Assembly: GCA_030765065.1 (NCBI GenBank)
Contig: CM060986.1
Coordinates: forward strand, 136,245,142-136,309,141
DNA: 64,000 nucleotides
Source of the DNA: Deroplatys truncata
Taxonomy: Eukaryota; Arthropoda; Insecta; Mantodea; Mantidae
Direction: 5' to 3'
The notes below the pieces were generated by a model. The model ran no database searches and was not told where the DNA came from. It saw only the letters and a program-made list of their open reading frames with translations. Of this stretch, positions 1 through 64,000 are shown one piece after another; the stretch's first letter is position 1, and every line of letters starts with the position of its first letter. The position numbers and the translations under genes were made by a program.

Positions 1-313
1 AGGGACCTGCATGTGGGATTTGTGGTGGACGAAGCGGCGTCTGGCCGGGTTTTCTCCGGGTTCTCCGGTTTCCCCCGCCATTCATTCCACCAACTGCTCC
101 ATCATCACCTTTCCTTTCATCCATTTCACCTACATTTCGCTTCATCTACTTGCTTCATCCCATACCAGGCATCGGGCTGATCACCCATCCTGGATGTTCT
201 GTCTGATCCATGAGTGTCTGCTCCTCGACGGGCCTCTGACCCCAGGCACCCGCCTGTAAGTCCTGGGGGGTGTAAGTCCTACATAAGAGGAGGGTAAACA
301 GATAATGAATGAA
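1..313 (+). repeat. SINE-1 copy, cut by the window edge
   Basis: This matches, in opposite orientation, the body of the complete SINE at 18460-18825. Both share the segment that follows the tRNA-like head and both end in a tail of AATGAATGAA. The tRNA-derived head with its promoter boxes lies outside the window on the left. The open frame across it also appears antisense in the other copy and is not a gene. Confidence 0.75.
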
Positions 314-1334
314 TGTATTAGGAATGCTTGGGAAGTATGTTTCATTGTTTGATGCTGTTTAGGATAGCAAGCAATGGAGATAGGTTATTTGAAATAAAAT
401 GGAAGACGATATTTAATGTATTCAAAGCATAGCGATAGGATACAAAAGAAGAGACGATCGGATCATTGGAAGACCTAACCGGTTTATAATATAATTGTGA
501 TGATGATGAGGAGCAGGAGGAGGAGGATTAATACAATGGTATTGTTTTAGCATTCATAAAGCTGACTGTTAGAAGATGGAAAGAAGTAGGATCATGGTTG
601 AATATTTAATACGAATGAGGGAGAAATGGATAAGGATGTTAAGGAGATAATGGGAGGGAAGTACTTGAGGATTCAAAATGGAAAATAAGTTATTTGTATA
701 TTTAAGAGTTCTAAATTATGACGACAATCAGGGACTCATGACATGGAGTACATGAAAAAAATTGTGTTTGACTCCATAATGTAAGGCTATTATGTGTTAA
801 AACTTATTGTAGTAGTTAAAGAATACTCCGCACAGGTATTTCCCATGAGATTCTCAACGTCTTAGAATACTCTGAACACCCCTGTTTGTACACTCGATAA
901 AAGTTTACCGCGACATAAAATAAAAGCTTAATGTGCCGCAAAATACCGCGCAAAAGCATCTCTCTGCACAATCAATAACCACAAGCCATTTTTGCAGATC
1001 CCTGTCACCTTGGGCTTTCCAGTTCTTGATTATAAACCGAAGTCTGCCGCAAGAGAGATGGCCTTCGACAGAAATCGGCTGGTTACGCGACGACCTAGAC
1101 GGACCTTGCACGATACAGGTTTGTAATGACGTTTTTCGCCAAATTACACGAACATTCCTCTCTGAGAGTCATGTGATCATTAAAAGAAGAAGTAGTCAGA
1201 TGCCAAAGTATTACTCCCTGCTTCTCATTCTCTTCGTATTTTCTAACGAGGATAATTAATTGTTTGTTTACTTATTTATAATTATTTTAATTCTTTGTTT
1301 ATACTTCGCTTACCTACGAAATCAAAAATAACGA
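314..1334. other. No recognisable feature
   Basis: AT-rich sequence. Overlapping open frames at 905-1259 occur on both strands, resemble no family I know and show no coding bias. I see no repeat shared with the rest of the window. Confidence 0.4.
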
Positions 1335-1502
1335 AAACTGTTCCATGTAAGGTAGTTTAAGCAAAGCAAATCTTGAAAATCTTTGTGTCGCATCTTTAGA
1401 AGATGCTGAATTTAAATTCTAAGTTTGATATCTGTTCGACACTTCGTTTTTGAGTGACGTCTCGATATCCAATTTTTGGGTAGGTTACAATCTTCTCCTC
1501 CC
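1335..1502 (+). repeat. A-element, diverged 3' fragment
   Basis: It carries the A-element landmarks in order: TTCCATGTAA, then the TCGCATCTTTAGAAGATGCTGAA segment, the TTCGTTTTTGAGT segment, and TCGATATCCAATTTTTGGG before the 3' end. The CA microsatellite and the terminal hairpin are lost. Confidence 0.6.
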
Positions 1503-1864
1503 TGTTGTGGATAGATGGTGGAGAATGTAAAAAGGGAAAGTGCAATTAGACTGCTTGTCCATGTGCCTGCAGCTGTGCTTCTGCTTAAGGTTTTTTGGTG
1601 GATCTATAGTATTTGTTTTTTGTCATCATCGTCATTCTTGTAAGGATTAAGCACTCTTGCCTGTTCGGACTGCACAGTACTATGACCATCTCTTCCTCGG
1701 ACATCCAACATCTTTTCTATCTTGAGGTAGATAGCTGTTTACCAAGCCCTCTGCAACAATTACCCATCGACAATAGTATTCACTCGTTTGATATCTTGTT
1801 AATTTCTGGGTTTCCTATTTACACATTTATTTCACATACACATTTATATTCTCTCTCTCACTCC

Positions 1865-2200
1865 CGACACTAGGGAGGATGGGGAATAATCTGGCTAAAG
1901 AAAACTTCCCATTCTTCAGCCGAAAATCGAACCCGGTACCCCCTGTTAACCACAAGACACAGAGGCAGTTTCTGTCAGTATTTGATCATCTGTGTCTTTA
2001 AGAAAGTTGTGGGAACACGTATGGAACGAACTTCACGCGGTTGCTGAAGTTTGTCACCCCTGATGAACTTCTACGCCCAGTGGCAGGAATGTGACGGTAA
2101 TGGCCTGTAGGTTGGTCATCCAGCCTCCAAGTAGTTTTAGCAAATCTGGATGAAATAACATCTCCTTGCGGTGTACTCGGCTCTGACGTCAAACGAATAA
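1865..2200 (-). repeat. Possible tRNA-derived SINE
   Basis: On the minus strand, GTCTTGTGGTTAAC followed by GGGTTCGATTTT looks like weathered Pol III A and B boxes at tRNA spacing. A long open frame through the downstream body is typical of SINE bodies rather than of a gene. I see no tail or target duplication. Confidence 0.35.
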
Positions 2201-2454
2201 TGTCCGCCCCTCCTTATGATCTCAAGAGTCCGGTTTCAACCTTAAACTTTGTCAAAATGAGATTCCTGTAGTATCGGTTTTCAGAACTATCTCTAGCTAC
2301 AAAACTGAACACTTCCATATGGATGGTTTCAAGACTAGATATTAGGCTTTCAGTTGACTTAGTGAAATGATGCAGCGTGCTCAATTCTTGCTTGCTGTTC
2401 TACTTACCTATATTAAGTATATTCAATACCAAGATTTCACGAAAATACACTTTT

Positions 2455-2850
2455 TGAGACTCCCTTAATACAAAACAATCGCATTTTTGGAAAAACACCA
2501 AACTTGGTATTTAAGTTCAACATCTTCCAAGGATGCGACACGACGATTTTCAAGAAAATCCTCGAACACCAAAGTACCATTTACATCGAAAACTTTTCGA
2601 ACACTTTGATTTTCTCAGAAATAGCCTTGACGACTTTGATTATAATACCATATCTTTAAGATATTTTCATGACAACCGAAATATATATTTTCCATTTTCT
2701 GGAAATGGCCTCTGAAGTCCTCTTTTGTATAATTGGTAAACCGTAAGACATAGACAAACTACTACAAAATGTACGCCTCGTTAATGGTGTCAAATAATTA
2801 TTTGAAATATAATTATTTGTGTAAAATAATGTTGTGATGACAAATACATT
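2455..2850 (-). repeat. A-element, partial old copy
   Basis: Minus-strand A-element interior, from the segment just before the microsatellite to the region around ACATAAATTGTG. Both termini are missing and divergence is high. The two open frames here are chance frames across the repeat. Confidence 0.65.
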
Positions 2851-2934
2851 CATAACTAGATAAATTTAAAACAGAATGAAACTTTATTTGTGAAGTTTAA
2901 ATCAGTTCCTTCATATTGTACAGAGAATACAGTG

Positions 2935-3600
2935 TGTTCGGAAATTCCCTTTGCAAACTTTTAGGACTTGTAGAGGAGACTGGGTAGATCATGTTTTGAA
3001 TAGGAACCCATGTCCGGAAACGTACCACTTCTGTGCTATAACAATTTCAAGTCGGTTTGCCTGGTATGCAACCGGCTAGTCACGACGAGCGGTGTTTACG
3101 TCAGACGAGCAGCTGATGTCATTTGACCTCTAGCCTCGTTTGAGCCTGTGGAGTCAGATCCTGTAGAATCAGAGGATGAAATTTTGGCATGAATTGTGGT
3201 AGCTGCACAACAAATTGAAGAAATACGAGGAGTGATGGACAGACTTTACCAGAACATCATTCCAAGGTACAATGAGAGCAACAACTTTAGTGGTCGTCAC
3301 ATCGAGCCGGAGTTGTAGCTGACCAGAATGCCAACCAACCTGTGACGAAGTGAAATATAGATTGTTCAGTGTAACCGTAAACAAAAGGGTTTGTGAAAAT
3401 TGATTAAGATTCCTGTTTATTTCTTTAATAATATTACTTAATGAGTTTAATTGTAAGAAAAGTGATGTACTGACTAAAGTACATAAGCAAACGTGGTCAC
3501 TTTGAACACCTGTTTTCAAATGGTTGTAGCACGGAAGCGGTACGTTAATAATCACACACTGTGGCAGGAATGTGTACAACACTTTAGATAAATCAGCAAC
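2935..3600 (+). mobile_element. Degenerate mariner-like element
   Basis: It opens with a TIR-like block (GTTCGGAAATTCCCTTTGCA) and holds the tail of a transposase frame at 3171-3318. Most of the transposase is deleted, leaving about 670 bp of a type normally about 1.3-1.6 kb. I could not define the right terminus. Confidence 0.4.
3171..3318 (+). pseudogene. Tc1/mariner transposase C-terminal remnant
   Basis: A short frame contains AAQQIEEIRGVMDRL and later FSGRHIEPEL. This pattern matches the helical C-terminus of IS630/Tc1-mariner transposases, where an ACxxI..PG....V..S...R segment is followed by a final GxHFE(H/P)L. An in-frame stop (TGA) lies near its beginning and the DDE catalytic region is absent, so it cannot work. 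It is called from motif shape alone; a similarity search against transposases would settle it. Confidence 0.45.
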
Positions 3601-3839
3601 ATATTTCCGGACGTCGCATTTTATAAAGTTTCGTGCGTCATCACACGCTGCACGATAATTCTCTTCCTTTCACCTTGGTCTCTCTATCGCCTGTAGCTTC
3701 CGTATTCTGGCTTCAACGCATTGTTTCTGTTTGTGTTAATTTTTTACTGATAAAAACAAAAATAATTTATCCTCTCAGAATGGGTGAGTCTGTGCGCAAA
3801 GTGTGTTAAAAAATACCTGCGCTAAGCAAAATGACTCAG

Positions 3840-4110
3840 TCGTTTGCCACCCAAAGCGGTATACGGCTGGCATTCGGGAAGTCGTAGATTCAAATCTCAT
3901 GTACCGTCCAATCTGATTAGAGCTTTTACATCATTGCCGTCAGTCAGTATGCTGATTTGGATTCACAAAGTTATAGCTGCAGATAGAAGAAATAGAAATA
4001 AGGAAGGAGGTACAGGAAATTACCATGTAGTCATGGCCATCTGCAGATGGCACAGGAAGACTTCGCAACTAAAAACATATGTCCGGCATCACTGACTACG
4101 TGTTTCTAAA
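3840..4110 (+). repeat. Possible tRNA-derived SINE
   Basis: GTAGATTCAAATCTC at about 3884 resembles a Pol III B box, with a possible degenerate A box about 35 bp upstream. The following body is open on the plus strand, as in other SINE bodies. The ends are not defined. Confidence 0.3.
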
Positions 4111-4293
4111 ACATATGTTTTCAATCATAATTCCATTACTTCAAAAGTCAGACTTTCAAGCAATAGGAAATAAACAGACAGCACAGGAATGAGATTATGC
4201 AATTAAGGCTAAATATCAACAAAATTACTGAGGCAGGTGGTACAGGAAGGTGACTAGCAACTAGGGTCAGTATCTAGCACATCTCTAATAATT

Positions 4294-5075
4294 CAGTAGA
4301 ACCCACTACTCTGACCTCACCGGGACCAGGAGCATGGTCGGAACACATAAAAGGTCGGGTTATCAGAGGAACACTTTTATTTACGCAAAAACGTGATACA
4401 CAGACAATGTTTACATAACTGAAAATGTTTTTGACAGTATTACACATTATGAAGTAAAAATATTATAAAAAGTCAATACTCATGCCTTGCGTACCTGTAC
4501 TCCAACTGAAAGGACTTATGGCGGACGAAAACGTCTGTAATGTTCGTTTGTTTAGCAGCTGACAACCTTACTTTACTGTGATGTTTCTCCATTTTTGTAT
4601 CCACAATACACCCATTGGTATGGAAAAGGCGTTTTCTTCAATGTATTGAAGAGCTGTGTCAAATGCCTGCTTAGAGTCTGCGTGCGATACTCGGGAACTA
4701 GCTCATCGTCATCTTTCTCTCTCTGTCGTCTGTAGCCTGGGTGACGGCAGCAATGATTTGGTCGTCATATACTTCTGCTTCTGTCGTGCAGTCATCATCG
4801 GCCGTCTTGATCCATTGGGCTAAACATCAGGATTCCAAAGTCTGCAAATGTTTAAAATTGCTGGTGTGTGCAAGTCTTCATTTTCGTGGCCTTCTTCTTG
4901 TTATTTGACCTTGATTTTTACCTCTTTCATTAATTTTCGACTAAGTTTGCGCAGGAAATGAAACAGGGCAGGTGCAGACACGATTGGAGTAAGACGTAAA
5001 CAATGAGAAATGTCGGCATGGTCGGGCCAAGCGGGGAGTCGGACCATCAAAGGTCGGATTAACGGCGTTCTAATC
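4294..5075 (-). mobile_element. Degenerate pogo/Tigger-like DNA transposon
   Basis: The left end begins CAGTAGAACCC and continues into GGTCGGGTTATCAGAGG; the right end, read on the other strand, gives TAGAACGCCGTTAATCCGAC. Such CAGTAGAAC termini followed by repeated 'GGTCGG' steps are characteristic of pogo/Tigger elements. Only about 780 bp remain. A transposase tail lies inside on the minus strand. Confidence 0.6.
4570..4860 (-). pseudogene. Tigger-like transposase C-terminal remnant
   Basis: On the minus strand a frame reads SKQAFDTALQYIEENAFS followed by a short stretch with WIQKWRNI. This is the tail of Tigger/pogo transposases (A..AL...L.ylEq......d.l.l.r.rd.a). Upstream in the same strand is an acidic, Thr/Glu-rich stretch, also usual just before that tail. 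The HTH DNA-binding domain and DDE catalytic core are missing and there are stops. The TIR-like ends on both sides support the call. Confidence 0.6.
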
Positions 5076-5704
5076 TATGTACAAAGAAACTACTGATACC
5101 GTCGCGATATTACCTAATAGTTATAGTGACTTTAGTTGCAAAATAAATAAATAAGATAAATTGTGCTAATGAAAAACACAAGTTAGTTTATACTCAGATA
5201 CAAACTATTTACATCCAGGTTACTTTCTACAAAGAACCTTTTCTTTGGCCAGGACTAATAACTATCCTCCAAACAATCTGGAAGAATTAATATAGTGTGA
5301 ATGCGTAATTTAATGTTTAAGGAAACTAATAGCAGATAAGCATTTAAAGAAAGAAAACCAAATTCGAGTGATCATTCACGATGAGTAATTCCTCCAAAAT
5401 TAAAGCCACCTATATGACCTTAGACGTTAAAGCTGCATTTAAATGGAATAACAAATAATATTATTTAAATTCTTATCAGAATTCTTGTATTAGCTCTGAT
5501 GTTTTCTGCGCGCACATTAAAAGAATCCAACCGAAACTCCCTTCCTTTTGACTTCCGTCAGAGACCATCAGAAGCAATTTGTATCAATAGCACTTTGCGA
5601 GCATATCAGTCTTCGATCAATTTTTTGAAATCCAATGCTCTTTGAATTGAGAAAAAAGAACAAGTAGCAGCTTGTCACTTGCAAAAAGTATTATTTTTAT
5701 TCAA
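5076..5704. other. No recognisable feature
   Basis: About 630 bp of AT-rich sequence between the Tigger relic and an A nest. I found no reading frame, inverted repeat or match to other parts of the window. Confidence 0.4.
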
Positions 5705-6169
5705 AATTCAAATCAATAACAAGAATATCTCAGAAATGGTTAACAACACGAAAAAAATATATTGACATAAATTGTGTGATTTAAGAAGAGATCTACATTT
5801 TTGTGCAGCAAACTTTTGTCTCTATCTTACGGTCCACCAATTATACAAAAGTAATTCACGCTATTCTCAGTCTATTGCCAGAAAATGGACAATAACGTTT
5901 TATTTGACGTGTAAATATCTTTAAAATACGCTATTTTAATAAAGGTCAATAGAGTTACGTTCGAGAAAAGAAAAAATAAGAAAAAATTCATCCATGTAAA
6001 TGATAGGGTTTGGGGGAATTTCTTAAAAATATTTGTATTACATTCTTGTAAGATGCTGAATTTAAATATGAAGTTTACTATTTAACCAACTTTCCATATT
6101 TGAGTTATGCTGTTCAGAGGCACACCTACACCACAAACACACGCGGAATCGTTTCTAAAAATCGTTTTT

Positions 6170-7011
6170 ACTTTCTTCACCACGTACATAATAGGTAGAA
6201 AAGTTTATGCATTCCACCCAAAAATCCGATACCGATATTTCACCGGATATTATACATTTTGAGAACCCTTGAATCCATAAAAAGCTACACGTGTGTGTGT
6301 GTGTGTTTGTGTGAACTGTATAACTCAGAAGGGAAATGTCGGATAAATAACAAACTTGGCATTTAAGTTCAGTATCTTCCAAAGATGCGACACGATCATT
6401 CTCAAGAAACTCCCCCATCACAAACTACCTTTACCCTTTGATTTTCTAAAAAGGGTATATAACGATTTTGATTAAAATGTTATATATGATTATATATTTA
6501 CAGGTCAGATAAAATGATATTTTGAATTTAATGGGAAAAGTCTGTGAATTCCTATTCATTAGGAAGGAATTTTGTAAAATCTTATATAACTGGTAAACGT
6601 TAAGTCGATATACGAAAACGTACTACAAAAAGGTAGAGATCTTTAAAACACACAATTTATTTCAAATAACTTTTTTTGACATTAGCCATTTCTAAGATAT
6701 CTGTTATTAATGGTTCGAATTGTTCATTACCTGGTCATTCTTTTTAAAGTCCTATCAGCATTCAGTTGTTTCTCGCGATTGCATGGGGACAGTATGGAAT
6801 TTTAAGGGCAACTTATAGCGTCCAGTTCTTAAACATTTGAATTTGGATGATCCCTTTGTACCTATAACCAAATGTGTAATTCAGCTCTTCTTACAAAGGT
6901 TTATTTGAATTAAAATGAAGTAGTTGAAAAAATAAACTTTGTTGAGAATAGTTTGCATACCCAATGATAAACGATACAGAGTAAAGAAAATCATGTGAGT
7001 GTATCACATGA
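6170..7011 (-). mobile_element. A-element, complete old-type copy
   Basis: Reading the minus strand, it starts TCATGTGATACACTCACATG and ends in GAAAGTAAAAA. The whole body is present, including a GT/CA microsatellite at about 6290-6315. It abuts the 5' segment at 7012-7584 precisely at the TTTTCTAAAA site that recurs as an insertion point in this family. Confidence 0.75.
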
Positions 7012-7584
7012 CTTTTAGAAAATGACCTGTGTGTATGCGTGTGCGTGTGCATGTGCATGTGCATGTGCATGTGTGTGTCTGTGAACAGCATAACCCAAAA
7101 ACGAAAAGTCAGATAAACATCAAACTTGGCATTTAGGTTTGGTACCTTTCAAAGATCCGAAACAAAGATTTTCAAGAAAATTCCCCGACCCCAAACTACC
7201 CATTACCCTTTGGTTTTCTAAAAAGTGAATCTAATGATTCTGATAAAAACACAGTATATTAAAGATATTTACATGATAAAATGTATATATGAATTTTCTG
7301 GGAATAGTCTGTGAAGTCCTCTTCATTCGGAAGGAATTTTGTATAATGCTGTATAACTAGTAAACGCTGTTTCAGCTGTTTCTCGCGATATAGCATCCAG
7401 TTATAAAACATTTGACTATAGCTATTCCCTTTGTACATATTACGAAATGTATAATGAGCTATTTTCCGAAAGGGAAAATGATTAAAATTAAGTAGATAAT
7501 AAAATAAACGTTCGTAAGAATAACTTGTATACCCACTAATAAGCGATAGAGGGTAGAGAAAATGATGTGAATTGGACACGTCAG
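7012..7584 (-). mobile_element. A-element 5' segment joined to a full copy
   Basis: The minus-strand A-element runs from its 5' end (CTGACGTGTCCAATTCACAT) through the body to a long CATGCACATG/GT microsatellite, then stops at TTTTCTAAAAG where the 6170-7011 copy begins. Its own last 120 bp or so are not found on the far side of that copy. Confidence 0.7.
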
Positions 7585-7737
7585 AATTCCTTTTTATTCA
7601 GAAAACCTCAAAACGTGTATTTCCGGTGGAATCTGGTACTGAATTTTTTGGTGGAATGCAACATACTTCCTCTAATTAGTATAATAAACAGTAGAGAAAG
7701 CAATAACACTAGTATTGGGCACAAACCTCTACCCCCC

Positions 7738-8190
7738 CCAAAATATTGTTAAAGAACTTCAGAAACTGTACAACCAAATACTAATATCTGGTAAATCAGT
7801 ATCATTCGACTGGACTCCGTCTCACGGAATTCTGGGAAATTAATCAGCTGATCAGGCAGCCAAAGAAGCCACCAAACATCCCCCTCAGGACATCAAGATC
7901 CCAAATATGGAAAGCCACATCTAGAAGCAAGTTACACGATGTCTACATTTCCGAGTCCAAACTTCAACACTATCATTTCAACCGCAAAGACCAAGTTGTA
8001 TTAACTCGACCACGTGTTGGACATACTTCTATAACGCACAAACAACTCCTCAACCGTGACCTCCCTCCTGTGTGTGACCTCTGCAGATCCAACCTCACAG
8101 TTCATCATTTCGTTACAGCCTGCGTCGCTATTTACAACACAGAGAAAGATGTGACATCCCAACAGTCAACCAGATGCCCTAAATTCAGCA
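7738..8190 (+). pseudogene. LINE RNase H and zinc-knuckle remnant
   Basis: Frame fragments read FDWTPSHGILGN, a stop, then SADQAAKEATKHP: the C-terminal half of the RNase H domain of Jockey/R1-type LINEs (WxPSHxGIxGNExADxxAK). Another frame then gives RPRVGHTSITHKQLLNRDLP followed by CDLCRSNLTVHHFVTAC, the CxxC...H...C knuckle found at the end of those ORF2 proteins. At least one stop and one frameshift separate the parts, so it is dead. Reverse transcriptase and endonuclease are absent, consistent with 5' truncation. Confidence 0.8.
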
Positions 8191-8518
8191 CAATAAAGAA
8201 CTTTAAATTTTTTACTTTTTTATTAATATATATAATTAATTGAAATTAATTATACTATTTGCAGACCTTAGCCTGGTCTTGGCAAGCTTTTAGTAGAGTC
8301 AACTGAAAAATTAAATCCGCAGCCGGACTACTCTAACCATTGAGCTACTGTGACAACTTGCCGGTGGGACATTGAATTCCCTTACTCAAGTTGCTTCCCA
8401 GACAGATCACCAAGGCATCTTACTGGAGCTGACGATCTCAGTGGTGACCTGCAATTGCAAGTACTTAAGTGCTGGGTGTTCATGGGTTTCTTAAGATTTT
8501 ACTTCTTTATTATATATA

Positions 8519-10055
8519 CAGAATGTTTCAGAAATACTTTTACAAACTTCCTCACACCAAAAGAAGGAAAAAAGCTCATATGGACATATGTCCCATAATC
8601 CTTGGTTTTGGAGTTATTCCTGTCACAATGAAAGTGTGAGTTCACCGGCCTTCAGGGTCCAACCTCAAAACTTCATTTCTTTGTGCATCCATAGAAGGCG
8701 TTGACCCATTGTACAACATACGGTAGATGGCGAAGTGTTGCCATGGAGTCTTGTTTACGTTTGTCATTTGTCATTAGTCCGTCTTCAACGCTTCAATTGT
8801 GTACATGTAGTGAGTTAACTGCACGTGATTCGTTCCACCATGGCTGGATATTCTTTTCGTGAACAGGTAGACATGATTTTTATGTATGGTCGCGCGAATG
8901 GTAATGGACGCGAGGCTGCACGGCTCTATCAGATGTAGTTTCCAACCGAAGACAACCGAGTCATCCAAACTTTGTCGCTGTCTATCGTCGCCTTGCTGAA
9001 ACAGGAACCGTTGCACCACGGACTATTGATCGAGGAAGACCAAGAGTTGTTCTTACGCCGGAACGCGAAGAACAGATGTTAAAGTGTGTCGAAGACGATC
9101 CAGGTATCAGTACAAGACAATTGGCTGTGGCATCTGGTACATCACACGTGGCAGCATGGAGGGTACTTCACGAGCAGCTCCTGTATCCACATCATATTCA
9201 ACGTGTGCAGGGCCTTTCGCCTGCCGATTATCCACCGCGGGATAACTTTTGCCGATGGTTTGTAGCACAAACAGCCAATCCATTGTTTGTCTCGTCAGTT
9301 TTTGTTTACAGACGATAGAACGTTTGGGAGAGACGGAGTTACTAATTTCCACAACGTATACGCATGGGCAGATCGTAGGCCTCATGCTGTACTTCAGGCT
9401 AGACATCAGCAACAGTTTAGTCTGAATGTGTGGTCTGGCATTGTAGGTGACTGTCTGGTAGGTCCATACGTTTTACCAGCACGTCTTACTGGTCCTGTCT
9501 ACAGGGACTTTATCTAGCACACTCTTCCTGACTTACTTCACGAAGATGTGCCCCTGAAAATAAGAAAAAACTGTGGTTTATGCATGATGGGGCTCCGGCA
9601 CATTTTAGTCTCATTGTTCGAGAAGCACTGACTGGTATCTATCATTACCGATGGATAGGCAGAGGAGGAACAGTTCCATGGCCTGCATGTTCTCCCGACC
9701 TCAATCCTGTGGATTTTTACCTCTGGGCGCATCTTAAATCATTGGTTTATGGAGCAGCCATTCCGGATGCAGAAACGCTTCATCGACATGTCATGGAAGC
9801 CTGCGAAACCATTCGACACATCCCGGAGGGTGCGACATACCATGCTTTGACGAGTACAGACATGCATAGAAGCAAGAGGAGGACATTTCGAGCATTTATT
9901 ATGAGTTTTGTGTGTTATAAGTGTACCACTGTGTTAAACACCTCCTAACGAGAAAACAAAGGATTATGGGACATATGTTCATATGAACTTTTTTCCTTCT
10001 TGTGGTGTAAGGAACCCATACCCGAAGTTTGTAAAAGTATTTCTGAAACATTCTG
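8519..10055 (+). mobile_element. Tc1/mariner-superfamily element, 1,537 bp
   Basis: The ends start CAGAATGTTTCAGAAATACT on both strands and stay similar for about 100 bp. TA flanks both ends (8517-8518 and 10056-10057), the TA target duplication of this superfamily. It sits inside a SINE, whose halves join cleanly across it. Full length suggests an intact insertion later inactivated by point mutations and indels. Confidence 0.9.
8840..9948 (+). pseudogene. Mariner-like (IS630/Tc1) transposase, frameshifted
   Basis: Starting at the ATG at 8840, the frame opens with MAGYSFREQVDMIFMYGRAN, the helix-turn-helix start of a transposase family common in insects. It hits a stop at 8937; the rest is spread over three frames: an HTH/linker part at 9076-9318 (ISTRQLAVASGTSHVAAWRV), a core at 9287-9517 with the degraded first catalytic region (FTDDRTFGRDG) and FSLNVWSGIVG, and 9580-9948 with MHDGAPAHF (second Asp) and CSPDLNPVDFYLW (third Asp). 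All three catalytic regions are visible but the frame shifts make it non-functional. Length matches the usual 340-370 residues. Confidence 0.9.
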
Positions 10056-10468
10056 TATAAATAATTGAAATTAAGTATACTTTTTGCAGACCTTACAAGT
10101 TTTTAGTAGAATCAACTGAAAAATTCAATACCACAGCCGGGATTTGAATACGGTTCTCCCGCTCTCCGTGCGGTTGCTCTAACCATTGAGATACTGTGAT
10201 AACATGCCCGTGGGACATTGAATTCCCCAATTGACTCAAGTTGTTTCCCAGAAAGACCACCAACGCATCTCACTCGAGATGACATAAAAAAAACTTTAAA
10301 CTTTATGAAAGCGACAAAATTGTATAATAATGTATAGCACACTTATCTAGAGAATTTAATGTTATATGTACTATTACTGTTTAATACATTGTATTTTCAT
10401 TGTATTCATGTTCTGTATTCTAAATTAGTCGCGATATGATTTATAGTTGAAGCGACAATAAAGAATAC

Positions 10469-11057
10469 AAGCTAACATGTTAGGTAATTTTGATTGCTCT
10501 ATGAAAGAAGAAAATCGTTGTTGTTATTTGAGCGGATTTCAAAATGTTTGCACGTAAGTGTACGTGGGACCGCATGCTTCCCGTCCCCTCCATTTAATAG
10601 AACAGATATACTTTCCTCGTTCTCTTCTAGTTATGTTAGAAAACATACATCCTTCCTGCGGTAGATTGTTACGAAAGTAGAAGGAATGCTGTGAAAAGTC
10701 CTCAAAACTTTATTATCAGCGTTTAAATGGTAAGTTATTTCTATATGAGTCGCGGATACATCAGTAATACTCAGTTATGATAGATTATGACAAAACCTTA
10801 GGTAAAAATATATGTATATGCAACCTTCGCCGTCATAAGAAGTGGCCTTCTTGTGTTATAAAAGTTATGAGTATCCCCAAATGTTGATATAAACACAGCG
10901 GAAACTATTAGAAAAGCCGCTAAACGCTGTTGAGCTTTAAATTACTTCGATATTTATTGCTTGAAACTGAATCACTTATTTAGAAAATATATTTTCATAA
11001 CATCAAGTGCTAAGGAGAGTAAGAAATCTTTAAATATACACTGCGAATGAAAAAAAT
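10469..11057. other. No recognisable feature
   Basis: AT-rich, no reading frame of note and no repeat shared with the rest of the window. It separates the LINE 3' end from the A nest. Confidence 0.4.
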
Positions 11058-11236
11058 CTGATGTGTTACACTCACATGACTTTCTCTACTCTTGTACAAA
11101 CTATTTTTACAAACGCTTATTCTCCATCTACTTCATGTTAATCAGGATAAAGATTTGCAGACTCTATCTTATTGCTAATTTTCTTGTAGATGTAAGGGGA
11201 AAATATATTTACAAGGGCAATATAGATAAAAAAAAT

Positions 11237-12096
11237 CTGATGTGTTACACTCACATGACTTTCTCTACTCTTGTACAATCTATTTTTACAAACGCCTATT
11301 CTCCATATGCTTTATGTTAATCGAGATATCGAGATGTCAATCTTATTGCTAATTTTCTTGTAGATGCAAGGGTAATATGGTAGCTTTTAAGCGATGGTCA
11401 AATATTTTAACGCTGGTTGCTATGCGGCGCATTCCATTCTCTTTGCAAGTCCAGGACATAAAAAAATGAATAACGAATTTGAGAAAAAGTATAAGTATTG
11501 GAAAATTTAAGGGAATAACAAGCAATATCTCGAAAACGGTTCACTCAACAAAAGAAATGTATATGACATAAGTTGTGTATTTTAACGAGATCTACATTTT
11601 TCGTGTAGTAAAATTTTGTCTATCTCTTATGGTTTACCAGTTATGCAAAAGTCGTTCACAATGAAGAATACTTTTGGAGACATTCCCAGAAAATTCGAGA
11701 TATACATTTCATTTCTCATGACATTATCTTAAACATATGATATTTTAATCAAAATCGTTAGAGCCATTTTTGAGAAAATTAAAATTTTCGAAAAATCTTC
11801 CATGTAAAGGGTAGTCTGGGGTGGGGGGATTTTCTTGAAAACCTTCGTGTCGCATCTCTGGAAGATACTGAACCTAAATACCAAGTTTGGTGCTTATCCG
11901 ACTGTTCGTTTTTGAGTTATGCTGTTCACAGACACACAGACACACACACACACAGACACACACACGGACATGTTTCCAAAAATGCTTTTTTTGGATTCAG
12001 GAGGTCTCAAAACATGTATTTCCGGTGAAATCTCGGTATCGAATTTTTGGGTGGAATGCAATACTTCCCCTACTTACTATACGTAGTAGAGAAAGT
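11237..12096 (+). mobile_element. A-element, complete young-type copy
   Basis: All family landmarks are present: the 5' hairpin, ACTTTCTCTAC, the body, the CACACAGACACA microsatellite at about 11932-11965, and the 3' palindrome ACTATACGTAGT followed by AGAGAAAGT. It entered the host in an A-run; the host resumes at ACCCTTTAAGCACAT. Confidence 0.85.
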
Positions 12097-12747
12097 AAAA
12101 ACCCTTTAAGCACATACATATCTCTTAATAGCTGGTTGCTAGGTGCAGCACCATTCCCTTTGCCACAGATTATAACTCTTTGCATATCCAAGACAAAAAA
12201 ATGAATAACGAATGCCCATTTTAGAAAATAAGTATTGACAAATTTAAGGGAATAACAAGCAATATTTCGAAAATGGTTCACTCAGCAAAAAAAATGTATA
12301 TGACATAAATTGTGTATTTTAACCCGATCTACACTTTTTGTGTAGTAAAATTTTGTCTATCTCTTATCGTTTACGAGTTATGCAAAAGTCGTTCACAATA
12401 AAGAATACTTTTGGAGACATTCCCAGAAAATTCGAGATATACATTTTATTTATCATAAAAATATCTTAAACATATGATATTTTAATCAAAATATCTTAAA
12501 CATATGATATTTTAATCAAAATCGTTAGAGCCATTTTTGAGAAAATTAAAATTTTCGAAAAATGTTCCATGTAAAGGGTACTCGGGGTGGGGGGATTTTC
12601 TTGAAAACCTTCGTGTCGCATCCTTGGAAGATACTGAACCTAAATACCAAGTTTGGTGTTTATCCGACTGTTCGTTTCTGAGTTATGCTGTTCACAGACA
12701 CACAGACACAGACACACACACGGACATGTTTCCAAAAATGCTTTTTT

Positions 12748-14452
12748 ACTTTCTCTACTACGTATAGTAAGTAGGGGAAGTATTGTATTCCACCCAAAAA
12801 TTCGATACCGAGATTTCACCGGAAATATATGTTTTGAGACCCCCTGAATCCAAAAAAAGCATTTTTGGAAACATGTCCGTCTGTGTGTCTGTGTGTCTGT
12901 GTGTCTGTGAACAGCATAACTCAGAAACGAACAGTCGTATAAACACCAAACTTGGTATTTAGGTTCAGTATCTTCCAGAGATGCGACACGAAGGTTTTCA
13001 AGAAAATCCCCCCACCCCGAGTACCCTTTACATGGAACATTTTTCGAAAATTTTAATTTTCTCGAAAATGGCTCTAACGATTTTGATTAAAATATCATAT
13101 GTTTAAGATATTGTCATGAGAAATCAAACGTATATCTCGAATTTTTTGGGAATGTCTCCAAAAGTATTCTTCATTGTGAACGACTTTTGCATAACTCGTA
13201 AACCATAAGAGATAGACAAAATGTTACTACACAAAAAATGTAGATCGCGTTAAAATACACAATTTATGTCATGTACACTTTTTCTGTTGATTGAACGATT
13301 TTCGAGATATTGCTTGTTCCCTTAAATTTTCCAATACTTATGCTTTTTCTCAAATTCGTTATTTATTTTTACTTTCTCTACTACGTATAGTAAGTAGGGG
13401 AAGTATTGCATTCCACCCAAAAATTCGATACCGAGATTTCACCGGAAATACATGTTTTGAGACCTCCTGAATCCAAAAAATGCATTTTTGGAAACATGTC
13501 CATGTGTGTGTCTGTCTGTGTGTCTGTGAACAGCATAACTCAAAAACGAACAGTCGGATAAGCACCAAACTTGGTATTTAGGTTCAGTATCTTCCAGAGA
13601 TGCGACACAAAGGTTTTGAAGAAAATCCCCCCACTCCAGACTACCCTTTACATGGAAGATTTTTCGAAAATTTTAATTTTCTCAAAAATGGCTCTAACGA
13701 TTTTGATGAAAATATCATATGTTTAAGATAATGTCATGAGAAATGAAATGTATATCTCGAATTTTCTGGGAATGTCTCCAAACGTATTCTTCATTGTGAA
13801 CGACTTTTGCATAACTGGTAAACCATAAGAGATAGACAAAATTTTACTACACAACAAATGTAGATCGCGTTAAAATACACAACTTATGTCATATACATTT
13901 CTTTTGTTGAGTGAACCGTTTTCGTGATATTGCTTGTTATTTCCTTAAATTTTCCAAAACTTATACTTTTTCTCAAATTCGTTATTCATTTTTTTTATGT
14001 GCTGGACATGCAAAGAGAATGGAATGCGCCACATAGCAACCAGCGTTAAAATATTTGACTATCGCTTAAAAGCTACCATATTTCCGTTGCATCTACAAGA
14101 AAATTACCAATAAGATTGACATCTCAATATCTCGATTAACATGAAGCATATGGAGAATAGGCGTTTGTAAAAATAGTGTGTACAAGAGTAGAGAAAGTCA
14201 TGTGAGTGTAACACATCAGATTTTTTTTTATGTCCTGGACATGCAAAGAGAATGGAATGCGCCACATAGCAACCAGCGTTAAAATATTTGACTATCGCTT
14301 AAAAGCTACCATATTTCCCTTGCATCTACGAGAAAATTAGCAATAAGATTGACATCTCGATATCTCGATTAACATGAAGCATACGGAGAATAAGCGTTTG
14401 TAAAAATAGTTTGTACAACAGTAGAGAATGTCATGTGAGTGTAACACATCAG
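12748..14452 (-). mobile_element. A-element in reverse orientation, split by another copy
   Basis: Minus-strand copy in two parts, 12748-13370 and 14220-14452. It entered the host just after CCAAAAATG, a recurrent insertion site. Because it faces the host's 5' part, 12100-12747 and 12748-13370 form an imperfect palindrome with arms of about 620 bp. Confidence 0.8.
13371..14219 (-). mobile_element. A-element, complete young copy, innermost of the nest
   Basis: Reads from CTGATGTGTTACACTCACAT to GAGAAAGT on the minus strand. Its host resumes on the far side at TATGTCCTGGACATGC, so the insertion point was the A-run before TGAATAACG, the second recurrent site. Confidence 0.85.
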
Positions 14453-14562
14453 ATTGTTTTGATTAAGGTGTCTCAAAACATGTATTTCCGGTGAAATCTC
14501 GGTATCGAATTTTTGGGTGGAATACAATACTTCCCCTACTTACTATACGTAGTAGAGAAAGT

Positions 14563-15544
14563 AAAAATAAATAAGCCAGAAATAAAATTACTTGTCAACT
14601 ATCTGTCTTACATGTAGAACTATTTCCAAGAATTTTCAATTATTTATAATACGCACCTTAGGATGTAGTCTTTCGGAATAAAATAATTCCTAATTTGGTG
14701 TGTATATACATGTGTATATAAAGTAAGTAAGGAATGCGTACATAGAGCACAAAACTAGCAGAACGAATGATATCATATTCTGACTAACAAGTTGATAAAG
14801 CTCGATAAAACCATGCATCAAAACACTAGATATTTAAGTTAAGATGGTACAATATCTCCAAAACTAAGCGCTGTAGAAAGAAATGTCTTTAGTAAAAGTT
14901 GCTTGATATTATGGGGGAAAGTAAATGCCATTAATCGTGTTTTGTTTGGAGGAGTTATGAGGACAGTTTAGGGTCAATTTAATTTGTTTAACTGGGAACC
15001 TACATTTTGTATATTGTTTTCTCATTAGAAAATGGTTTATAAAAAGCTGTTTATTTTTTGATGAGGAATAAAGAGACAAAATACAAAATATTGGTTCTCA
15101 ATTACGAAACGTAACTTGAACTCCAACCATCCATTGCGCTCTTCGTACACAGCCATTCAGAATTTTCGTTGTTATTTACGTTGGTGTAAGAACAATTGCA
15201 AAGTTCTGTATACAAATATTGTTTAGTTTTTATGAGGAGTGAGTAAACAACATAAAAAATGAAGGATAAAATACGAAATGCTCAAAGTCACGCTGTTAAT
15301 GTTGCTGCGACAATTTGCAATGTTCTTTTTCGCCAGCCCTAACTTCCAATACCATTAAAGATAAAGGTATTACGGAGCGCTCTCCTACGGAACCGGGGCA
15401 GAGCACCGCAAGTAGGCTGAAACGGCCTTTTTTACTTCTAACGTGACCACTGGGAGGGAGGGATGAGGGAAAAGATCCAGATCCAGATGACAACGGGCGC
15501 AAGCATGGACTGGGTCCCTAACGTTTTCAGATAGAACCCATCCT
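14563..15544. repeat. Mostly unassigned; one arm of the D foldback repeat at 14830-15020
   Basis: At 14830-15020 the sequence shares ATATCTCCAAAACTAAGCG and GGTCAATTTAATTTG with the left arm of the D repeat at 27109-27463. The rest of the stretch shows no feature I recognise. Confidence 0.55.
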
Positions 15545-15866
15545 GCGCCGTCGACACTACCCACGAGCCCCTAACTCCCGGCGATCCTCCCTAGTTGGAC
15601 CCAATTCTGAGGTGAGTCCCGCCTGACAGCATACCCCCGGCTGCAACCCGCCGAACATCTCCTGATGCCCTGAAACAAACAGTTGATAATGGAGACAATG
15701 TACACAGGAAATGTGGCACGGAAAGTCTTGGTAGAAGAGGAACCACCCCGGCATTCGCCTGCCGAACCAGAAAAACTACGAAAAACCATGGGCCAGAGTA
15801 GGCGATCGCCGGGAATTGAACCGGGACCTCCCGAATGCAAGTCGCACATGTTACCGTAGCGCCACC
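15545..15866 (-). repeat. SINE-2, tRNA-derived
   Basis: Read from 15866 downward, it begins GGTGGCGCTACGGTAACATG; the A box TGGCGCTACGG has one mismatch to TRGYNNARNNG, and the B box GGTTCAATTCC is exact. A body of about 250 bp follows and is GC-richer than its surroundings. The 3' end is not sharply defined. The minus-strand open frames across it are not genes. Confidence 0.7.
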
Positions 15867-15959
15867 TTGTTCGGTTTCAGTACAGGTACTTGGTATTGTA
15901 TGCAGTTAATCCTCGCCCACTATCTCAAATTCAAGAAATATTGTCGGTTAAAACAAGCA

Positions 15960-16640
15960 TTAAGGGGACCTAGGACAGATAATATGATTTTCTAAAAAAA
16001 AATTCAATATTTTTAAAATTTTGTATGTTGGTTTCCTTCATTCTAAATAGCCTTATGTGTAAATTTCATTAAAATTGTTGAAGTAGTTTTTCGGATATGA
16101 GTTATTTTCTGTTTTTCATATCACGATATTTGAAAATTATGAAATACTTCTTGCGGGACAAATTTTAGTTTTCATCAGTACCACTTTGTCACATTAGTAT
16201 TTGAACTCCTAACAAATTATCCTAGTATTCTTTTTTCATTCTGTGCTTTGAATAACAAATTATTAATTATAATCATTAATGCAGGTATTCAGCCTAAAAG
16301 GTAAACGTTTTTAGGATTAATAGCCCACTGTGAACAAGTTTTATATAGTAGCCCAAAAATGATACCACAACTTCTTTAGATAGAATAGTAGAACTATTGG
16401 CCAAGTTTCATGCAAAACTAAGGAAAATTCTCCCGCATGGGACATCTGACATATTGAAAAATGTCGTTCTGAGAAAACTTAAGTTTTATATTGAAAACAT
16501 TTATACAGGCTAATATACCCTGTGTAAAGGGTTAAAATTGTCTAGAACCATAGCTCTTTCCCTCCTCCTTCTAAATGTGTAAATTTCATTAAAATTTATG
16601 AAGTAGTTTTTCAGATTTGAGTTATTTTCTGTGTTTCCAG
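15960..16640 (+). repeat. Unclassified AT-rich repeat with an internal direct duplication
   Basis: A block of about 70 bp (GTGTAAATTTCATTAAAATT then GAAGTAGTTTTTC and GAGTTATTTTCTG) appears at about 16050-16115 and again at 16575-16635. It ends where an A-element 3' part begins. The family is unknown to me. Confidence 0.4.
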
Positions 16641-16920
16641 ATTCCATGTAAAGGGTAGTTTGGAGTTGGGGATATTTTGTTGAAAATCATAGCGTCGCAT
16701 CTTTGGAAGATACTGAACTGAAATACCAAGTTTGATATTTAACCGACTTTTCGTTTTTGGGCTATGCTGTTCAGAGCACAGACACACACAAGGACCTTTT
16801 TCTAAAAATTAATTTTTTGTTTCAGGAGCCTTAAAATATATATTTTCGGTGAAATCTTATCACATTTTTGGGTACGATGCAATACCTTCTCTACGTACTA
16901 TGTACGTGGTAGCGAAAGTA
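16641..16920 (+). repeat. A-element, old-type 3' third
   Basis: Starts at TTCCATGTAAAGGG and runs through the short CA microsatellite to TACTATGTACGTGGTAGCGA at the 3' hairpin. The 5' part is absent. Confidence 0.7.
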
Positions 16921-17698
16921 AAACACAAAAGGGTTTTGTAAGTAATCGCCTGAATTATAAAAACGATATAATTTCATAGAGGTAAAAAGAATCCCTGTTT
17001 CCAGCGTTTTACGTTCTAAATTTACCTACCGCGTTTTGTTGTATTCCTTAAAGCAGAGTTAACCCATTTGTGCCTCTTGTAACCTCTAGGGTAATAGCGC
17101 CACCCGTATAATTTGGAACTAAAAATAGTTCACGATTCCAGCAGGTGTTTCTTATCTTCCAAACTAAACGGAAAGGGTAAATGACAAACACAGAGCTTGG
17201 GTGTGGGACCATCTGTCCTCCAGCTCACATGTATCACGTGAAGCAGGAAATGTATTCACGTCTGGAACATAAGTAGAGATCAGGATATGTGCTGAAATAA
17301 AATGAACAAAAGTGGTGGAATAAAATATTCAGAGTGGTAAAATTAAAAGTCAAGGAATAAGTATTTTCTAGAATAATCATAATTACAATTATCTTTATAA
17401 AAATACCACATAGAAATGAATAGCAAATACAATAAAATTTAACTGAAGGTGTCACCAAAATACAAACACAACATTGTTTCTACATTTTCTGGGCGTAAAT
17501 TTGCTCACCTGTCTGACAATAAGTTTGAATATGCTGAAAAGCCTCTCTCCCTATCCACATTTGTAGTTCGAAATCATTCTGCCTTGAAGCAGCGGTTTGA
17601 AATATCAGTATTATCAGTATTAAACAAGAATTGTACATAATAACTCAACTAGAAATATATTAGAATATTTAACAAACAAGAATTGTACAAAAGCAGAT
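16921..17698. other. No recognisable feature
   Basis: A frame at 17449-17640 is open but resembles nothing known to me. No repeat of this window is present. Confidence 0.35.
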
Positions 17699-18376
17699 TG
17701 TAACTTAGATAGTAAGGAACAGGCGAGCTAGCCAATTCCAGGTAAAAGATAATTCTAGGTAGAACCAAACTTTCACCAAGCTAATGAGCAAAGAACTGGT
17801 AGCAATAAGGAGAAATAGAAAGAGACAGATATATTGAATCTGCTTCCGGTGGCGTCTCTCGGACACGTATGCGAAATCTATTGGAGCAGAATATTCTCAT
17901 GCATAATAAGGTAACGCGGTCTGAGGACCAATTAGAAATGTCGTTACATTTTGAGGCGCGGAGGTAATCGTCACTAGGCTTAGGTATAAAAGGGGGAAGA
18001 AAGCCCCAGATTTTCACTCTCCTATAGAATCTCGTCGACACACAGTGATACTCTCTGGACGACGGATGCACGTGTGTGCATTGAGGTGGGAAGCGTGTGC
18101 AATTAGATTAGGCTGCTAATTTATTATAATGGTGGGAATTGTTATAATGGGAAAAGCTAGCCGGCCATAAGATTTATTTGATAATAAACCACACTTTAAG
18201 GGAAATGCAGTGTATTTTAGTTTGCCCCACCTACGAAAACCCTGAGACCCGTGAAATTAGTTAGATAGGTAATTGATTAGGAATGGAGAAAACAGCAGCC
18301 GACGAGCAACAATAGCCGGAGACAAGAACACTACAGCAGAGGGCATCAACCAGAGGCACTACGCTTTCCCGCTACA
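17699..18376 (+). mobile_element. Probable LTR with a primer-binding site
   Basis: It opens with TGTAAC and ends GCTACA, matching the TG...CA rule for LTRs. Inside are a TATA-like GGTATAAAAGGGGG at about 17981 and a polyadenylation-like AATAAA at about 18183. Two bases after the end lies TGGCGCCCAGCG (18379-18390), a good tRNA-Lys-type primer-binding site of insect gypsy-like retrotransposons. About 60 bp further a SINE begins and no gag or pol follows, so only the LTR and leader survive here. The left boundary rests on the TG rule alone. Confidence 0.55.
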
Positions 18377-18445
18377 AATGGCGCCCAGCGCTTTCCCACT
18401 GTGGAATCTGACTCACGTTTGACAAGAGCTCATTGGATACTGAGG

Positions 18446-18459
18446 CTACCAGTAAATTA
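18446..18459. repeat. Target-site duplication of SINE-1, left copy
   Basis: CTACCAGTAAATTA is repeated exactly at 18826-18839 on the other side of the SINE. Confidence 0.9.
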
Positions 18460-18825
18460 TTCATTCATTATCTGTTTACCCTCCTCTTATGTAGGACTTA
18501 CACCCCCCAGGACTTACAAGCGGGTGCCTGGGGTCAGAGGCCCGTCGAGGAGCAGACACTCATGGATCAGACAGAGCATCCAGGATGGCTGATCAGCCCG
18601 ATGCCTGGTATGGGATGAAGGAAGTAGATGAAACGAAATGGTGGTGAAAGGAAAGGTGATTATGGAGCAGTTGGTGGAATGAATGGCGGGGGAAACCGGA
18701 TAACCCGGAGAAAACCCTCCAGACGCCGCTTCGTCCACCACAAATCCCACATGCAGGTCCCTGGGATTGAACCCGGGCCGCCTCGGTGGGAGGCGAGCGG
18801 TCTAACCACTCGGCCACGGCGCCGC
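18460..18825 (-). repeat. Complete SINE-1, tRNA-derived
   Basis: Read from 18825 downward it opens with GGCGCCGTGGCCGAGTGG. Exact Pol III promoter boxes are visible: A box TGGCCGAGTGG and B box GGTTCAATCCC, in a tRNA-Ser/Leu-like head. A body of about 270 bp and an AATGAATGAA tail follow. Perfect 14-bp target duplications flank it, as produced by LINE-driven target-primed reverse transcription. A second copy opens the window. Confidence 0.92.
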
Positions 18826-18839
18826 CTACCAGTAAATTA

Positions 18840-19729
18840 GATAAATGAAAATGCAGGGAGTTAGCAAAAGATTTTTCCTGCAAGATCTTATGCCAACAGC
18901 TTCTCCAGGTCTTTGATGCTGCATTTGGCTAATTTCATCACTCTGAGCGTCTTCCCTCTGCTTGGTTTCATCCTTCAGCGTACGCAGCATGAAGGATGCT
19001 TCCTCTTCAGACACCTTGTTTTTATGAGCTTCACTTCACCAAGCAAAGCACAAGCTTGCCAGATGAGGATATTGACACCCCTCAAAAATAGTGCAGCAAT
19101 GCTCTTTCACAAAACCAGCCACAAAACAAATACAGTTTCTGTTATCATTTGAAAGTTCTTTAAAATAGCTGACTACCGGATTAGAGTCAGTCAGTTCCTT
19201 GAAGTGTCAAGGAGATCGTTGAAGTTATTCCCCAACATACAGAACAGATCTTGTCCATGAATCCTTCCGAGTTAACACAGGAATCGGAAACATCTTTGCT
19301 TCTTTAGCACCAGCATATTTATATTTCAAAAAGGTTATATACTGATGCTTCCTATTCCTAGCATTCTTGAAGACTGCCTTAACTACAGAATACACAAATA
19401 AACAATTGAATAATAAAGACTTGACATCATTCGCAACATTTTGCTACATTTCACGTTTTAAAGTAGGTTTCGTAAAATAAAAACATTTTGCAATATTTCA
19501 TGGCTCCAATTTAAAAAAAAACTGATGTTTATGTCGTACAAAATTGTGATTTTAGTAACGTTAATTGTGTCACTTAAAAATTTCGCGGTTATCGATAATA
19601 CCATAATCCGAACCTCTAAACATAAGCTTATGAACTGAAAAGCTTTGTTCATGAGGATACCATTACAGTTCTAGACTGTTTATATGAAACGTTATATTTT
19701 TTCTATATACTTCATGCTAATCAGTTAAG
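18840..19729. other. Unidentified, with possible coding debris on the minus strand
   Basis: A minus-strand frame at 18826-19014 starts with an acidic stretch (MSEEEASFMLRTLKDETKQR) and looks somewhat protein-like, but neighbouring frames are broken and I recognise no family. It may be a decayed pseudogene or chance. Confidence 0.3.
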
Positions 19730-20080
19730 GAGATTAAAGCCCTGTCACATCAATGCTAAATCTGCTAAAATCATGACCCATTATCTCATAAACAATTTTT
19801 GATATGAGACTGAAATCGTTACAATTTAGATGCATGCTTAGGTTATTTACGCTGATCTACTTTTATCCAGTAAGTTTGTTTATTAATGGAGATTGGTTTT
19901 TTTTCTCAATTATGGCATTTCTTTATTAAAATGTGTACAATAAAAATTTACCTTCTCTACTACGTATCTAGTAGATAGAGAGGGTATTGCATTCCACCCA
20001 AAAATTTGATACCGAGATTTCACCGGGAATACATGTTTTGAAGCCCTCTGAATATAAAAAGTGTTTTTAGAAAAAGGGTT

Positions 20081-20081
20081 C

Positions 20082-20126
<45 letters not shown>

Positions 20127-20153
20127 TATGTGTGTGTATATGTGTGTCTGTGT
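20081..20153. repeat. (GT)n(GA)n microsatellite
   Basis: An uninterrupted GT run passes into a GA run and back to a GT-rich stretch, inside an A-element. Confidence 0.9.
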
Positions 20154-20576
20154 GTGAACAGCATAACTCAAAAACGAAAAGTCAGATAAAACACCAAACT
20201 TGATATTTAAGTCATCTTCCAAACGTGGGACACGAGGATTTTCAAGAAAATCCCTCTACCCTAGACTATCCTTCACTTGGAACATTTTTCGACATTTTGA
20301 TTTTCTAAAAAATGGCTCAAATGATTTTGATTAAAATAACATATATTAAAGATATTTACACGACAAATAAAATGTATATCTTGACTTTTATGGGAAAGTA
20401 TTTGAAGTCCTCTTCATTCGGAAGGAATTTTGTACAATCTTGTATAACGTTAAGCGAAAGAGAAAACTACTACACAAAAAACGTAGATCTCCTTAAAACA
20501 TAAATTTATTTCAAATAACTTTTTGTGCATACCATTTCCGATGCGTCTGTTTTTAATGGTTCGAATTGTTCAATAC

Positions 20577-21630
20577 TGAGGCAGTATTTTAACACTTAAA
20601 TAATTCCAGTCTAATTATATAATATATATAATTCAATAACAGCTTGCCTTAAAGCAATATGTGTATGTAACAATATACAAAAAGTGTATATTGCAGTCAT
20701 TGTATTAATGTTTATATTAATATGTACATGTTTAATAATGTGAAGTGAATGTACTACGTAATTTAATAATTAGGAGGTGTGAGAATAATAGGTTAAAATT
20801 TGCTAACAATGAGGTAACAATGAGGTAGCCTTGAGGCAATAATGAATTTGAAAGTTTAACAATACTACTTGTGATTCTTGGAGCAACAATAATGTAATTT
20901 TTGTGACAGTTCATAAAATAGCCAATCAACAACCAGAAAAAGCTTTAGTTAAATGAAGGTATTCTATTGGATTAGGAATAGCCAATCAGAGACTTGAAAT
21001 ACAGAAATTTACAGATTTAAGCAGTAGAAATCAAGTCAGTTGCTTGTAGACAGTGCTCATAACTGGACGCGTTGGTTGTATACAGTGTTCCTAATCGGAC
21101 GTGAGATCTGTCCTCGAGAAATTTAATACGTATTCGTGTGAGACAAAAATGTTTACATGTTAAAAAGTGCAAGTAATTAATAAAAGAATCTTACAGCTCT
21201 TTCTCTATATATCAGTGGAGTGTTATTTAAATTGCGTCAAGGATTAATAAATGTAGTGAAGTAAAAATTATAATCTGTGTAAGCGTACATTTTTAGCCGC
21301 ACTATGCCCTGCTAAGATATTCATGTCTCTAAAAAATATAAATACTGACGCAGCCAAGGCAAACATAAATATATAATATTTAAAAAAACAGCCAAAATTA
21401 CAAAGTTAATATTTTGTAAACATTTGGGGGCAAAGGCCTCCGGAAATTACATTTGGGCTGAAGGGTATCGGAAACTTTTTATCATACGTGCGGTTGCAAC
21501 CAACTTCAAGTTCGGCTCCCCAACAGTCGTCTTCTTCAAACTGACTTTCCATACGTAGCAGCAACAAACCTTCTTCAAATTGGCTCCCAAAGCGTGGGGC
21601 AAATAAAAAAATACAACAAAACAGCTTCTC
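20577..21630 (+). repeat. C repeat, copy 1 (about 1.05 kb)
   Basis: It begins TGAGGCAGTATTTTAACACT and matches the reverse complement of 60055-60965 over most of its length, for example TGAGGTAGCCTTGAGGCAAT and CTGACGCAGCCAAGGCAAAC. CAATAC occurs at both edges (20571-20576 and 21631-21636), a likely 6-bp target duplication. No conserved protein is visible and the class is unknown. Confidence 0.7.
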
Positions 21631-22247
21631 CAATACTCAGCCATCATTTTAAAAACCTGTCAGCATTCAGTTGTTTCTGGGGATTCTATTGAGAGTAAGG
21701 AATTTTAAGACCAACATATAGCGTCCAGTTCTTAAACATGTGACTATCGCTGTTCTCTTTGTATTTATAACGAAATGCGTAATGTAGCAAAAGTTTATTT
21801 GGATTAAAATGAAGTAGATATAAAAGTAAGCTTTAGTAAGATTAATTTTTATACCCACTAATAAACGATAGAGGTAGAGAAAGTCATGTGAACGTATCAC
21901 ATCAGATATTTTTAAATAATTATCTTATTAACACCAAAGTAGATTCACAGCAGATTTTTTTATCAACCTAAATTTTAATATAGCTATCAATAATTTCTGA
22001 AAAAGGCGCCATTTACACTAGAAAATGTGTTCACAAAACCAAATAGAGAAAAGACAATCGCAGTACCAAAAGCACTAGTAGGTAGGGCAAAAGGTGGGCT
22101 AAAGTTAACTTTTCTACTCCAAAGGATTTAGGACTTTGATTTTTATCTGTGAAGTGGTGTAGAATTCACAATACAAGATGGCAAAGGCAATAGTATTTTT
22201 AAACAATATATTTAAAATATAAGTATTGTGTCTACAACGATAAACAT

Positions 22248-23066
22248 CTAACGTGATACATTCACATGACTTCTATAACCTCTATTACTTATTAATGGGC
22301 ACACAAATTATTTTTTGTCTACTGCATTGTAATCCAAACAAACCTTTGCAGAAATAGCTTCTTTACACATGCAAAGGAAACAGCGATAGTCAAATGTTTA
22401 AGAACTGGACGCTATACGCCTTGGACGCCTTAGAATTCCACACTGTTTCCATGCAATCGCGAGAAACAACTGAATGTTGAAAGGACTTCAAGAGAATGAC
22501 CAATAAATGAACAATTCTAAACTTTAATAACGGATATTCAGAAACGGCTTATACCACAACAAAACTTATTTTAAGCAAATGTATGTTTTAAAGAGATCTA
22601 CATTTTTTGTGCAGTACGTTTTCGTTTGTCGCTAACTTTTACCAGTAATTCAAGATTATTCAAAATTTCTTCCAAATGAAGTGGACTTCAAGGTCTATTT
22701 CCAGAAAATTTAAGACGTACATTTTTGTCATGTAAATATCTTTAATATATGGTATTTTAATCAAAATCGTTAGAGACATCTTTTAGAAAATTAAAATTTT
22801 CGAAAAGTCTTCCATTTAAAGGGATTTTCTTGAAATTCGTCGCGTCGCAACTTTGGAAGAAATTGAACCTAAATATCAAGTTTGGTATTTATCCTAATTT
22901 TCGTTTTTGAGTTATCGTGTTCATAGCCACACACACGGACGTTTTCAAAAATGTTTTATTTGGATTCAGGAGGCCTCAAAACTCGCATTTCCGGTGAATC
23001 TAGGTATCGAATTTTTGGGTGGAATGCAATACCCTCTCTACCTACTACGTACGTGGCAGAGAAAGA
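22248..23066 (+). mobile_element. A-element, complete old-type copy
   Basis: Runs from CTAACGTGATACATTCACAT to CTACTACGTACGTGGCAGAG. It has the old-type 5' third (AACCTTTGCAGAAATAGCTT) and only a short CA microsatellite. Confidence 0.8.
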
Positions 23067-23208
23067 AAATGTGTAAGAAATTAAAGAAAGAAATTCCAAT
23101 TTATATGACTACAACAAACCATAAATATGATTTTATGCAATTTTGTCTATTATATATTTGTACAGGAATTGTTTTAATAACGGCATTATATCAAATAGTT
23201 ATTAAGAT

Positions 23209-23690
23209 ATGAGCGAAATTCAAAGCCGAAAGCCTCTTTGGTTCACAGATGACTCCCTGATGGCGACGGGGTTCTATGGGCCTCTACAAGGCTCTCCTTT
23301 CCCTCTTGGTAGATATTCTACAATTTACCGGGCTAAAGTATATTCTGCGCCTACCTATACACAATGTATTATAGACCATCTTCCTGGAATAGAACTAATG
23401 TTATTATTCGCGGAAGTATTACTTTTAAAACAGTAAAAACAACATCGAAGATAGAATGACTATGGCAGAGGACGTTAGACAACCTTTGGGATCCAGGCCC
23501 TGTTACATTATGGGTACCGCGCCATTCGCGCACAAGGGAAATCAGCTGAATTCTAAAAAAGGATTGATATGGCCGTTTTATGAAACAGAACCGTTTTTAC
23601 GACTATCCCTTCAGCACTCTGGTTGATTATTGCACGTGAGCCAACTATTAGCACTTGAAGCTGTGATGTAACTCAACGGATTCTTGAACG
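23209..23690 (+). pseudogene. LINE RNase H remnant
   Basis: The frame from 23209 contains LWFTDDSLMATGFYG and FPLGRYSTIYRAKVYSAPTY, the start of the RNase H domain in Jockey-like LINE ORF2 (WxTDGS...G.GV.G.......G...T.FQAEVYAI). A degraded LWVPRHSRTQG follows in another frame near 23505, corresponding to the WVPGHxGxxGNE motif. A stop at 23436 and frame changes disable it. No reverse transcriptase is left. Confidence 0.75.
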
Positions 23691-23879
23691 GTTGCAAGCT
23701 GGAATTTATTTACTTTTTATACTAATTTCAACATATTCTAACACACAGGATACACCAAAGCAAGTTAAATTTATTTAATTACATCAAACAAATTAAAACA
23801 ATTGAAATATTTTTATTCAAATAATATTCTTCTATCAATTATGCTATTGATGAATCTATCCCAGGCACACACAGCCATT

Positions 23880-25330
23880 GTAAGTTTAATATTTTCCAAA
23901 GATGCGATAGGAAGGTTTTTAAGAAAATTCTCCCACCTTAAACTATCATATACCTGGGAAATGATTCGTTATTTTTGCTTTTTTTCTAAAAAAATTGGCT
24001 CAACCTATTTTGATTAAAATACTGTGTGTTTAAGCTGTTAGGACAAATGAACGACAAATAAAACTATATATACTGAACTTTGTGGGAAAATCCTGTGAAG
24101 TATACTTCATTCGGAACGAATTTCATAAAAGTTTGTATAACTGGTGAACCCAAAGAGACAGGACAAACCTTACTGCAGAAGAAACGTGTCTTTAAGGTAC
24201 TCAATTTATTTCAAATAACTTTGTATCATCAACTAGTTCTGAGATATCCATTATCATGAGTTTGAATTTTACAACACCTTGTCATTTTTTACTTTCTCTA
24301 CTACGTATAGTAAGTAGGGGAAGTATTGCATTCCACCCAAAAATTCGATATCGATATTTCACCGTAAATACATGTTTTGAGGCCTCCTGAATCCAAAAAA
24401 AGTATTTTTCGAATCATGTTTGTGTGTGTGTGTGTGTATGTGTGTGTCTGTGAACAGCATAACTCAGAAACGAACATCGGATAAACACCAAACTTGGTAT
24501 TTAGGTTCAGTATCTTCCAGAGATGTGACATGAATGTTTTCAAGAAAATCCCCCGACCCCATATTACCCTTTACATGGAACATTTTTAAAAAATTTTAAT
24601 TTTCTCAAAAATGGCTCTAAAGATTTTGATTTAAATATCATATGTTTAAGATATTTTCATGACAAATGAAATGTATATCTCGAATTTTCTGAGAATGTCT
24701 CCAAAAGTATTCATCAATGTGAAAGACTTTTGCATAACTGGTAAACCATAAGAGATAGACAAAATTTTACTGCACAAAAAATGTAGATCGCGATAAAATA
24801 CACAATTTGTCATATACATTTTTTTTGTTGAGTGAACCATATTCAAGATATTGCTTGTTATTCCCTTAAATTTTCCAATACTTATACTTTTTCTCAAATG
24901 GGAATTCGTTATTCATTTTTTTGTCCTGGTAATGCTAAGAGAATGGAATACTCCACATAGCAACCAGCTCTTAAAATATTTGACTATCGCTTAAAGCCTA
25001 CAAATTCCCCTTACGTCTACAAGAAAATTAGCAATAAGATTAACATCTCGATATCTCGATTAACATGAAGCATATGGAGAATAAGCGTTTGTAAAAATAG
25101 TTTGTACAAGAGTAGAGAAAATCATGTGAGTGTAACACATCAGATTTTTTTAAGTGCTGTGGTATTTCGATTGTTCCGCAGAAATACAAAGAGTACAGAA
25201 TTTAAAAGTGAGCACAAAGCGACGCAGTTTTAAAGATTTGGTTGTCGGTTCATCCTCCTGTGTGTACAACGAAATGTGAAATGAAACTATTTCTGCATCG
25301 TTTTAAATAAAACTGTTATTAGCCATCTTC
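23880..25330 (-). mobile_element. Old A-element split by a young one
   Basis: Minus-strand pieces at 23880-24289 (middle to 3') and 25146-25330 (diverged 5' third with TGTGTACAACGAAATGTG). The break is at the TCATTTTTT A-run, close to the second recurrent insertion site. Confidence 0.6.
24290..25145 (-). mobile_element. A-element, complete young copy
   Basis: All landmarks are present, from CTGATGTGTTACACTCACAT (at 25145) to GAGAAAGT (at 24290) on the minus strand, with a GT/CA microsatellite at about 24420-24450. Confidence 0.85.
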
Positions 25331-25876
25331 TAGAATGCCGCTTAAAATCAATCAATGTCTTTCTGTTGATTGTAAAACAATGGAAGAAGACATATTGCTC
25401 ACACGTAAGAGTTCGGTATGACCGGAGCGGCATGTAAGTACAGAGTTATGCGGCCAACCACAACTAACGTGTTGCCATAACTAATTCCTGTGATTGAAAT
25501 CCTAACCTCAAAGGTTAACCTTGTTAGTCATTCGAATGTTCATACTTAGTGCACTTCACCTCTCTGTGGTTTTGGGTGTAGGCGTGCCGTTAGCAAAGGT
25601 TCAATAAAGAAGGGAGTGTTATTGATCTGCTATACGCTGCAGTTTGCAAAACAATAAGCTCAAAGATAGCAGTGGTTGAAGTGCAGTACTCGTCTGAAGT
25701 CGACAACTTTTGCTTCAATTTAGAAGTTTTCTCGTTACGTCCAGAGATATCTTAGAGCTGTGCGTGTGTTTTCGTTAATTGGGTAATTTGTATAAACAGA
25801 GCTGCTGAGCAAATGCCTGAACACATGTTATGGCATATGATCATAGACATTGTGACAAAAATTAAACTTATAAAAT
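25331..25876. other. Unassigned non-repeat stretch
   Basis: Noticeably less AT-rich than the surroundings, containing CCTAACCTCAAAGGTTAACC at about 25500, an inverted-repeat-like motif of a kind common in insect intergenic or promoter DNA. No convincing open frame. It could be remaining unique host DNA. Confidence 0.3.
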
Positions 25877-26716
25877 CTGTTGTGTTAAACTCACATGACT
25901 TTCTCTACTATTGTAAAAAACTATTTTTACAAACGCTTATTCTCCGTATGCTTCATGTTAATCGAGATATCGAGATGTTAATCTTATTGCTAATTTTCTT
26001 GTAGATGCAAGGGGAATTGGTAGGCTTTAAACGATAGTCAAATATTTTAAGATCTGGTTGCTATGTGGAGTATTCCATTCTCTTTGCATTACCAGGACAA
26101 AAAAAATGAATAACGAATTTGAGAAAAATTAAAAGTATTGAAAAATGTAAGGGAATAACAAGCAATATCTCGAAAATGGTTCACTCAATAAAAAAATGTA
26201 TATGGCATAAATTGCGTATTTTAACGCCATCTACATTTTTCGTGTATTAAAATGTTGTCTATCCCTTATAGTTTACCAGTTATGCAAATTTCGTTCACAA
26301 TGAAGAATACTTTTGGAGACATTCCCAGAAAATTCGAGTTATACATTTCATTTGTCATGAAAATATCTTAAACATATGATATTTTAATCAAAATCGTTAG
26401 CCATTTTTGTGAAAATTAGAATTTTCGAAAAATGTTCCATGTAAAGGGTAATCTGGAGTGGGGGGATTTTCTTTAAAACCTTCGTGTCGCTTCTCTGGAA
26501 TATACTGAACCTAAATACCAATTTTGGTGTTTATCCGACCGTTCGTTTCTGAGTTATGCTGTTCACAGACTGACAGACACACACACGGTCATGTTTACAA
26601 AAATGCTTTTTTGGATTCAGGGGGCCTCAAAACATATATTTCCGGTGAAATCTCGGTATTGAATTTTTGGGTGGAATACAATACTTCCCCTACTTATTAT
26701 ACGTAGTAGAGAAAGT
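25877..26716 (+). mobile_element. A-element, complete young copy
   Basis: From CTGTTGTGTTAAACTCACAT to GTAGTAGAGAAAGT. The short microsatellite at 26568-26586 has lost most of its CA units. Confidence 0.85.
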
Positions 26717-26830
26717 AAAAATAGAAACATTTTCAACTGGCATAGACGACAATTTTTACGTCATTGCTGATTTTCTTCTTGGATTGGTACGTTAAACTTC
26801 ACTCATAGTACCAGTGTATATCTTTTAGTT

Positions 26831-26832
26831 CC

Positions 26833-26876
<44 letters not shown>
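26831..26876. repeat. (CT)n microsatellite
   Basis: A pure run of about 23 CT units in a stretch (26717-27108) that otherwise shows no feature. Confidence 0.95.
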
Positions 26877-26879
<3 letters not shown>

Positions 26880-27108
26880 CTTTAAAAGTTCATTAGCATG
26901 GGATTCTACTTTTGCTTCATGCCTCATGCGTGATCTTTGGCCAATAACGTTTCACTTTCTCAGCCACTGTTTTGTCATTAAATCCACATTACATTCCTTC
27001 TTCAAGATTTCCATCTTGAAAAAGCGTCCTCACCTAGAATATCCCATTTTGAATCTTCCTCATTATTGCCCAACCTACTAAACTGGCATCTTAGGCCCAA
27101 CTAATATT

Positions 27109-27463
27109 TACACAGGGTGAACCATTTAAGTTGAGACTGTACAATATCTCCAAAACTAAGCGTTGTAGAAAGAAATGTTTTTAAAGTTACTTGATATTAT
27201 GGGGAAAAGTAAATGCCATTAATCGTGTTTTGTTTGGAGGACGTTATGATAGTCATTTAGGGTCAATTTAATTTTTAAATGGGAACCTATAATTAGGGTC
27301 AAACTAAATTGATCCTAAAATGATCATCACAGCGTTCTCCAAATAAAGTACTACTGATGACATTTACTTTCCCCATAATATCAAGCAACTTTTATTCAAG
27401 ACATTTCTTTCTACAACACTTAGTTTTGGAGATATTGTGCAGTTTCACCTTAAATTGTCTGTA
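27109..27463. repeat. D foldback repeat (MITE-like)
   Basis: Two arms of about 160 bp are reverse complements, for example ACAATATCTCCAAAACTAAG at about 27149 and its reverse complement near 27420, and ATGGCATTTACTTTCCCC-like blocks on both sides. The centre is about 20 bp around TAATTAGGGTC. Non-coding; a partial copy lies at 14830-15020. Confidence 0.75.
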
Positions 27464-27506
27464 TAATTAAATTTTATACTGCGATAGAAACGCAATACTA
27501 AAACAT

Positions 27507-28252
27507 TTGGTGTGTTACATTTACATGACTACCTACTTCTTCTTAATCAAGATAAACGTTACAGAAACCGTCTCATTACACATTCTGCTGTAGGTATAAA
27601 AGGGACAAGCACAGTACATCGAAGTGATAGACAGCTTTTTGAAAAGCGGATCACTATAAATTCCATACACTTTTCAGACATCGCGAGGTGACCGAGTGAT
27701 TGGTGACCGGACTTAAAAAAATGAAAATATTGGAGAATTTAAACCGTTAACAACTAACAATTCAAAAATGGCCGATGTAATGAAAAATTCGTTTTAAATA
27801 ATTTCTTAAAGAAATCAAAACGTTTTGTGTGATACTCTTTGGTCTGTTTATTATTGTTAATCACTTATATAAAATGTATTCCGAATAAAGAGGACTTCTC
27901 TGTCTATTCCTATAAAATTCAATTTGTCATGAAAATATGTTAAATATTCTGGAATTCTAAACAAAATGTTAGTAATTTTTGAGCAAATAAAAATAACGAA
28001 ACATTATCTATGTAGTCTGGGGTGGAGGATTTTTTGTAAATATTCGTGTCGCGTCTTTGATACCAAGTTTGGTATTTATCCGAATTTTTGTTTTTGTGTT
28101 ATGTAGTTCAAAGATACACACACTAACGAGCTTTTTTTCTAAAACTGCTTTTGTTTTGGATTCACAGGGCCTCAAAACATATACTTTTGATGAAATCTCG
28201 ATATTGAAATTTTGGGTGGAATGCAACACTTATACATAGATGATAGAGAAAC
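27507..28252 (+). mobile_element. A-element, strongly diverged copy
   Basis: Starts TTGGTGTGTTACATTTACAT and ends TGATAGAGAAACT. The middle is shortened and the microsatellite is almost gone, so this is among the oldest copies. Confidence 0.65.
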
Positions 28253-28744
28253 TAAAAATCGTTCTGTGGTATAGTTGTGATGTACGTCATGTTTTTTCTG
28301 ACGCAGGTACCATGCCAATAAGGAAGTAAATACCGCAGCTTCCGCAAGCTGAAATAGTTCCCACAGAACCACAAGTATATCTTGAGCATAAATCAATTCA
28401 CACAATTATTATTTAACACTCTTGCTAATGTACTTCCCGCAAGCCCAAAGCTTTTGCTTCATACATAAAATCCCAATTTTAGCAATCGTTTAAATGTATC
28501 GCTGCATGGTTATTTCAAAATTTATCACACTTATATTTTATTTACTTCAAAACCGTTAAACATATTCTCCCTGGTTGATATTAATATCTCTACATACAAT
28601 AAGGCTGTAACTCAAGTAATCCTCATTTTTTCGAGTTTCAATAAATAAAAAATGTTATCGTTTATAAAAACTACCTTGAAATTAAAAATAAATTTAATCT
28701 TTTTAACTACATGTGCCACCGTTTCATGCATGAACCAGCCAAAT
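28253..28744. other. No recognisable feature
   Basis: AT-rich, no repeat shared with the rest of the window; short frames on the minus strand look like chance. Confidence 0.35.
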
Positions 28745-30330
28745 TAAGGGGAGATAGAAAGCCTTATCACAATATGTTAAATCTGCTAAATTCACAAACC
28801 ATTATCTTGAAAACAATTTAAGTTATCGCAATAAAAGTAGTACAGGATGTACATACATATATGCCTTCTAAGTTCACTGTTCTAGTTTTATCCAATAGGT
28901 TTATCTATTAAGAAAGATAAAATATCTTCTCAATTATACCATCCTTTGATTAAAAGGTATCAAAATTGTTTTTTAAAAAAATAACCATCTTATTAGCACC
29001 AAAGTAGATCCACAACAGCACTTAGAGATTGCTTTTATCAACCTAAAATTTACTTTAGCTATCTGCAATAGTTTCTAAGAAAACGGGTCATTTATACCAG
29101 AAAATTTCACTCACAGAAAAAGCTGTTCAAAGCAAAAATAGAGAAAAACAAACTTTTATATAATTGCAAAGAAAGAAACCATATGTCTTGATCATACAGA
29201 TGCTGTCACGTTTAACAGTGATACCAATTTGTAGAGCAAAAGTGCAAAATTCTCATACAAATCGGCTAAAGTTTACCACTCAAATCCAAAGTGTGTGGGA
29301 ATTATGATTTTTTTCGAGAGGTGCACAATTCACAGTACAAAACATCAGATGCAGCACCATTTTTAAAAATCTGATGTGTTACACTCACATGACTTTCTCT
29401 ACTCTTGTACAAACTATTTTTACAAACGCTTATTCTCTATCTACTTCATGTTAATCGCGATAAACATTTGCAGACTCTATCTTATTGCTAATTTTCTTGT
29501 AGATGTAAGGGGAAAATATATTTACAAGGGCAATATAGAAACACAGTAGCCTTTAAGCACATACATATCTCTTAATAGCTGGATGCTAGGTGCAGCACCA
29601 TTCCCTTTGACACAGATTATAGCTCTTTGCATATCCAAGACAAAAAATGAATAACGAATTCCCATTTTAGAAAATAAGTATTGAAAATTTTAAGGGAATA
29701 ACAAGCAATATCTCGAAAATGGTTCACTCAACAAAAAAATGTGTATGACATAAATTGTGTATTTTAATGCGATCTACATTTTTGTATAGCAAAATTTCGT
29801 CTATCTCTTATGGTTTACCAGTTATGCAAAAGTCGTTCACAATAAACAATACTTTTGGAGACATTCCCAGAAAATTCAAGATATACATTTTATTTGTCAT
29901 GAAAATTTCTTAAACATATGATATTTTAATCAAAATCGTTAGAGCCATTTTTGAGAAAATTAAAATTTTCGATAATGTTCCATGTAAAGGGTACCCTGGG
30001 GTGGGGGGATTTTCTTGAAAACTTTCGTGTCGCATCTCTGTAAGATACTGAACCTAAATACCAATTTTGGTGTTTATCCGACTGTTCGTTTCTGAGTTAT
30101 GCTGTTCACAGACAGACACACAGACACACACACACGGACATGTTTCCAAAAATGCTTTTTTTGGATTCAGGGGATCTCAGAACATGTATTTCCGGCGAAA
30201 TCTCGGTATCGAATTTTTGGGTGGAATACAATACTTCCCCTACTTACTATACGTAGTAGAGAAAGTAAAAATATATTTAAATTATAAGTATTGTGCCTTC
30301 AATTATAAAACCATATAACATTAAATACGA
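28745..30330 (+). repeat. B repeat, copy 2, split by an A-element
   Basis: Pieces 28745-29370 and 30267-30330 are collinear with B copy 1, which lacks an insertion at this point. ATATTTAA.ATATAAGTATTGTG follows the insertion here and follows directly in copy 1 at about 22207. Confidence 0.65.
29371..30266 (+). mobile_element. A-element, complete copy with a known empty site
   Basis: Runs CTGATGTGTTACACTCACAT to GTAGTAGAGAAAGT. It lies inside the B repeat between TTTTTAAAAAT and AAAAATATATTTAA. The uninterrupted B copy at about 22195-22225 shows how the target looked before insertion. Confidence 0.85.
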
Positions 30331-30879
30331 ATTTCTAATCCACAAGACTGCTCAAAAAATGCACCATATTTTTGGCAACATCTGCTATCTTACGTATTAT
30401 TGGTAAACTGTTCAGAAAAGAACAAGAGGAGATAGAAAGAGCACTTCTCGCCCCGTGTTTTGTAGATAATATAGTACCGTGTAAACTGAGTAATGTCTAA
30501 AATTATACCATTTTGTCCTAATAACCATTTGGGATTTCACCCTTGTTAGGAAATAAATGCACACATGCAGAAAACATCATTTGCATTATTTGTTTAAAGC
30601 GCCCAATTTTGTTGGGGATTCTACAAATACTAAAATAAGTCTTCTTCTTCCTCCTTGCAAGTACAGCTGTGGAAATGAGTATAAAGGCACTGCGTTTCCT
30701 ACTGGGAGGGAGTAGGTACAATTTCTTAGCCACATGTATCCAAATTATTATGAAAGCAGTAGATGTGAACAGTATAAAAGTCATGACAGAATTAGTTTCT
30801 ATCATAATACGAGTAACTAAATAATACATTTGCATTTCTTGCATGTAAATTGGTATAAAAGCACCCTCTGTCCTACGGT

Positions 30880-31560
30880 TATTGCATTGTTAGTACTTTG
30901 TCGAACCGCCTTTATTCTTATCTGCATTAAGAAGTATCTTAGGCCCTTTTTGGTGGGGTTTTTATTTCTTGTTGAAGTTTTGTCCCACTATCTGGTATTG
31001 CTCTTTTCAGCTCAGGTATGCAGCCTTCCATTGCAAAAAACTGCCTTGCAAGTATTCCCAATAGTAAGTATTCCATGGAATTCAAAACTGGGCTGCATGC
31101 TGGCTAGAGCAAGACAATATCCGTTTCTTCCAACATTACATTTTGGCTGTAACAGAAGAATACACAGTTGCATATCTTGTTGAAAATGATACAATCTTCC
31201 CCTAGGTCCTCATATATTTGAATCAATTCTGTCTCTAGTATCTTAGATTGCATGTTAATTCATTCTAGTGTTCAGCCAAGCAATGCATGTAGCGCAGGAT
31301 TCCCAAAGCATACACCTCTGCCACCAAAATTTCTCCTTGGCAGTTCTGTTCTAAGATCATACTGATAATGCTGAAATATATTAGACCCATCTAAATTACA
31401 CTTCTTCTCATCACATACTTTTTTTGTAAAATCCAATCAAGCCTTCTTACGAGTGAGTGTTAGAGCTGGATTATGCGTTGTTTCTTTTAATGAAGATGTT
31501 TCTCATTTGACAAAATGTGTCTTACAAATATGGCAATTACTGGCAACTGTAAATCAGCAA
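30880..31560 (-). pseudogene. Tc1-like transposase, degenerate
   Basis: Read on the minus strand, fragments appear in the order of a Tc1-type transposase: NPALTLTRKKA, then CDEKKCNLDG (DEKKFNLDG-type first catalytic Asp), RRNFGGRGVCFGNPALHA (GGGSVMVWG block), ILETELIQIYEDLGEDC, FQQDMQLC (FQQDNAPxH-type second Asp), and ILTIGNTCKAVFCNGRL (the region after the third catalytic residue, NPIENxWGIL). Stops and frame changes are frequent and the third acidic residue region is corrupted. I could not find the terminal inverted repeats. This is a different subfamily from the elements at 8519 and 47683. Confidence 0.7.
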
Positions 31561-32395
31561 CAGGTTGGGAAGAATTAACAATTTTGGACCCTTGTTTTGT
31601 TCAAAAGTAACTGTTTAGATACTTCAGATAATTTTCTACTTTGCAATAGTTCTTTACATATTATGTATCCAATGTAACAAAACTATCAATCATTGAACTA
31701 CAAAGGTTTAATTTCTTGGCATCGGATGACTAAACAGCCCCATTTTCTTGTACTCGCTGATTTTTCCTTTTTCATCACACATAACCATTTCCCACATGGC
31801 ATTGTCACAATATTGGTTTATGCAATACACGTCAAGCAGTCAGTAGTGGTGTCTGTTTACTGCTGCAGTAGAGGTACACATGCAAACCCTAACACCACAC
31901 AGCTCTGACTGCTTTTATACAGATTTCCACCCTCTACTACCTGAATCGTTGATTCCTTGTCATACTGTACTACTGATATCAACTGAGATACCATTTTAAT
32001 GCATTTGTCAGTGTACTGGACCTCATAGTACTGCAGATATACTGTATGCAATAATATTCCAAAAGAATTTGTTCATTTTACTACAAATCGCCATCTACAT
32101 TGCCATCCCCTTCTGGGTCGTACTACATTGCTTCTCTCTGGGAGTCGGTATTTCAAGCCCACTTGGACAATAAGATATTTTACCTCAAGTGTAGAGCATC
32201 TGCCCATATAACTATAAAAAGTGGCAAAAAATCATCATGAATTAATTGTGTTTCTTCTATGACCAATAAAACTAATTCAAAAGAAACATGGACCAAAATG
32301 AAAAGAATTAGGGGTACCGAGTTGTAACTCCAACTTATCTGCAACCCTCCAATTCAGTTCATCCTATCGAGATTTACAAGAGACACTACAAACCT
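31561..32395. other. No recognisable feature
   Basis: May include the 5' part of the Tc1 relic. No other repeat or convincing frame seen. Confidence 0.3.
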
Positions 32396-32617
32396 TCACC
32401 AATTAATCCAGTGATTGCAATTATGACCATAAATTTCTTCACTACTTATCACAACTTCCTGAACTCTAACTAAATGCCGTGAATTCTGGTCTTGAGGCTC
32501 TATATAATGAAGAAATGACCTAAGCACTCCAGTCGTACCAGTTCTGGCCCTGATGGTATAACTACGAATTCTTCCAACATATACCACCCGAAGGAAAATC
32601 TTATGTGATACATTCAC
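32396..32617 (-). CDS. Unidentified open frame, possible gene or transposon fragment
   Basis: A 73-codon frame whose middle (RIRSYTIRARTGTTGVLRSF, then HYIEPQDQNSRHLVRVQEVV) has balanced, protein-like composition, unlike the low-complexity frames around it. I do not recognise the family. An A-element begins at 32601, inside the first codons of the frame, so the original 5' end has been displaced or lost and no continuation is visible beyond that element at 33467. It could be an exon, an old pseudogene or a transposon protein. The frame ends at a TGA-type stop followed by nothing notable. Confidence 0.3.
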   Translation of the reverse strand: MNVSHKIFLRVVYVGRIRSYTIRARTGTTGVLRSFLHYIEPQDQNSRHLVRVQEVVISSEEIYGHNCNHWINW

Positions 32618-33466
32618 ATGACTTTCTCTACCCTCTGTCCTTTATTAGTGAGTAAACAAACCAGTCTTACTAAACCTTCTTTTTGTATCTACTTCATTTT
32701 ATCCAAACAAGCATTTGCAGAAATAGCTGCATTACATATTTCGTTATAGATACAATCGGAACCGCAACAGTCAAATGTTTAAGAATGCACGCAATATGAA
32801 GGCCTTAAAATTCCAAATTGCTTCCATACAATCGCCAGAAACAACTGAAAATCTATGGGTCTTGGTAAGAATGGCAAAGTATTGAACAAATCGAACCATT
32901 AAAACGGATATCTAGGAGATGGCTAATGCCGCAAAAAAGTTATTTGAAATAAATTGTGTTTTTAAAGAGATCTACATTCTTGTGTAGCACGTTTTTATCT
33001 ATCGCTTAACGTTTACCAGTTTTAAAAGATTATACAGACTTTCTTCCGAATGAAGAGAACTTAAAAAGGCTATTCCCAGAAAATTCAGATATACATTTTG
33101 TTTATCATATAAATATCTTTAATACAATGGTATTTTAATCCAAATCTTTAGATCCATCTTTTAGAGAATCAAAATTTTCGAAACATGTTCTATATAAAGG
33201 GCAGTTTGGGGTAGGGTAATTTTCTTGAAAAATCTTCGTGTCGCATCTTTAGAAGATACTGAACTAAAATACCAGGTTTAGTGTTAATCCGACTTTTCGT
33301 TTTTGTTTTATACTGTTCACACACACAGATACACACCGTCCTTTTTTTTCTAAAAATGCTTTTTTTCTGTATTCAGAGGGCCTCAAAATGTATTTCCGAT
33401 GCAATTTTGGTATTTTTGGACGGAATGCAATATCTTCTGTACCTACTATGTACTTGGTAGAGGAAG
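32601..33466 (+). mobile_element. A-element, complete old-type copy
   Basis: Starts TTATGTGATACATTCACATG, a perfect 6-bp hairpin, and ends CTACTATGTACTTGGTAGAG then GAAGT. Body and short CA microsatellite are present. Confidence 0.8.
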
Positions 33467-33514
33467 TAAAATGTATCTATCAGCCATACGGACAAAAAGA
33501 GCATTTTTCGATCA

Positions 33515-33812
33515 ATGGCACCAGGTAGTGTAATACTGATACTCAAATCTAATAAAAACTATAGAGCATCTGATATTAATATTAAATGGATGGAGAAAGT
33601 ATACAGTTTAGTGGTAGAGGCAAAAATGATGTACGATATTGAAATATGGGGATTAGACGGAGGAGGAGAAAGTATAGATGAGGGGCATAGGATGTTTTGT
33701 AAAGAAATTCTAGGGCTACCAAATGCAGTTGCAAGACCGGTAGCTCAAATAGAAATGGGCAGGGCGGCAAGCAACGGAAAGATAATGGAAAGAGCATTGA
33801 AATATGTGGTTT
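33515..33812 (+). pseudogene. LINE reverse-transcriptase tail, left half
   Basis: The frame contains WMEKVYSLVVEAKMMYDIEI followed by WGLDGG and, later, GHRMFCKEILGLPNAVARPV and a short ELGR-like segment. This is the region just after the reverse-transcriptase domain in non-LTR elements (thumb: l..yGsE.WG ... FCK..LGlp...). It stops at 33812 where the 6-bp target duplication of the giant element begins; the rest of the protein continues at 45244. This disrupted LINE therefore dates and brackets the giant insertion. Confidence 0.75.
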
Positions 33813-33818
33813 GGGATC
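33813..33818. repeat. 6-bp target-site duplication, left
   Basis: GGGATC, repeated at 45238-45243 directly outside the other end of the giant inverted-repeat element. Confidence 0.9.
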
Positions 33819-34140
33819 AGTAGTAATAGTCCCGGATGAGTCAATTGGATTAACGATAATCCTGCCGCTAGGGGCGCTAGTGTCGCTAGTGTCGCTGCGT
33901 GCGACGGCGGCGGCAAGTTTGAAAAGCGCCCTGAGCGGAAGGATTATCGTTATTGCAATTGGTTCATCCGGGACGAGTTAAAAGAATTGAGGATTAGGGT
34001 AAGATGAAGGAAAAACAGGAAGTGACGTGGAGTGTTTTGATTGGTAAAAATAAGACGAAATGTGCTTGATTCGTTAATTCGGGTGGAAGAAGAAGGAAGG
34101 AAGATGAAAGAGTATGGAGGACACGTGATGGAGCGGAGCG

Positions 34141-34376
34141 GTGTGGCGAGGTGTTGTGTGTGCGGAGGTTGGGACTGAAAGAGGGAAAAGATGGCGAACG
34201 AGGGATAAAAAGTATAACAGAAAGTGACGTGTGAAGTTGTGATTGGTGGGAATAAGAAGTGATGTTATTGGTGGAAAGGAACAAATGAAAGTTGTTGATT
34301 GGTAAGAATAAGAGAGATTATGATTGGTGGAAAGAAAAAGGTGTGGGAGTGGGGTATGTTGGAGGTGATGGGAAAG
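34141..34376 (-). promoter_or_regulatory. Promoter-like module, left arm, distal copy
   Basis: On the minus strand: several ACCAATCA (CCAAT-box-like) motifs, CACGTCACTTTC, then TTATACTTTTTATCC resembling a TATA box, then a CT-rich leader. It points outward to the left end. It repeats the module at 35270-35513. Promoter activity is inferred from motif order. Confidence 0.45.
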
Positions 34377-34489
34377 GTAAGTTTTACTAGCAACAAGATT
34401 TGCAAAAGCCTGTCGAGAACTGATCAGCAATTTTTGAACGTTGGATGGTAGTTTTCTTGAGTGCATAGAGAGATGGGGCGATATGAGAT

Positions 34490-34790
34490 GCGGTTGCGAA
34501 AATGGGAACTAAACAAGATGGTTGAGACAAGAGGTTTAAGGACGAGGAAATTTCGAGGTTAGTGGTGAACATGGCGGTCGCAAGAGGTGGGGGCAAGGAG
34601 ACGCGGTGGTGAGAATGGGAACTAAAAGAAGATGGCGGTAGCAAGAGCTTAGAAGAGCAGATTTTGAGGTTAAAATAGTGGGAACTAAAAATGGCGGAGG
34701 GTCTGCGACAAGGAGATGCGGTGAGAACTAAACAAGATGGCGGACGCAAGAGGAGGGTAAGGAGACTTGAGGTTACAGTACCAAAACACG
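34490..34790 (+). promoter_or_regulatory. Cluster of AAGATGGCGG (YY1/Pho-like) motifs
   Basis: Variants of AAGATGGCGG occur at about 34515, 34570, 34630, 34690 and 34735, usually preceded by TGGGAACTAAA, and again at 34190, 35250 and 35325. The core matches the known YY1/Pleiohomeotic site. The same cluster is mirrored in the right arm at about 44260-44560. Confidence 0.45.
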
Positions 34791-34909
34791 AAAGAATATA
34801 TTCCTACGCCAAGCAGGCCCGAAAAATAATTATGCGTGTGGTACTTACCTGTTACTGGTGTGGATGCGTCACCAAAAGCGCAGCAGCTTCACGCGACGCG
34901 AAAAAATAA
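34691..34909 (+). CDS. Small open frame in the arm, doubtful
   Basis: A 72-codon basic frame, conserved without change in the other arm at 44147-44365 on the minus strand. Conservation is expected simply because the arms are near-identical, so it is no evidence of selection. The second half (YSYAKQARKIIMRVVLTCYW) is not low-complexity, but the opposite strand carries a strong splice-donor-like sequence here. I do not recognise a family; more likely not a gene. Confidence 0.15.
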   Translation: MAEGLRQGDAVRTKQDGGRKRRVRRLEVTVPKHERIYSYAKQARKIIMRVVLTCYWCGCVTKSAAASRDAKK

Positions 34910-34961
34910 AAGCAAACTGTTTTTGAAAATGCTTAACCAGCTTTAAGATCAACCAACATCA

Positions 34962-35261
34962 CTACGCACTGATATAAATAGGTTTTTTAAAGCGGTACAG
35001 ACGCCCTTTGCACAGACGTAATTTAACTATACCAAAAACCTGGTACTGGACCATCGTAATGGTCGCTAGCGTACGTAGGAGCAGGGTTCTCATAGCCGGT
35101 CGAAAGCGGTCAAAAAAGTGTACGACATAGGTGTTCACAGTAGCTGCTGTCGAGTCAACCGTCGAGGTGTGAATGAACGAGATCTGTTCTTGCCGGCAAT
35201 CTGGTTCGGAGATGAGAGGCGCGGTGGTAAAAATGGGAACTAAATAAGATGGCGGAGGCAT
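34962..35261 (-). CDS. Possible 99-residue protein behind the proximal arm promoter
   Basis: The start at 35261 is chosen because it lies just downstream of the promoter-like module at 35270-35513; the open frame itself extends further to 35420. Its second half is balanced and protein-like (VNTYVVHFFDRFRPAMRTLL, then a basic KGRLYRFKKP tail). The equivalent frame in the right arm has a stop at its sixth codon (near 43810) but is otherwise the same. No family recognised. Orientation is outward, toward the left end of the element. Codon use shows no strong GC3 bias, so coding status is uncertain. Confidence 0.3.
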   Translation of the reverse strand: MPPPSYLVPIFTTAPLISEPDCRQEQISFIHTSTVDSTAATVNTYVVHFFDRFRPAMRTLLLRTLATITMVQYQVFGIVKLRLCKGRLYRFKKPIYISA

Positions 35262-35269
35262 GAAGTTGA

Positions 35270-35513
35270 GGTTAAGGAGCGGTGAGGTGTTGTCTGTGCG
35301 GAGGTTGGGACTGAAAGAGGGAAAAGATGGCGAACGAGGGATAAAAAGTATAACAGAAAGTGACGTGTGAAGTTGTGATTGGTGGGAATAAGAAGTGATG
35401 TTATTGGTGGAAAGGAACAAATGAAAGATGTTGATTGGTAAGAATAAGAGAGATTATGATTGGTGGAAAGAAAAAAGGTGTGGGAGTGGGGTATGTTGGA
35501 GGTGATGAAAAAG
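35270..35513 (-). promoter_or_regulatory. Promoter-like module, left arm, proximal copy
   Basis: Minus strand: repeated ACCAATCA motifs, TTATACTTTTTATCC, then a CT-rich leader leading into the open frame that starts at 35261. On the other strand AAG|GTAAGT (35511-35519) is a consensus splice donor. Confidence 0.45.
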
Positions 35514-35714
35514 GTAAGTTTTGCTACCAACAAGATTTGCAAAAGCCTATACAGAATTCATCAGCAATTTTAAATAACTAGTGTTTCGGGGTTTTCTCTG
35601 GTTGGTAGACGAATGCAACCTGTTTCTGCTTTTTCATAGGTTTTCCCAAAATTGAAAATGCATATATATTGTAACACAAATGTGTGCAGTGCAAAAGAAA
35701 ATAAAAATTAAATA

Positions 35715-35743
35715 GGCACACACACACACACACACACACACAC
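35715..35743. repeat. (CA)n microsatellite in the left arm
   Basis: About 14 CA units; the right arm has about half as many at 43327-43340, the clearest length difference between the arms. Confidence 0.9.
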
Positions 35744-36150
35744 CCGTTACAGTTGCCATACTTATATTATTCGTCTTTTCCCTTTCTTCTTTTTTTCTTT
35801 TTGTTTCTTCGTTTGTTTTAAAAAATAACTAGTTTTTCGGGGTTTTCTGTGCTTGGTAAACGAATGCAAGCTCTTTCTGCTTTTTCATAGGTTTTCCCTG
35901 GTTGGTAGGCGTTTGCTGTAGTGGTTGACGAAGCCCTTTCTAATTTTCGAGGTTTTTCAGGTTTTTCGTGGTTGTCCCTGCCCGGTAGGCAAATGATGAA
36001 GTTTTTTCTTGTCGGCGCACGGATACTAGGCACATACTCGCGCACACACACACTATAATAGTAGCGTATAAAAAATTTAACAAACAAAATCTACACAATG
36101 ACAAAATTGAAAATGTATATATATTTTAACACAAAAGTGTGCAGTGCAAA

Positions 36151-37336
36151 CGATTTTCTAGCCCCTAGTGAGTGTAAAATTGCGTTTATTTCACTTCTTT
36201 CAAACTGCTTAAAAATCATATAAATGGTTGTTTCACGTTATAATAAGCCTATATATACCAAGAATACTGAGTTTTTAAAAAGTCAAGAAATTCGATTTTC
36301 TAGCTCCTAGTGAGTGTAAAATCGTGTTTACTTCACTTCTTTCAAACTGCTTAAAATTCATATAAATGGATGTATCACCTCATAATAAGCCTCTATATAC
36401 CAAGAATATTGAGTTTTTAAAAAGTCAAGAAAATCGATTTTCTAGCCCCTAGTGAGTGTAAAATCGCGTTTACTTCACTTCTTTCAAACTGCTTAAAAAT
36501 CATATAAATGAATGTATCACCTCATAATAAGCCTCTATATACCAAAAATACTGAGTTTTTAAAAAGTCAACAAAATGGATTTTCTAGCCCCTAGTGAGTG
36601 TAAAATCGCGTTTACTTCACTTCTTTCAAACTGCTTAAAAATCATATAAATGAATGTATCACCTCATAATAAGCCTCTATATACCAAGAATATTGAGTTT
36701 TTAAAACGTCAAGAAAATCGATTTTCTAGCCCCTAGCGAGTGTAAAATCGCGTTTACTTCACTTCTTTCAAACTGCTTAAAAATCATATAAATGAATGAA
36801 TCACCTCATAATAAGCCTCTATATACCAAAAATACTGAGTATTCAAAAAGTCAAGAACATCGATTTTCTAGCCCCTAGTGAGTGTAAAATCGCGTTTACT
36901 TCACTTCTTTCAAACTTCGAAAAAATCATATAAATGGTTGTTTTACGTTATAATAAGCCTATATATACCAAGAATACTGAGTTTTTAAAGTCAAGAAATT
37001 CGAATTTCTAGCTGCTAGTGAGTGTAAAATCGCGTTTACTTCACTTCTTTCAAACTGCTTAAAATTCATATAAATGGATGTATCACCTCATAATAAGCCT
37101 CTATATACCAAAAATACTGAGTATTCAAAAAGTCAAGAAAATCGATTTTCTAGCCCCTAGTGAGTGTAAAATCGTGTTTACTTCACTTCTTTCAAACTGC
37201 TTAAAAATCATATAAATGGTTGTTTCACGTTATAATAAGCCTATATACCAAGTATACTGAGTTTTTAAAAAGTCAAGAAATTCGATTTTCTAGCTGCCAG
37301 TGAGTGTAAAATCGCGTTTACTTCACTTCTTTTTTC
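36151..37336 (+). repeat. 142-bp tandem array, left (about 8 units)
   Basis: Units start at 36151, 36293, 36435, 36577, 36719, 36861, 37001, 37143 and 37283, spacing 142 bp with two units of 140. Each contains CTAGCCCCTAGTGAGTGTAA and TTCACTTCTTTCAAACTGCT. Two or three monomer types differ at fixed positions (CCTCATAATAAGCCTC versus CGTTATAATAAGCCTA). Confidence 0.92.
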
Positions 37337-37531
37337 ATCCAATCACCTTTGATTTTATTTTCGCCTATCACATCACGTTATTTCAATTTGTCCACCTATC
37401 AGAGATCGCCTTATTTTCACCAATCACAACGTTTCACGTCACTACTTGTTCTACTTTTTAACCCTCGGTCGTGCATGTTTTGTGTCCTTGAGTTTCCATA
37501 CCTCGCACACGCAACACCACAGCGCGATAAC
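37337..37531 (+). promoter_or_regulatory. Interior promoter-like module
   Basis: Has the same motif order as the arm modules: CCAATCACC, ACCAATCACAACG, TTTCACGTCACT, then TTCTACTTTTTAACCCTCGG, then a leader of about 75 bp and an ATG at 37532. Shared architecture with the arms suggests a real element promoter. Confidence 0.5.
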
Positions 37532-37724
37532 ATGTCCACGTGCAAGCTGGTGTACCGGTACGATCGCCTCCTGGGCCTGCTCAACGCCGAGGAAGGGGTA
37601 GTGCAGACCTGCGTACCCGTGACGAACCAGGTCATGTACGTGGTGTTGAGGTAACTCCGAGGAGAGCCCCAAGGTGATCCACGCTACCAATGCCGTGATT
37701 GCGGCTTACACCACGGCACACTAG
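37532..37724 (+). pseudogene. GC3-rich coding remnant of the giant element
   Basis: From the ATG at 37532 the frame runs 40 codons to a stop at 37652, beginning MSTCKLVYRYDRLLGLLN. Third codon positions are almost all G or C, in sharp contrast to the AT-rich surroundings, which is a strong coding signal. The same bias continues in the +1 frame from 37656 to a stop at 37722 (23 codons), so there is a one-base frame change or a splice at the AG|GTAACT at about 37649. It sits directly behind the interior promoter module and is cut off by the 76-bp array. Polinton or large-virus genes are candidates, but I recognise no family. Confidence 0.5.
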
Positions 37725-37754
37725 TGCCTAGTGTTATTTTGTCACCTGAACCGA

Positions 37755-39076
37755 AAGGTCTCCGTGGACACGTATCGAAGCTGCAATCTGCCGTTCACGT
37801 ATAGAAACAGAGGTACAGTTGCCTAGCACTAAGGTCTCCGTGGACACGTAGCGAAGCTGCCATCTGACGTTCACGTATAGAAACACAGGTGCAGTTGCCT
37901 AGCACTAAGGTCTCCGTGAACACGTATCGAAGCTGCAATCTGCCGTTGACGTATAGAAACAGGTATAGTTGCCTAGCACTAAGATCTCCGTGGAAACGTA
38001 TCGAAGCTACAATCTGCCGTTCACGTATAGAAACAGAGGTGCAGTTGCCTAGCACTAAGGTCTCCGTGGACACGTATCGAAGCTGCAATCTGCCGTTCAC
38101 GTATAGAAAAAGAGGTACAGTTGCCTAGCACTAAGGTCTCCGTGGACACGTATCGAAGCTGCAATCTGCCGTTCACGTATAGAAACAGAGGTGCAGTTGC
38201 CTAGCACTAAGGTCTCCGTGGATACGTATCGAAGCTGCAATCTGCCGTTCACGTATAGAAACAGAGGTGCCGTTGCCTAGCACTAAGGTCTCCGTGGACA
38301 CGTATCGAAGCTGCAATCTGCCGTTCACGTATAGAAACAGAGGTATAATTGCCTAGCACTAAGGTCTCCGTGGACACGTATCGAAGCTGCAATCTGCCGT
38401 TCACGTATAGAAACAGAGGTACAGTTGCCTAGCACTAAGGTCTCCGTGGACACGTATTGAAGCTGCAATCTGCCGTTCACGTATAGAAACAGAGGTGGAG
38501 TTGCCTAGCACTAAGGTCTCCGTGGATACGTATCGAAGCTGCAATCTGCCGTTCACGTATAGAAACAGAGGTGCAGTTGCCTAGCACTAAGGTCTCCGTG
38601 GACACGTATCGAAGCTGCAATCTGCCGTTCACATATAGAAACAGAGGTACAGTTGCCTAGCACTAAGGTCTCCGTGGACACGTATCAAAGCTGCAATCTG
38701 CCGTTCACGTATAGAAACAGAGGTGCAGTTGCCTAGCACTAAGGTCTCCGTGGACACGTATCGAAGCTGCAATCTACCGTTCACGTATAGAAACAGAGGT
38801 GCAGTTGCCTAGCACAAAGGTCTCCGTGGACACGTATCGAAGCTGCAATCTGCCGTTCACGTATAGAAACAGAGGTACAGTTGCCTAGCACTAAGGTCTC
38901 CGTGGACACGTATCGAAGCTGCCATCTGACGTTCACGTACAGAAACACAGGTACAGTTGCCTAGCATTAAGGTCTCCGTGGACACGTATCGAAGGTGCAA
39001 TCTGCCGTTCACGTATAGAAACAGGTATAGTTGCCTAGCACTAAGATCTCCGTGGACACGTATCGAAGCTGCAATC
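37755..39076 (+). repeat. 76-bp tandem array (about 17 copies)
   Basis: Unit AAGGTCTCCGTGGACACGTA continuing with TCGAAGCTGCAATCTGCCGT and GTATAGAAACAGAGGTGCAG. Spacing is 76 bp with a few units of 74. Copies are very homogeneous, differing at one or two positions, so it was amplified recently. 76 is not a multiple of 3, so open frames across it rotate and are not genes. Confidence 0.95.
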
Positions 39077-39210
39077 AAAATCGTTACAGCCATTTTTGAG
39101 AAAATTAAAATTTTCGAAAAATCTTCCATGTAAAGGGTAGTCTGGGGTGGGGGGATTTTCTTGAAAACCTTCGTGTCGCATCGCTGGAAGATACTAAACC
39201 TAGACACCCG
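39077..39210 (+). repeat. A-element internal fragment fused to the 76-bp array
   Basis: Begins within AATCAAAATCGTTACAGCCA; the last array unit ends GCTGCAATC, so AATC is shared at the junction. Continues to GGAAGATACTAAACCTAGAC. Confidence 0.75.
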
Positions 39211-39272
39211 CACATGTGCGCGTATTGCTCTAAAACTTATATTACGTCAAATAGCACGATTTTATAGAAAAA

Positions 39273-40109
39273 CTGATGTGTTACACTCACATGACTTTCT
39301 TTACTCTTGTACAAACTATTTTTACAAACGCTTATTCTCCATCTACTTCATGTTAATCGAGATATCGAAATGTCAATCTTATTGCTAATTTTCTTGTAGA
39401 TGCAAGGGGAACATGTTAGGTTATAAGCGATAGTCAAATCTTTTAAGCGCTGTTTGCTATGTGGCGCATTCTATTCTGTTTGCATATCCAGAACATAAAA
39501 AATTGAATAACGAATTTGAGAAAAAGTATAAGTATTGGAAAATTTAAGGAAATAACAAGCAATATCTCGAAAATGGTTCACTCAACTAAAAAAATGTATA
39601 TGACATAAATTGTGTATTTTAACGCGATCTACATTTTTTGGTAGTAAAATTTTGTCCATCTCTTATGGTTTACCAGTTATGCAAACGTCGTTCACAATAA
39701 AGAATACTTTTGGACACATTCCCAGGAAATTCGAGATATACATTTCATTTGTCTTGAAAGTATCTTGAACATATGATATTTTAATCAAAATCGTTAGAAC
39801 CATTTTTGAGAAAATTAAAATTTTCGAAAAATGTTCCATGTAAAGGGTTGTCTGGGTGGGGGGGATTTTCTTGGAAACGTTCGTGTCGCATCTCTGGAAG
39901 ATACTGAACCTAAATACCAAGTTTGGTGCTTATCCGACTTCGTTTCTGAGTTATGCTGTTCACAGACACACACACACGGACATGTTTCTAAAAATGGATT
40001 TTTTTGGATTCAGGGGGTGTCAAAACATGTATTTCCGGTGAAATCTCGGTATCGAATTTTTGGGTGGAATACAATACTTCCCCTACTTACTATACGTAGT
40101 AGAGAAAGT
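39273..40109 (+). mobile_element. A-element, complete young copy inside the giant element
   Basis: From CTGATGTGTTACACTCACAT to GTAGTAGAGAAAGT, with a short CACACACACA microsatellite at about 39967. Inserted after the giant element formed. Confidence 0.85.
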
Positions 40110-40192
40110 AAAAAACAAAACTAGAAACGTAAAACGCCTGACCCGTTATAGGATGTATCAGAAATAAAGCATTTCCCCGGAGTAATTATTGT

Positions 40193-40585
40193 TTGCATTA
40201 CCAAAAGTTAAAGGAAATGAAACAAGGATTTAAACCGCAGTTTCAGCGTGCGCGTCGAGTTAAATGCCTCATTAAAACTCCTGACGCCTTATTTCGCCAC
40301 AAATTGTCAAGTTGTAAACGTAGTCATTTGCTGTGCATTTCCGCTCACCATCAACCGCTGCACTTTTCCCTACCATCGAGCATAAAACTGCATTTAAAAG
40401 ATTTTATCGCTGACGAGCATCCGTTTCTCACGGTCATTTTTCACACACTTGAACCGCGTCAGCATATAGTAACACACATCAGCAAACGGTCTTTTCACGC
40501 AGTGCTGCACATGAGAATGCTTCTTTTTACTGTTTTCTCCGATACTAAAGTGAGCAGAACTGTAACGCTTGCTACCTGTTGTTAA
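40193..40585 (+). CDS. Unidentified 130-codon open frame
   Basis: The longest open frame in the window outside repeated DNA. It opens MHYQKLKEMKQGFKPQFQRA and is rich in His, Ser and Leu, with no recognised domain, signal peptide or membrane segment. It lies in the single-copy centre of the giant element, between the young A-element and the right 142-bp array. No promoter-like module precedes it closely. The opposite strand also carries a 71-codon frame, so chance cannot be excluded. If the giant element encodes anything beyond the GC3-rich remnant, this is the place, but coding status is weak. Confidence 0.25.
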   Translation: MHYQKLKEMKQGFKPQFQRARRVKCLIKTPDALFRHKLSSCKRSHLLCISAHHQPLHFSLPSSIKLHLKDFIADEHPFLTVIFHTLEPRQHIVTHISKRSFHAVLHMRMLLFTVFSDTKVSRTVTLATCC

Positions 40586-40756
40586 TAGTGGTTCAGTTTG
40601 CACCCCCACCAGTGCAATATTTAAAACAATGAGTGTCGTGTGTAGTGTTTTTGTGTTGTGCCGTGCATACGTGTTATGTAAAATGTAAGAATTAAATAGA
40701 ATCAGCAGATACTTCCTTTCTAAGGAGTAACACCAACTGCAGAATAAAAAATTCTC

Positions 40757-40807
40757 AAGTGTTACGTTCGTATGACCTCTACCCTCTATCTCTTATAGGT
40801 GAGTACG
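40757..40807 (+). repeat. A-element 5' end fragment
   Basis: GTGTTACGTTCGTATGACCT then CTACCCTCTATCTCTTATAG, the old-type 5' end, cut off by the start of the right 142-bp array. Confidence 0.6.
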
Positions 40808-42921
40808 AAAAAAACTCAGTATTTTTGGTATATGAAGGCTTATTATGACGTGAAACAACCATTTATATGACTTTTTCGAAGTTTGAAAGAAGTGAAGTAA
40901 ACGCGATTTTACACTCACTAGCAGCTAGAAAATCGAATTTCTTGACTTTTTAGAAACTCAGTATTCTTGGTATATATAGGCTTATTATAACGTGAAACAA
41001 CCATTTATATGATTTTTTCGAAGTTTGAAAGAAGTGAAGTAAACGCGATTTTACACTCACTAGGGGCTAGAAAATCGATTTTCTTGACTTTTTGAATACT
41101 CAGTATTTTTGGTATATAGAGGCTTATTATGAGGTGATACATTCATTTATATGATTTTTAAGCAGTTTGAAAAAAGTGAAGTAAACGCGATTTTACACTC
41201 GCTAGGGCCTAGAAAATCGATTTTCTTGACTTTTTAAAAACTCAATATTCTTGGTATATAGAGGCTTATTATGACGTGATACATCCATTTATATGAATTT
41301 TAAGCAGTTTGAAAGAAGTGAAGTAAACGCGATTTTACACTCACTAGCAGCTAGAAAATCGAATTTCTTGACTTATTAAAAACTCAGTATTCTTGGTATA
41401 TATAGGCTTATTAAACGTGAAACAACCATTTATATGATTTTTTCGAAGTTTGAAAGAAGTGAAGTAAACGCGATTTTACACTCACTAGGGGCTAGAAAAT
41501 CGATTTTCTTGACTTTTTGACTACTCAATATTTTTGGTATATAGAGGCTTATTATGAGGTGATATATTCATTTATATGATTTTTAAGTAGTTTGAAAGAA
41601 GTGAAGTAAACGCGATTTTACACTCGCTAGGGGCTAGAAAATCGATTTTCTTGACTTCTTAAAAACTCAATATTCTTGGTATATAGAGGCTTATTATGAG
41701 GTGATACATCCATTTATATGAATTTTAAGCAGTTTGAAAGAAGTGAAGTAAACACGATTTTACACTCACTAGGGGCTAGAAAATCGGTTTTCTTGACTTT
41801 TTGAATACTCAGTATTTTTGGTATATAGAGGCTTATTATGAGGTGAAACAACCATTTATATGATTTTTAAGCAGTTTGAAAGAAGTGAAGTAAACGCGAT
41901 TTTACACTCGCTAGGGGCTAGAAAATCGATTTTCTTGACTTTTTAAAAACTCAATATTCTTGGTATATAGAGGCTTATTATGAGGTGATACATCCATTTA
42001 TATGAATTTTAAGCAGTTTCAAAGAAGTGAAGTAAACGCGATTTTACACTCACTAGCAGCTAGAAAATCGAATTTCTTGACTTTTTAAAAACTCAGTATT
42101 CTTGGTATATATAGGCTTATTATAACGTGAAACAACCATTTATATGATTTTTTCGAAGTTTGAAAGAAGTGAAGTAAACGCGATTTTACACTCACTAGGG
42201 GCTAGAAAATCGATTTTCTTGACTTTTTGAATACTCAGTATTTTTGGTATATAGAGGCTTATTATGAGGTGATACATTCATTTATATGATTTTTAAGCAG
42301 TTTGAAAGAAGTGAAGTAAACGCGATTTTACACTCGCTAGGGGCTAGAAAATCGATTTTCTTGACTTTTTAAAAACTCAATATTCTTGGTATATAGAGGC
42401 TTATTATGAGGTGATACATCCATTTATATGAATTTTAAGCAGTTTCAAAGAAGTGAAGTAAACGCGATTTTACACTCACTAGCAGCTAGAAAATCGAATT
42501 TCTTGACTTCTTAAGAACTCAGTATTCTTGGTATATATAGGCTTATTATAACGTGAAACAACCATTTATATGATTTTTAAGCAGTTTGAAAGAAGTGAAG
42601 TAAACACGATTTTACACTCACTAGGGGCTAGAAAATCGATTTTCTTGACTTTTTGAATACTCAGTATTTTTGGTATATAGAGGCTTATTATGAGGTGATA
42701 CATTCATTTATATGATTTTTAAGCAGTTTGAAAGAAGTGAAGTAAACGCGATTTTACACTCACTAGGGGCTAGAAAATCGATTTTCTTGACTTTTTAAAA
42801 ACTCAGTATTCTTGGTATATATAGGCTTATTATAACGTGAAACAACCATTTATATGATTTTTAAGCAGTTTGAAAGAAGTGAAATAAACGCAATTTTACA
42901 CTCACTAGGGGCTAGAAAATC
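40808..42921 (-). repeat. 142-bp tandem array, right (about 15 units), higher-order
   Basis: Inverted relative to the left array. Three monomer types recur in order for at least part of the array, e.g. one with CAGCTAG/TTTTTCGAAG, one with GAGGTGATACATTC, one with GATACATCCATTTATATGAA, giving an approximate 426-bp higher-order period. Roughly twice the length of the left array. Confidence 0.9.
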
Positions 42922-45237
42922 GTTTGCACTTCACACTTTTGTGTTAAAATATATATATACATTTTCAATTTTGTCATTGTGTAGATTTTGTTTGTTAAAT
43001 TTTTTATACGCTACTATTATAGTGTGTGTGTGTGCGCGCGAGTATGTGCCTAGTATCCCTGCGCCGACAAAAAAAACTTCATCATTTGCCTACCGGGCAG
43101 GGACAACCACGAAAAACCTGAAAACCTCGAAAATTAGAAAGGGCTTCGTCAACCACTACAGCAAACGCCTACCAACCAGGGAAAACCTATGAAAAAGCAG
43201 AAAGAGCTTGCATTCGTTTACCAACCACAGAAGAGCCCGAAAAACTAGTTATTTTTTAAAAACACGAAAAAACAAAAAGAAAAAAAGGAAAAGACGAATA
43301 ATATAAGTATGGCAACTGTAACGGGTGTGTGTGTGTGCGCCTATTTAATTTTTATTTTCTTTTGCACTGCACACATTTGTGTTACAATATATATGCATTT
43401 TCAATTTTGGGAAAACCTATGAAAAAACAGAAACAGCTTGCATTCGTCTACCAACCAGAGAAAACCCCGAAACACTAGTTATTTAAAATTGCTGATGATT
43501 TCTGGATAGGCTTTTGCAAATCTTGTTGGTAGCAAAACTTACCTTTTTCATCACCTCCAACATACCCCACTCCCACACCTTTTTTCTTTCCACCAATCAT
43601 AATCTCTCTTATTCTTACCAATCAACATCTTTCATTTGTTCCTTTCCACCAATAACTTCACTTCTTATTCCCACCAATCACAACTTCACACGTCTCTTTC
43701 TGTTATACTTTTTATCCCTCGTTCGCCATCTTTTCCCTCTTTCAGTCCCAACCTCCGCACAGACAACACCTCACCGCTCCTTAACCTCAACTTCATGCCT
43801 CCGCCATCTTAATTAGTTCCCATTTTTACCACCGCGCCTCTCATCTCCGAACCAGATTGCCGGCAAGAACAGATCTCGTTCATTCACACCTCGACGGTTG
43901 ACTCGACAGCAGCTACTGTGAACACCTACGTCGTACACTTTTTTGACCGCTTTCGACCGGCTATGAGAACCCTGCTCCTACGTACGCTAGCGACCATTAC
44001 GATGGTCCAGTACCAGGTTTTTGGTATAGTTAAATTACGTCTGTGCAAAGGGCGTCTGTACCGCTTTAAAAAACCTAGGTATATCAGTGCGTAGTGATGT
44101 TGGTTGATCTTAAAGCTGGTTAAGCATTTTCAAAAACAGTTTGCTTTTATTTTTTCGCGTCGCGTGAAGCTGCTGCGCTTTTGGTGACGCATCCACACCA
44201 GTAACAGGTAAGTACCACACGCATAATTATTTTTCGGGCCTGCTTGGCGTAGGAATATATTCTTTCGTGTTTTGGTACTGTAACCTCAAGTCTCCTTACC
44301 CTCCTCTTGCGTCCGCCATCTTGTTTAGTTCTCACCGCATCTCCTTGTCGCAGACCCTCCGCCATTTTTAGTTCCCACTATTTTAACCTCAAAATCTGCT
44401 CTTCTAAGCTCTTGCTACCGCCATCTTCTTTTAGTTCCCATTCTCACCACCGCGTCTCCTTGCCCCCACCTCTTGCGACCGCCATGTTCACCACTAACCT
44501 CGAAATTTCCTCGTCCTTAAACCTCTTGTCTCAACCATCTTGTTTAGTTCCCATTTTCGCAACCGCATCTCATATCGCCCCATCTCTCTATCCACTCAAG
44601 AAAACTACCATCCAACGTTCAAAAATTGCTGATCAGTTCTCGACAGGCTTTTGCAAATCTTGTTGCTAGCAAAACTTACCTTTCCCATCACCTCCAACAT
44701 ACCCCACTCCCACACCTTTTTCTTTCCACCAATCATAATCTCTCTTATTCTTACCAATCAACAACTTTCATTTGTTCCTTTCCACCAATAACATCACTTC
44801 TTATTCCCACCAATCACAACTTCACACGTCACTTTCTGTTATACTTTTTATCCCTCGTTCGCCATCTTTTCCCTCTTTCAGTCCCAACCTCCGCACACAC
44901 AACACGTCGCCACACCGCTCCCCTCCATCACGTGTCCTCCATACTCTTTCATCTTCCTTCCTTCTTCTTCCACCCGAATTAACGAACCAAGCACATTTCG
45001 TCTTATTTTTACCAATCAAAACACTCCACGTCACTTCCTGTTTTTCCTTCATCTTACCCTAATCCTCAATTCTTTTAACTCGTCCCGGATGAACCAATTG
45101 CAATAACGATAATCCTTCCGCTCAGGGCGCTTTTCAAACTTGCCGCCGCCGTCGCACGCAGCGACACTAGCGACACTAGCGCCCCTAGCGGCAGGATTAT
45201 CGTTAATCCAATTGGCTCATCCGGGACTATTACTACT
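42922..45237 (-). repeat. Giant element, right outer arm
   Basis: Mirror of 33819-36150. Includes the promoter-like modules at 43555-43790 and 44695-44915 pointing right (outward), the AAGATGGCGG cluster, a CAG|GTAAGT splice-donor match at 44215-44223, and the GC-rich last 170 bp ending TATTACTACT. Differences from the left arm are few: single substitutions (one creating a stop near 43810) and a shorter CA run. Confidence 0.9.
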
Positions 45238-45243
45238 GGGATC
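45238..45243. repeat. 6-bp target-site duplication, right
   Basis: GGGATC, identical to 33813-33818. Confidence 0.9.
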
Positions 45244-45990
45244 TTAAATTTGGATAAAGAAAATGTGTTAAAGGCAATGCTTAAAATACCAAGAAAAAAA
45301 TTAGGGAACAGCGGATGGATAAATAGTGTAAGGTACAATTTGGAGAGCAATGGGTTAGGAGAGATATGGAGAGGTAGGGAAAAATAATGTGAACAATGTT
45401 TGGAAATTGGTAAGAAAGAGATTAAATGATATAGAAATATAAAGCATATTTAGCACGATAGTCGAAAAGAGATCCTTAGTTTCTATATACCAATAAAAAC
45501 ACATGGGGAGAGAAAAATATTTAGATAATGCAAATAAGGACGAGTGAGAAAGCATTTCATGGGTAAGAACAGGAGTACGGATGCTGAGTGGTTTAAGGAA
45601 GGGTATACCTTAAAACCAATGTTCCATATGTGGTGGAAATGAATATGTCGAACATATAATATTTAAACGCAAAGGTACAGAAATTTAGAGGAAAGAGTTC
45701 ATTAAAAAATGGTTTAAGGTAGATAGAAATATTGCTACAATTGAAGTGACTCAAAAAGATAGTAAGAGTATATGGCAAAACTTGAGTAAAGTTAAAAACA
45801 ATTAGATTTGGTCAGTGAACAGAGCAGAAAATATGGTTAAACAGGATTAAGGAAATGGGAAGTAAAGTAAGTAGATAAAGGAAGTATTGTAATATGAATA
45901 TGACTGGTAGAGAGTCAGGGGTGAATGCCGGCCATATTACTTGTATTTTACACGTACACGGCTTAGAACAATAAAGATTTTTGTTAATAA
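45244..45990 (+). pseudogene. LINE C-terminal region and 3' UTR, right half
   Basis: Continues the protein broken at 33812: NVLKAMLKIPRKKLGNSGWI then YNLESNGLGEIW, the helical region after the thumb of non-LTR ORF2. Further on, in other frames, comes a CxxC...H.IF.C knuckle near 45620-45665. Several stops and frameshifts follow, so it was already decaying. It ends with AATAAAGATTTTTGTTAATA near 45970-45990, a likely 3' end with polyadenylation signal. Confidence 0.7.
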
Positions 45991-46011
45991 TAAGAACCAT
46001 AGCCCCCTGAA

Positions 46012-46860
46012 AATTATCGAACAATTGCACTAACCTCTACACTGTGTAAACGGATGGAGAAAATGATTAACAAACGTCTTAAATGGACACTGGAAAGCCA
46101 ACAGTTCTTTAGTTCTTTTCAGTTTAGTTTTCGACACCACCATTCTACACTAGACACCCTGTTCATGTTAGAATCTAACATACCAGAAGCCTTCATGAAC
46201 AGAAATCACCTCAGATTTGTAAGCCTTGATATAGAAAAGGCTTACGATATGGCAAGGAAAAGACACATTCTTAAAACATTACTGATCCTAGAATTTCAGG
46301 AAATATGAGGCATTTCATAAACAACTTTTTACAGAATAGAAAAATTCAAGTGTGGATGGATGGTAACATATCCAGAATTTTCCATGTTGAAAGCGGAGTT
46401 CCTCAAGGATCTAAGCTATGTGTTACCTTATACTTACTAACAGTTAATGACATCTCAAATATAATAAATCCACCAGTTAGTGTGAATTTCTTTGCAGACG
46501 ATTTAACTATATGTTGTTCAAGAAAACACTAAAAAACTATTACAATGTACAATTAAAGCACTGCAGAAATGGACTAACACTACAGGTATCAGACTCCTGA
46601 TCTATTATCTTCTCCAGAGGCAAAGTCCAAATTTCTCCTCTAATAGTAAACATGAACAATCAAACAATTTCAAACACCATACTCTAATATTGCTTGGAAT
46701 GATCATTGATGAAACGCTCATATGTTGTCATTATATCCGATCCTTACTTAAAGATTGCCTCAGAAGACTTGACATCCTGAGATGTTTAACGGTTCAAAAT
46801 TGGGGGCAGACTACCAAGCCCTGCTCACTTCCTATAGAGACATCATACTGCGGCACGATA
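46012..46860 (+). pseudogene. Jockey-like LINE reverse transcriptase, partial
   Basis: Begins near the first RT block (CKRMEKMINKRLKWTLE) and shows FSFRHHHSTLDTL, motif A DIEKAYD at about 46230, motif B GVPQGSKL at about 46400 and motif C FFADDLTICC at about 46490, the polymerase catalytic Asp pair. A frame change at about 46300 and a stop at 46530 break it. It ends at about 46860 in the thumb (ALLTSYRDIILRH) and resumes at 52008. Endonuclease and 5' end are missing. It lies directly behind another LINE's 3' end. Confidence 0.9.
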
Positions 46861-47682
46861 TGCCTACCACCTCGTGTTTGGTATCATTTAATAGCTCTTT
46901 TTCTTACATTTAAGTTGACGTACACATGTGTTTATGTAGTTTTTATTCATCATTTATGTGTAAATAATATATTTGTAATCTTATATTTTTTCTGCATGGA
47001 AACATGATCCTGGTAAGACGAGCTTAGGAGTCTGGAAGGTACATTGGGGAAAAGCAACTTTATTACTCCGTTTGGCTGCAGCCTTTTGTCAAGTAGCAGA
47101 AAGATAAACTTCTTTTGTGCCTTTGTAAGCAAGAAGTGACGCTTCCGAAGTTGTGGGAGGAGCAAAATTGAGCCTAACTCGGTGAAGTCCCATGTGACGT
47201 AATAGTTTTTACCATGTGATCTATAAATTCAGCCTATCCGTACAGCATTAACACGCACGCTTTGAGGCTATAGCCATTAAGAAACTTCATCATAGTGGAC
47301 ATAGAGAAGGGGGTGTGGAGTATAAAACTCCCCAAAATTTGGGTAAAGCACCCAGTCTTCGTGATGTGAGCGGCGCAAAATCCAGGCCGCTTGATTAAAG
47401 GATTGTCCGCGAAAAGAATATCGCAATTATAAGTTAATTCTGCTGTTGTGAATATAAATTAAAATAATGAAGGTGACCGAGACAGTGCGTCCGGTTAATT
47501 TTAAATGAAAGTAAGTCATTGCCGTAGCTCCATTCCGGTGAGAACAATAAGTTCGTACATTCAACGAAGAGACAACAAGAGATACCAGCAGTGATTGGGT
47601 CATTAATACGAAGGTTATTACCTTGTATGTTAATACATTGCTAGCGAGTACGTCAAGCAAACATTCGCCTCAAGGTATATGC
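46861..47682. other. Unassigned insert sequence left of the mariner
   Basis: Lies inside the LINE gap (46861-52007) but outside the mariner ends. Contains TATAAATT at about 47222 and GGAGTATAAAACTCCCC at about 47316, possible promoter elements of an LTR-type leader. No gag or pol seen. Together with 51545-52007 it may be an older element that the mariner entered. Confidence 0.3.
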
Positions 47683-48167
47683 AGAGTGGCTCACATAAAT
47701 TTTTACAGGCGAATATCTCTTAAATGAACACAAAAACCCCAAAATCAAGAATTCCAAATCTTATAGAAGCAAAGACAGCTCCAAGTTGTGATATGGAAAA
47801 TATTTCCATGGTGCCCCTTATGGGACACATGGGTAAAACCTCAGAATTTTAAATGAACACATAATATTTATTTTATTTTGGTTTCCTTCGATAAACTGAG
47901 CAACTTTTATTAAAAGCTTTTCTTTCTAAAATTAATTGTTGAGCTCTTATAGGACGTTTTCATTGAAGTTGTTTCATCTCATGAACTCGGGGAGGAAATA
48001 AAGTATTACATGAAATAACATGGGTATTGTGGTTTCAAAGCCACCTGAACACTTAAAATACAACACTGTATGTGGTTAGTCATGTTGATTATTCCTGTGG
48101 CTCTTCAAAAATAAAAAATATGATGTGTTACACATACATGACTTTCTCTACTCTTGTACAAACTATT

Positions 48168-49010
48168 ACTTTCTCTACTACGTATAGTAAGTAGGGGAAG
48201 TATTGTATTCCACCCAAAAATTCGATACCGAGATTTCACCGGAAATACATGTTTTGAGACTCACTGAATCCAAAAAAAGCATTTTTGGAAACATGTCCGT
48301 GTGTGTGTCTGTCTGTGTGTCTGTGTCTGAACAGCATAACTCAGAAACGAACCGTCGTATAAACACCAAACTTGGTATTTAGGTTCAGTATCTTCCAGAG
48401 ATGCGAAACGGAGTTTTCAAGAAAATCCCCCCACCCCAGACTACCCTTTACATGGAACATTTTTCGAAAATTTTAATTTTCTCAAAAATGGCTCTAACGA
48501 TTTTGATTAAAATATCATATGTTTAAGATATTGTCATGAGAAATGAAATGTATATCTCGAATTTTCTGAGAATGTCTCCAAAAGTATTCTTCATTGTGAA
48601 CGACTTTTGCATAACTGGTAAACCATAAGAGATAGACAAAATTTTACTACACAAAAATGTAGATCGCGTTAAAATACACAATTTATGTCATACACATTTT
48701 TTTTGTTGAGTGAACCGTTTTCGAGATATTGCTTGTTATTCCCTTAAATTTTCCAATACATATACTTTTTCTCAAATTCGTTATTGTTTTTTTTTACGTC
48801 CTGGACATGCAAAGAGAATGGAATGCGCCACATAGCAACCAGCGTTGAAATATTTGACTATTTTTTTAAACCTAGCATATTCCCCTTGCATCTACATGAA
48901 AATTACCAATAAGATTGACATCTCGATTAACATGAAGCATATGGAGAATAAGCGTTTGTAAAAATAGTTTGTACAAGAGTAGAGAAAGTCATGTGAGTGT
49001 AACACATCAG
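48168..49010 (-). mobile_element. A-element, complete young copy
   Basis: Minus-strand copy with all landmarks; its 3' end abuts the host tip and its 5' end sits in the A-run of the segment at 49011-49289. Confidence 0.85.
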
Positions 49011-49289
49011 ATTTTTTTTGTCTTGGATATGCAAAGAGTTATAATCTGTGGCAAAGAGAATGGTGCTGCACCTAGCAACCAGTTATTAAGAGATATGTAT
49101 GTGCTTAAAGGCTACTGTTTTTCTATATTGCCCTTGTAAATATATTTTCCCCTACATCTACAAGAAAATTAGCAATAAGATAGAGTTTGCAAATGTTTAT
49201 CTCGATTAACATGAAGTAGATGGAGAATAAGCGTTTGTAAAAATACTTTGTACAAGAGTAGAGAAAGTCATGTGAGTGTAACACATCAG
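49011..49289 (-). mobile_element. A-element 5' segment joined to a full copy
   Basis: Minus-strand 5' third, from CTGATGTGTTACACTCACAT to the A-run after TATCCAAGAC. The remaining two thirds are not present on the far side of the copy at 48168-49010. Confidence 0.75.
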
Positions 49290-50144
49290 ATTCTTTTTAC
49301 AAACGCTTATTCTTCATCTACTTAATGTTAATCGAGATAAACATTTGCAGACTCTATCCTATTGTTAATTTTCTTGTAGCTGTAAGCGGAATATGTATTT
49401 ACAAGGGCAATAGAAATACAGTAGCCTTTAAGCATAGACATTACTCTTAATAGCTGTTTGCTAGGTGCAGCACCATTCTCTTTGCCACAGATTAATACTC
49501 TTTGCATATCTAAGACAAAAAATGAATAACGAATTGCCATTTGAGAAAAAGTATTAAGTATTGGAAAATTTAAGGGAATAACAAGCAATATCTCGAAAAT
49601 GATTCACTCAACAACAAAAAATGTATATGACATAAATTGTGTATTTTAACGCGATCTACATTTTTTGTGTAGTAAAATTTTGTCTATCTCTTATGGTTTA
49701 CCAGTTATGCAAAAGTCGTTCACAATGAAGAATACTTTTGGAGACATCCCAGAAAATTCGAGATATACATTTCATTTGTCATGAAAATATCTTAAACATA
49801 TATTTTAATCAAAATCGTTAAGAGTCATTTTTGAGAAAATTAAAATTTTCGAAAAATGTTCCATGTAAAGGGTAATCTGTGGTGGGATTTTCTTGAAAAC
49901 CTTCGTGCGCATGTCGGGAAGATACTGAACCTAAATACCAAGTTTGGTGTTTATCCGACTGTTCGTTTCTGAGCTATGCTGTTCACAGATAAACACACAG
50001 ACACACACACGGACATGTTTACAAAAATGCTGTTTTTGGATTCAGGGGGTCTCAAAACATATATTTCCGGTGAAATCTCGGTATCGAATTTTTGGGTGGA
50101 AGACAATACTTCCCCTACTTACTATACGTAGTAGAGAAAGTAAA

Positions 50145-51190
50145 AATGTAGCAGATTTTGACGTAGAGGTAGATATGATTTTAGTACTAGAGAATGCAGG
50201 AGAAATTATCGAACTGTATCGGCAGTGTTCAGTGAGAGATACGGCACAAGAATGACACATGTGAAATTCAGACGACTGGAAACACGACTGCGCAAGTATG
50301 GAAGAGTAAAGAAAAAGAATCACTTAAGGTGAAATCAAAAGTGATTGATGAAAATATTATCAATATTCTTTCTGCTGTAGAAATAAAACCACAGATAAGT
50401 CACGCGAACTGTTCAAAGTTAGTGGGATTAGCCGCACTTCAGCACAGCGGATATTAAAGCAGCAGAAATACCATCCTTATCATTTGTGTTTGCATCAAGA
50501 GTTCACACAAAGATATTTTCAGCTTCAATTATTTTTTGCGAGTGATTACACAATGCCATTGCAGAGAATGGTTAATTCTTGACAAACATATTTTTGGATG
50601 AAGTTATTTTCTCAAATACTGGACAAGTTAATAGGCACAACATGCTTTATTGGGCATCTGAAAACCCCAAATGGATGAGAACTATGTATTTTCAGCATCG
50701 TGGGTCGCTAAATGTTTGGTGTGGAATTCTTGATAACCTTGTCATCGGCCCTTGCTTTTTCGAAGGCACAATTACCGGTGAATCATATTGCCATTTTCTC
50801 AACTATGAATTACCTCTCTTATTGGAAAACGTGTCCTGCAATGTGAGAAGAGAATAGTGGTATCGGCAGGATAGTGCACCATCACATTTTGCAATATGCA
50901 CAGGTCAACTGCTAAACGATAAATTTGGTGACAGGTAGTTAAGACTGCTGGACCTATCACCTGGCCTCCTCGTTCACCCGACATAACATCTTTGGTCTAC
51001 TTTTTTATGGGGATACATAAAACAGAAAATCATGTTTAAAGCACCTGCAACCAAAGAGAATATGAAATTTAGAATACGTGAAGCTTGTTGCAGCATTAGC
51101 CCCTGTATGTTTTTAACAGTTAAAGTAAACGTTTTCAAAAGAATTGCCAGGTGTTTAGGTGTTAATGGGGGCACTTTGAGTATTTAATAA
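50145..51190 (+). pseudogene. Tc1/mariner transposase, degenerate
   Basis: Fragments in order: VDMILVLENAGEIIELYRQC (HTH start), a frame with RRLETRLRKYGRVKKKNHLR, a linker around 50440-50560 (SAQRILKQQKYHPYHL), then FSNTGQVNRHNMLYWASENP and GSLNVWCGILDNLVIGP from 50600 on, SAPSHFA (second Asp region; the usual HDG..AHF has become QDSAPSHF), and a last part with LFYGDT.KQK and REACCSISP. Several stops and frameshifts are present. The A-element insertion lies immediately upstream of the first codons. It is related to, but not the same subfamily as, the transposase at 8840-9948. Confidence 0.8.
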
Positions 51191-51648
51191 AGTATTTTAA
51201 AGTAAACACATGGGTATATATTGACTTAGTTTAGTACTATTTTTTACTATTGTGTGCTTCAGTGAAAACACAATTTAAGAGCTTAATAATTCATTTTAGA
51301 AAAAAAAGTTTTTGCAAAAGCTGCTTAGTTTATTGAGGGGAACTAGAATATAAAAAACAATCACCGCAGTTTCATTTAAAATTCTGAGGTTGGACCCCGT
51401 GTACCCCGTAAGGGCTCCATGAAAATATTTTTGCATATGACAATTTGCAAGGCCCCTTGCTCCTATAAGATTTGGAATTCTTGACATTTGGTTTTTTTCT
51501 ATAGGTTTACGAGATATTCACTGTAACGCTTTGTGGTCCACTCTTTTAATACGTATATATTAAGCGCTAAAGTAGTAAAAGCCTTAGACAATTTCGTGCC
51601 AGGAACATTAGTAGTGAAAAGTGAAGAGTTCACATTGTTTTTCTGATA

Positions 51649-51807
51649 ATGAAATTTAGTATCAGTGAATTACGCGATTTTGATTTCCTACCTTTCCCAC
51701 ACCCAGGACCTGTTCGCGAGGACTCCGACCCGTTGGAGGTTACAAATCCAAAACAGATTCCCATCCTCACAACTGAGCAAAATAGCCCGCCAAAACAACA
51801 CATCTAA
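51649..51807 (+). CDS. Short unidentified open frame
   Basis: A 52-residue frame from ATG at 51649 with acidic, proline-rich composition (ELRDFDFLPFPHPGPVREDS). Gag leaders of LTR elements can look like this, and the surrounding 51545-52007 is unexplained insert DNA, but there is no motif to decide. Ends at a TAA at 51805. Confidence 0.2.
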   Translation: MKFSISELRDFDFLPFPHPGPVREDSDPLEVTNPKQIPILTTEQNSPPKQHI

Positions 51808-52007
51808 TGACATAAACGTGGAGCTACGACAGAACGTGGGGCATCATCGATGACATAATGGAGACGCACGCAGAAGCGGAGGTCCAAGGGGACCTCATAA
51901 AGAACGCTAAAGACAGCCCCCGGCATCTGCCTTCCTTTCCCGTGATCGACGAGAGACGGTAAGTTGGCTCATCTGCAAAGCAAGCCAGGGTACCGCCTCA
52001 ATTCGCC

Positions 52008-52733
52008 CTAAGATTACAGATCCATCATATACGCATCGACTAAACAGTCATTATTGCAAATGATCATCCAATCGTCCGCATTTCATACAGCCTCGGAGCA
52101 TTCAGAATCAGCCCAACAGCAAGTCTCCAAATCGAAATCGATGAACCACCTCTGGCTTTCAGAAGAAAACAGCTCATCATAACTTACGCACTTACAGCAA
52201 CATTCAGACCACAGTCACAATTATTCGAAACTGTTTTTTCATATACAACTTCATCTTTCAAATACGAGTATGTATCATTCCAATGGAAATACAGCTAATC
52301 CAAAATTATATCGGTTCACTATACCATTAGACACATCCAATGGATCTGGATGTCCACTAAGAAGGATCCAAATACACAAATTAATATGAAATTCAGCAAA
52401 AAATATAAACCCGTCACTAGTGCTAAAGTTTACATTCAAATTTTCCGAGAGTTAACATCTCAATACGCGCAAGTCAAGCACGTATTCACCGACGGCTCAA
52501 AAACGAATCATGAATGTGGATATGCAATAAGCACAGACATCAACTACATTGTTTCCCATTTCGTCTCTGACAAGTTTTTGATCTTCTCCTGCGAACTACT
52601 GACTCTCAGGGAAGCACTATAATATATTATGACATCCGATAAAAAATACTCTCTCATTTTTACCTATTCCAAATTCTCCCTTCAGGCAATAACCGAATGA
52701 TTCACGCACCATGCTCTGATTCATGATATTGTG
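52008..52733 (+). pseudogene. LINE thumb and RNase H start, continuing 46012-46860
   Basis: Resumes with SIIYASTKQSLLQMI, then LGAFRISPTASLQIEIDEPP, both typical of the Jockey-like region between reverse transcriptase and RNase H, and HVFTDGSKTNHECGYAI, the start of RNase H with its first catalytic Asp. Stops and frame changes occur. A stop at 52620 is followed by more RNase H-like sequence (YSLIFTYSKFSLQAI) up to about 52733, where another insertion begins. Confidence 0.8.
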
Positions 52734-53185
52734 ACGTACGAGCATTATTGCGTATGTGACCTGGCTGCCCAGATCGGGTATTGCGCAAGAGTGGAGTGGA
52801 GGGGATAAGCCAGTTAGCATAGCGTTACCACGCCGAGTTAGCATGGGGTTCAGTCAGTCGAGGCTAGTTGTTAGTGTGTGCGCGCTACCCATACCAACAG
52901 TATGGCGTCCTCACCGACAGACAAAGAAGCAAGGAGGTAATGTAATCCCCTTTTATTAATAAATGTAGTTGCCATCCACTTCCATTTAATGTAAATTATT
53001 ATAGTAGATAGATCCCTTCCCTCATCCACACCATGGGATAATATTTCTGTTAGGAACTTTCTAATATTTTTTATAATTTCTCTCAGCTGCGTCCCCCGTC
53101 TGACCTCGTATAACGTGAATTATTAACTTTAAGATCTTCGGTAACCTCATCGCTCTACCCCCCATTGAGCTAGTTTGTTAAGAGA
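52734..53185. mobile_element. Insertion in the LINE, possibly a solo LTR
   Basis: Separates two adjacent parts of the RNase H domain. It starts TGTGACGTACGAGCATTATT, has AATAAA at about 52960, and contains GACCTCGTATAACGTG near the right side. Length and TG start fit an LTR, but I cannot find a CA end with a matching duplication. Confidence 0.35.
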
Positions 53186-53189
53186 TTTT

Positions 53190-53917
53190 CGCTAAGGGCT
53201 ACCGTGTGGTTCTCGTATGGATTCCATCACATGTTGGCATCACCGATAATGAAGTAGCGAATTCCATGGCTAAAAGAATTGTTCTTCAAAACTCCGTTGA
53301 TTATTCCATTAAATTCCTCACCTAGGTTTAATATCATACCTCAAGGGAACTCCACGCTTTCCTCTTCCGACAGTGAGCTTCACATAGCTAGGAATAACAA
53401 AATTCAACCATTTCCTAAGAATTAGTTGAATTTCAAAGACCAAGATCAAATCATAGCAACAAGGATTCACATAGGCACTCAAGATTTGCACATATCCATC
53501 TCATTACTAAAGATGAAACACCGATGTCCATTCTGCTCTGCTATCTTGACAACAGAACACATTAGTGACAAAATGCCAACACATTGACCACATGAGGAAA
53601 AGATATGGAATCCCCGGCGAACTCCATAGAGCGATTAAAACCCGTCAATGACATTAAAATACTACATAAGCTGTAAATCACTCTTATCATACGCAATACT
53701 AACCATTAAATATCACTTGATATAGTTACTGTCTCACATCAATTTGTATTGTCGCTCACCATAGATTTCTATGTACTTCACTCAATACATTCTTAATGGA
53801 TCGAAAACATAATTAATGAGAATTGTATAGTACGCTATTTGCTGTATTATGTAGTACCTTGTTAAAGTCGCTATAAGGCCTAAGTTGTTTAAGCTACTAT
53901 AAATACATTTTAAAAAA
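53190..53917 (+). pseudogene. LINE RNase H end, zinc knuckle and 3' UTR
   Basis: FAKGYRVVLVWIPSHVGITD followed by NEVANSMAKR is the RNase H C-terminal motif (D and A of ADxxAK degraded). Then RIHIGTQDLHISISLLKMKH and CPFCSAILTTEHI, the knuckle. After a stop and frame loss the 3' UTR ends with GTCGCTATAAGGCC and an A-rich tail at about 53905-53917, immediately followed by an A-element. Confidence 0.8.
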
Positions 53918-54316
53918 TCGAACCATTAATAACGAATATCTCAGAAATAGATTATGCTTCAAAACAGTTATTTGAAATACATATGTGTTTTAAAGAGATC
54001 TGCATCTTTTGTTTAGTATATCTTCCTCTAGCGCTTAACGTTTGCCAGTTGTATCAGATTATCCAAAATTCCTTCCGAATGAAGAGGACTTCATGGCTAT
54101 TTCCAGAAAATTCAAGACAAACATTTTATTTGTCATGATAAAATCTTAAATATGTGGTATTTTAATCAAAATCGTTAGGACCATCTTTAAGAAAATCAAA
54201 CTGTTTTTTTGTTAATGTTCCGCGTAAACGGTAGTTGGGTGTGGGGGAATTTTCTTGAAAAATCTTTGTGTCTCAACTTTGAAAGATACTGATCTTAAAT
54301 ATCGAGTTTGGTATGC
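53918..54316 (+). repeat. A-element, old-type middle part
   Basis: Starts TCGAACCATTAATAACGAAT and ends AATATCGAGTTTGGTATGCA. The 5' third and the microsatellite/3' end are missing. Confidence 0.65.
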
Positions 54317-54427
54317 AAGAAGATACATTTTAGATGAATAATCATCACTGTATCAATTTCTAAGCCATAAACAAGGTACTTTTACAAAACTAATTGCAAT
54401 TCATATTTCAGCGTTTATTTTGCTCTC

Positions 54428-54551
54428 AAATTTCGTCTTTTACTACGTATAGCAACTAGGGGAAGCACTGCATTCTACCCAAAAATTCGATACCGAAGTT
54501 CTCACCGGAAGTACATGTTTTGAGGTGCTCTGAAACCAAATAAAGCATCTT
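54428..54551 (-). repeat. A-element 3' end, host of the next copy
   Basis: TACTACGTATAGCAACTAGG to AATAAAGCATCT on the plus strand; it stops exactly at the recurrent insertion site where the 54552 copy begins. Confidence 0.6.
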
Positions 54552-55390
54552 TACTTTTTCTGCTATGTATAGCAGCAGGGAAATTATAGCAATCCATCCA
54601 AAAAATTCGATATCGAAATTTCAACGGAAATACGAGTTTTGAGGCCCCGTAAGTCCAAATAAAGCATTTTTGGAAGCATGTCCGTGTATGTGTCTATGTG
54701 TCTGTCTGTGGACAGCATAACTCAAAAAAGAGATGTATAAATACCAAACTTGGTATTTGAGTTTAGAGCTTCCAAGGATGTGACACGGAGATTTTCAAGA
54801 AAATTCCCGTACGCCAGACTGCCCTTTACATGGAACATTTTTCGAACATTTTGACTTTCTCAAAGATATCTCCAACGATTTTGATTAAAATACCATGTGT
54901 TTAAGATATTTTATGGCAAATGAAATGTATATCTTTAATTTTCTGGGGTTGTCCCCAAAAGTCCTATTTATTCTGAATGACTTTCGTATAACTGGTAAAC
55001 CGTAAGAGATAGACAAGTTTTACTACGTAAAAAAATGTAGATCTCCTTAAAACACTCAATTTATATCATATACATGTTTTTTGGTCCAATGAACTATTTC
55101 CGTTGTATTCCTTTGTATGTGTTTGAATTTTCCAATACCTGTAGCTACTTTTACTAAAATGGGAATTTGTTATTCTTTTTCTTTTTAAGTCCTGGACATG
55201 CAAAGAAAATGAAATGCGCCACATAGCAATCAGTTCCTAAAGATTTGACTATCGCTTAAAGCCTACCATATTCCCCTTGCACTTACAAAAAAATTATCAA
55301 TAAGATAGTTTCTGCAAAAGTTTATCTGGATTAACATGGAGTAGATGGAGAATAGGCGTTTGTAAAAATAATTGTTTGTACAAAAAACTG
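54552..55390 (-). mobile_element. A-element, nearly complete, 5' tip lost
   Basis: 3' end (GCTATGTATAGCAGC palindrome), GT microsatellite and body are present; the 5' hairpin region is lost after GTTTGTACAA at 55385. Confidence 0.75.
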
Positions 55391-55992
55391 TGGCAGAGTA
55401 TACGCATTCGCCACACCAATTAAAATAATCATTTATTAATCATTATTACACTTTATTAAAGAAATGTTTTTTTTAATGTATATTGTGATGTGGGAATGTT
55501 TGGTTTGTTGCTTTGTAGAAGGAGTTTGGAAAGCAAAAGGTGTTATGTCCTCAGTTGACTTCGGCAATGCGGGTGGCTCCTTAGGAGGGTTTCTTTTCAG
55601 GAGGTATGGGCTGGGGGTAAATAAACATTCTTAATTTACTCCTTAACTGCGCCTTTACATTTGTTTCACACTAATTATTGTGTCCTTGCTTCCTAACACA
55701 AGACTTTTCATTTGCGGAATTCTACAGTCAAACAAAACTATTAACGTCACCTCTAATTTATTCGGCTTAATGCTATTTCAGTGTTATTAAGCATATTTTA
55801 AATGTTTTCCCAAACCTAACTTACGTCGTCTACACATTAAGATAAGATACCCAAATGGCGATGTGAATACTGAGCTACTATGCTAGATATACTTTCCATT
55901 TCACGCCCTGTTACTATTTCCTTTAGTTTCTTTCCCAGTCACGTGGTTTTTATTGATTTCATTGGTTACGTGACAGATTCTATCTCATTTTT
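55391..55992. other. No recognisable feature
   Basis: No repeat of this window and no meaningful frame. GGGTAAATAAACATTC near 55615 is unremarkable. Confidence 0.35.
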
Positions 55993-56826
55993 ACTTTCTC
56001 TACTACGTAGAGTAAGTAGGGGAAGTATTGTATTCCACCCAAAAATTCGATACCAAGATTTCACCGGAAATATATGTTTTGAGACCCCCTGAATCCAAAA
56101 AGAAGCATTTTTGGAAACATGTCCGTGTGTGTGTCTGTCTGTGAACAGCATAACACAGAAATGAACAGTCGGATAAACACCAAACTTGGTATTTAGATTC
56201 AATATCTTCCAGAGATGCAACACGAAGGTTTTCAAGAAAATCCCACCACCCAGATTACCCTTTACGTGGAACATTTTTCGAAAATTTTAATTTTATCAAA
56301 AATCGCTCTAACGATTTTGATTAAAATATCATATGTTTAAGATATTTTCATGACAAATAAAATGTATATCTTGAATTTTCTGGGAATGTCTCCAAAAGTA
56401 TTCTTCATTGTGAACGACTTTTGCATAACTGGTAAACCATAAGAGAGAGAGACAAATTTTTACTACACAAAAATGTAGATCGTGTTAAAATAAACAATTT
56501 ATGTCATATACATTTTTTTTGTTGAGTTAACCATTATCGAGATATTGCTTGTTATTCCCTTAAATTTTCCAATACTTTTTCTTAAATGGAAATTCGTTAT
56601 TCATTTTATTTATGTCTAGGACATAAAAAGAGAATGGAATGCTCCACATAGCAACCAGCACTTAAAAGATTTGACTGTCGCTTAAATACTATCATATTCC
56701 CCTTGCATCCACAAGAAAATTAGCAATAAGAATAACATCTCGAATAACATGAAGCATGCGGAGAATAAGCGTTTGTAAATATAGTTTGTACATGAGTAGA
56801 GAAAGGCATTTGAGTGTAACACATCA
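55993..56826 (-). mobile_element. A-element, complete young copy
   Basis: From the 5' hairpin (at 56826) to GAGAAAGT (at 55993) on the minus strand; short GT/CA microsatellite at about 56123-56145. Confidence 0.85.
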
Positions 56827-57059
56827 GAGTTTTATTGATTCCCACACTCTAGAAACTCTGGAAGTATTCCATCTCCGATTATCACATTGCTTTAGCTGAT
56901 TGCATTTTCGCCCATTTGAATTGATTTTGGGTGACTCGGTGTTTTTTCCCTGCATTTTCCCTTCCTTCCTACACATTTTTCCGTGCACTCAATCCTTTTA
57001 TTCTCCACTACCTGAGCCTGCTTGTGCTCGCACACAATCGTTTTGCTTTTACACAAATA

Positions 57060-58026
57060 CGGGGGCCAGTCCAAAAGTAATGTCTCCCATTTTTTTTTTG
57101 TGTTGCTTTGAGTGTCCGAGCCAGATTATGTTAATGTAGTATTAACTGTTGAACTTACCCGCTAGTGCCTTGTTAGTTTCCTTGTCCTGCGACAGATAGC
57201 AGCAGCAGGGGAGCGTTCCAAAATGGCTACCTACATCGAAGTGCGTACAAAACAGAGATGTGCGATTGAATTCCTTACCGCTGAACAAATAGCACCAATC
57301 GAAATCCATCGACGCTTGCTAAAGGTGTATGGAGACGATACAGTAGATGTGAGTAACGTGAGGCGGTGGGTACAGCGTTTCAAAAGTGGTGAAAAGGATG
57401 TGCAGGACAAGCCACACCCTGCTCGGCTGTCACAGCAAATAATGAACAGCGTCTCGATCAACTCATCCGTAATGATGGGCGGATTACGATCAAGGAATTA
57501 TGTGTAGAGCCGTATGTCGGATGTAATGCCTTAGATAAGATGTTACGCAACCTTAATTATCGCAAAGTGTGTGCCAGATGGGTCCCGCGGATGCTTTCAC
57601 AAGACCAATAAACTCATCGAATGGAAATTTGTCGGGACCTGCTCGACCAATACGAGGCTAAAGATGACAATTTTCTGAACTCCATCATCCCCGTAGATGA
57701 GACGTGGTGTCACCACTACGAGCCAGAACCTAAATAAAAGTCCATGGAGTGGCGACATCCGACTTCTCCTACAAAGAAGTGAGCAAGATACAGCAATTCA
57801 CTGTCTAGCCAAGACAGTGACTAGCCTCAGCTGGTTCAGATTTATACGAGCTGATATGCAAACCCTTGTTCATCGTTGGCAAAAGTACATAATGAATGGT
57901 GGTGATTATGTAGAAAAATAACAGTATGTAGCTGAAATCTTGCTCTATTTAACTGTGTTATTGTGTTTTCTGTATCTGTTGTAGTTTCCATGAAAATAAA
58001 TAAGAGGCATTACTTTCGGAATGATG
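57060..58026 (+). mobile_element. Internally deleted classical mariner
   Basis: The left end reads CCAGTCCAAAAGTAATGTCT and the right end, on the other strand, CATTCCGAAAGTAATGCCTC. TA lies at both sides. About 970 bp instead of the usual 1.3 kb. Confidence 0.85.
57223..57921 (+). pseudogene. Mariner transposase with catalytic domain deleted
   Basis: Starts MATYIEVRTKQRCAIEFLTA and continues through IEIHRRLLKVYGDDTVDVSN and VRRWVQRFKSGEKDV, the N-terminal DNA-binding half of mariner transposases. A frameshift at about 57430 is followed by NYRKVCARWVPRML (mariner linker WVPxxL motif) and VDETWCHHYEPEPK with the first catalytic Asp. From about 57770 sequence is missing: the second and third catalytic Asp regions are gone, and the frame rejoins near the C-terminus with LVHRWQKYIMNGGDYVEK. 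The element could only move if another copy supplied transposase. Confidence 0.9.
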
Positions 58027-58739
58027 TAATACATAGGCTCTCCATTAATTACTACCTTAATTAATAAGACAGAAATCACGTTTACAAACTGAAGTTTCTG
58101 GAAACAATTTGGTCAGCTTATATTATGATGACCAGTTTACACACATGACGATAAGCCATAACACCAACAATTGCGGTGTTTATCAACTTCCGGTAGGCAG
58201 TTCTAAACCTACACATGTGAGCAAGCCATTAACATTTTGAAGGAAGAACAGAAATATTTGGTTCTGGTGCTAATCTTAAATCCTCAGCTTCTGCCGATTG
58301 CGGCAGAAAACAGTAATTTCCAAAACTGTTTATTCCTCATTTCAGTGATGCATCTAGGAGAAATGAATATCCTGACGTTAGTTTAACATAAAACAGCTGA
58401 CAGGAGGGTATCTGTGTGCTGACGTCAACCGTCAACCAACTTGTGTCAAGGGACAACGGTATGAGGGACAAGACAGGTGCGACTGTTTATGCATGTAAAC
58501 GCCTGTTATCTAATCTGGGATGTTTTAAGTGGCTACGGTGCTTTTAGAAAACCCATTTTGTCCTTTTGCGCCTTCCAGGTCCATTGTCTCCAACTGCGTT
58601 GTTTCTTACTGCGTTTGTTTGTAACTTAATGGTTCCTAAGGTTAAGCTCCATTCATCGAACATTATGTTACTTCGAAATTTCTTTACGTTAAAAGGTAAT
58701 GGTAATTATGCTTTTAAGAAATAATAGCTTAAAAACCAA
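58027..58739. other. No recognisable feature
   Basis: Moderately AT-rich with a few short inverted words, no frame or repeat identified. Confidence 0.35.
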
Positions 58740-58980
58740 AAGTAATAAGATAGATACTTACATGATTTTCTTTACTCGTTCTTCCACAAACTATTCTTAA
58801 AAAATCTTATTATTCTATCTAATTCTTATTAATTTACATAAACCTTCATTACTCACACATTTTGTTGTAGATATAAGAAGAATACAGTAGCCTACAGTAA
58901 TAGCAAAATTCTTTCAATGCCCGCTATGTGATGCCTTAAAATTCTGTTCTCCTTTGTATGAACACGAAAAAGATAGGGGA

Positions 58981-59759
58981 AAAAATCTATTGTATCACTC
59001 TCACACAACTTTCTCTGCCTTCTACTGTTTATTACAGGATATATAAACTATTCCTACGAACGTTTATTTTTCTATCTCTTCATTTTAATCCAGATAAACC
59101 TTAGCAGAAATAGCTACATTACACATTGCTTAGGATACAAAGAGAACAGTGGCAGTCAAATATTTAAGAACTGAACCCTATATGCTGGTCTTAAAATTCC
59201 ACACTGTTTTCATGCAATCGCCACAAACATTGAAAATCGATGGGGCTTAAAAAGAATAACAAATATTGAACAAATTGAACCATTAATAAAGGATATCTTG
59301 GAAATGGCTGATGGCGCAAAAACATTATTTGAAATAAATTGTGTTTTTTTAAAGTGACTCTTTGAAGAGATCTACATTTTTTGTGCTGTATGCTTTCGTC
59401 TATCGCTTAACTTTTACCAGTTATACAAAATTATATATAAAATTCCCTCCAAATGAAGAGGACTTCACAGGTTATTCCCAGAAAGTTCAAGATATACATT
59501 TTATTTGTTACGTAAACATCTTTAGTATGTGGTATTTTAATTAAAATTGTTAGAGCTATTTTTTAGAAAATAACAATTTTGAAAAATGTTCCATGTAGAG
59601 GGTAGTTTGGAGTGGGAGGATTTTCTTGAAATTCTTCATGTCGTATCTTTGGAAGGTACAACTTCAAGTTTGGTATTTATCCAGCATTAGTTTTTGAATG
59701 ATGCTGTTTACAGACACATACACGCGCGCGAACCTTTTTCTAACAATTTTGTTTTACTA

Positions 59760-59807
<48 letters not shown>

Positions 59808-59911
59808 AGTCCTAAAAACATGTATTTCCGGTGAAATCTCAGTATGAAATTTTTGGGTGGAATGCAATACCTTCCCAACCTACTACGTACGTGGTAGAGC
59901 CAGCAAAAAAA
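58981..59911 (+). mobile_element. A-element, complete old-type copy
   Basis: From CTATTGTATCACTCTCACAC to TACTACGTACGTGGTAGAG. An (ATT)n run interrupts it at the recurrent insertion site after the microsatellite. Confidence 0.75.
59757..59804. repeat. (ATT)n microsatellite
   Basis: About 15 ATT units within an A-element. Confidence 0.95.
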
Positions 59912-60054
59912 ATTTATGTGATGCATTCACATGACTTTCTTACCCTCTAACGTTTATTAGTGGGTACACAAACTATTCCTACTAAAGCTTATTCTTCTAT
60001 CTGCTACATTTTAATCCAAACAAACCTTTGCAGAAATAGTTACATTACACATTT

Positions 60055-60965
60055 AGTTTGAGAAACAGATTGTGGTCATTCACGTATGGTAAGCCAGTTT
60101 GAAAAAGATGTATTATATTTCGACTGTTGGGGAGCCGAACTTGAAGTAGTTGCAATGCATGTATGGTAAGAAGTTTCCGGTAGCCTTCGCCCCAAATGTA
60201 CTTTCCGGTGGCCTTTGCCCCCAAAAATGTTTAAAAATATTAACTTTACAATTTTGACTGTTTCTTTAAATATTATATATTTATGTTTGCCTCGGCTGCG
60301 TCAGTATTTACATTTTTTAGAGACATGAATGTCTTAGCTGGCAGTGGTGCGACTGAAGAACGTAGGCTGAAAGATTATAATTTTACTTCACTCCTTTTAT
60401 TAATGTTTGACACGATTTAAATAACATTTGCACTTTTTAACACGTAAACTATTTTTTCCCACACAAAATACGTATTAAATTTCTAGAGGATGCATCTCAC
60501 GTTCGGTTAGGAGCACTGTCTACAAGCAACTGACTTCTGAATTTGAAAATTTTGCTCCACTTTAGTTTCTGATTGGCTAATCCTAGTCCAATAGAATATC
60601 TTCATTTAACTAAAGCTTTTTCTGGTTGTTGATTGACTACTTTATAAACTGTCACAAAAATTGCATTATTGCTTCCAAGAATCACAAGTAGCATTGTTAA
60701 ACTTTCAAATTCATTATTGCCTCAAGGTTACCTCATTGTTAGCAACTTTTGACCTATTTCTCACACTTCCTACATTATGAAATTACGTAATACATTCACA
60801 TAACATTATTACACATGTATACAATAATATAAACATATACAATGACTGTAATATACACTTTTTTATATCGTTACATACACATGTTGCGTTAAGGCGGGCT
60901 GTTATTAAATTTATATATTATATAATTAGACTGAAATCATTTAAATGTTAAAAATACTGCCTCAC
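60055..60965 (-). repeat. C repeat, copy 2
   Basis: Reverse complement of 20577-21630 with moderate divergence; shared words include TATGTTTGCCTCGGCTGCGT and TTTTTCTGGTTGTTGATTG. The element end TGAGGCAGTATTTTTAACAT lies at 60964. Flanks are compatible with a degraded 6-bp duplication. Confidence 0.7.
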
Positions 60966-61554
60966 GTTATAGATACAAAGGCAAAGGGAAAGTCAAATGT
61001 TTAAGAACTGGACATTATATGCTGGCCTTAAAATTCCACACGGCTTCCATGCAATCCCGAGACACAACTCAAAGCTGACAGGGTTTCGAGTGAATGACCA
61101 AGTAATGAACTACTCGAACCATTAATAATGGATGTCTCAGAAACGGCTTATGCCACAAAAAAGTTATTTGAAATAAATTGTGTTTTAAAGAGATCTGCTT
61201 TTTATATAGTGCGTTTTCGTTTATCACTTGTACCAGTTTACCAGTTGTACAAATTATACAAAATTACTTCCGAATGAAGAGGTCTTCATGAGCTATTCTA
61301 CATTTTATTTCTCATGTAAATATCTTTAATGTGTAACTCTTTAATGTAAATGATTAGAACCATTTTTTTAAATCAAATATTTCTAAATATGTTCTATGTA
61401 AAGGGTAGCTTGGGATGGGGCCATTTTCTTTAAAATCTTTCTGTCGCATCTTTGGAAGATAGTGAACTTGAATACCAAGTTTGATGCTTATCCAACATTT
61501 TATTTTTGAGTTATGCTGTCCAAGGCATACACTCACGGACTTTTATCTAAAAAT

Positions 61555-62465
61555 CTGATGTGTACACTCACATGAGTTTGTCTACGCTTGTACAAAGTAT
61601 TTTTACAAACTCTTATTCTCCATCCATTTCATATTAATCGAGATAAACATTTGCAGAAACGATCTTTTGACATGCAAAGCAAATTACATTTTACACATAG
61701 CGACCAGTTCTAAAAATATTTGTTTTGTATTTGCAAGGGCAATATAGAAATGCAGTAGCCTTTAAGCACAGACATATCTCTTAATAGCTGGTTGCTAGGT
61801 GCAGCACCATTCTCTTTGCCACAGATTAATACTCTTTGCATATCCAAGACAAAAAATTAATAACGAATTCCCATTTGAGAATATAAGTATTGAAAAATTT
61901 AAGGGAATAAAAAGCAATATCTCGAAAATGGTTCACTCAACAAAAAAAATGTATATGACATAAATTGTGTATTTTAACGGGATCTACATTTTTTGTGTAG
62001 TAAAATTTTGTCTATCTCTTATGGTTTACTAGTTAAGCAAAAGTCTTCACAATGAAGAATACTTTTGGAGACATTCCTAGAAAATTCGAGATATACATTT
62101 TATTCGTCATGAAAATATCTTAAAGATGTGATATTTTAATCAAAAGCGTTAGAGCCATTTTTGAGAAAATTAAAATTTTCGAAAAATTTTCCATGTAAAG
62201 GGTAATCTGGGGTGGAGGATTTTCTTGAAAATCTTCGTGTCGCATCTCTGGAAGATACTGAACCTGGATACCAAGTTTGGTGTTTATCCACTGTTCGTTT
62301 CTGAGTTATGCTGTTCACAGACAGACATACAGACATGGACATGTTTCCAAAATTGCTTTTTTTTATTCAGGGGGTCTCAAAACATGTATTCCGGTGAAAT
62401 CTCGGTATCGAATTTTTGGGTGGAATACAATACTTCCCCTACTTACTATACGTAGTAGAGAAAGT
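61555..62465 (+). mobile_element. A-element, complete copy nested in an old one
   Basis: From CTGATGTGTACACTCACATG to AGTAGAGAAAGT. The flanking AAAAAT appears on both sides, either a target duplication or part of the element end. Confidence 0.85.
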
Positions 62466-63116
62466 AAAAATGCTTTTTGTATTCAAGGGACCTCAAAAGA
62501 TGTATTTCCGGTGAAATCTTGGTATCGAATATCTTGTGTGGAATGCAATACCTTCTCTACCCACTATGTCCGTGGTAGAGAAAATAAAAAGTTCACACCA
62601 ATAAAGAAAGAATACCTCCGAAACACCAATAAAAGTGTATTTGACATAAATTGTGTGGTTTAAAGAGATGTTCATTTATGTGTATTAAGCTTTCGACTGT
62701 CACTTACAGTTTCTTTATATAATATATAAAATTATACAGAATCTACACTAAATAATCAGGACTTCAAAGGCTATTCGCAGATAATTGATGATACACATTA
62801 TATATGTGATGTAATTATCTTAAACATGTGGTATTTTAATCAAATCGTTGAAATATTTTTTAGAACTCGGAAACAGCAAAATATTTTCCATACAAAGGAC
62901 AGTTTGAGATGGGGGATTTTCTTGAAAATCTTTGTGTCACTTCCTGGGAGATGGTAAACTTAAATACCAAGTTTATAATTTAACAAAGTTTTCGTTTTGG
63001 GATTATGCTGTTCACAATATGGATGGACAGATACACGCATACTTTTTCATTCAGGGAACTTAAAACGTGTATTTCCAGTGAAATCTGCATAACTAATTTT
63101 TGGGTGGAGTGCAATA

Positions 63117-63599
63117 CAGGGATATTCAGAAAGAAGGAACAGATTTTAAATATTCGTTTTTAATGAACGACAATAGATAGCGACACATACGACACATCAT
63201 TTAGTAGAGGAAAGTTCAAAGTTTTAAGCCCCACCTATTACTTCCATTCAGTACCTACAGAAGCGCTGTGTTTGTTTACGAGAAAATGGAGACGCCACAG
63301 GGATAGTCGTTTTGTGTGCTGCATTATGCAATGATTTAATCCATTGTTTCATTGCAGCGGGCATATCGTTGTAAGTTCAACAACGCGCCGCCTCGTCATA
63401 AAAACTTTACAATTGATACAATAAATTCGTATAATATGGTTGCGTATGCAAACAGAAAAGCAAATGGTGCTCATTTTTAACACACAAAATAAAGTTTTGA
63501 ACTTTTCTCTATTCAGTGATGTATTGCATGTGTCGCTATCTATTGTCGTTCATTATAAATAAATATTTATGGTCTGTTGCTGTTTTTTGTATAACCCTG
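63117..63599. mobile_element. MITE of Tc1/mariner type, 483 bp
   Basis: Both ends begin CAGGG and share ATAATGAACGACAATAGATAGCGACACAT-type sequence (AATGAACGACAATAGATAGC exact) within about 110-bp inverted repeats. TA at 63115-63116 and 63600-63601. Inserted in an A-element that continues on both sides. No transposase frame. Confidence 0.85.
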
Positions 63600-63634
63600 T
63601 ACTTCCTCTCATAATTATAAGTGGTAGGGAAAGT

Positions 63635-64000
63635 AAAAATGAGGCGAAAGTCAAGCGCATACGATCCTATGCTCTAACGTACCTTTTTTATTGTATTGAA
63701 TGAATAGTAAATAAGAGGCTGTCATAGATTTACCAGTAAACTATAAACTCTGAAAACTCTGTAATCAAGTATGAAAACACATATAGGTATAAATTTCAAA
63801 AAATGGCTAAACGCAAAGAGAACTATAAATAAGAGCACGGTTTTGTTTAAAAGAGCATAATAGCCTGTAGGCACTTTTAAGGCAATTGAATTAGGTATGA
63901 AAATTTACAAATTTGAAGAAGTGGCTTAGCACGAAGAGAACTATTAAATACCAGGGCAGAAGTACGCATATTATCTTCAAATAATCAAAACAAGCTCTAG
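63635..64000. other. No recognisable feature
   Basis: AT-rich sequence to the window edge. A loosely repeated phrase (AAATTTCAAAAAATGGCTAA near 63791, a diverged AAATTTGAAGAAGTGGCTTA near 63909) suggests an old local duplication. Confidence 0.35.

Follow-up and report, generated by a model that had tools for sequence, protein, structure and literature searches.

What kind of element is the 11.4-kb insertion with very long inverted arms in the genome of the mantis Deroplatys truncata, and how did it acquire its two arms? We analysed the 64,000-nucleotide stretch of contig CM060986.1 that contains it (the window), and positions below are those of the window. The initial annotation of this locus left two readings: a non-autonomous derivative of Polintons (Mavericks), or a new class of element.

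The terminal inverted repeats of Polintons begin with AG. Their target duplications are 6 bp according to PMC10045372, and PMC4028283 gives the length of the elements as 15–20 kb.

A single insertion into a dispersed repeat

Positions 33819–45237 are a single insertion with the termini AGTAGT...ACTACT. At the left border GGGATC is followed by AGTAGTAATAGTCCCGG, and at the right border CCGGGACTATTACTACT is followed by GGGATC, so the annotated perfect duplication and AG termini can be read directly at both borders. When we joined the flanks with one GGGATC (353 nt), the junction was crossed in 40/40 scored genomic copies, at 89–92% identity. This bears out the annotated integration of 33819–45237 as one unit and implies that the interrupted DNA is a dispersed repeat. 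The annotation had described a split LINE protein; a dispersed repeat was indeed split, but its LINE identity was not confirmed, as the ORF at 33470–33823 has no Pfam match.

Gene-bearing Polintons with the same ends

The same terminal DNA bounds elements of ~18 kb that encode pPolB, an rve+chromo integrase, and an adenain/Ulp1-like protease. We refer to the left and right ends of these parents as L and R. The parents are asymmetric: the 2.3-kb arm and a 142-bp tandem array are at the L end, and the R end has only ~156 bp in common with it. Longer, gene-bearing relatives with the same ends are L015/16, L019/20, L021/22, and L027/28. Gene scans were made on pieces of L019 and L020 only, and the interiors of the other three are colinear with L019/20 (about 95–99%). 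L017/18 is also colinear with the parents, but no R end turned up in the 20 kb retrieved for it, so we left it out of the duplication counts.

In L019, positions 4764–8018 match DNA_pol_B_2 from Pfam (E = 2.9e-41) and a DNA polymerase family in PHROG (1e-29), with no PDB match at E ≤ 0.01. In L020, positions 167–1225 match rve (5.8e-14) and Chromo (4.5e-7), as well as integrases in the PDB (best E = 2.1e-10). The adenain/Ulp1-type protease (L020 3871–4506) matches the cysteine protease S273R (E = 2.1e-5) and has no match in Pfam, PHROG, or NCBIfam. As for an FtsK/IVa2-type packaging ATPase, L019 8578–9120 contains a P-loop motif, and its matches are all weak and below the cut-off (Adeno_IVa2, 0.036; RNA_helicase, 0.0057). 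Neither of the candidate ORFs for double-jelly-roll capsid proteins in L020 (2651–3565 and 1189–2241) has a convincing family match. The first, which was the only one searched against the PDB, had one chance-level match (E = 0.46), and the capsid candidate had no match in the phage collection or the viral contigs.

Because gene-bearing relatives share both the AGTAGT ends and the 6-bp duplications, the first of its two readings, a non-autonomous Polinton derivative, is the right one.

Structure of the window element

The inverted arms at 33818–35731 and 43325–45238 are 99% complementary. Across the first 2300 bp, 27 of 2277 aligned sites differ between the arms, and the inverted match reaches 37332 and 41737. 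Both arms match the L end of a parent: 33819–37332 corresponds to L019 501–4025 (96.7% identity) and 41661–45237 to L019 4101–501 (95.2% identity). The features of the element are listed in Table 1. The terminus of the left arm could fold into one long hairpin (DNA fold of 33819–33980, −55.3 kcal/mol, z = −12.0, with 0/200 shuffles as good).

Table 1. Features of the insertion and its target site.
Feature	Positions	Strand	Basis or remark
Left target duplication copy, GGGATC (6 bp)	33813..33818	.	Flank sequences and joined-flank test
Left arm, ~2.3 kb: L-end sequence of the parents, purine-rich when read inward	33819..36147	+	Match to L019
Left-arm terminal ~156 bp: AGTAGT start, imperfect palindrome	33819..33974	+	Common to L and R ends of parents
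142-bp tandem array, left side, 8.4 copies	36151..37332	+	Also in gene-bearing parent
Surviving inner half of palindrome	37318..40286	+	Positions 132–2802 of the half seen in L010
Private deletion junction	37332..37333	.	Missing here: left inner half, central loop, ~130 bp of right half
pPolB fragment, from a diverged Polinton	37526..37750	+	75.6% nt identity over 225 nt to L019 7905–8128
76-bp tandem array, 17.4 copies, within fold-back lineage	37755..39076	.	Tandem repeats
Captured copy of abundant dispersed repeat	39079..40115	.	Sequence comparison
Parental sequence between array and pPolB start, inverted	40286..40809	-	L019 4601 down to ~4102
142-bp tandem array, right side, 14.9 copies	40810..42922	-	Tandem repeat detection
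Right arm: inverted copy of parental left end	42923..45237	-	Match to L019
Right-arm terminal ~156 bp: inverted copy of left-arm terminus	45082..45237	-	Sequence match
Right target duplication copy, GGGATC (6 bp)	45238..45243	.	Flank sequences and joined-flank test

The centre had been called satellite-like, which agrees with its 76-bp array and the two 142-bp arrays. It had also been said that no core gene is visible. Among the 8 ORFs of the element that were scanned (of 90 stop-to-stop ORFs), none has a Pfam match above the cut-off, and no pPolB or integrase gene of the element's own was recognised; however, it is not wholly without traces of core genes, because it retains the pPolB fragment. 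Since it has no recognisable intact pPolB or integrase gene, it is a non-autonomous derivative and not an autonomous member of the Polintons. An Rfam search returned one borderline tRNA only.

Ends and target duplications across the family

The 6-bp signature recurs in other copies, contrary to the differing duplication lengths or missing discrete ends that would have refuted the initial annotation. Exact 6-bp duplications flank 20/26 elements with an L end on both sides (L–L elements); three others have one mismatch, one has five, and in two, one end was not found. The L–L pair L058 has no matching duplication. For L–R elements, 13/14 duplications are exact and the other has one mismatch. Every end that we located starts with AGTAGT or with a sequence one base away from it, for instance AATAGT for L022 and L081.

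This recurrence bears on whether the palindrome is a false inverted duplication made during assembly. Long palindromes are prone to misassembly, but here the inverted arrangement recurs at many places with differing target duplications, the target repeat is uninterrupted elsewhere, the arms differ at 27/2277 sites, and the two arrays differ in length. On these features of the assembled sequence we rejected an artefact as the general cause; it is very improbable.

Another superfamily of elements is just as improbable a source. Drosophila FB, Galileo, and Mutator/foldback elements have very long inverted arms, tandem arrays, and a variable centre; the window element resembles them in combining long inverted arms, internal arrays, and an unrelated centre, a combination that is the hallmark of fold-back elements. 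Tm1 is reported as a Mutator/foldback element. FB, Galileo, and MULE elements have 7–9-bp duplications, the ends of their own superfamilies, and other mobilising enzymes. Neither such duplications nor such ends are found in the window family, which instead has 6-bp duplications and Polinton ends and is tied to elements with pPolB and integrase. The match to these pPolB/rve integrase elements covers both the ends and the arm (95–97% over 3.5 kb). Because the ends are the same, we rejected a merely Polinton-like fold-back superfamily.

To see which ends are paired, we considered zero-mismatch ends among the matches listed, on C1 and C2 up to 211.6 Mb. Neighbouring ends that converge within 30 kb formed 25 L–R pairs, 18 L–L pairs, and 1 R–R pair; 3 pairs were on the same strand, and none diverged. 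The single R–R pair is an L–R element in which ~0.73 kb of R end has taken the place of the first 247 bp. Among the ends sampled, mirroring is thus confined to L, with this end replacement as the one exception.

At positions 8–9, the same variant is present at both ends in all elements with both ends read (18/18 L–L and 10/10 L–R), whereas in 14/14 L–R elements the L and R ends carry different bases at position 148. Subfamilies whose two ends match could also account for the shared terminal variants.

An amplified family sharing one centre

Relatives of the window element are near-complete palindromes around one common loop of ~29 nt, which L010, L023, and L025 share. In these relatives, a short loop marks the mirror axis and the same end lies to either side of it; the window copy has lost the axis itself. 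A 35-mer that includes the loop has 828 genomic matches (≤3 mismatches), and the reversed control has none. Among 20 loops picked from 100 listed, both halves extend over ~990 bp or more in 14, and part of one half adjoining the loop is missing in 6. No non-palindromic progenitor was present at the 20 loop sites fetched. The window element is an L–L fold-back, a palindromic duplication of one end only, within an amplified family whose members share a centre.

The window copy itself lost its centre through a private deletion, later or at its last replication. The deletion junction has just 1 genomic match (≤2 mismatches), and because this left junction is unique in the genome, we rejected the asymmetric centre as the original form. 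The stretch that matches the captured repeat is in both halves of 4/4 other fold-backs that carry the inner half. L014 seemed to be an independent fold-back with another centre, but an internal deletion of the common type explains it equally well, so we do not claim multiple fold-back origins.

A 26-mer from the L end has 4083 matches genome-wide, and one from the R end has 1001. These end counts suggest ~1,400–1,550 L–L elements. This estimate is only rough, because ~5 in 100 listed L matches are internal duplicates within the same arm, and because the L pattern, which allowed two mismatches, may also catch related subfamilies. The 828 loop matches are a firmer copy figure.

Similarity of the arms within and between elements

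On average, an element's two arms resemble each other more closely than they do the arms of other elements (mean identity of 97.96% versus 96.61%), and 0/10000 re-pairings reached the within-element mean. In only 2/14 elements was no between-element pair as similar as the element's own arms; for the remaining elements, between 1 and 23 of 52 between-element pairs were at least that similar. For the inner stretch, identity is 99.2–99.9% within 3/4 elements versus 94.2–98.7% between elements, and in the fourth (L009–11) the two halves are 96.96% identical, against as much as 98.05% for between-element pairs. In the terminal stretch, the arms of L025/26 are 98.26% identical, and between-element pairs reach 98.48%. 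Near the centre, only 1/3 elements exceeds all between-element pairs. The young-looking L050–L052 are 99.3–99.6% identical over 560 bp and 99.6–99.9% over 1 kb. Because the similarity of the arms is not uniform, many copies must have been homogenised only partly or long ago.

The arms might have been kept alike by ordinary chromosomal gene conversion after insertion rather than by a replication intermediate. Close long inverted repeats convert readily, and arm similarity does vary among copies. However, L050–L052 are near-identical throughout the halves examined, and gene conversion would account for the similarity of the arms only, not for the origin or the amplification of the palindromes. 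We consider this explanation unlikely.

A probable origin by copy-back

The window element is probably a palindromic, non-autonomous Polinton/Maverick derivative, in which copy-back would have made a left-end dimer that has since been amplified in trans. The lineage is probably active, or was recently active, in this 4.29-Gb genome. To our knowledge, Polinton replication is mostly inferred from gene content. We propose that during protein-primed strand-displacement synthesis, a growing strand snapped back and copied its own 5' half. The product would be a linear molecule with a terminal-protein origin and an integrase-recognised end on both sides, and such molecules would be replicated and integrated in trans by the pPolB and integrase of intact relatives. 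Displaced strands could fold into full-length hairpins, which would help to keep the two arms alike. The AGTAGT trinucleotide repeat at the termini is what jumping-back protein priming would use; jumping back is described for adenovirus in PMC3480470.

Alternatively, the palindromes might be of chromosomal origin: two opposite Polintons recombined, or an inverted duplication formed, and the product was later mobilised as a unit. Chromosomal fold-back inversions via hairpins are known (PMC7467729), and the centre does join rearranged, diverged pieces of Polintons. Specifically, the loop lineage contains a 75–79%-identical piece of pPolB and a reversed, diverged piece of the arm, which implies that the lineage first formed through more than one rearrangement and with a contribution from a Polinton that was older or different. 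Three observations argue against a chromosomal origin: the 6-bp duplications flank whole palindromes at many sites, which implies that palindromes replicate and integrate as units; the greater average similarity of arms within elements; and the mirroring of L alone in the ends sampled, apart from the one replacement. We view a chromosomal origin as quite improbable and favour copy-back.

More tentatively, and with the balance somewhat against it, we speculate that the L–L palindromes may be fossils of defective-interfering-like polintovirus genomes formed by copy-back. Only L would be mirrored because of a cis signal that R lacks (one needed in packaging or for the origin to be used efficiently, for instance), and the palindromes together would outnumber or rival their gene-bearing helpers as hyperparasites.

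Relation to known systems and significance

The family shares 6-bp duplications and AG-type ends with Polintons/Mavericks (Polintoviricetes), and its ~18-kb parents have the pPolB, rve integrase, and Ulp1/adenain-like protease of that group. Unlike Polintons, the window element has no recognisable intact gene and is a palindrome of the L end, with arms of several kb instead of a ~156-bp terminal repeat.

Protein-primed linear replicons have palindromic or hairpin derivatives of their own: adenovirus SYREC, F2 from pGKL1, and a deletion derivative of the kalilo plasmid (Vierula & Bertrand 1992, as cited in PMC11071308). All three are extrachromosomal molecules. They resemble the fold-backs in that genes were lost, one end is present twice in inverted order, and the replicons are of the pPolB type. 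In contrast, the fold-backs described here are integrated, flanked by target duplications, and number in the hundreds within a nuclear genome. Titles and opening lines of abstracts among the literature matches listed, from a search with most subscription papers outside its scope, named no palindromic, fold-back, or non-autonomous Polinton equivalent.

The palindromic duplications of one end, the matched terminal variants, the partial homogenisation, and the end replacement make up a record, written in the nuclear genome of a eukaryote, that is consistent with protein-primed replication with strand switching. They implicate the left end as the site of essential cis signals. The family also shows that a virus-like transposon can give rise to a large class of elements without genes, which spreads alongside it, and these elements supply long natural palindromes for work on palindrome stability, hairpin RNA, or small-RNA responses.

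The window element is a single insertion

The window (G000:C12:136245142-136309141) comes from a 4.29-Gb assembly of 818 contigs. Positions 33818-35731 and 43325-45238 are 99% complementary; across the first 2300 bp, the arms differ at 27 of 2277 aligned sites, and the inverted match reaches 37332 on the left side. The termini are AGTAGTAATAGTCCCGG...CCGGGACTATTACTACT, with a copy of GGGATC on either side. When the flanks are joined with a single GGGATC, they align across the junction with every one of the 40 genomic copies scored for the interrupted repeat (89-92%). Therefore, 33819-45237 integrated as a single unit, as the initial annotation had claimed for this inverted-repeat element and its GGGATC duplication. 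It had also described a split LINE protein at the insertion site. The interrupted DNA is indeed a dispersed repeat, but LINE coding was not confirmed: a Pfam search with the flanking ORF (33470-33823) gave no match.

Relatives with the same ends carry Polinton genes

The arm's first 301 bp gave 1766 first-look candidates genome-wide, and 40 scored places were at 97-100%. We fetched 20 stretches, which represent ten further elements with arm sequence. Together with the window element, these show that window-type ends are common to two kinds of element. The first kind, of ~18 kb, includes L015/16, L019/20, L021/22, and L027/28 (joined numbers are fetched stretches of one element). These have the full arm at one end (L) and only its last ~156 bp at the other (R); the interiors align colinearly with one another at about 95-99% identity. 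The interior of L017/18 matches that of this gene-bearing kind; its R end was not found within the 20 kb fetched. The second kind has the L end on both sides (L-L) and includes the window element, L009-11, L012/13, L014, L025/26, and L023/24, which has one arm cut down.

Gene scans of pieces of L019 and L020 identified the Polinton DNA polymerase pPolB (DNA_pol_B_2, 2.9e-41), an integrase (rve, 5.8e-14, and Chromo, 4.5e-7), and a protease piece (matching S273R, 2.1e-5). Every Polinton feature that gave a clear test result is present in these L-R parents; the match to the packaging ATPase is weak, and the capsid candidates have no convincing match. The pPolB ORF (4764-8018) also includes a Vsr-like endonuclease match at about 6930-7170 of L019 (residues 724-802; PHROG endonuclease, 1.1e-5; NCBIfam vsr, 5.1e-4, below the cut-off).

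The initial annotation had called for a longer relative with the same ends and pPolB, integrase and capsid genes; these ~18-kb elements have the ends, pPolB and the rve/Chromo integrase. Because the window element shares their ends and has no recognisable intact gene of its own, it is a non-autonomous Polinton derivative, one of the two readings that had been suggested.

The characteristic duplication of Polintons is described as 6 bp (PMC10045372). In the first set of complete elements, 9/10 had exact 6-bp duplications and one had a mismatch; in L021/22, the exact duplication adjoins an R end that reads AATAGT, a single-base change. Among 20 further L-L pairs, 14 duplications were exact, three had one mismatch, one had five mismatches, and two pairs had one end not found. 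All ten further L-R pairs had exact duplications, which brings the totals to 20/26 (L-L) and 13/14 (L-R).

The left end is the one that is mirrored

We counted pairings among the listed zero-mismatch ends on C1 and on C2 up to 211.6 Mb; once internal duplicates had been merged, there were 77 L and 100 R ends. Within 30 kb, converging neighbours were L-R in 25 cases, L-L in 18, and R-R in one; none diverged and three were on the same strand. L-R spacing is clustered (23/25 at 16.4-19.8 kb) and L-L spacing is spread (2.1-21.8 kb). The sole R-R case is an L-R element (L054 1-2001, C2:178639500-178641500) that has ~0.73 kb of R sequence in place of the first 247 bp of its L end; a template switch from one end to the other is the best reading. 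Visual inspection of the 40 best R ends showed no R-R pairs.

The palindromes share one centre

In L009-11, L023/24, and L025/26, the palindrome extends to the same centre, a ~29-nt loop with near-perfect flanks. L012/13 has long mirrored halves and an asymmetric centre. A 35-mer from the loop has 828 genomic matches with at most 3 mismatches, and the reversed control has none. Of the 100 listed places, we picked 20 and retrieved them with 1 kb of sequence to either side; 16 match the 35-mer perfectly and four have a single mismatch. All 20 have at least one half, and in 14 both halves are mirrored for at least about 990 bp. The other six (L037, L039, L042, L043, L048, and L053) lack a portion of one half, at the loop or close to it, as if a hairpin tip had been processed. 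The captured dispersed repeat (39079-40115 in the window element) is in both halves of all four fold-backs that have the inner half (L009-11, L012/13, L023/24, and L025/26), so it predates the mirror duplication. With a probe from the pPolB fragment there were 624 first-look candidates, and the 40 places scored match at 98-100%.

Besides the pPolB fragment, the region between the arms of the window element includes a 76-bp array and other sequence. Relative to intact palindromes, this copy retains one inner half from position 132 to position 2802 and lacks the other half as well as the centre. A genome-wide search with the left junction, allowing up to 2 mismatches, gave a single match, so the junction is private to this copy. 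The purine-rich asymmetry of the arm may be the trace of one strand displaced during replication.

Features of the window element and its surroundings (window coordinates)
Feature	Position	Details
Left arm	33819-37332	colinear with L019 501-4025, 96.7%
Right arm	45237-41661	colinear with L019 501-4101, 95.2%
Right-side continuation	42070-40286	runs on to L019 4601
pPolB fragment	37526-37750	75.6% identity, between the arms
Captured dispersed repeat	39079-40115	same repeat elsewhere in window, 16 alignments of at least 500 bp outside element
Dispersed repeat, example copies	11232-12101, 48166-49015	very abundant in window; pieces up to 96% identical
233-bp unit	13989-14460	two tandem copies, 95% match; overlaps copies of captured repeat
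142-bp tandem array	36151-37332, 40810-42922	inner edge of L arm; L019 2844-4101; common to parent L019 and fold-backs
Purine-rich stretch	33974-35600 and mirror	reading inward, A 0.33, G 0.32, C 0.12, T 0.23
Borderline tRNA match	10129-10200	minus strand; 29.6 bits, cut-off 29

Arms are partly homogenised, and tips carry matching variants

Across 14 complete palindromes, arm identity averages 97.96% within elements versus 96.61% between them, and none of 10000 random re-pairings matched the within-element mean. Only 2/14 palindromes have no between-element pair as similar as their own arms, so homogenisation is partial. In the inner stretch, three of four elements are at 99.2-99.9% within versus 94.2-98.7% between, with L009-11 at 96.96% within. 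In the terminal stretch, within-element identity is higher for the window element (99.35%), L012/13 (98.33%), and one L014 pair (97.26%), but L025/26 (98.26%) does not exceed between-element pairs. Near the centre, it is higher in only one of three elements, L025/26.

The variant at positions 8-9 matches on both sides in 18/18 L-L and 10/10 L-R elements with both ends read; shuffles equalled this in 0/20000 and 51/20000 cases, respectively. It also agrees in 14/14 L-R elements of another set (ten elements are common to both sets). At position 148 of the terminal repeat, L and R differ in 14/14 L-R elements. Matched tips with an unmatched inner repeat fit either tip-limited conversion or subfamilies with matched tips.

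A proposed origin for the fold-back elements

The fold-backs have the ends and integration signature of their parents, with one end mirrored about one common centre, and they were amplified; the window copy later underwent a private deletion. In how it works, the window element resembles palindromic derivatives of other protein-primed replicons, such as adenovirus SYREC and pGKL1 F2; kalilo reportedly has one as well. No fold-back Polinton is described in the excerpts of the literature matches listed on palindromic, fold-back or non-autonomous Polintons.

The first palindrome was probably made by protein-primed copying with a snap-back switch. Like the terminal sequence of adenovirus, AGTAGT would permit a jumping-back start. 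Jumping back is described for adenovirus (PMC3480470). At the palindrome centre, a pPolB piece of 75-79% identity adjoins a diverged arm piece in reversed orientation. The founding Polinton of the lineage was therefore an older or a different one, and more than one rearrangement took place.

Adenoviruses have their packaging domain at the left end. By analogy, the restriction of mirroring to L suggests that the L end carries a needed cis signal. The L-R relatives would supply the enzymes for the L-L elements.
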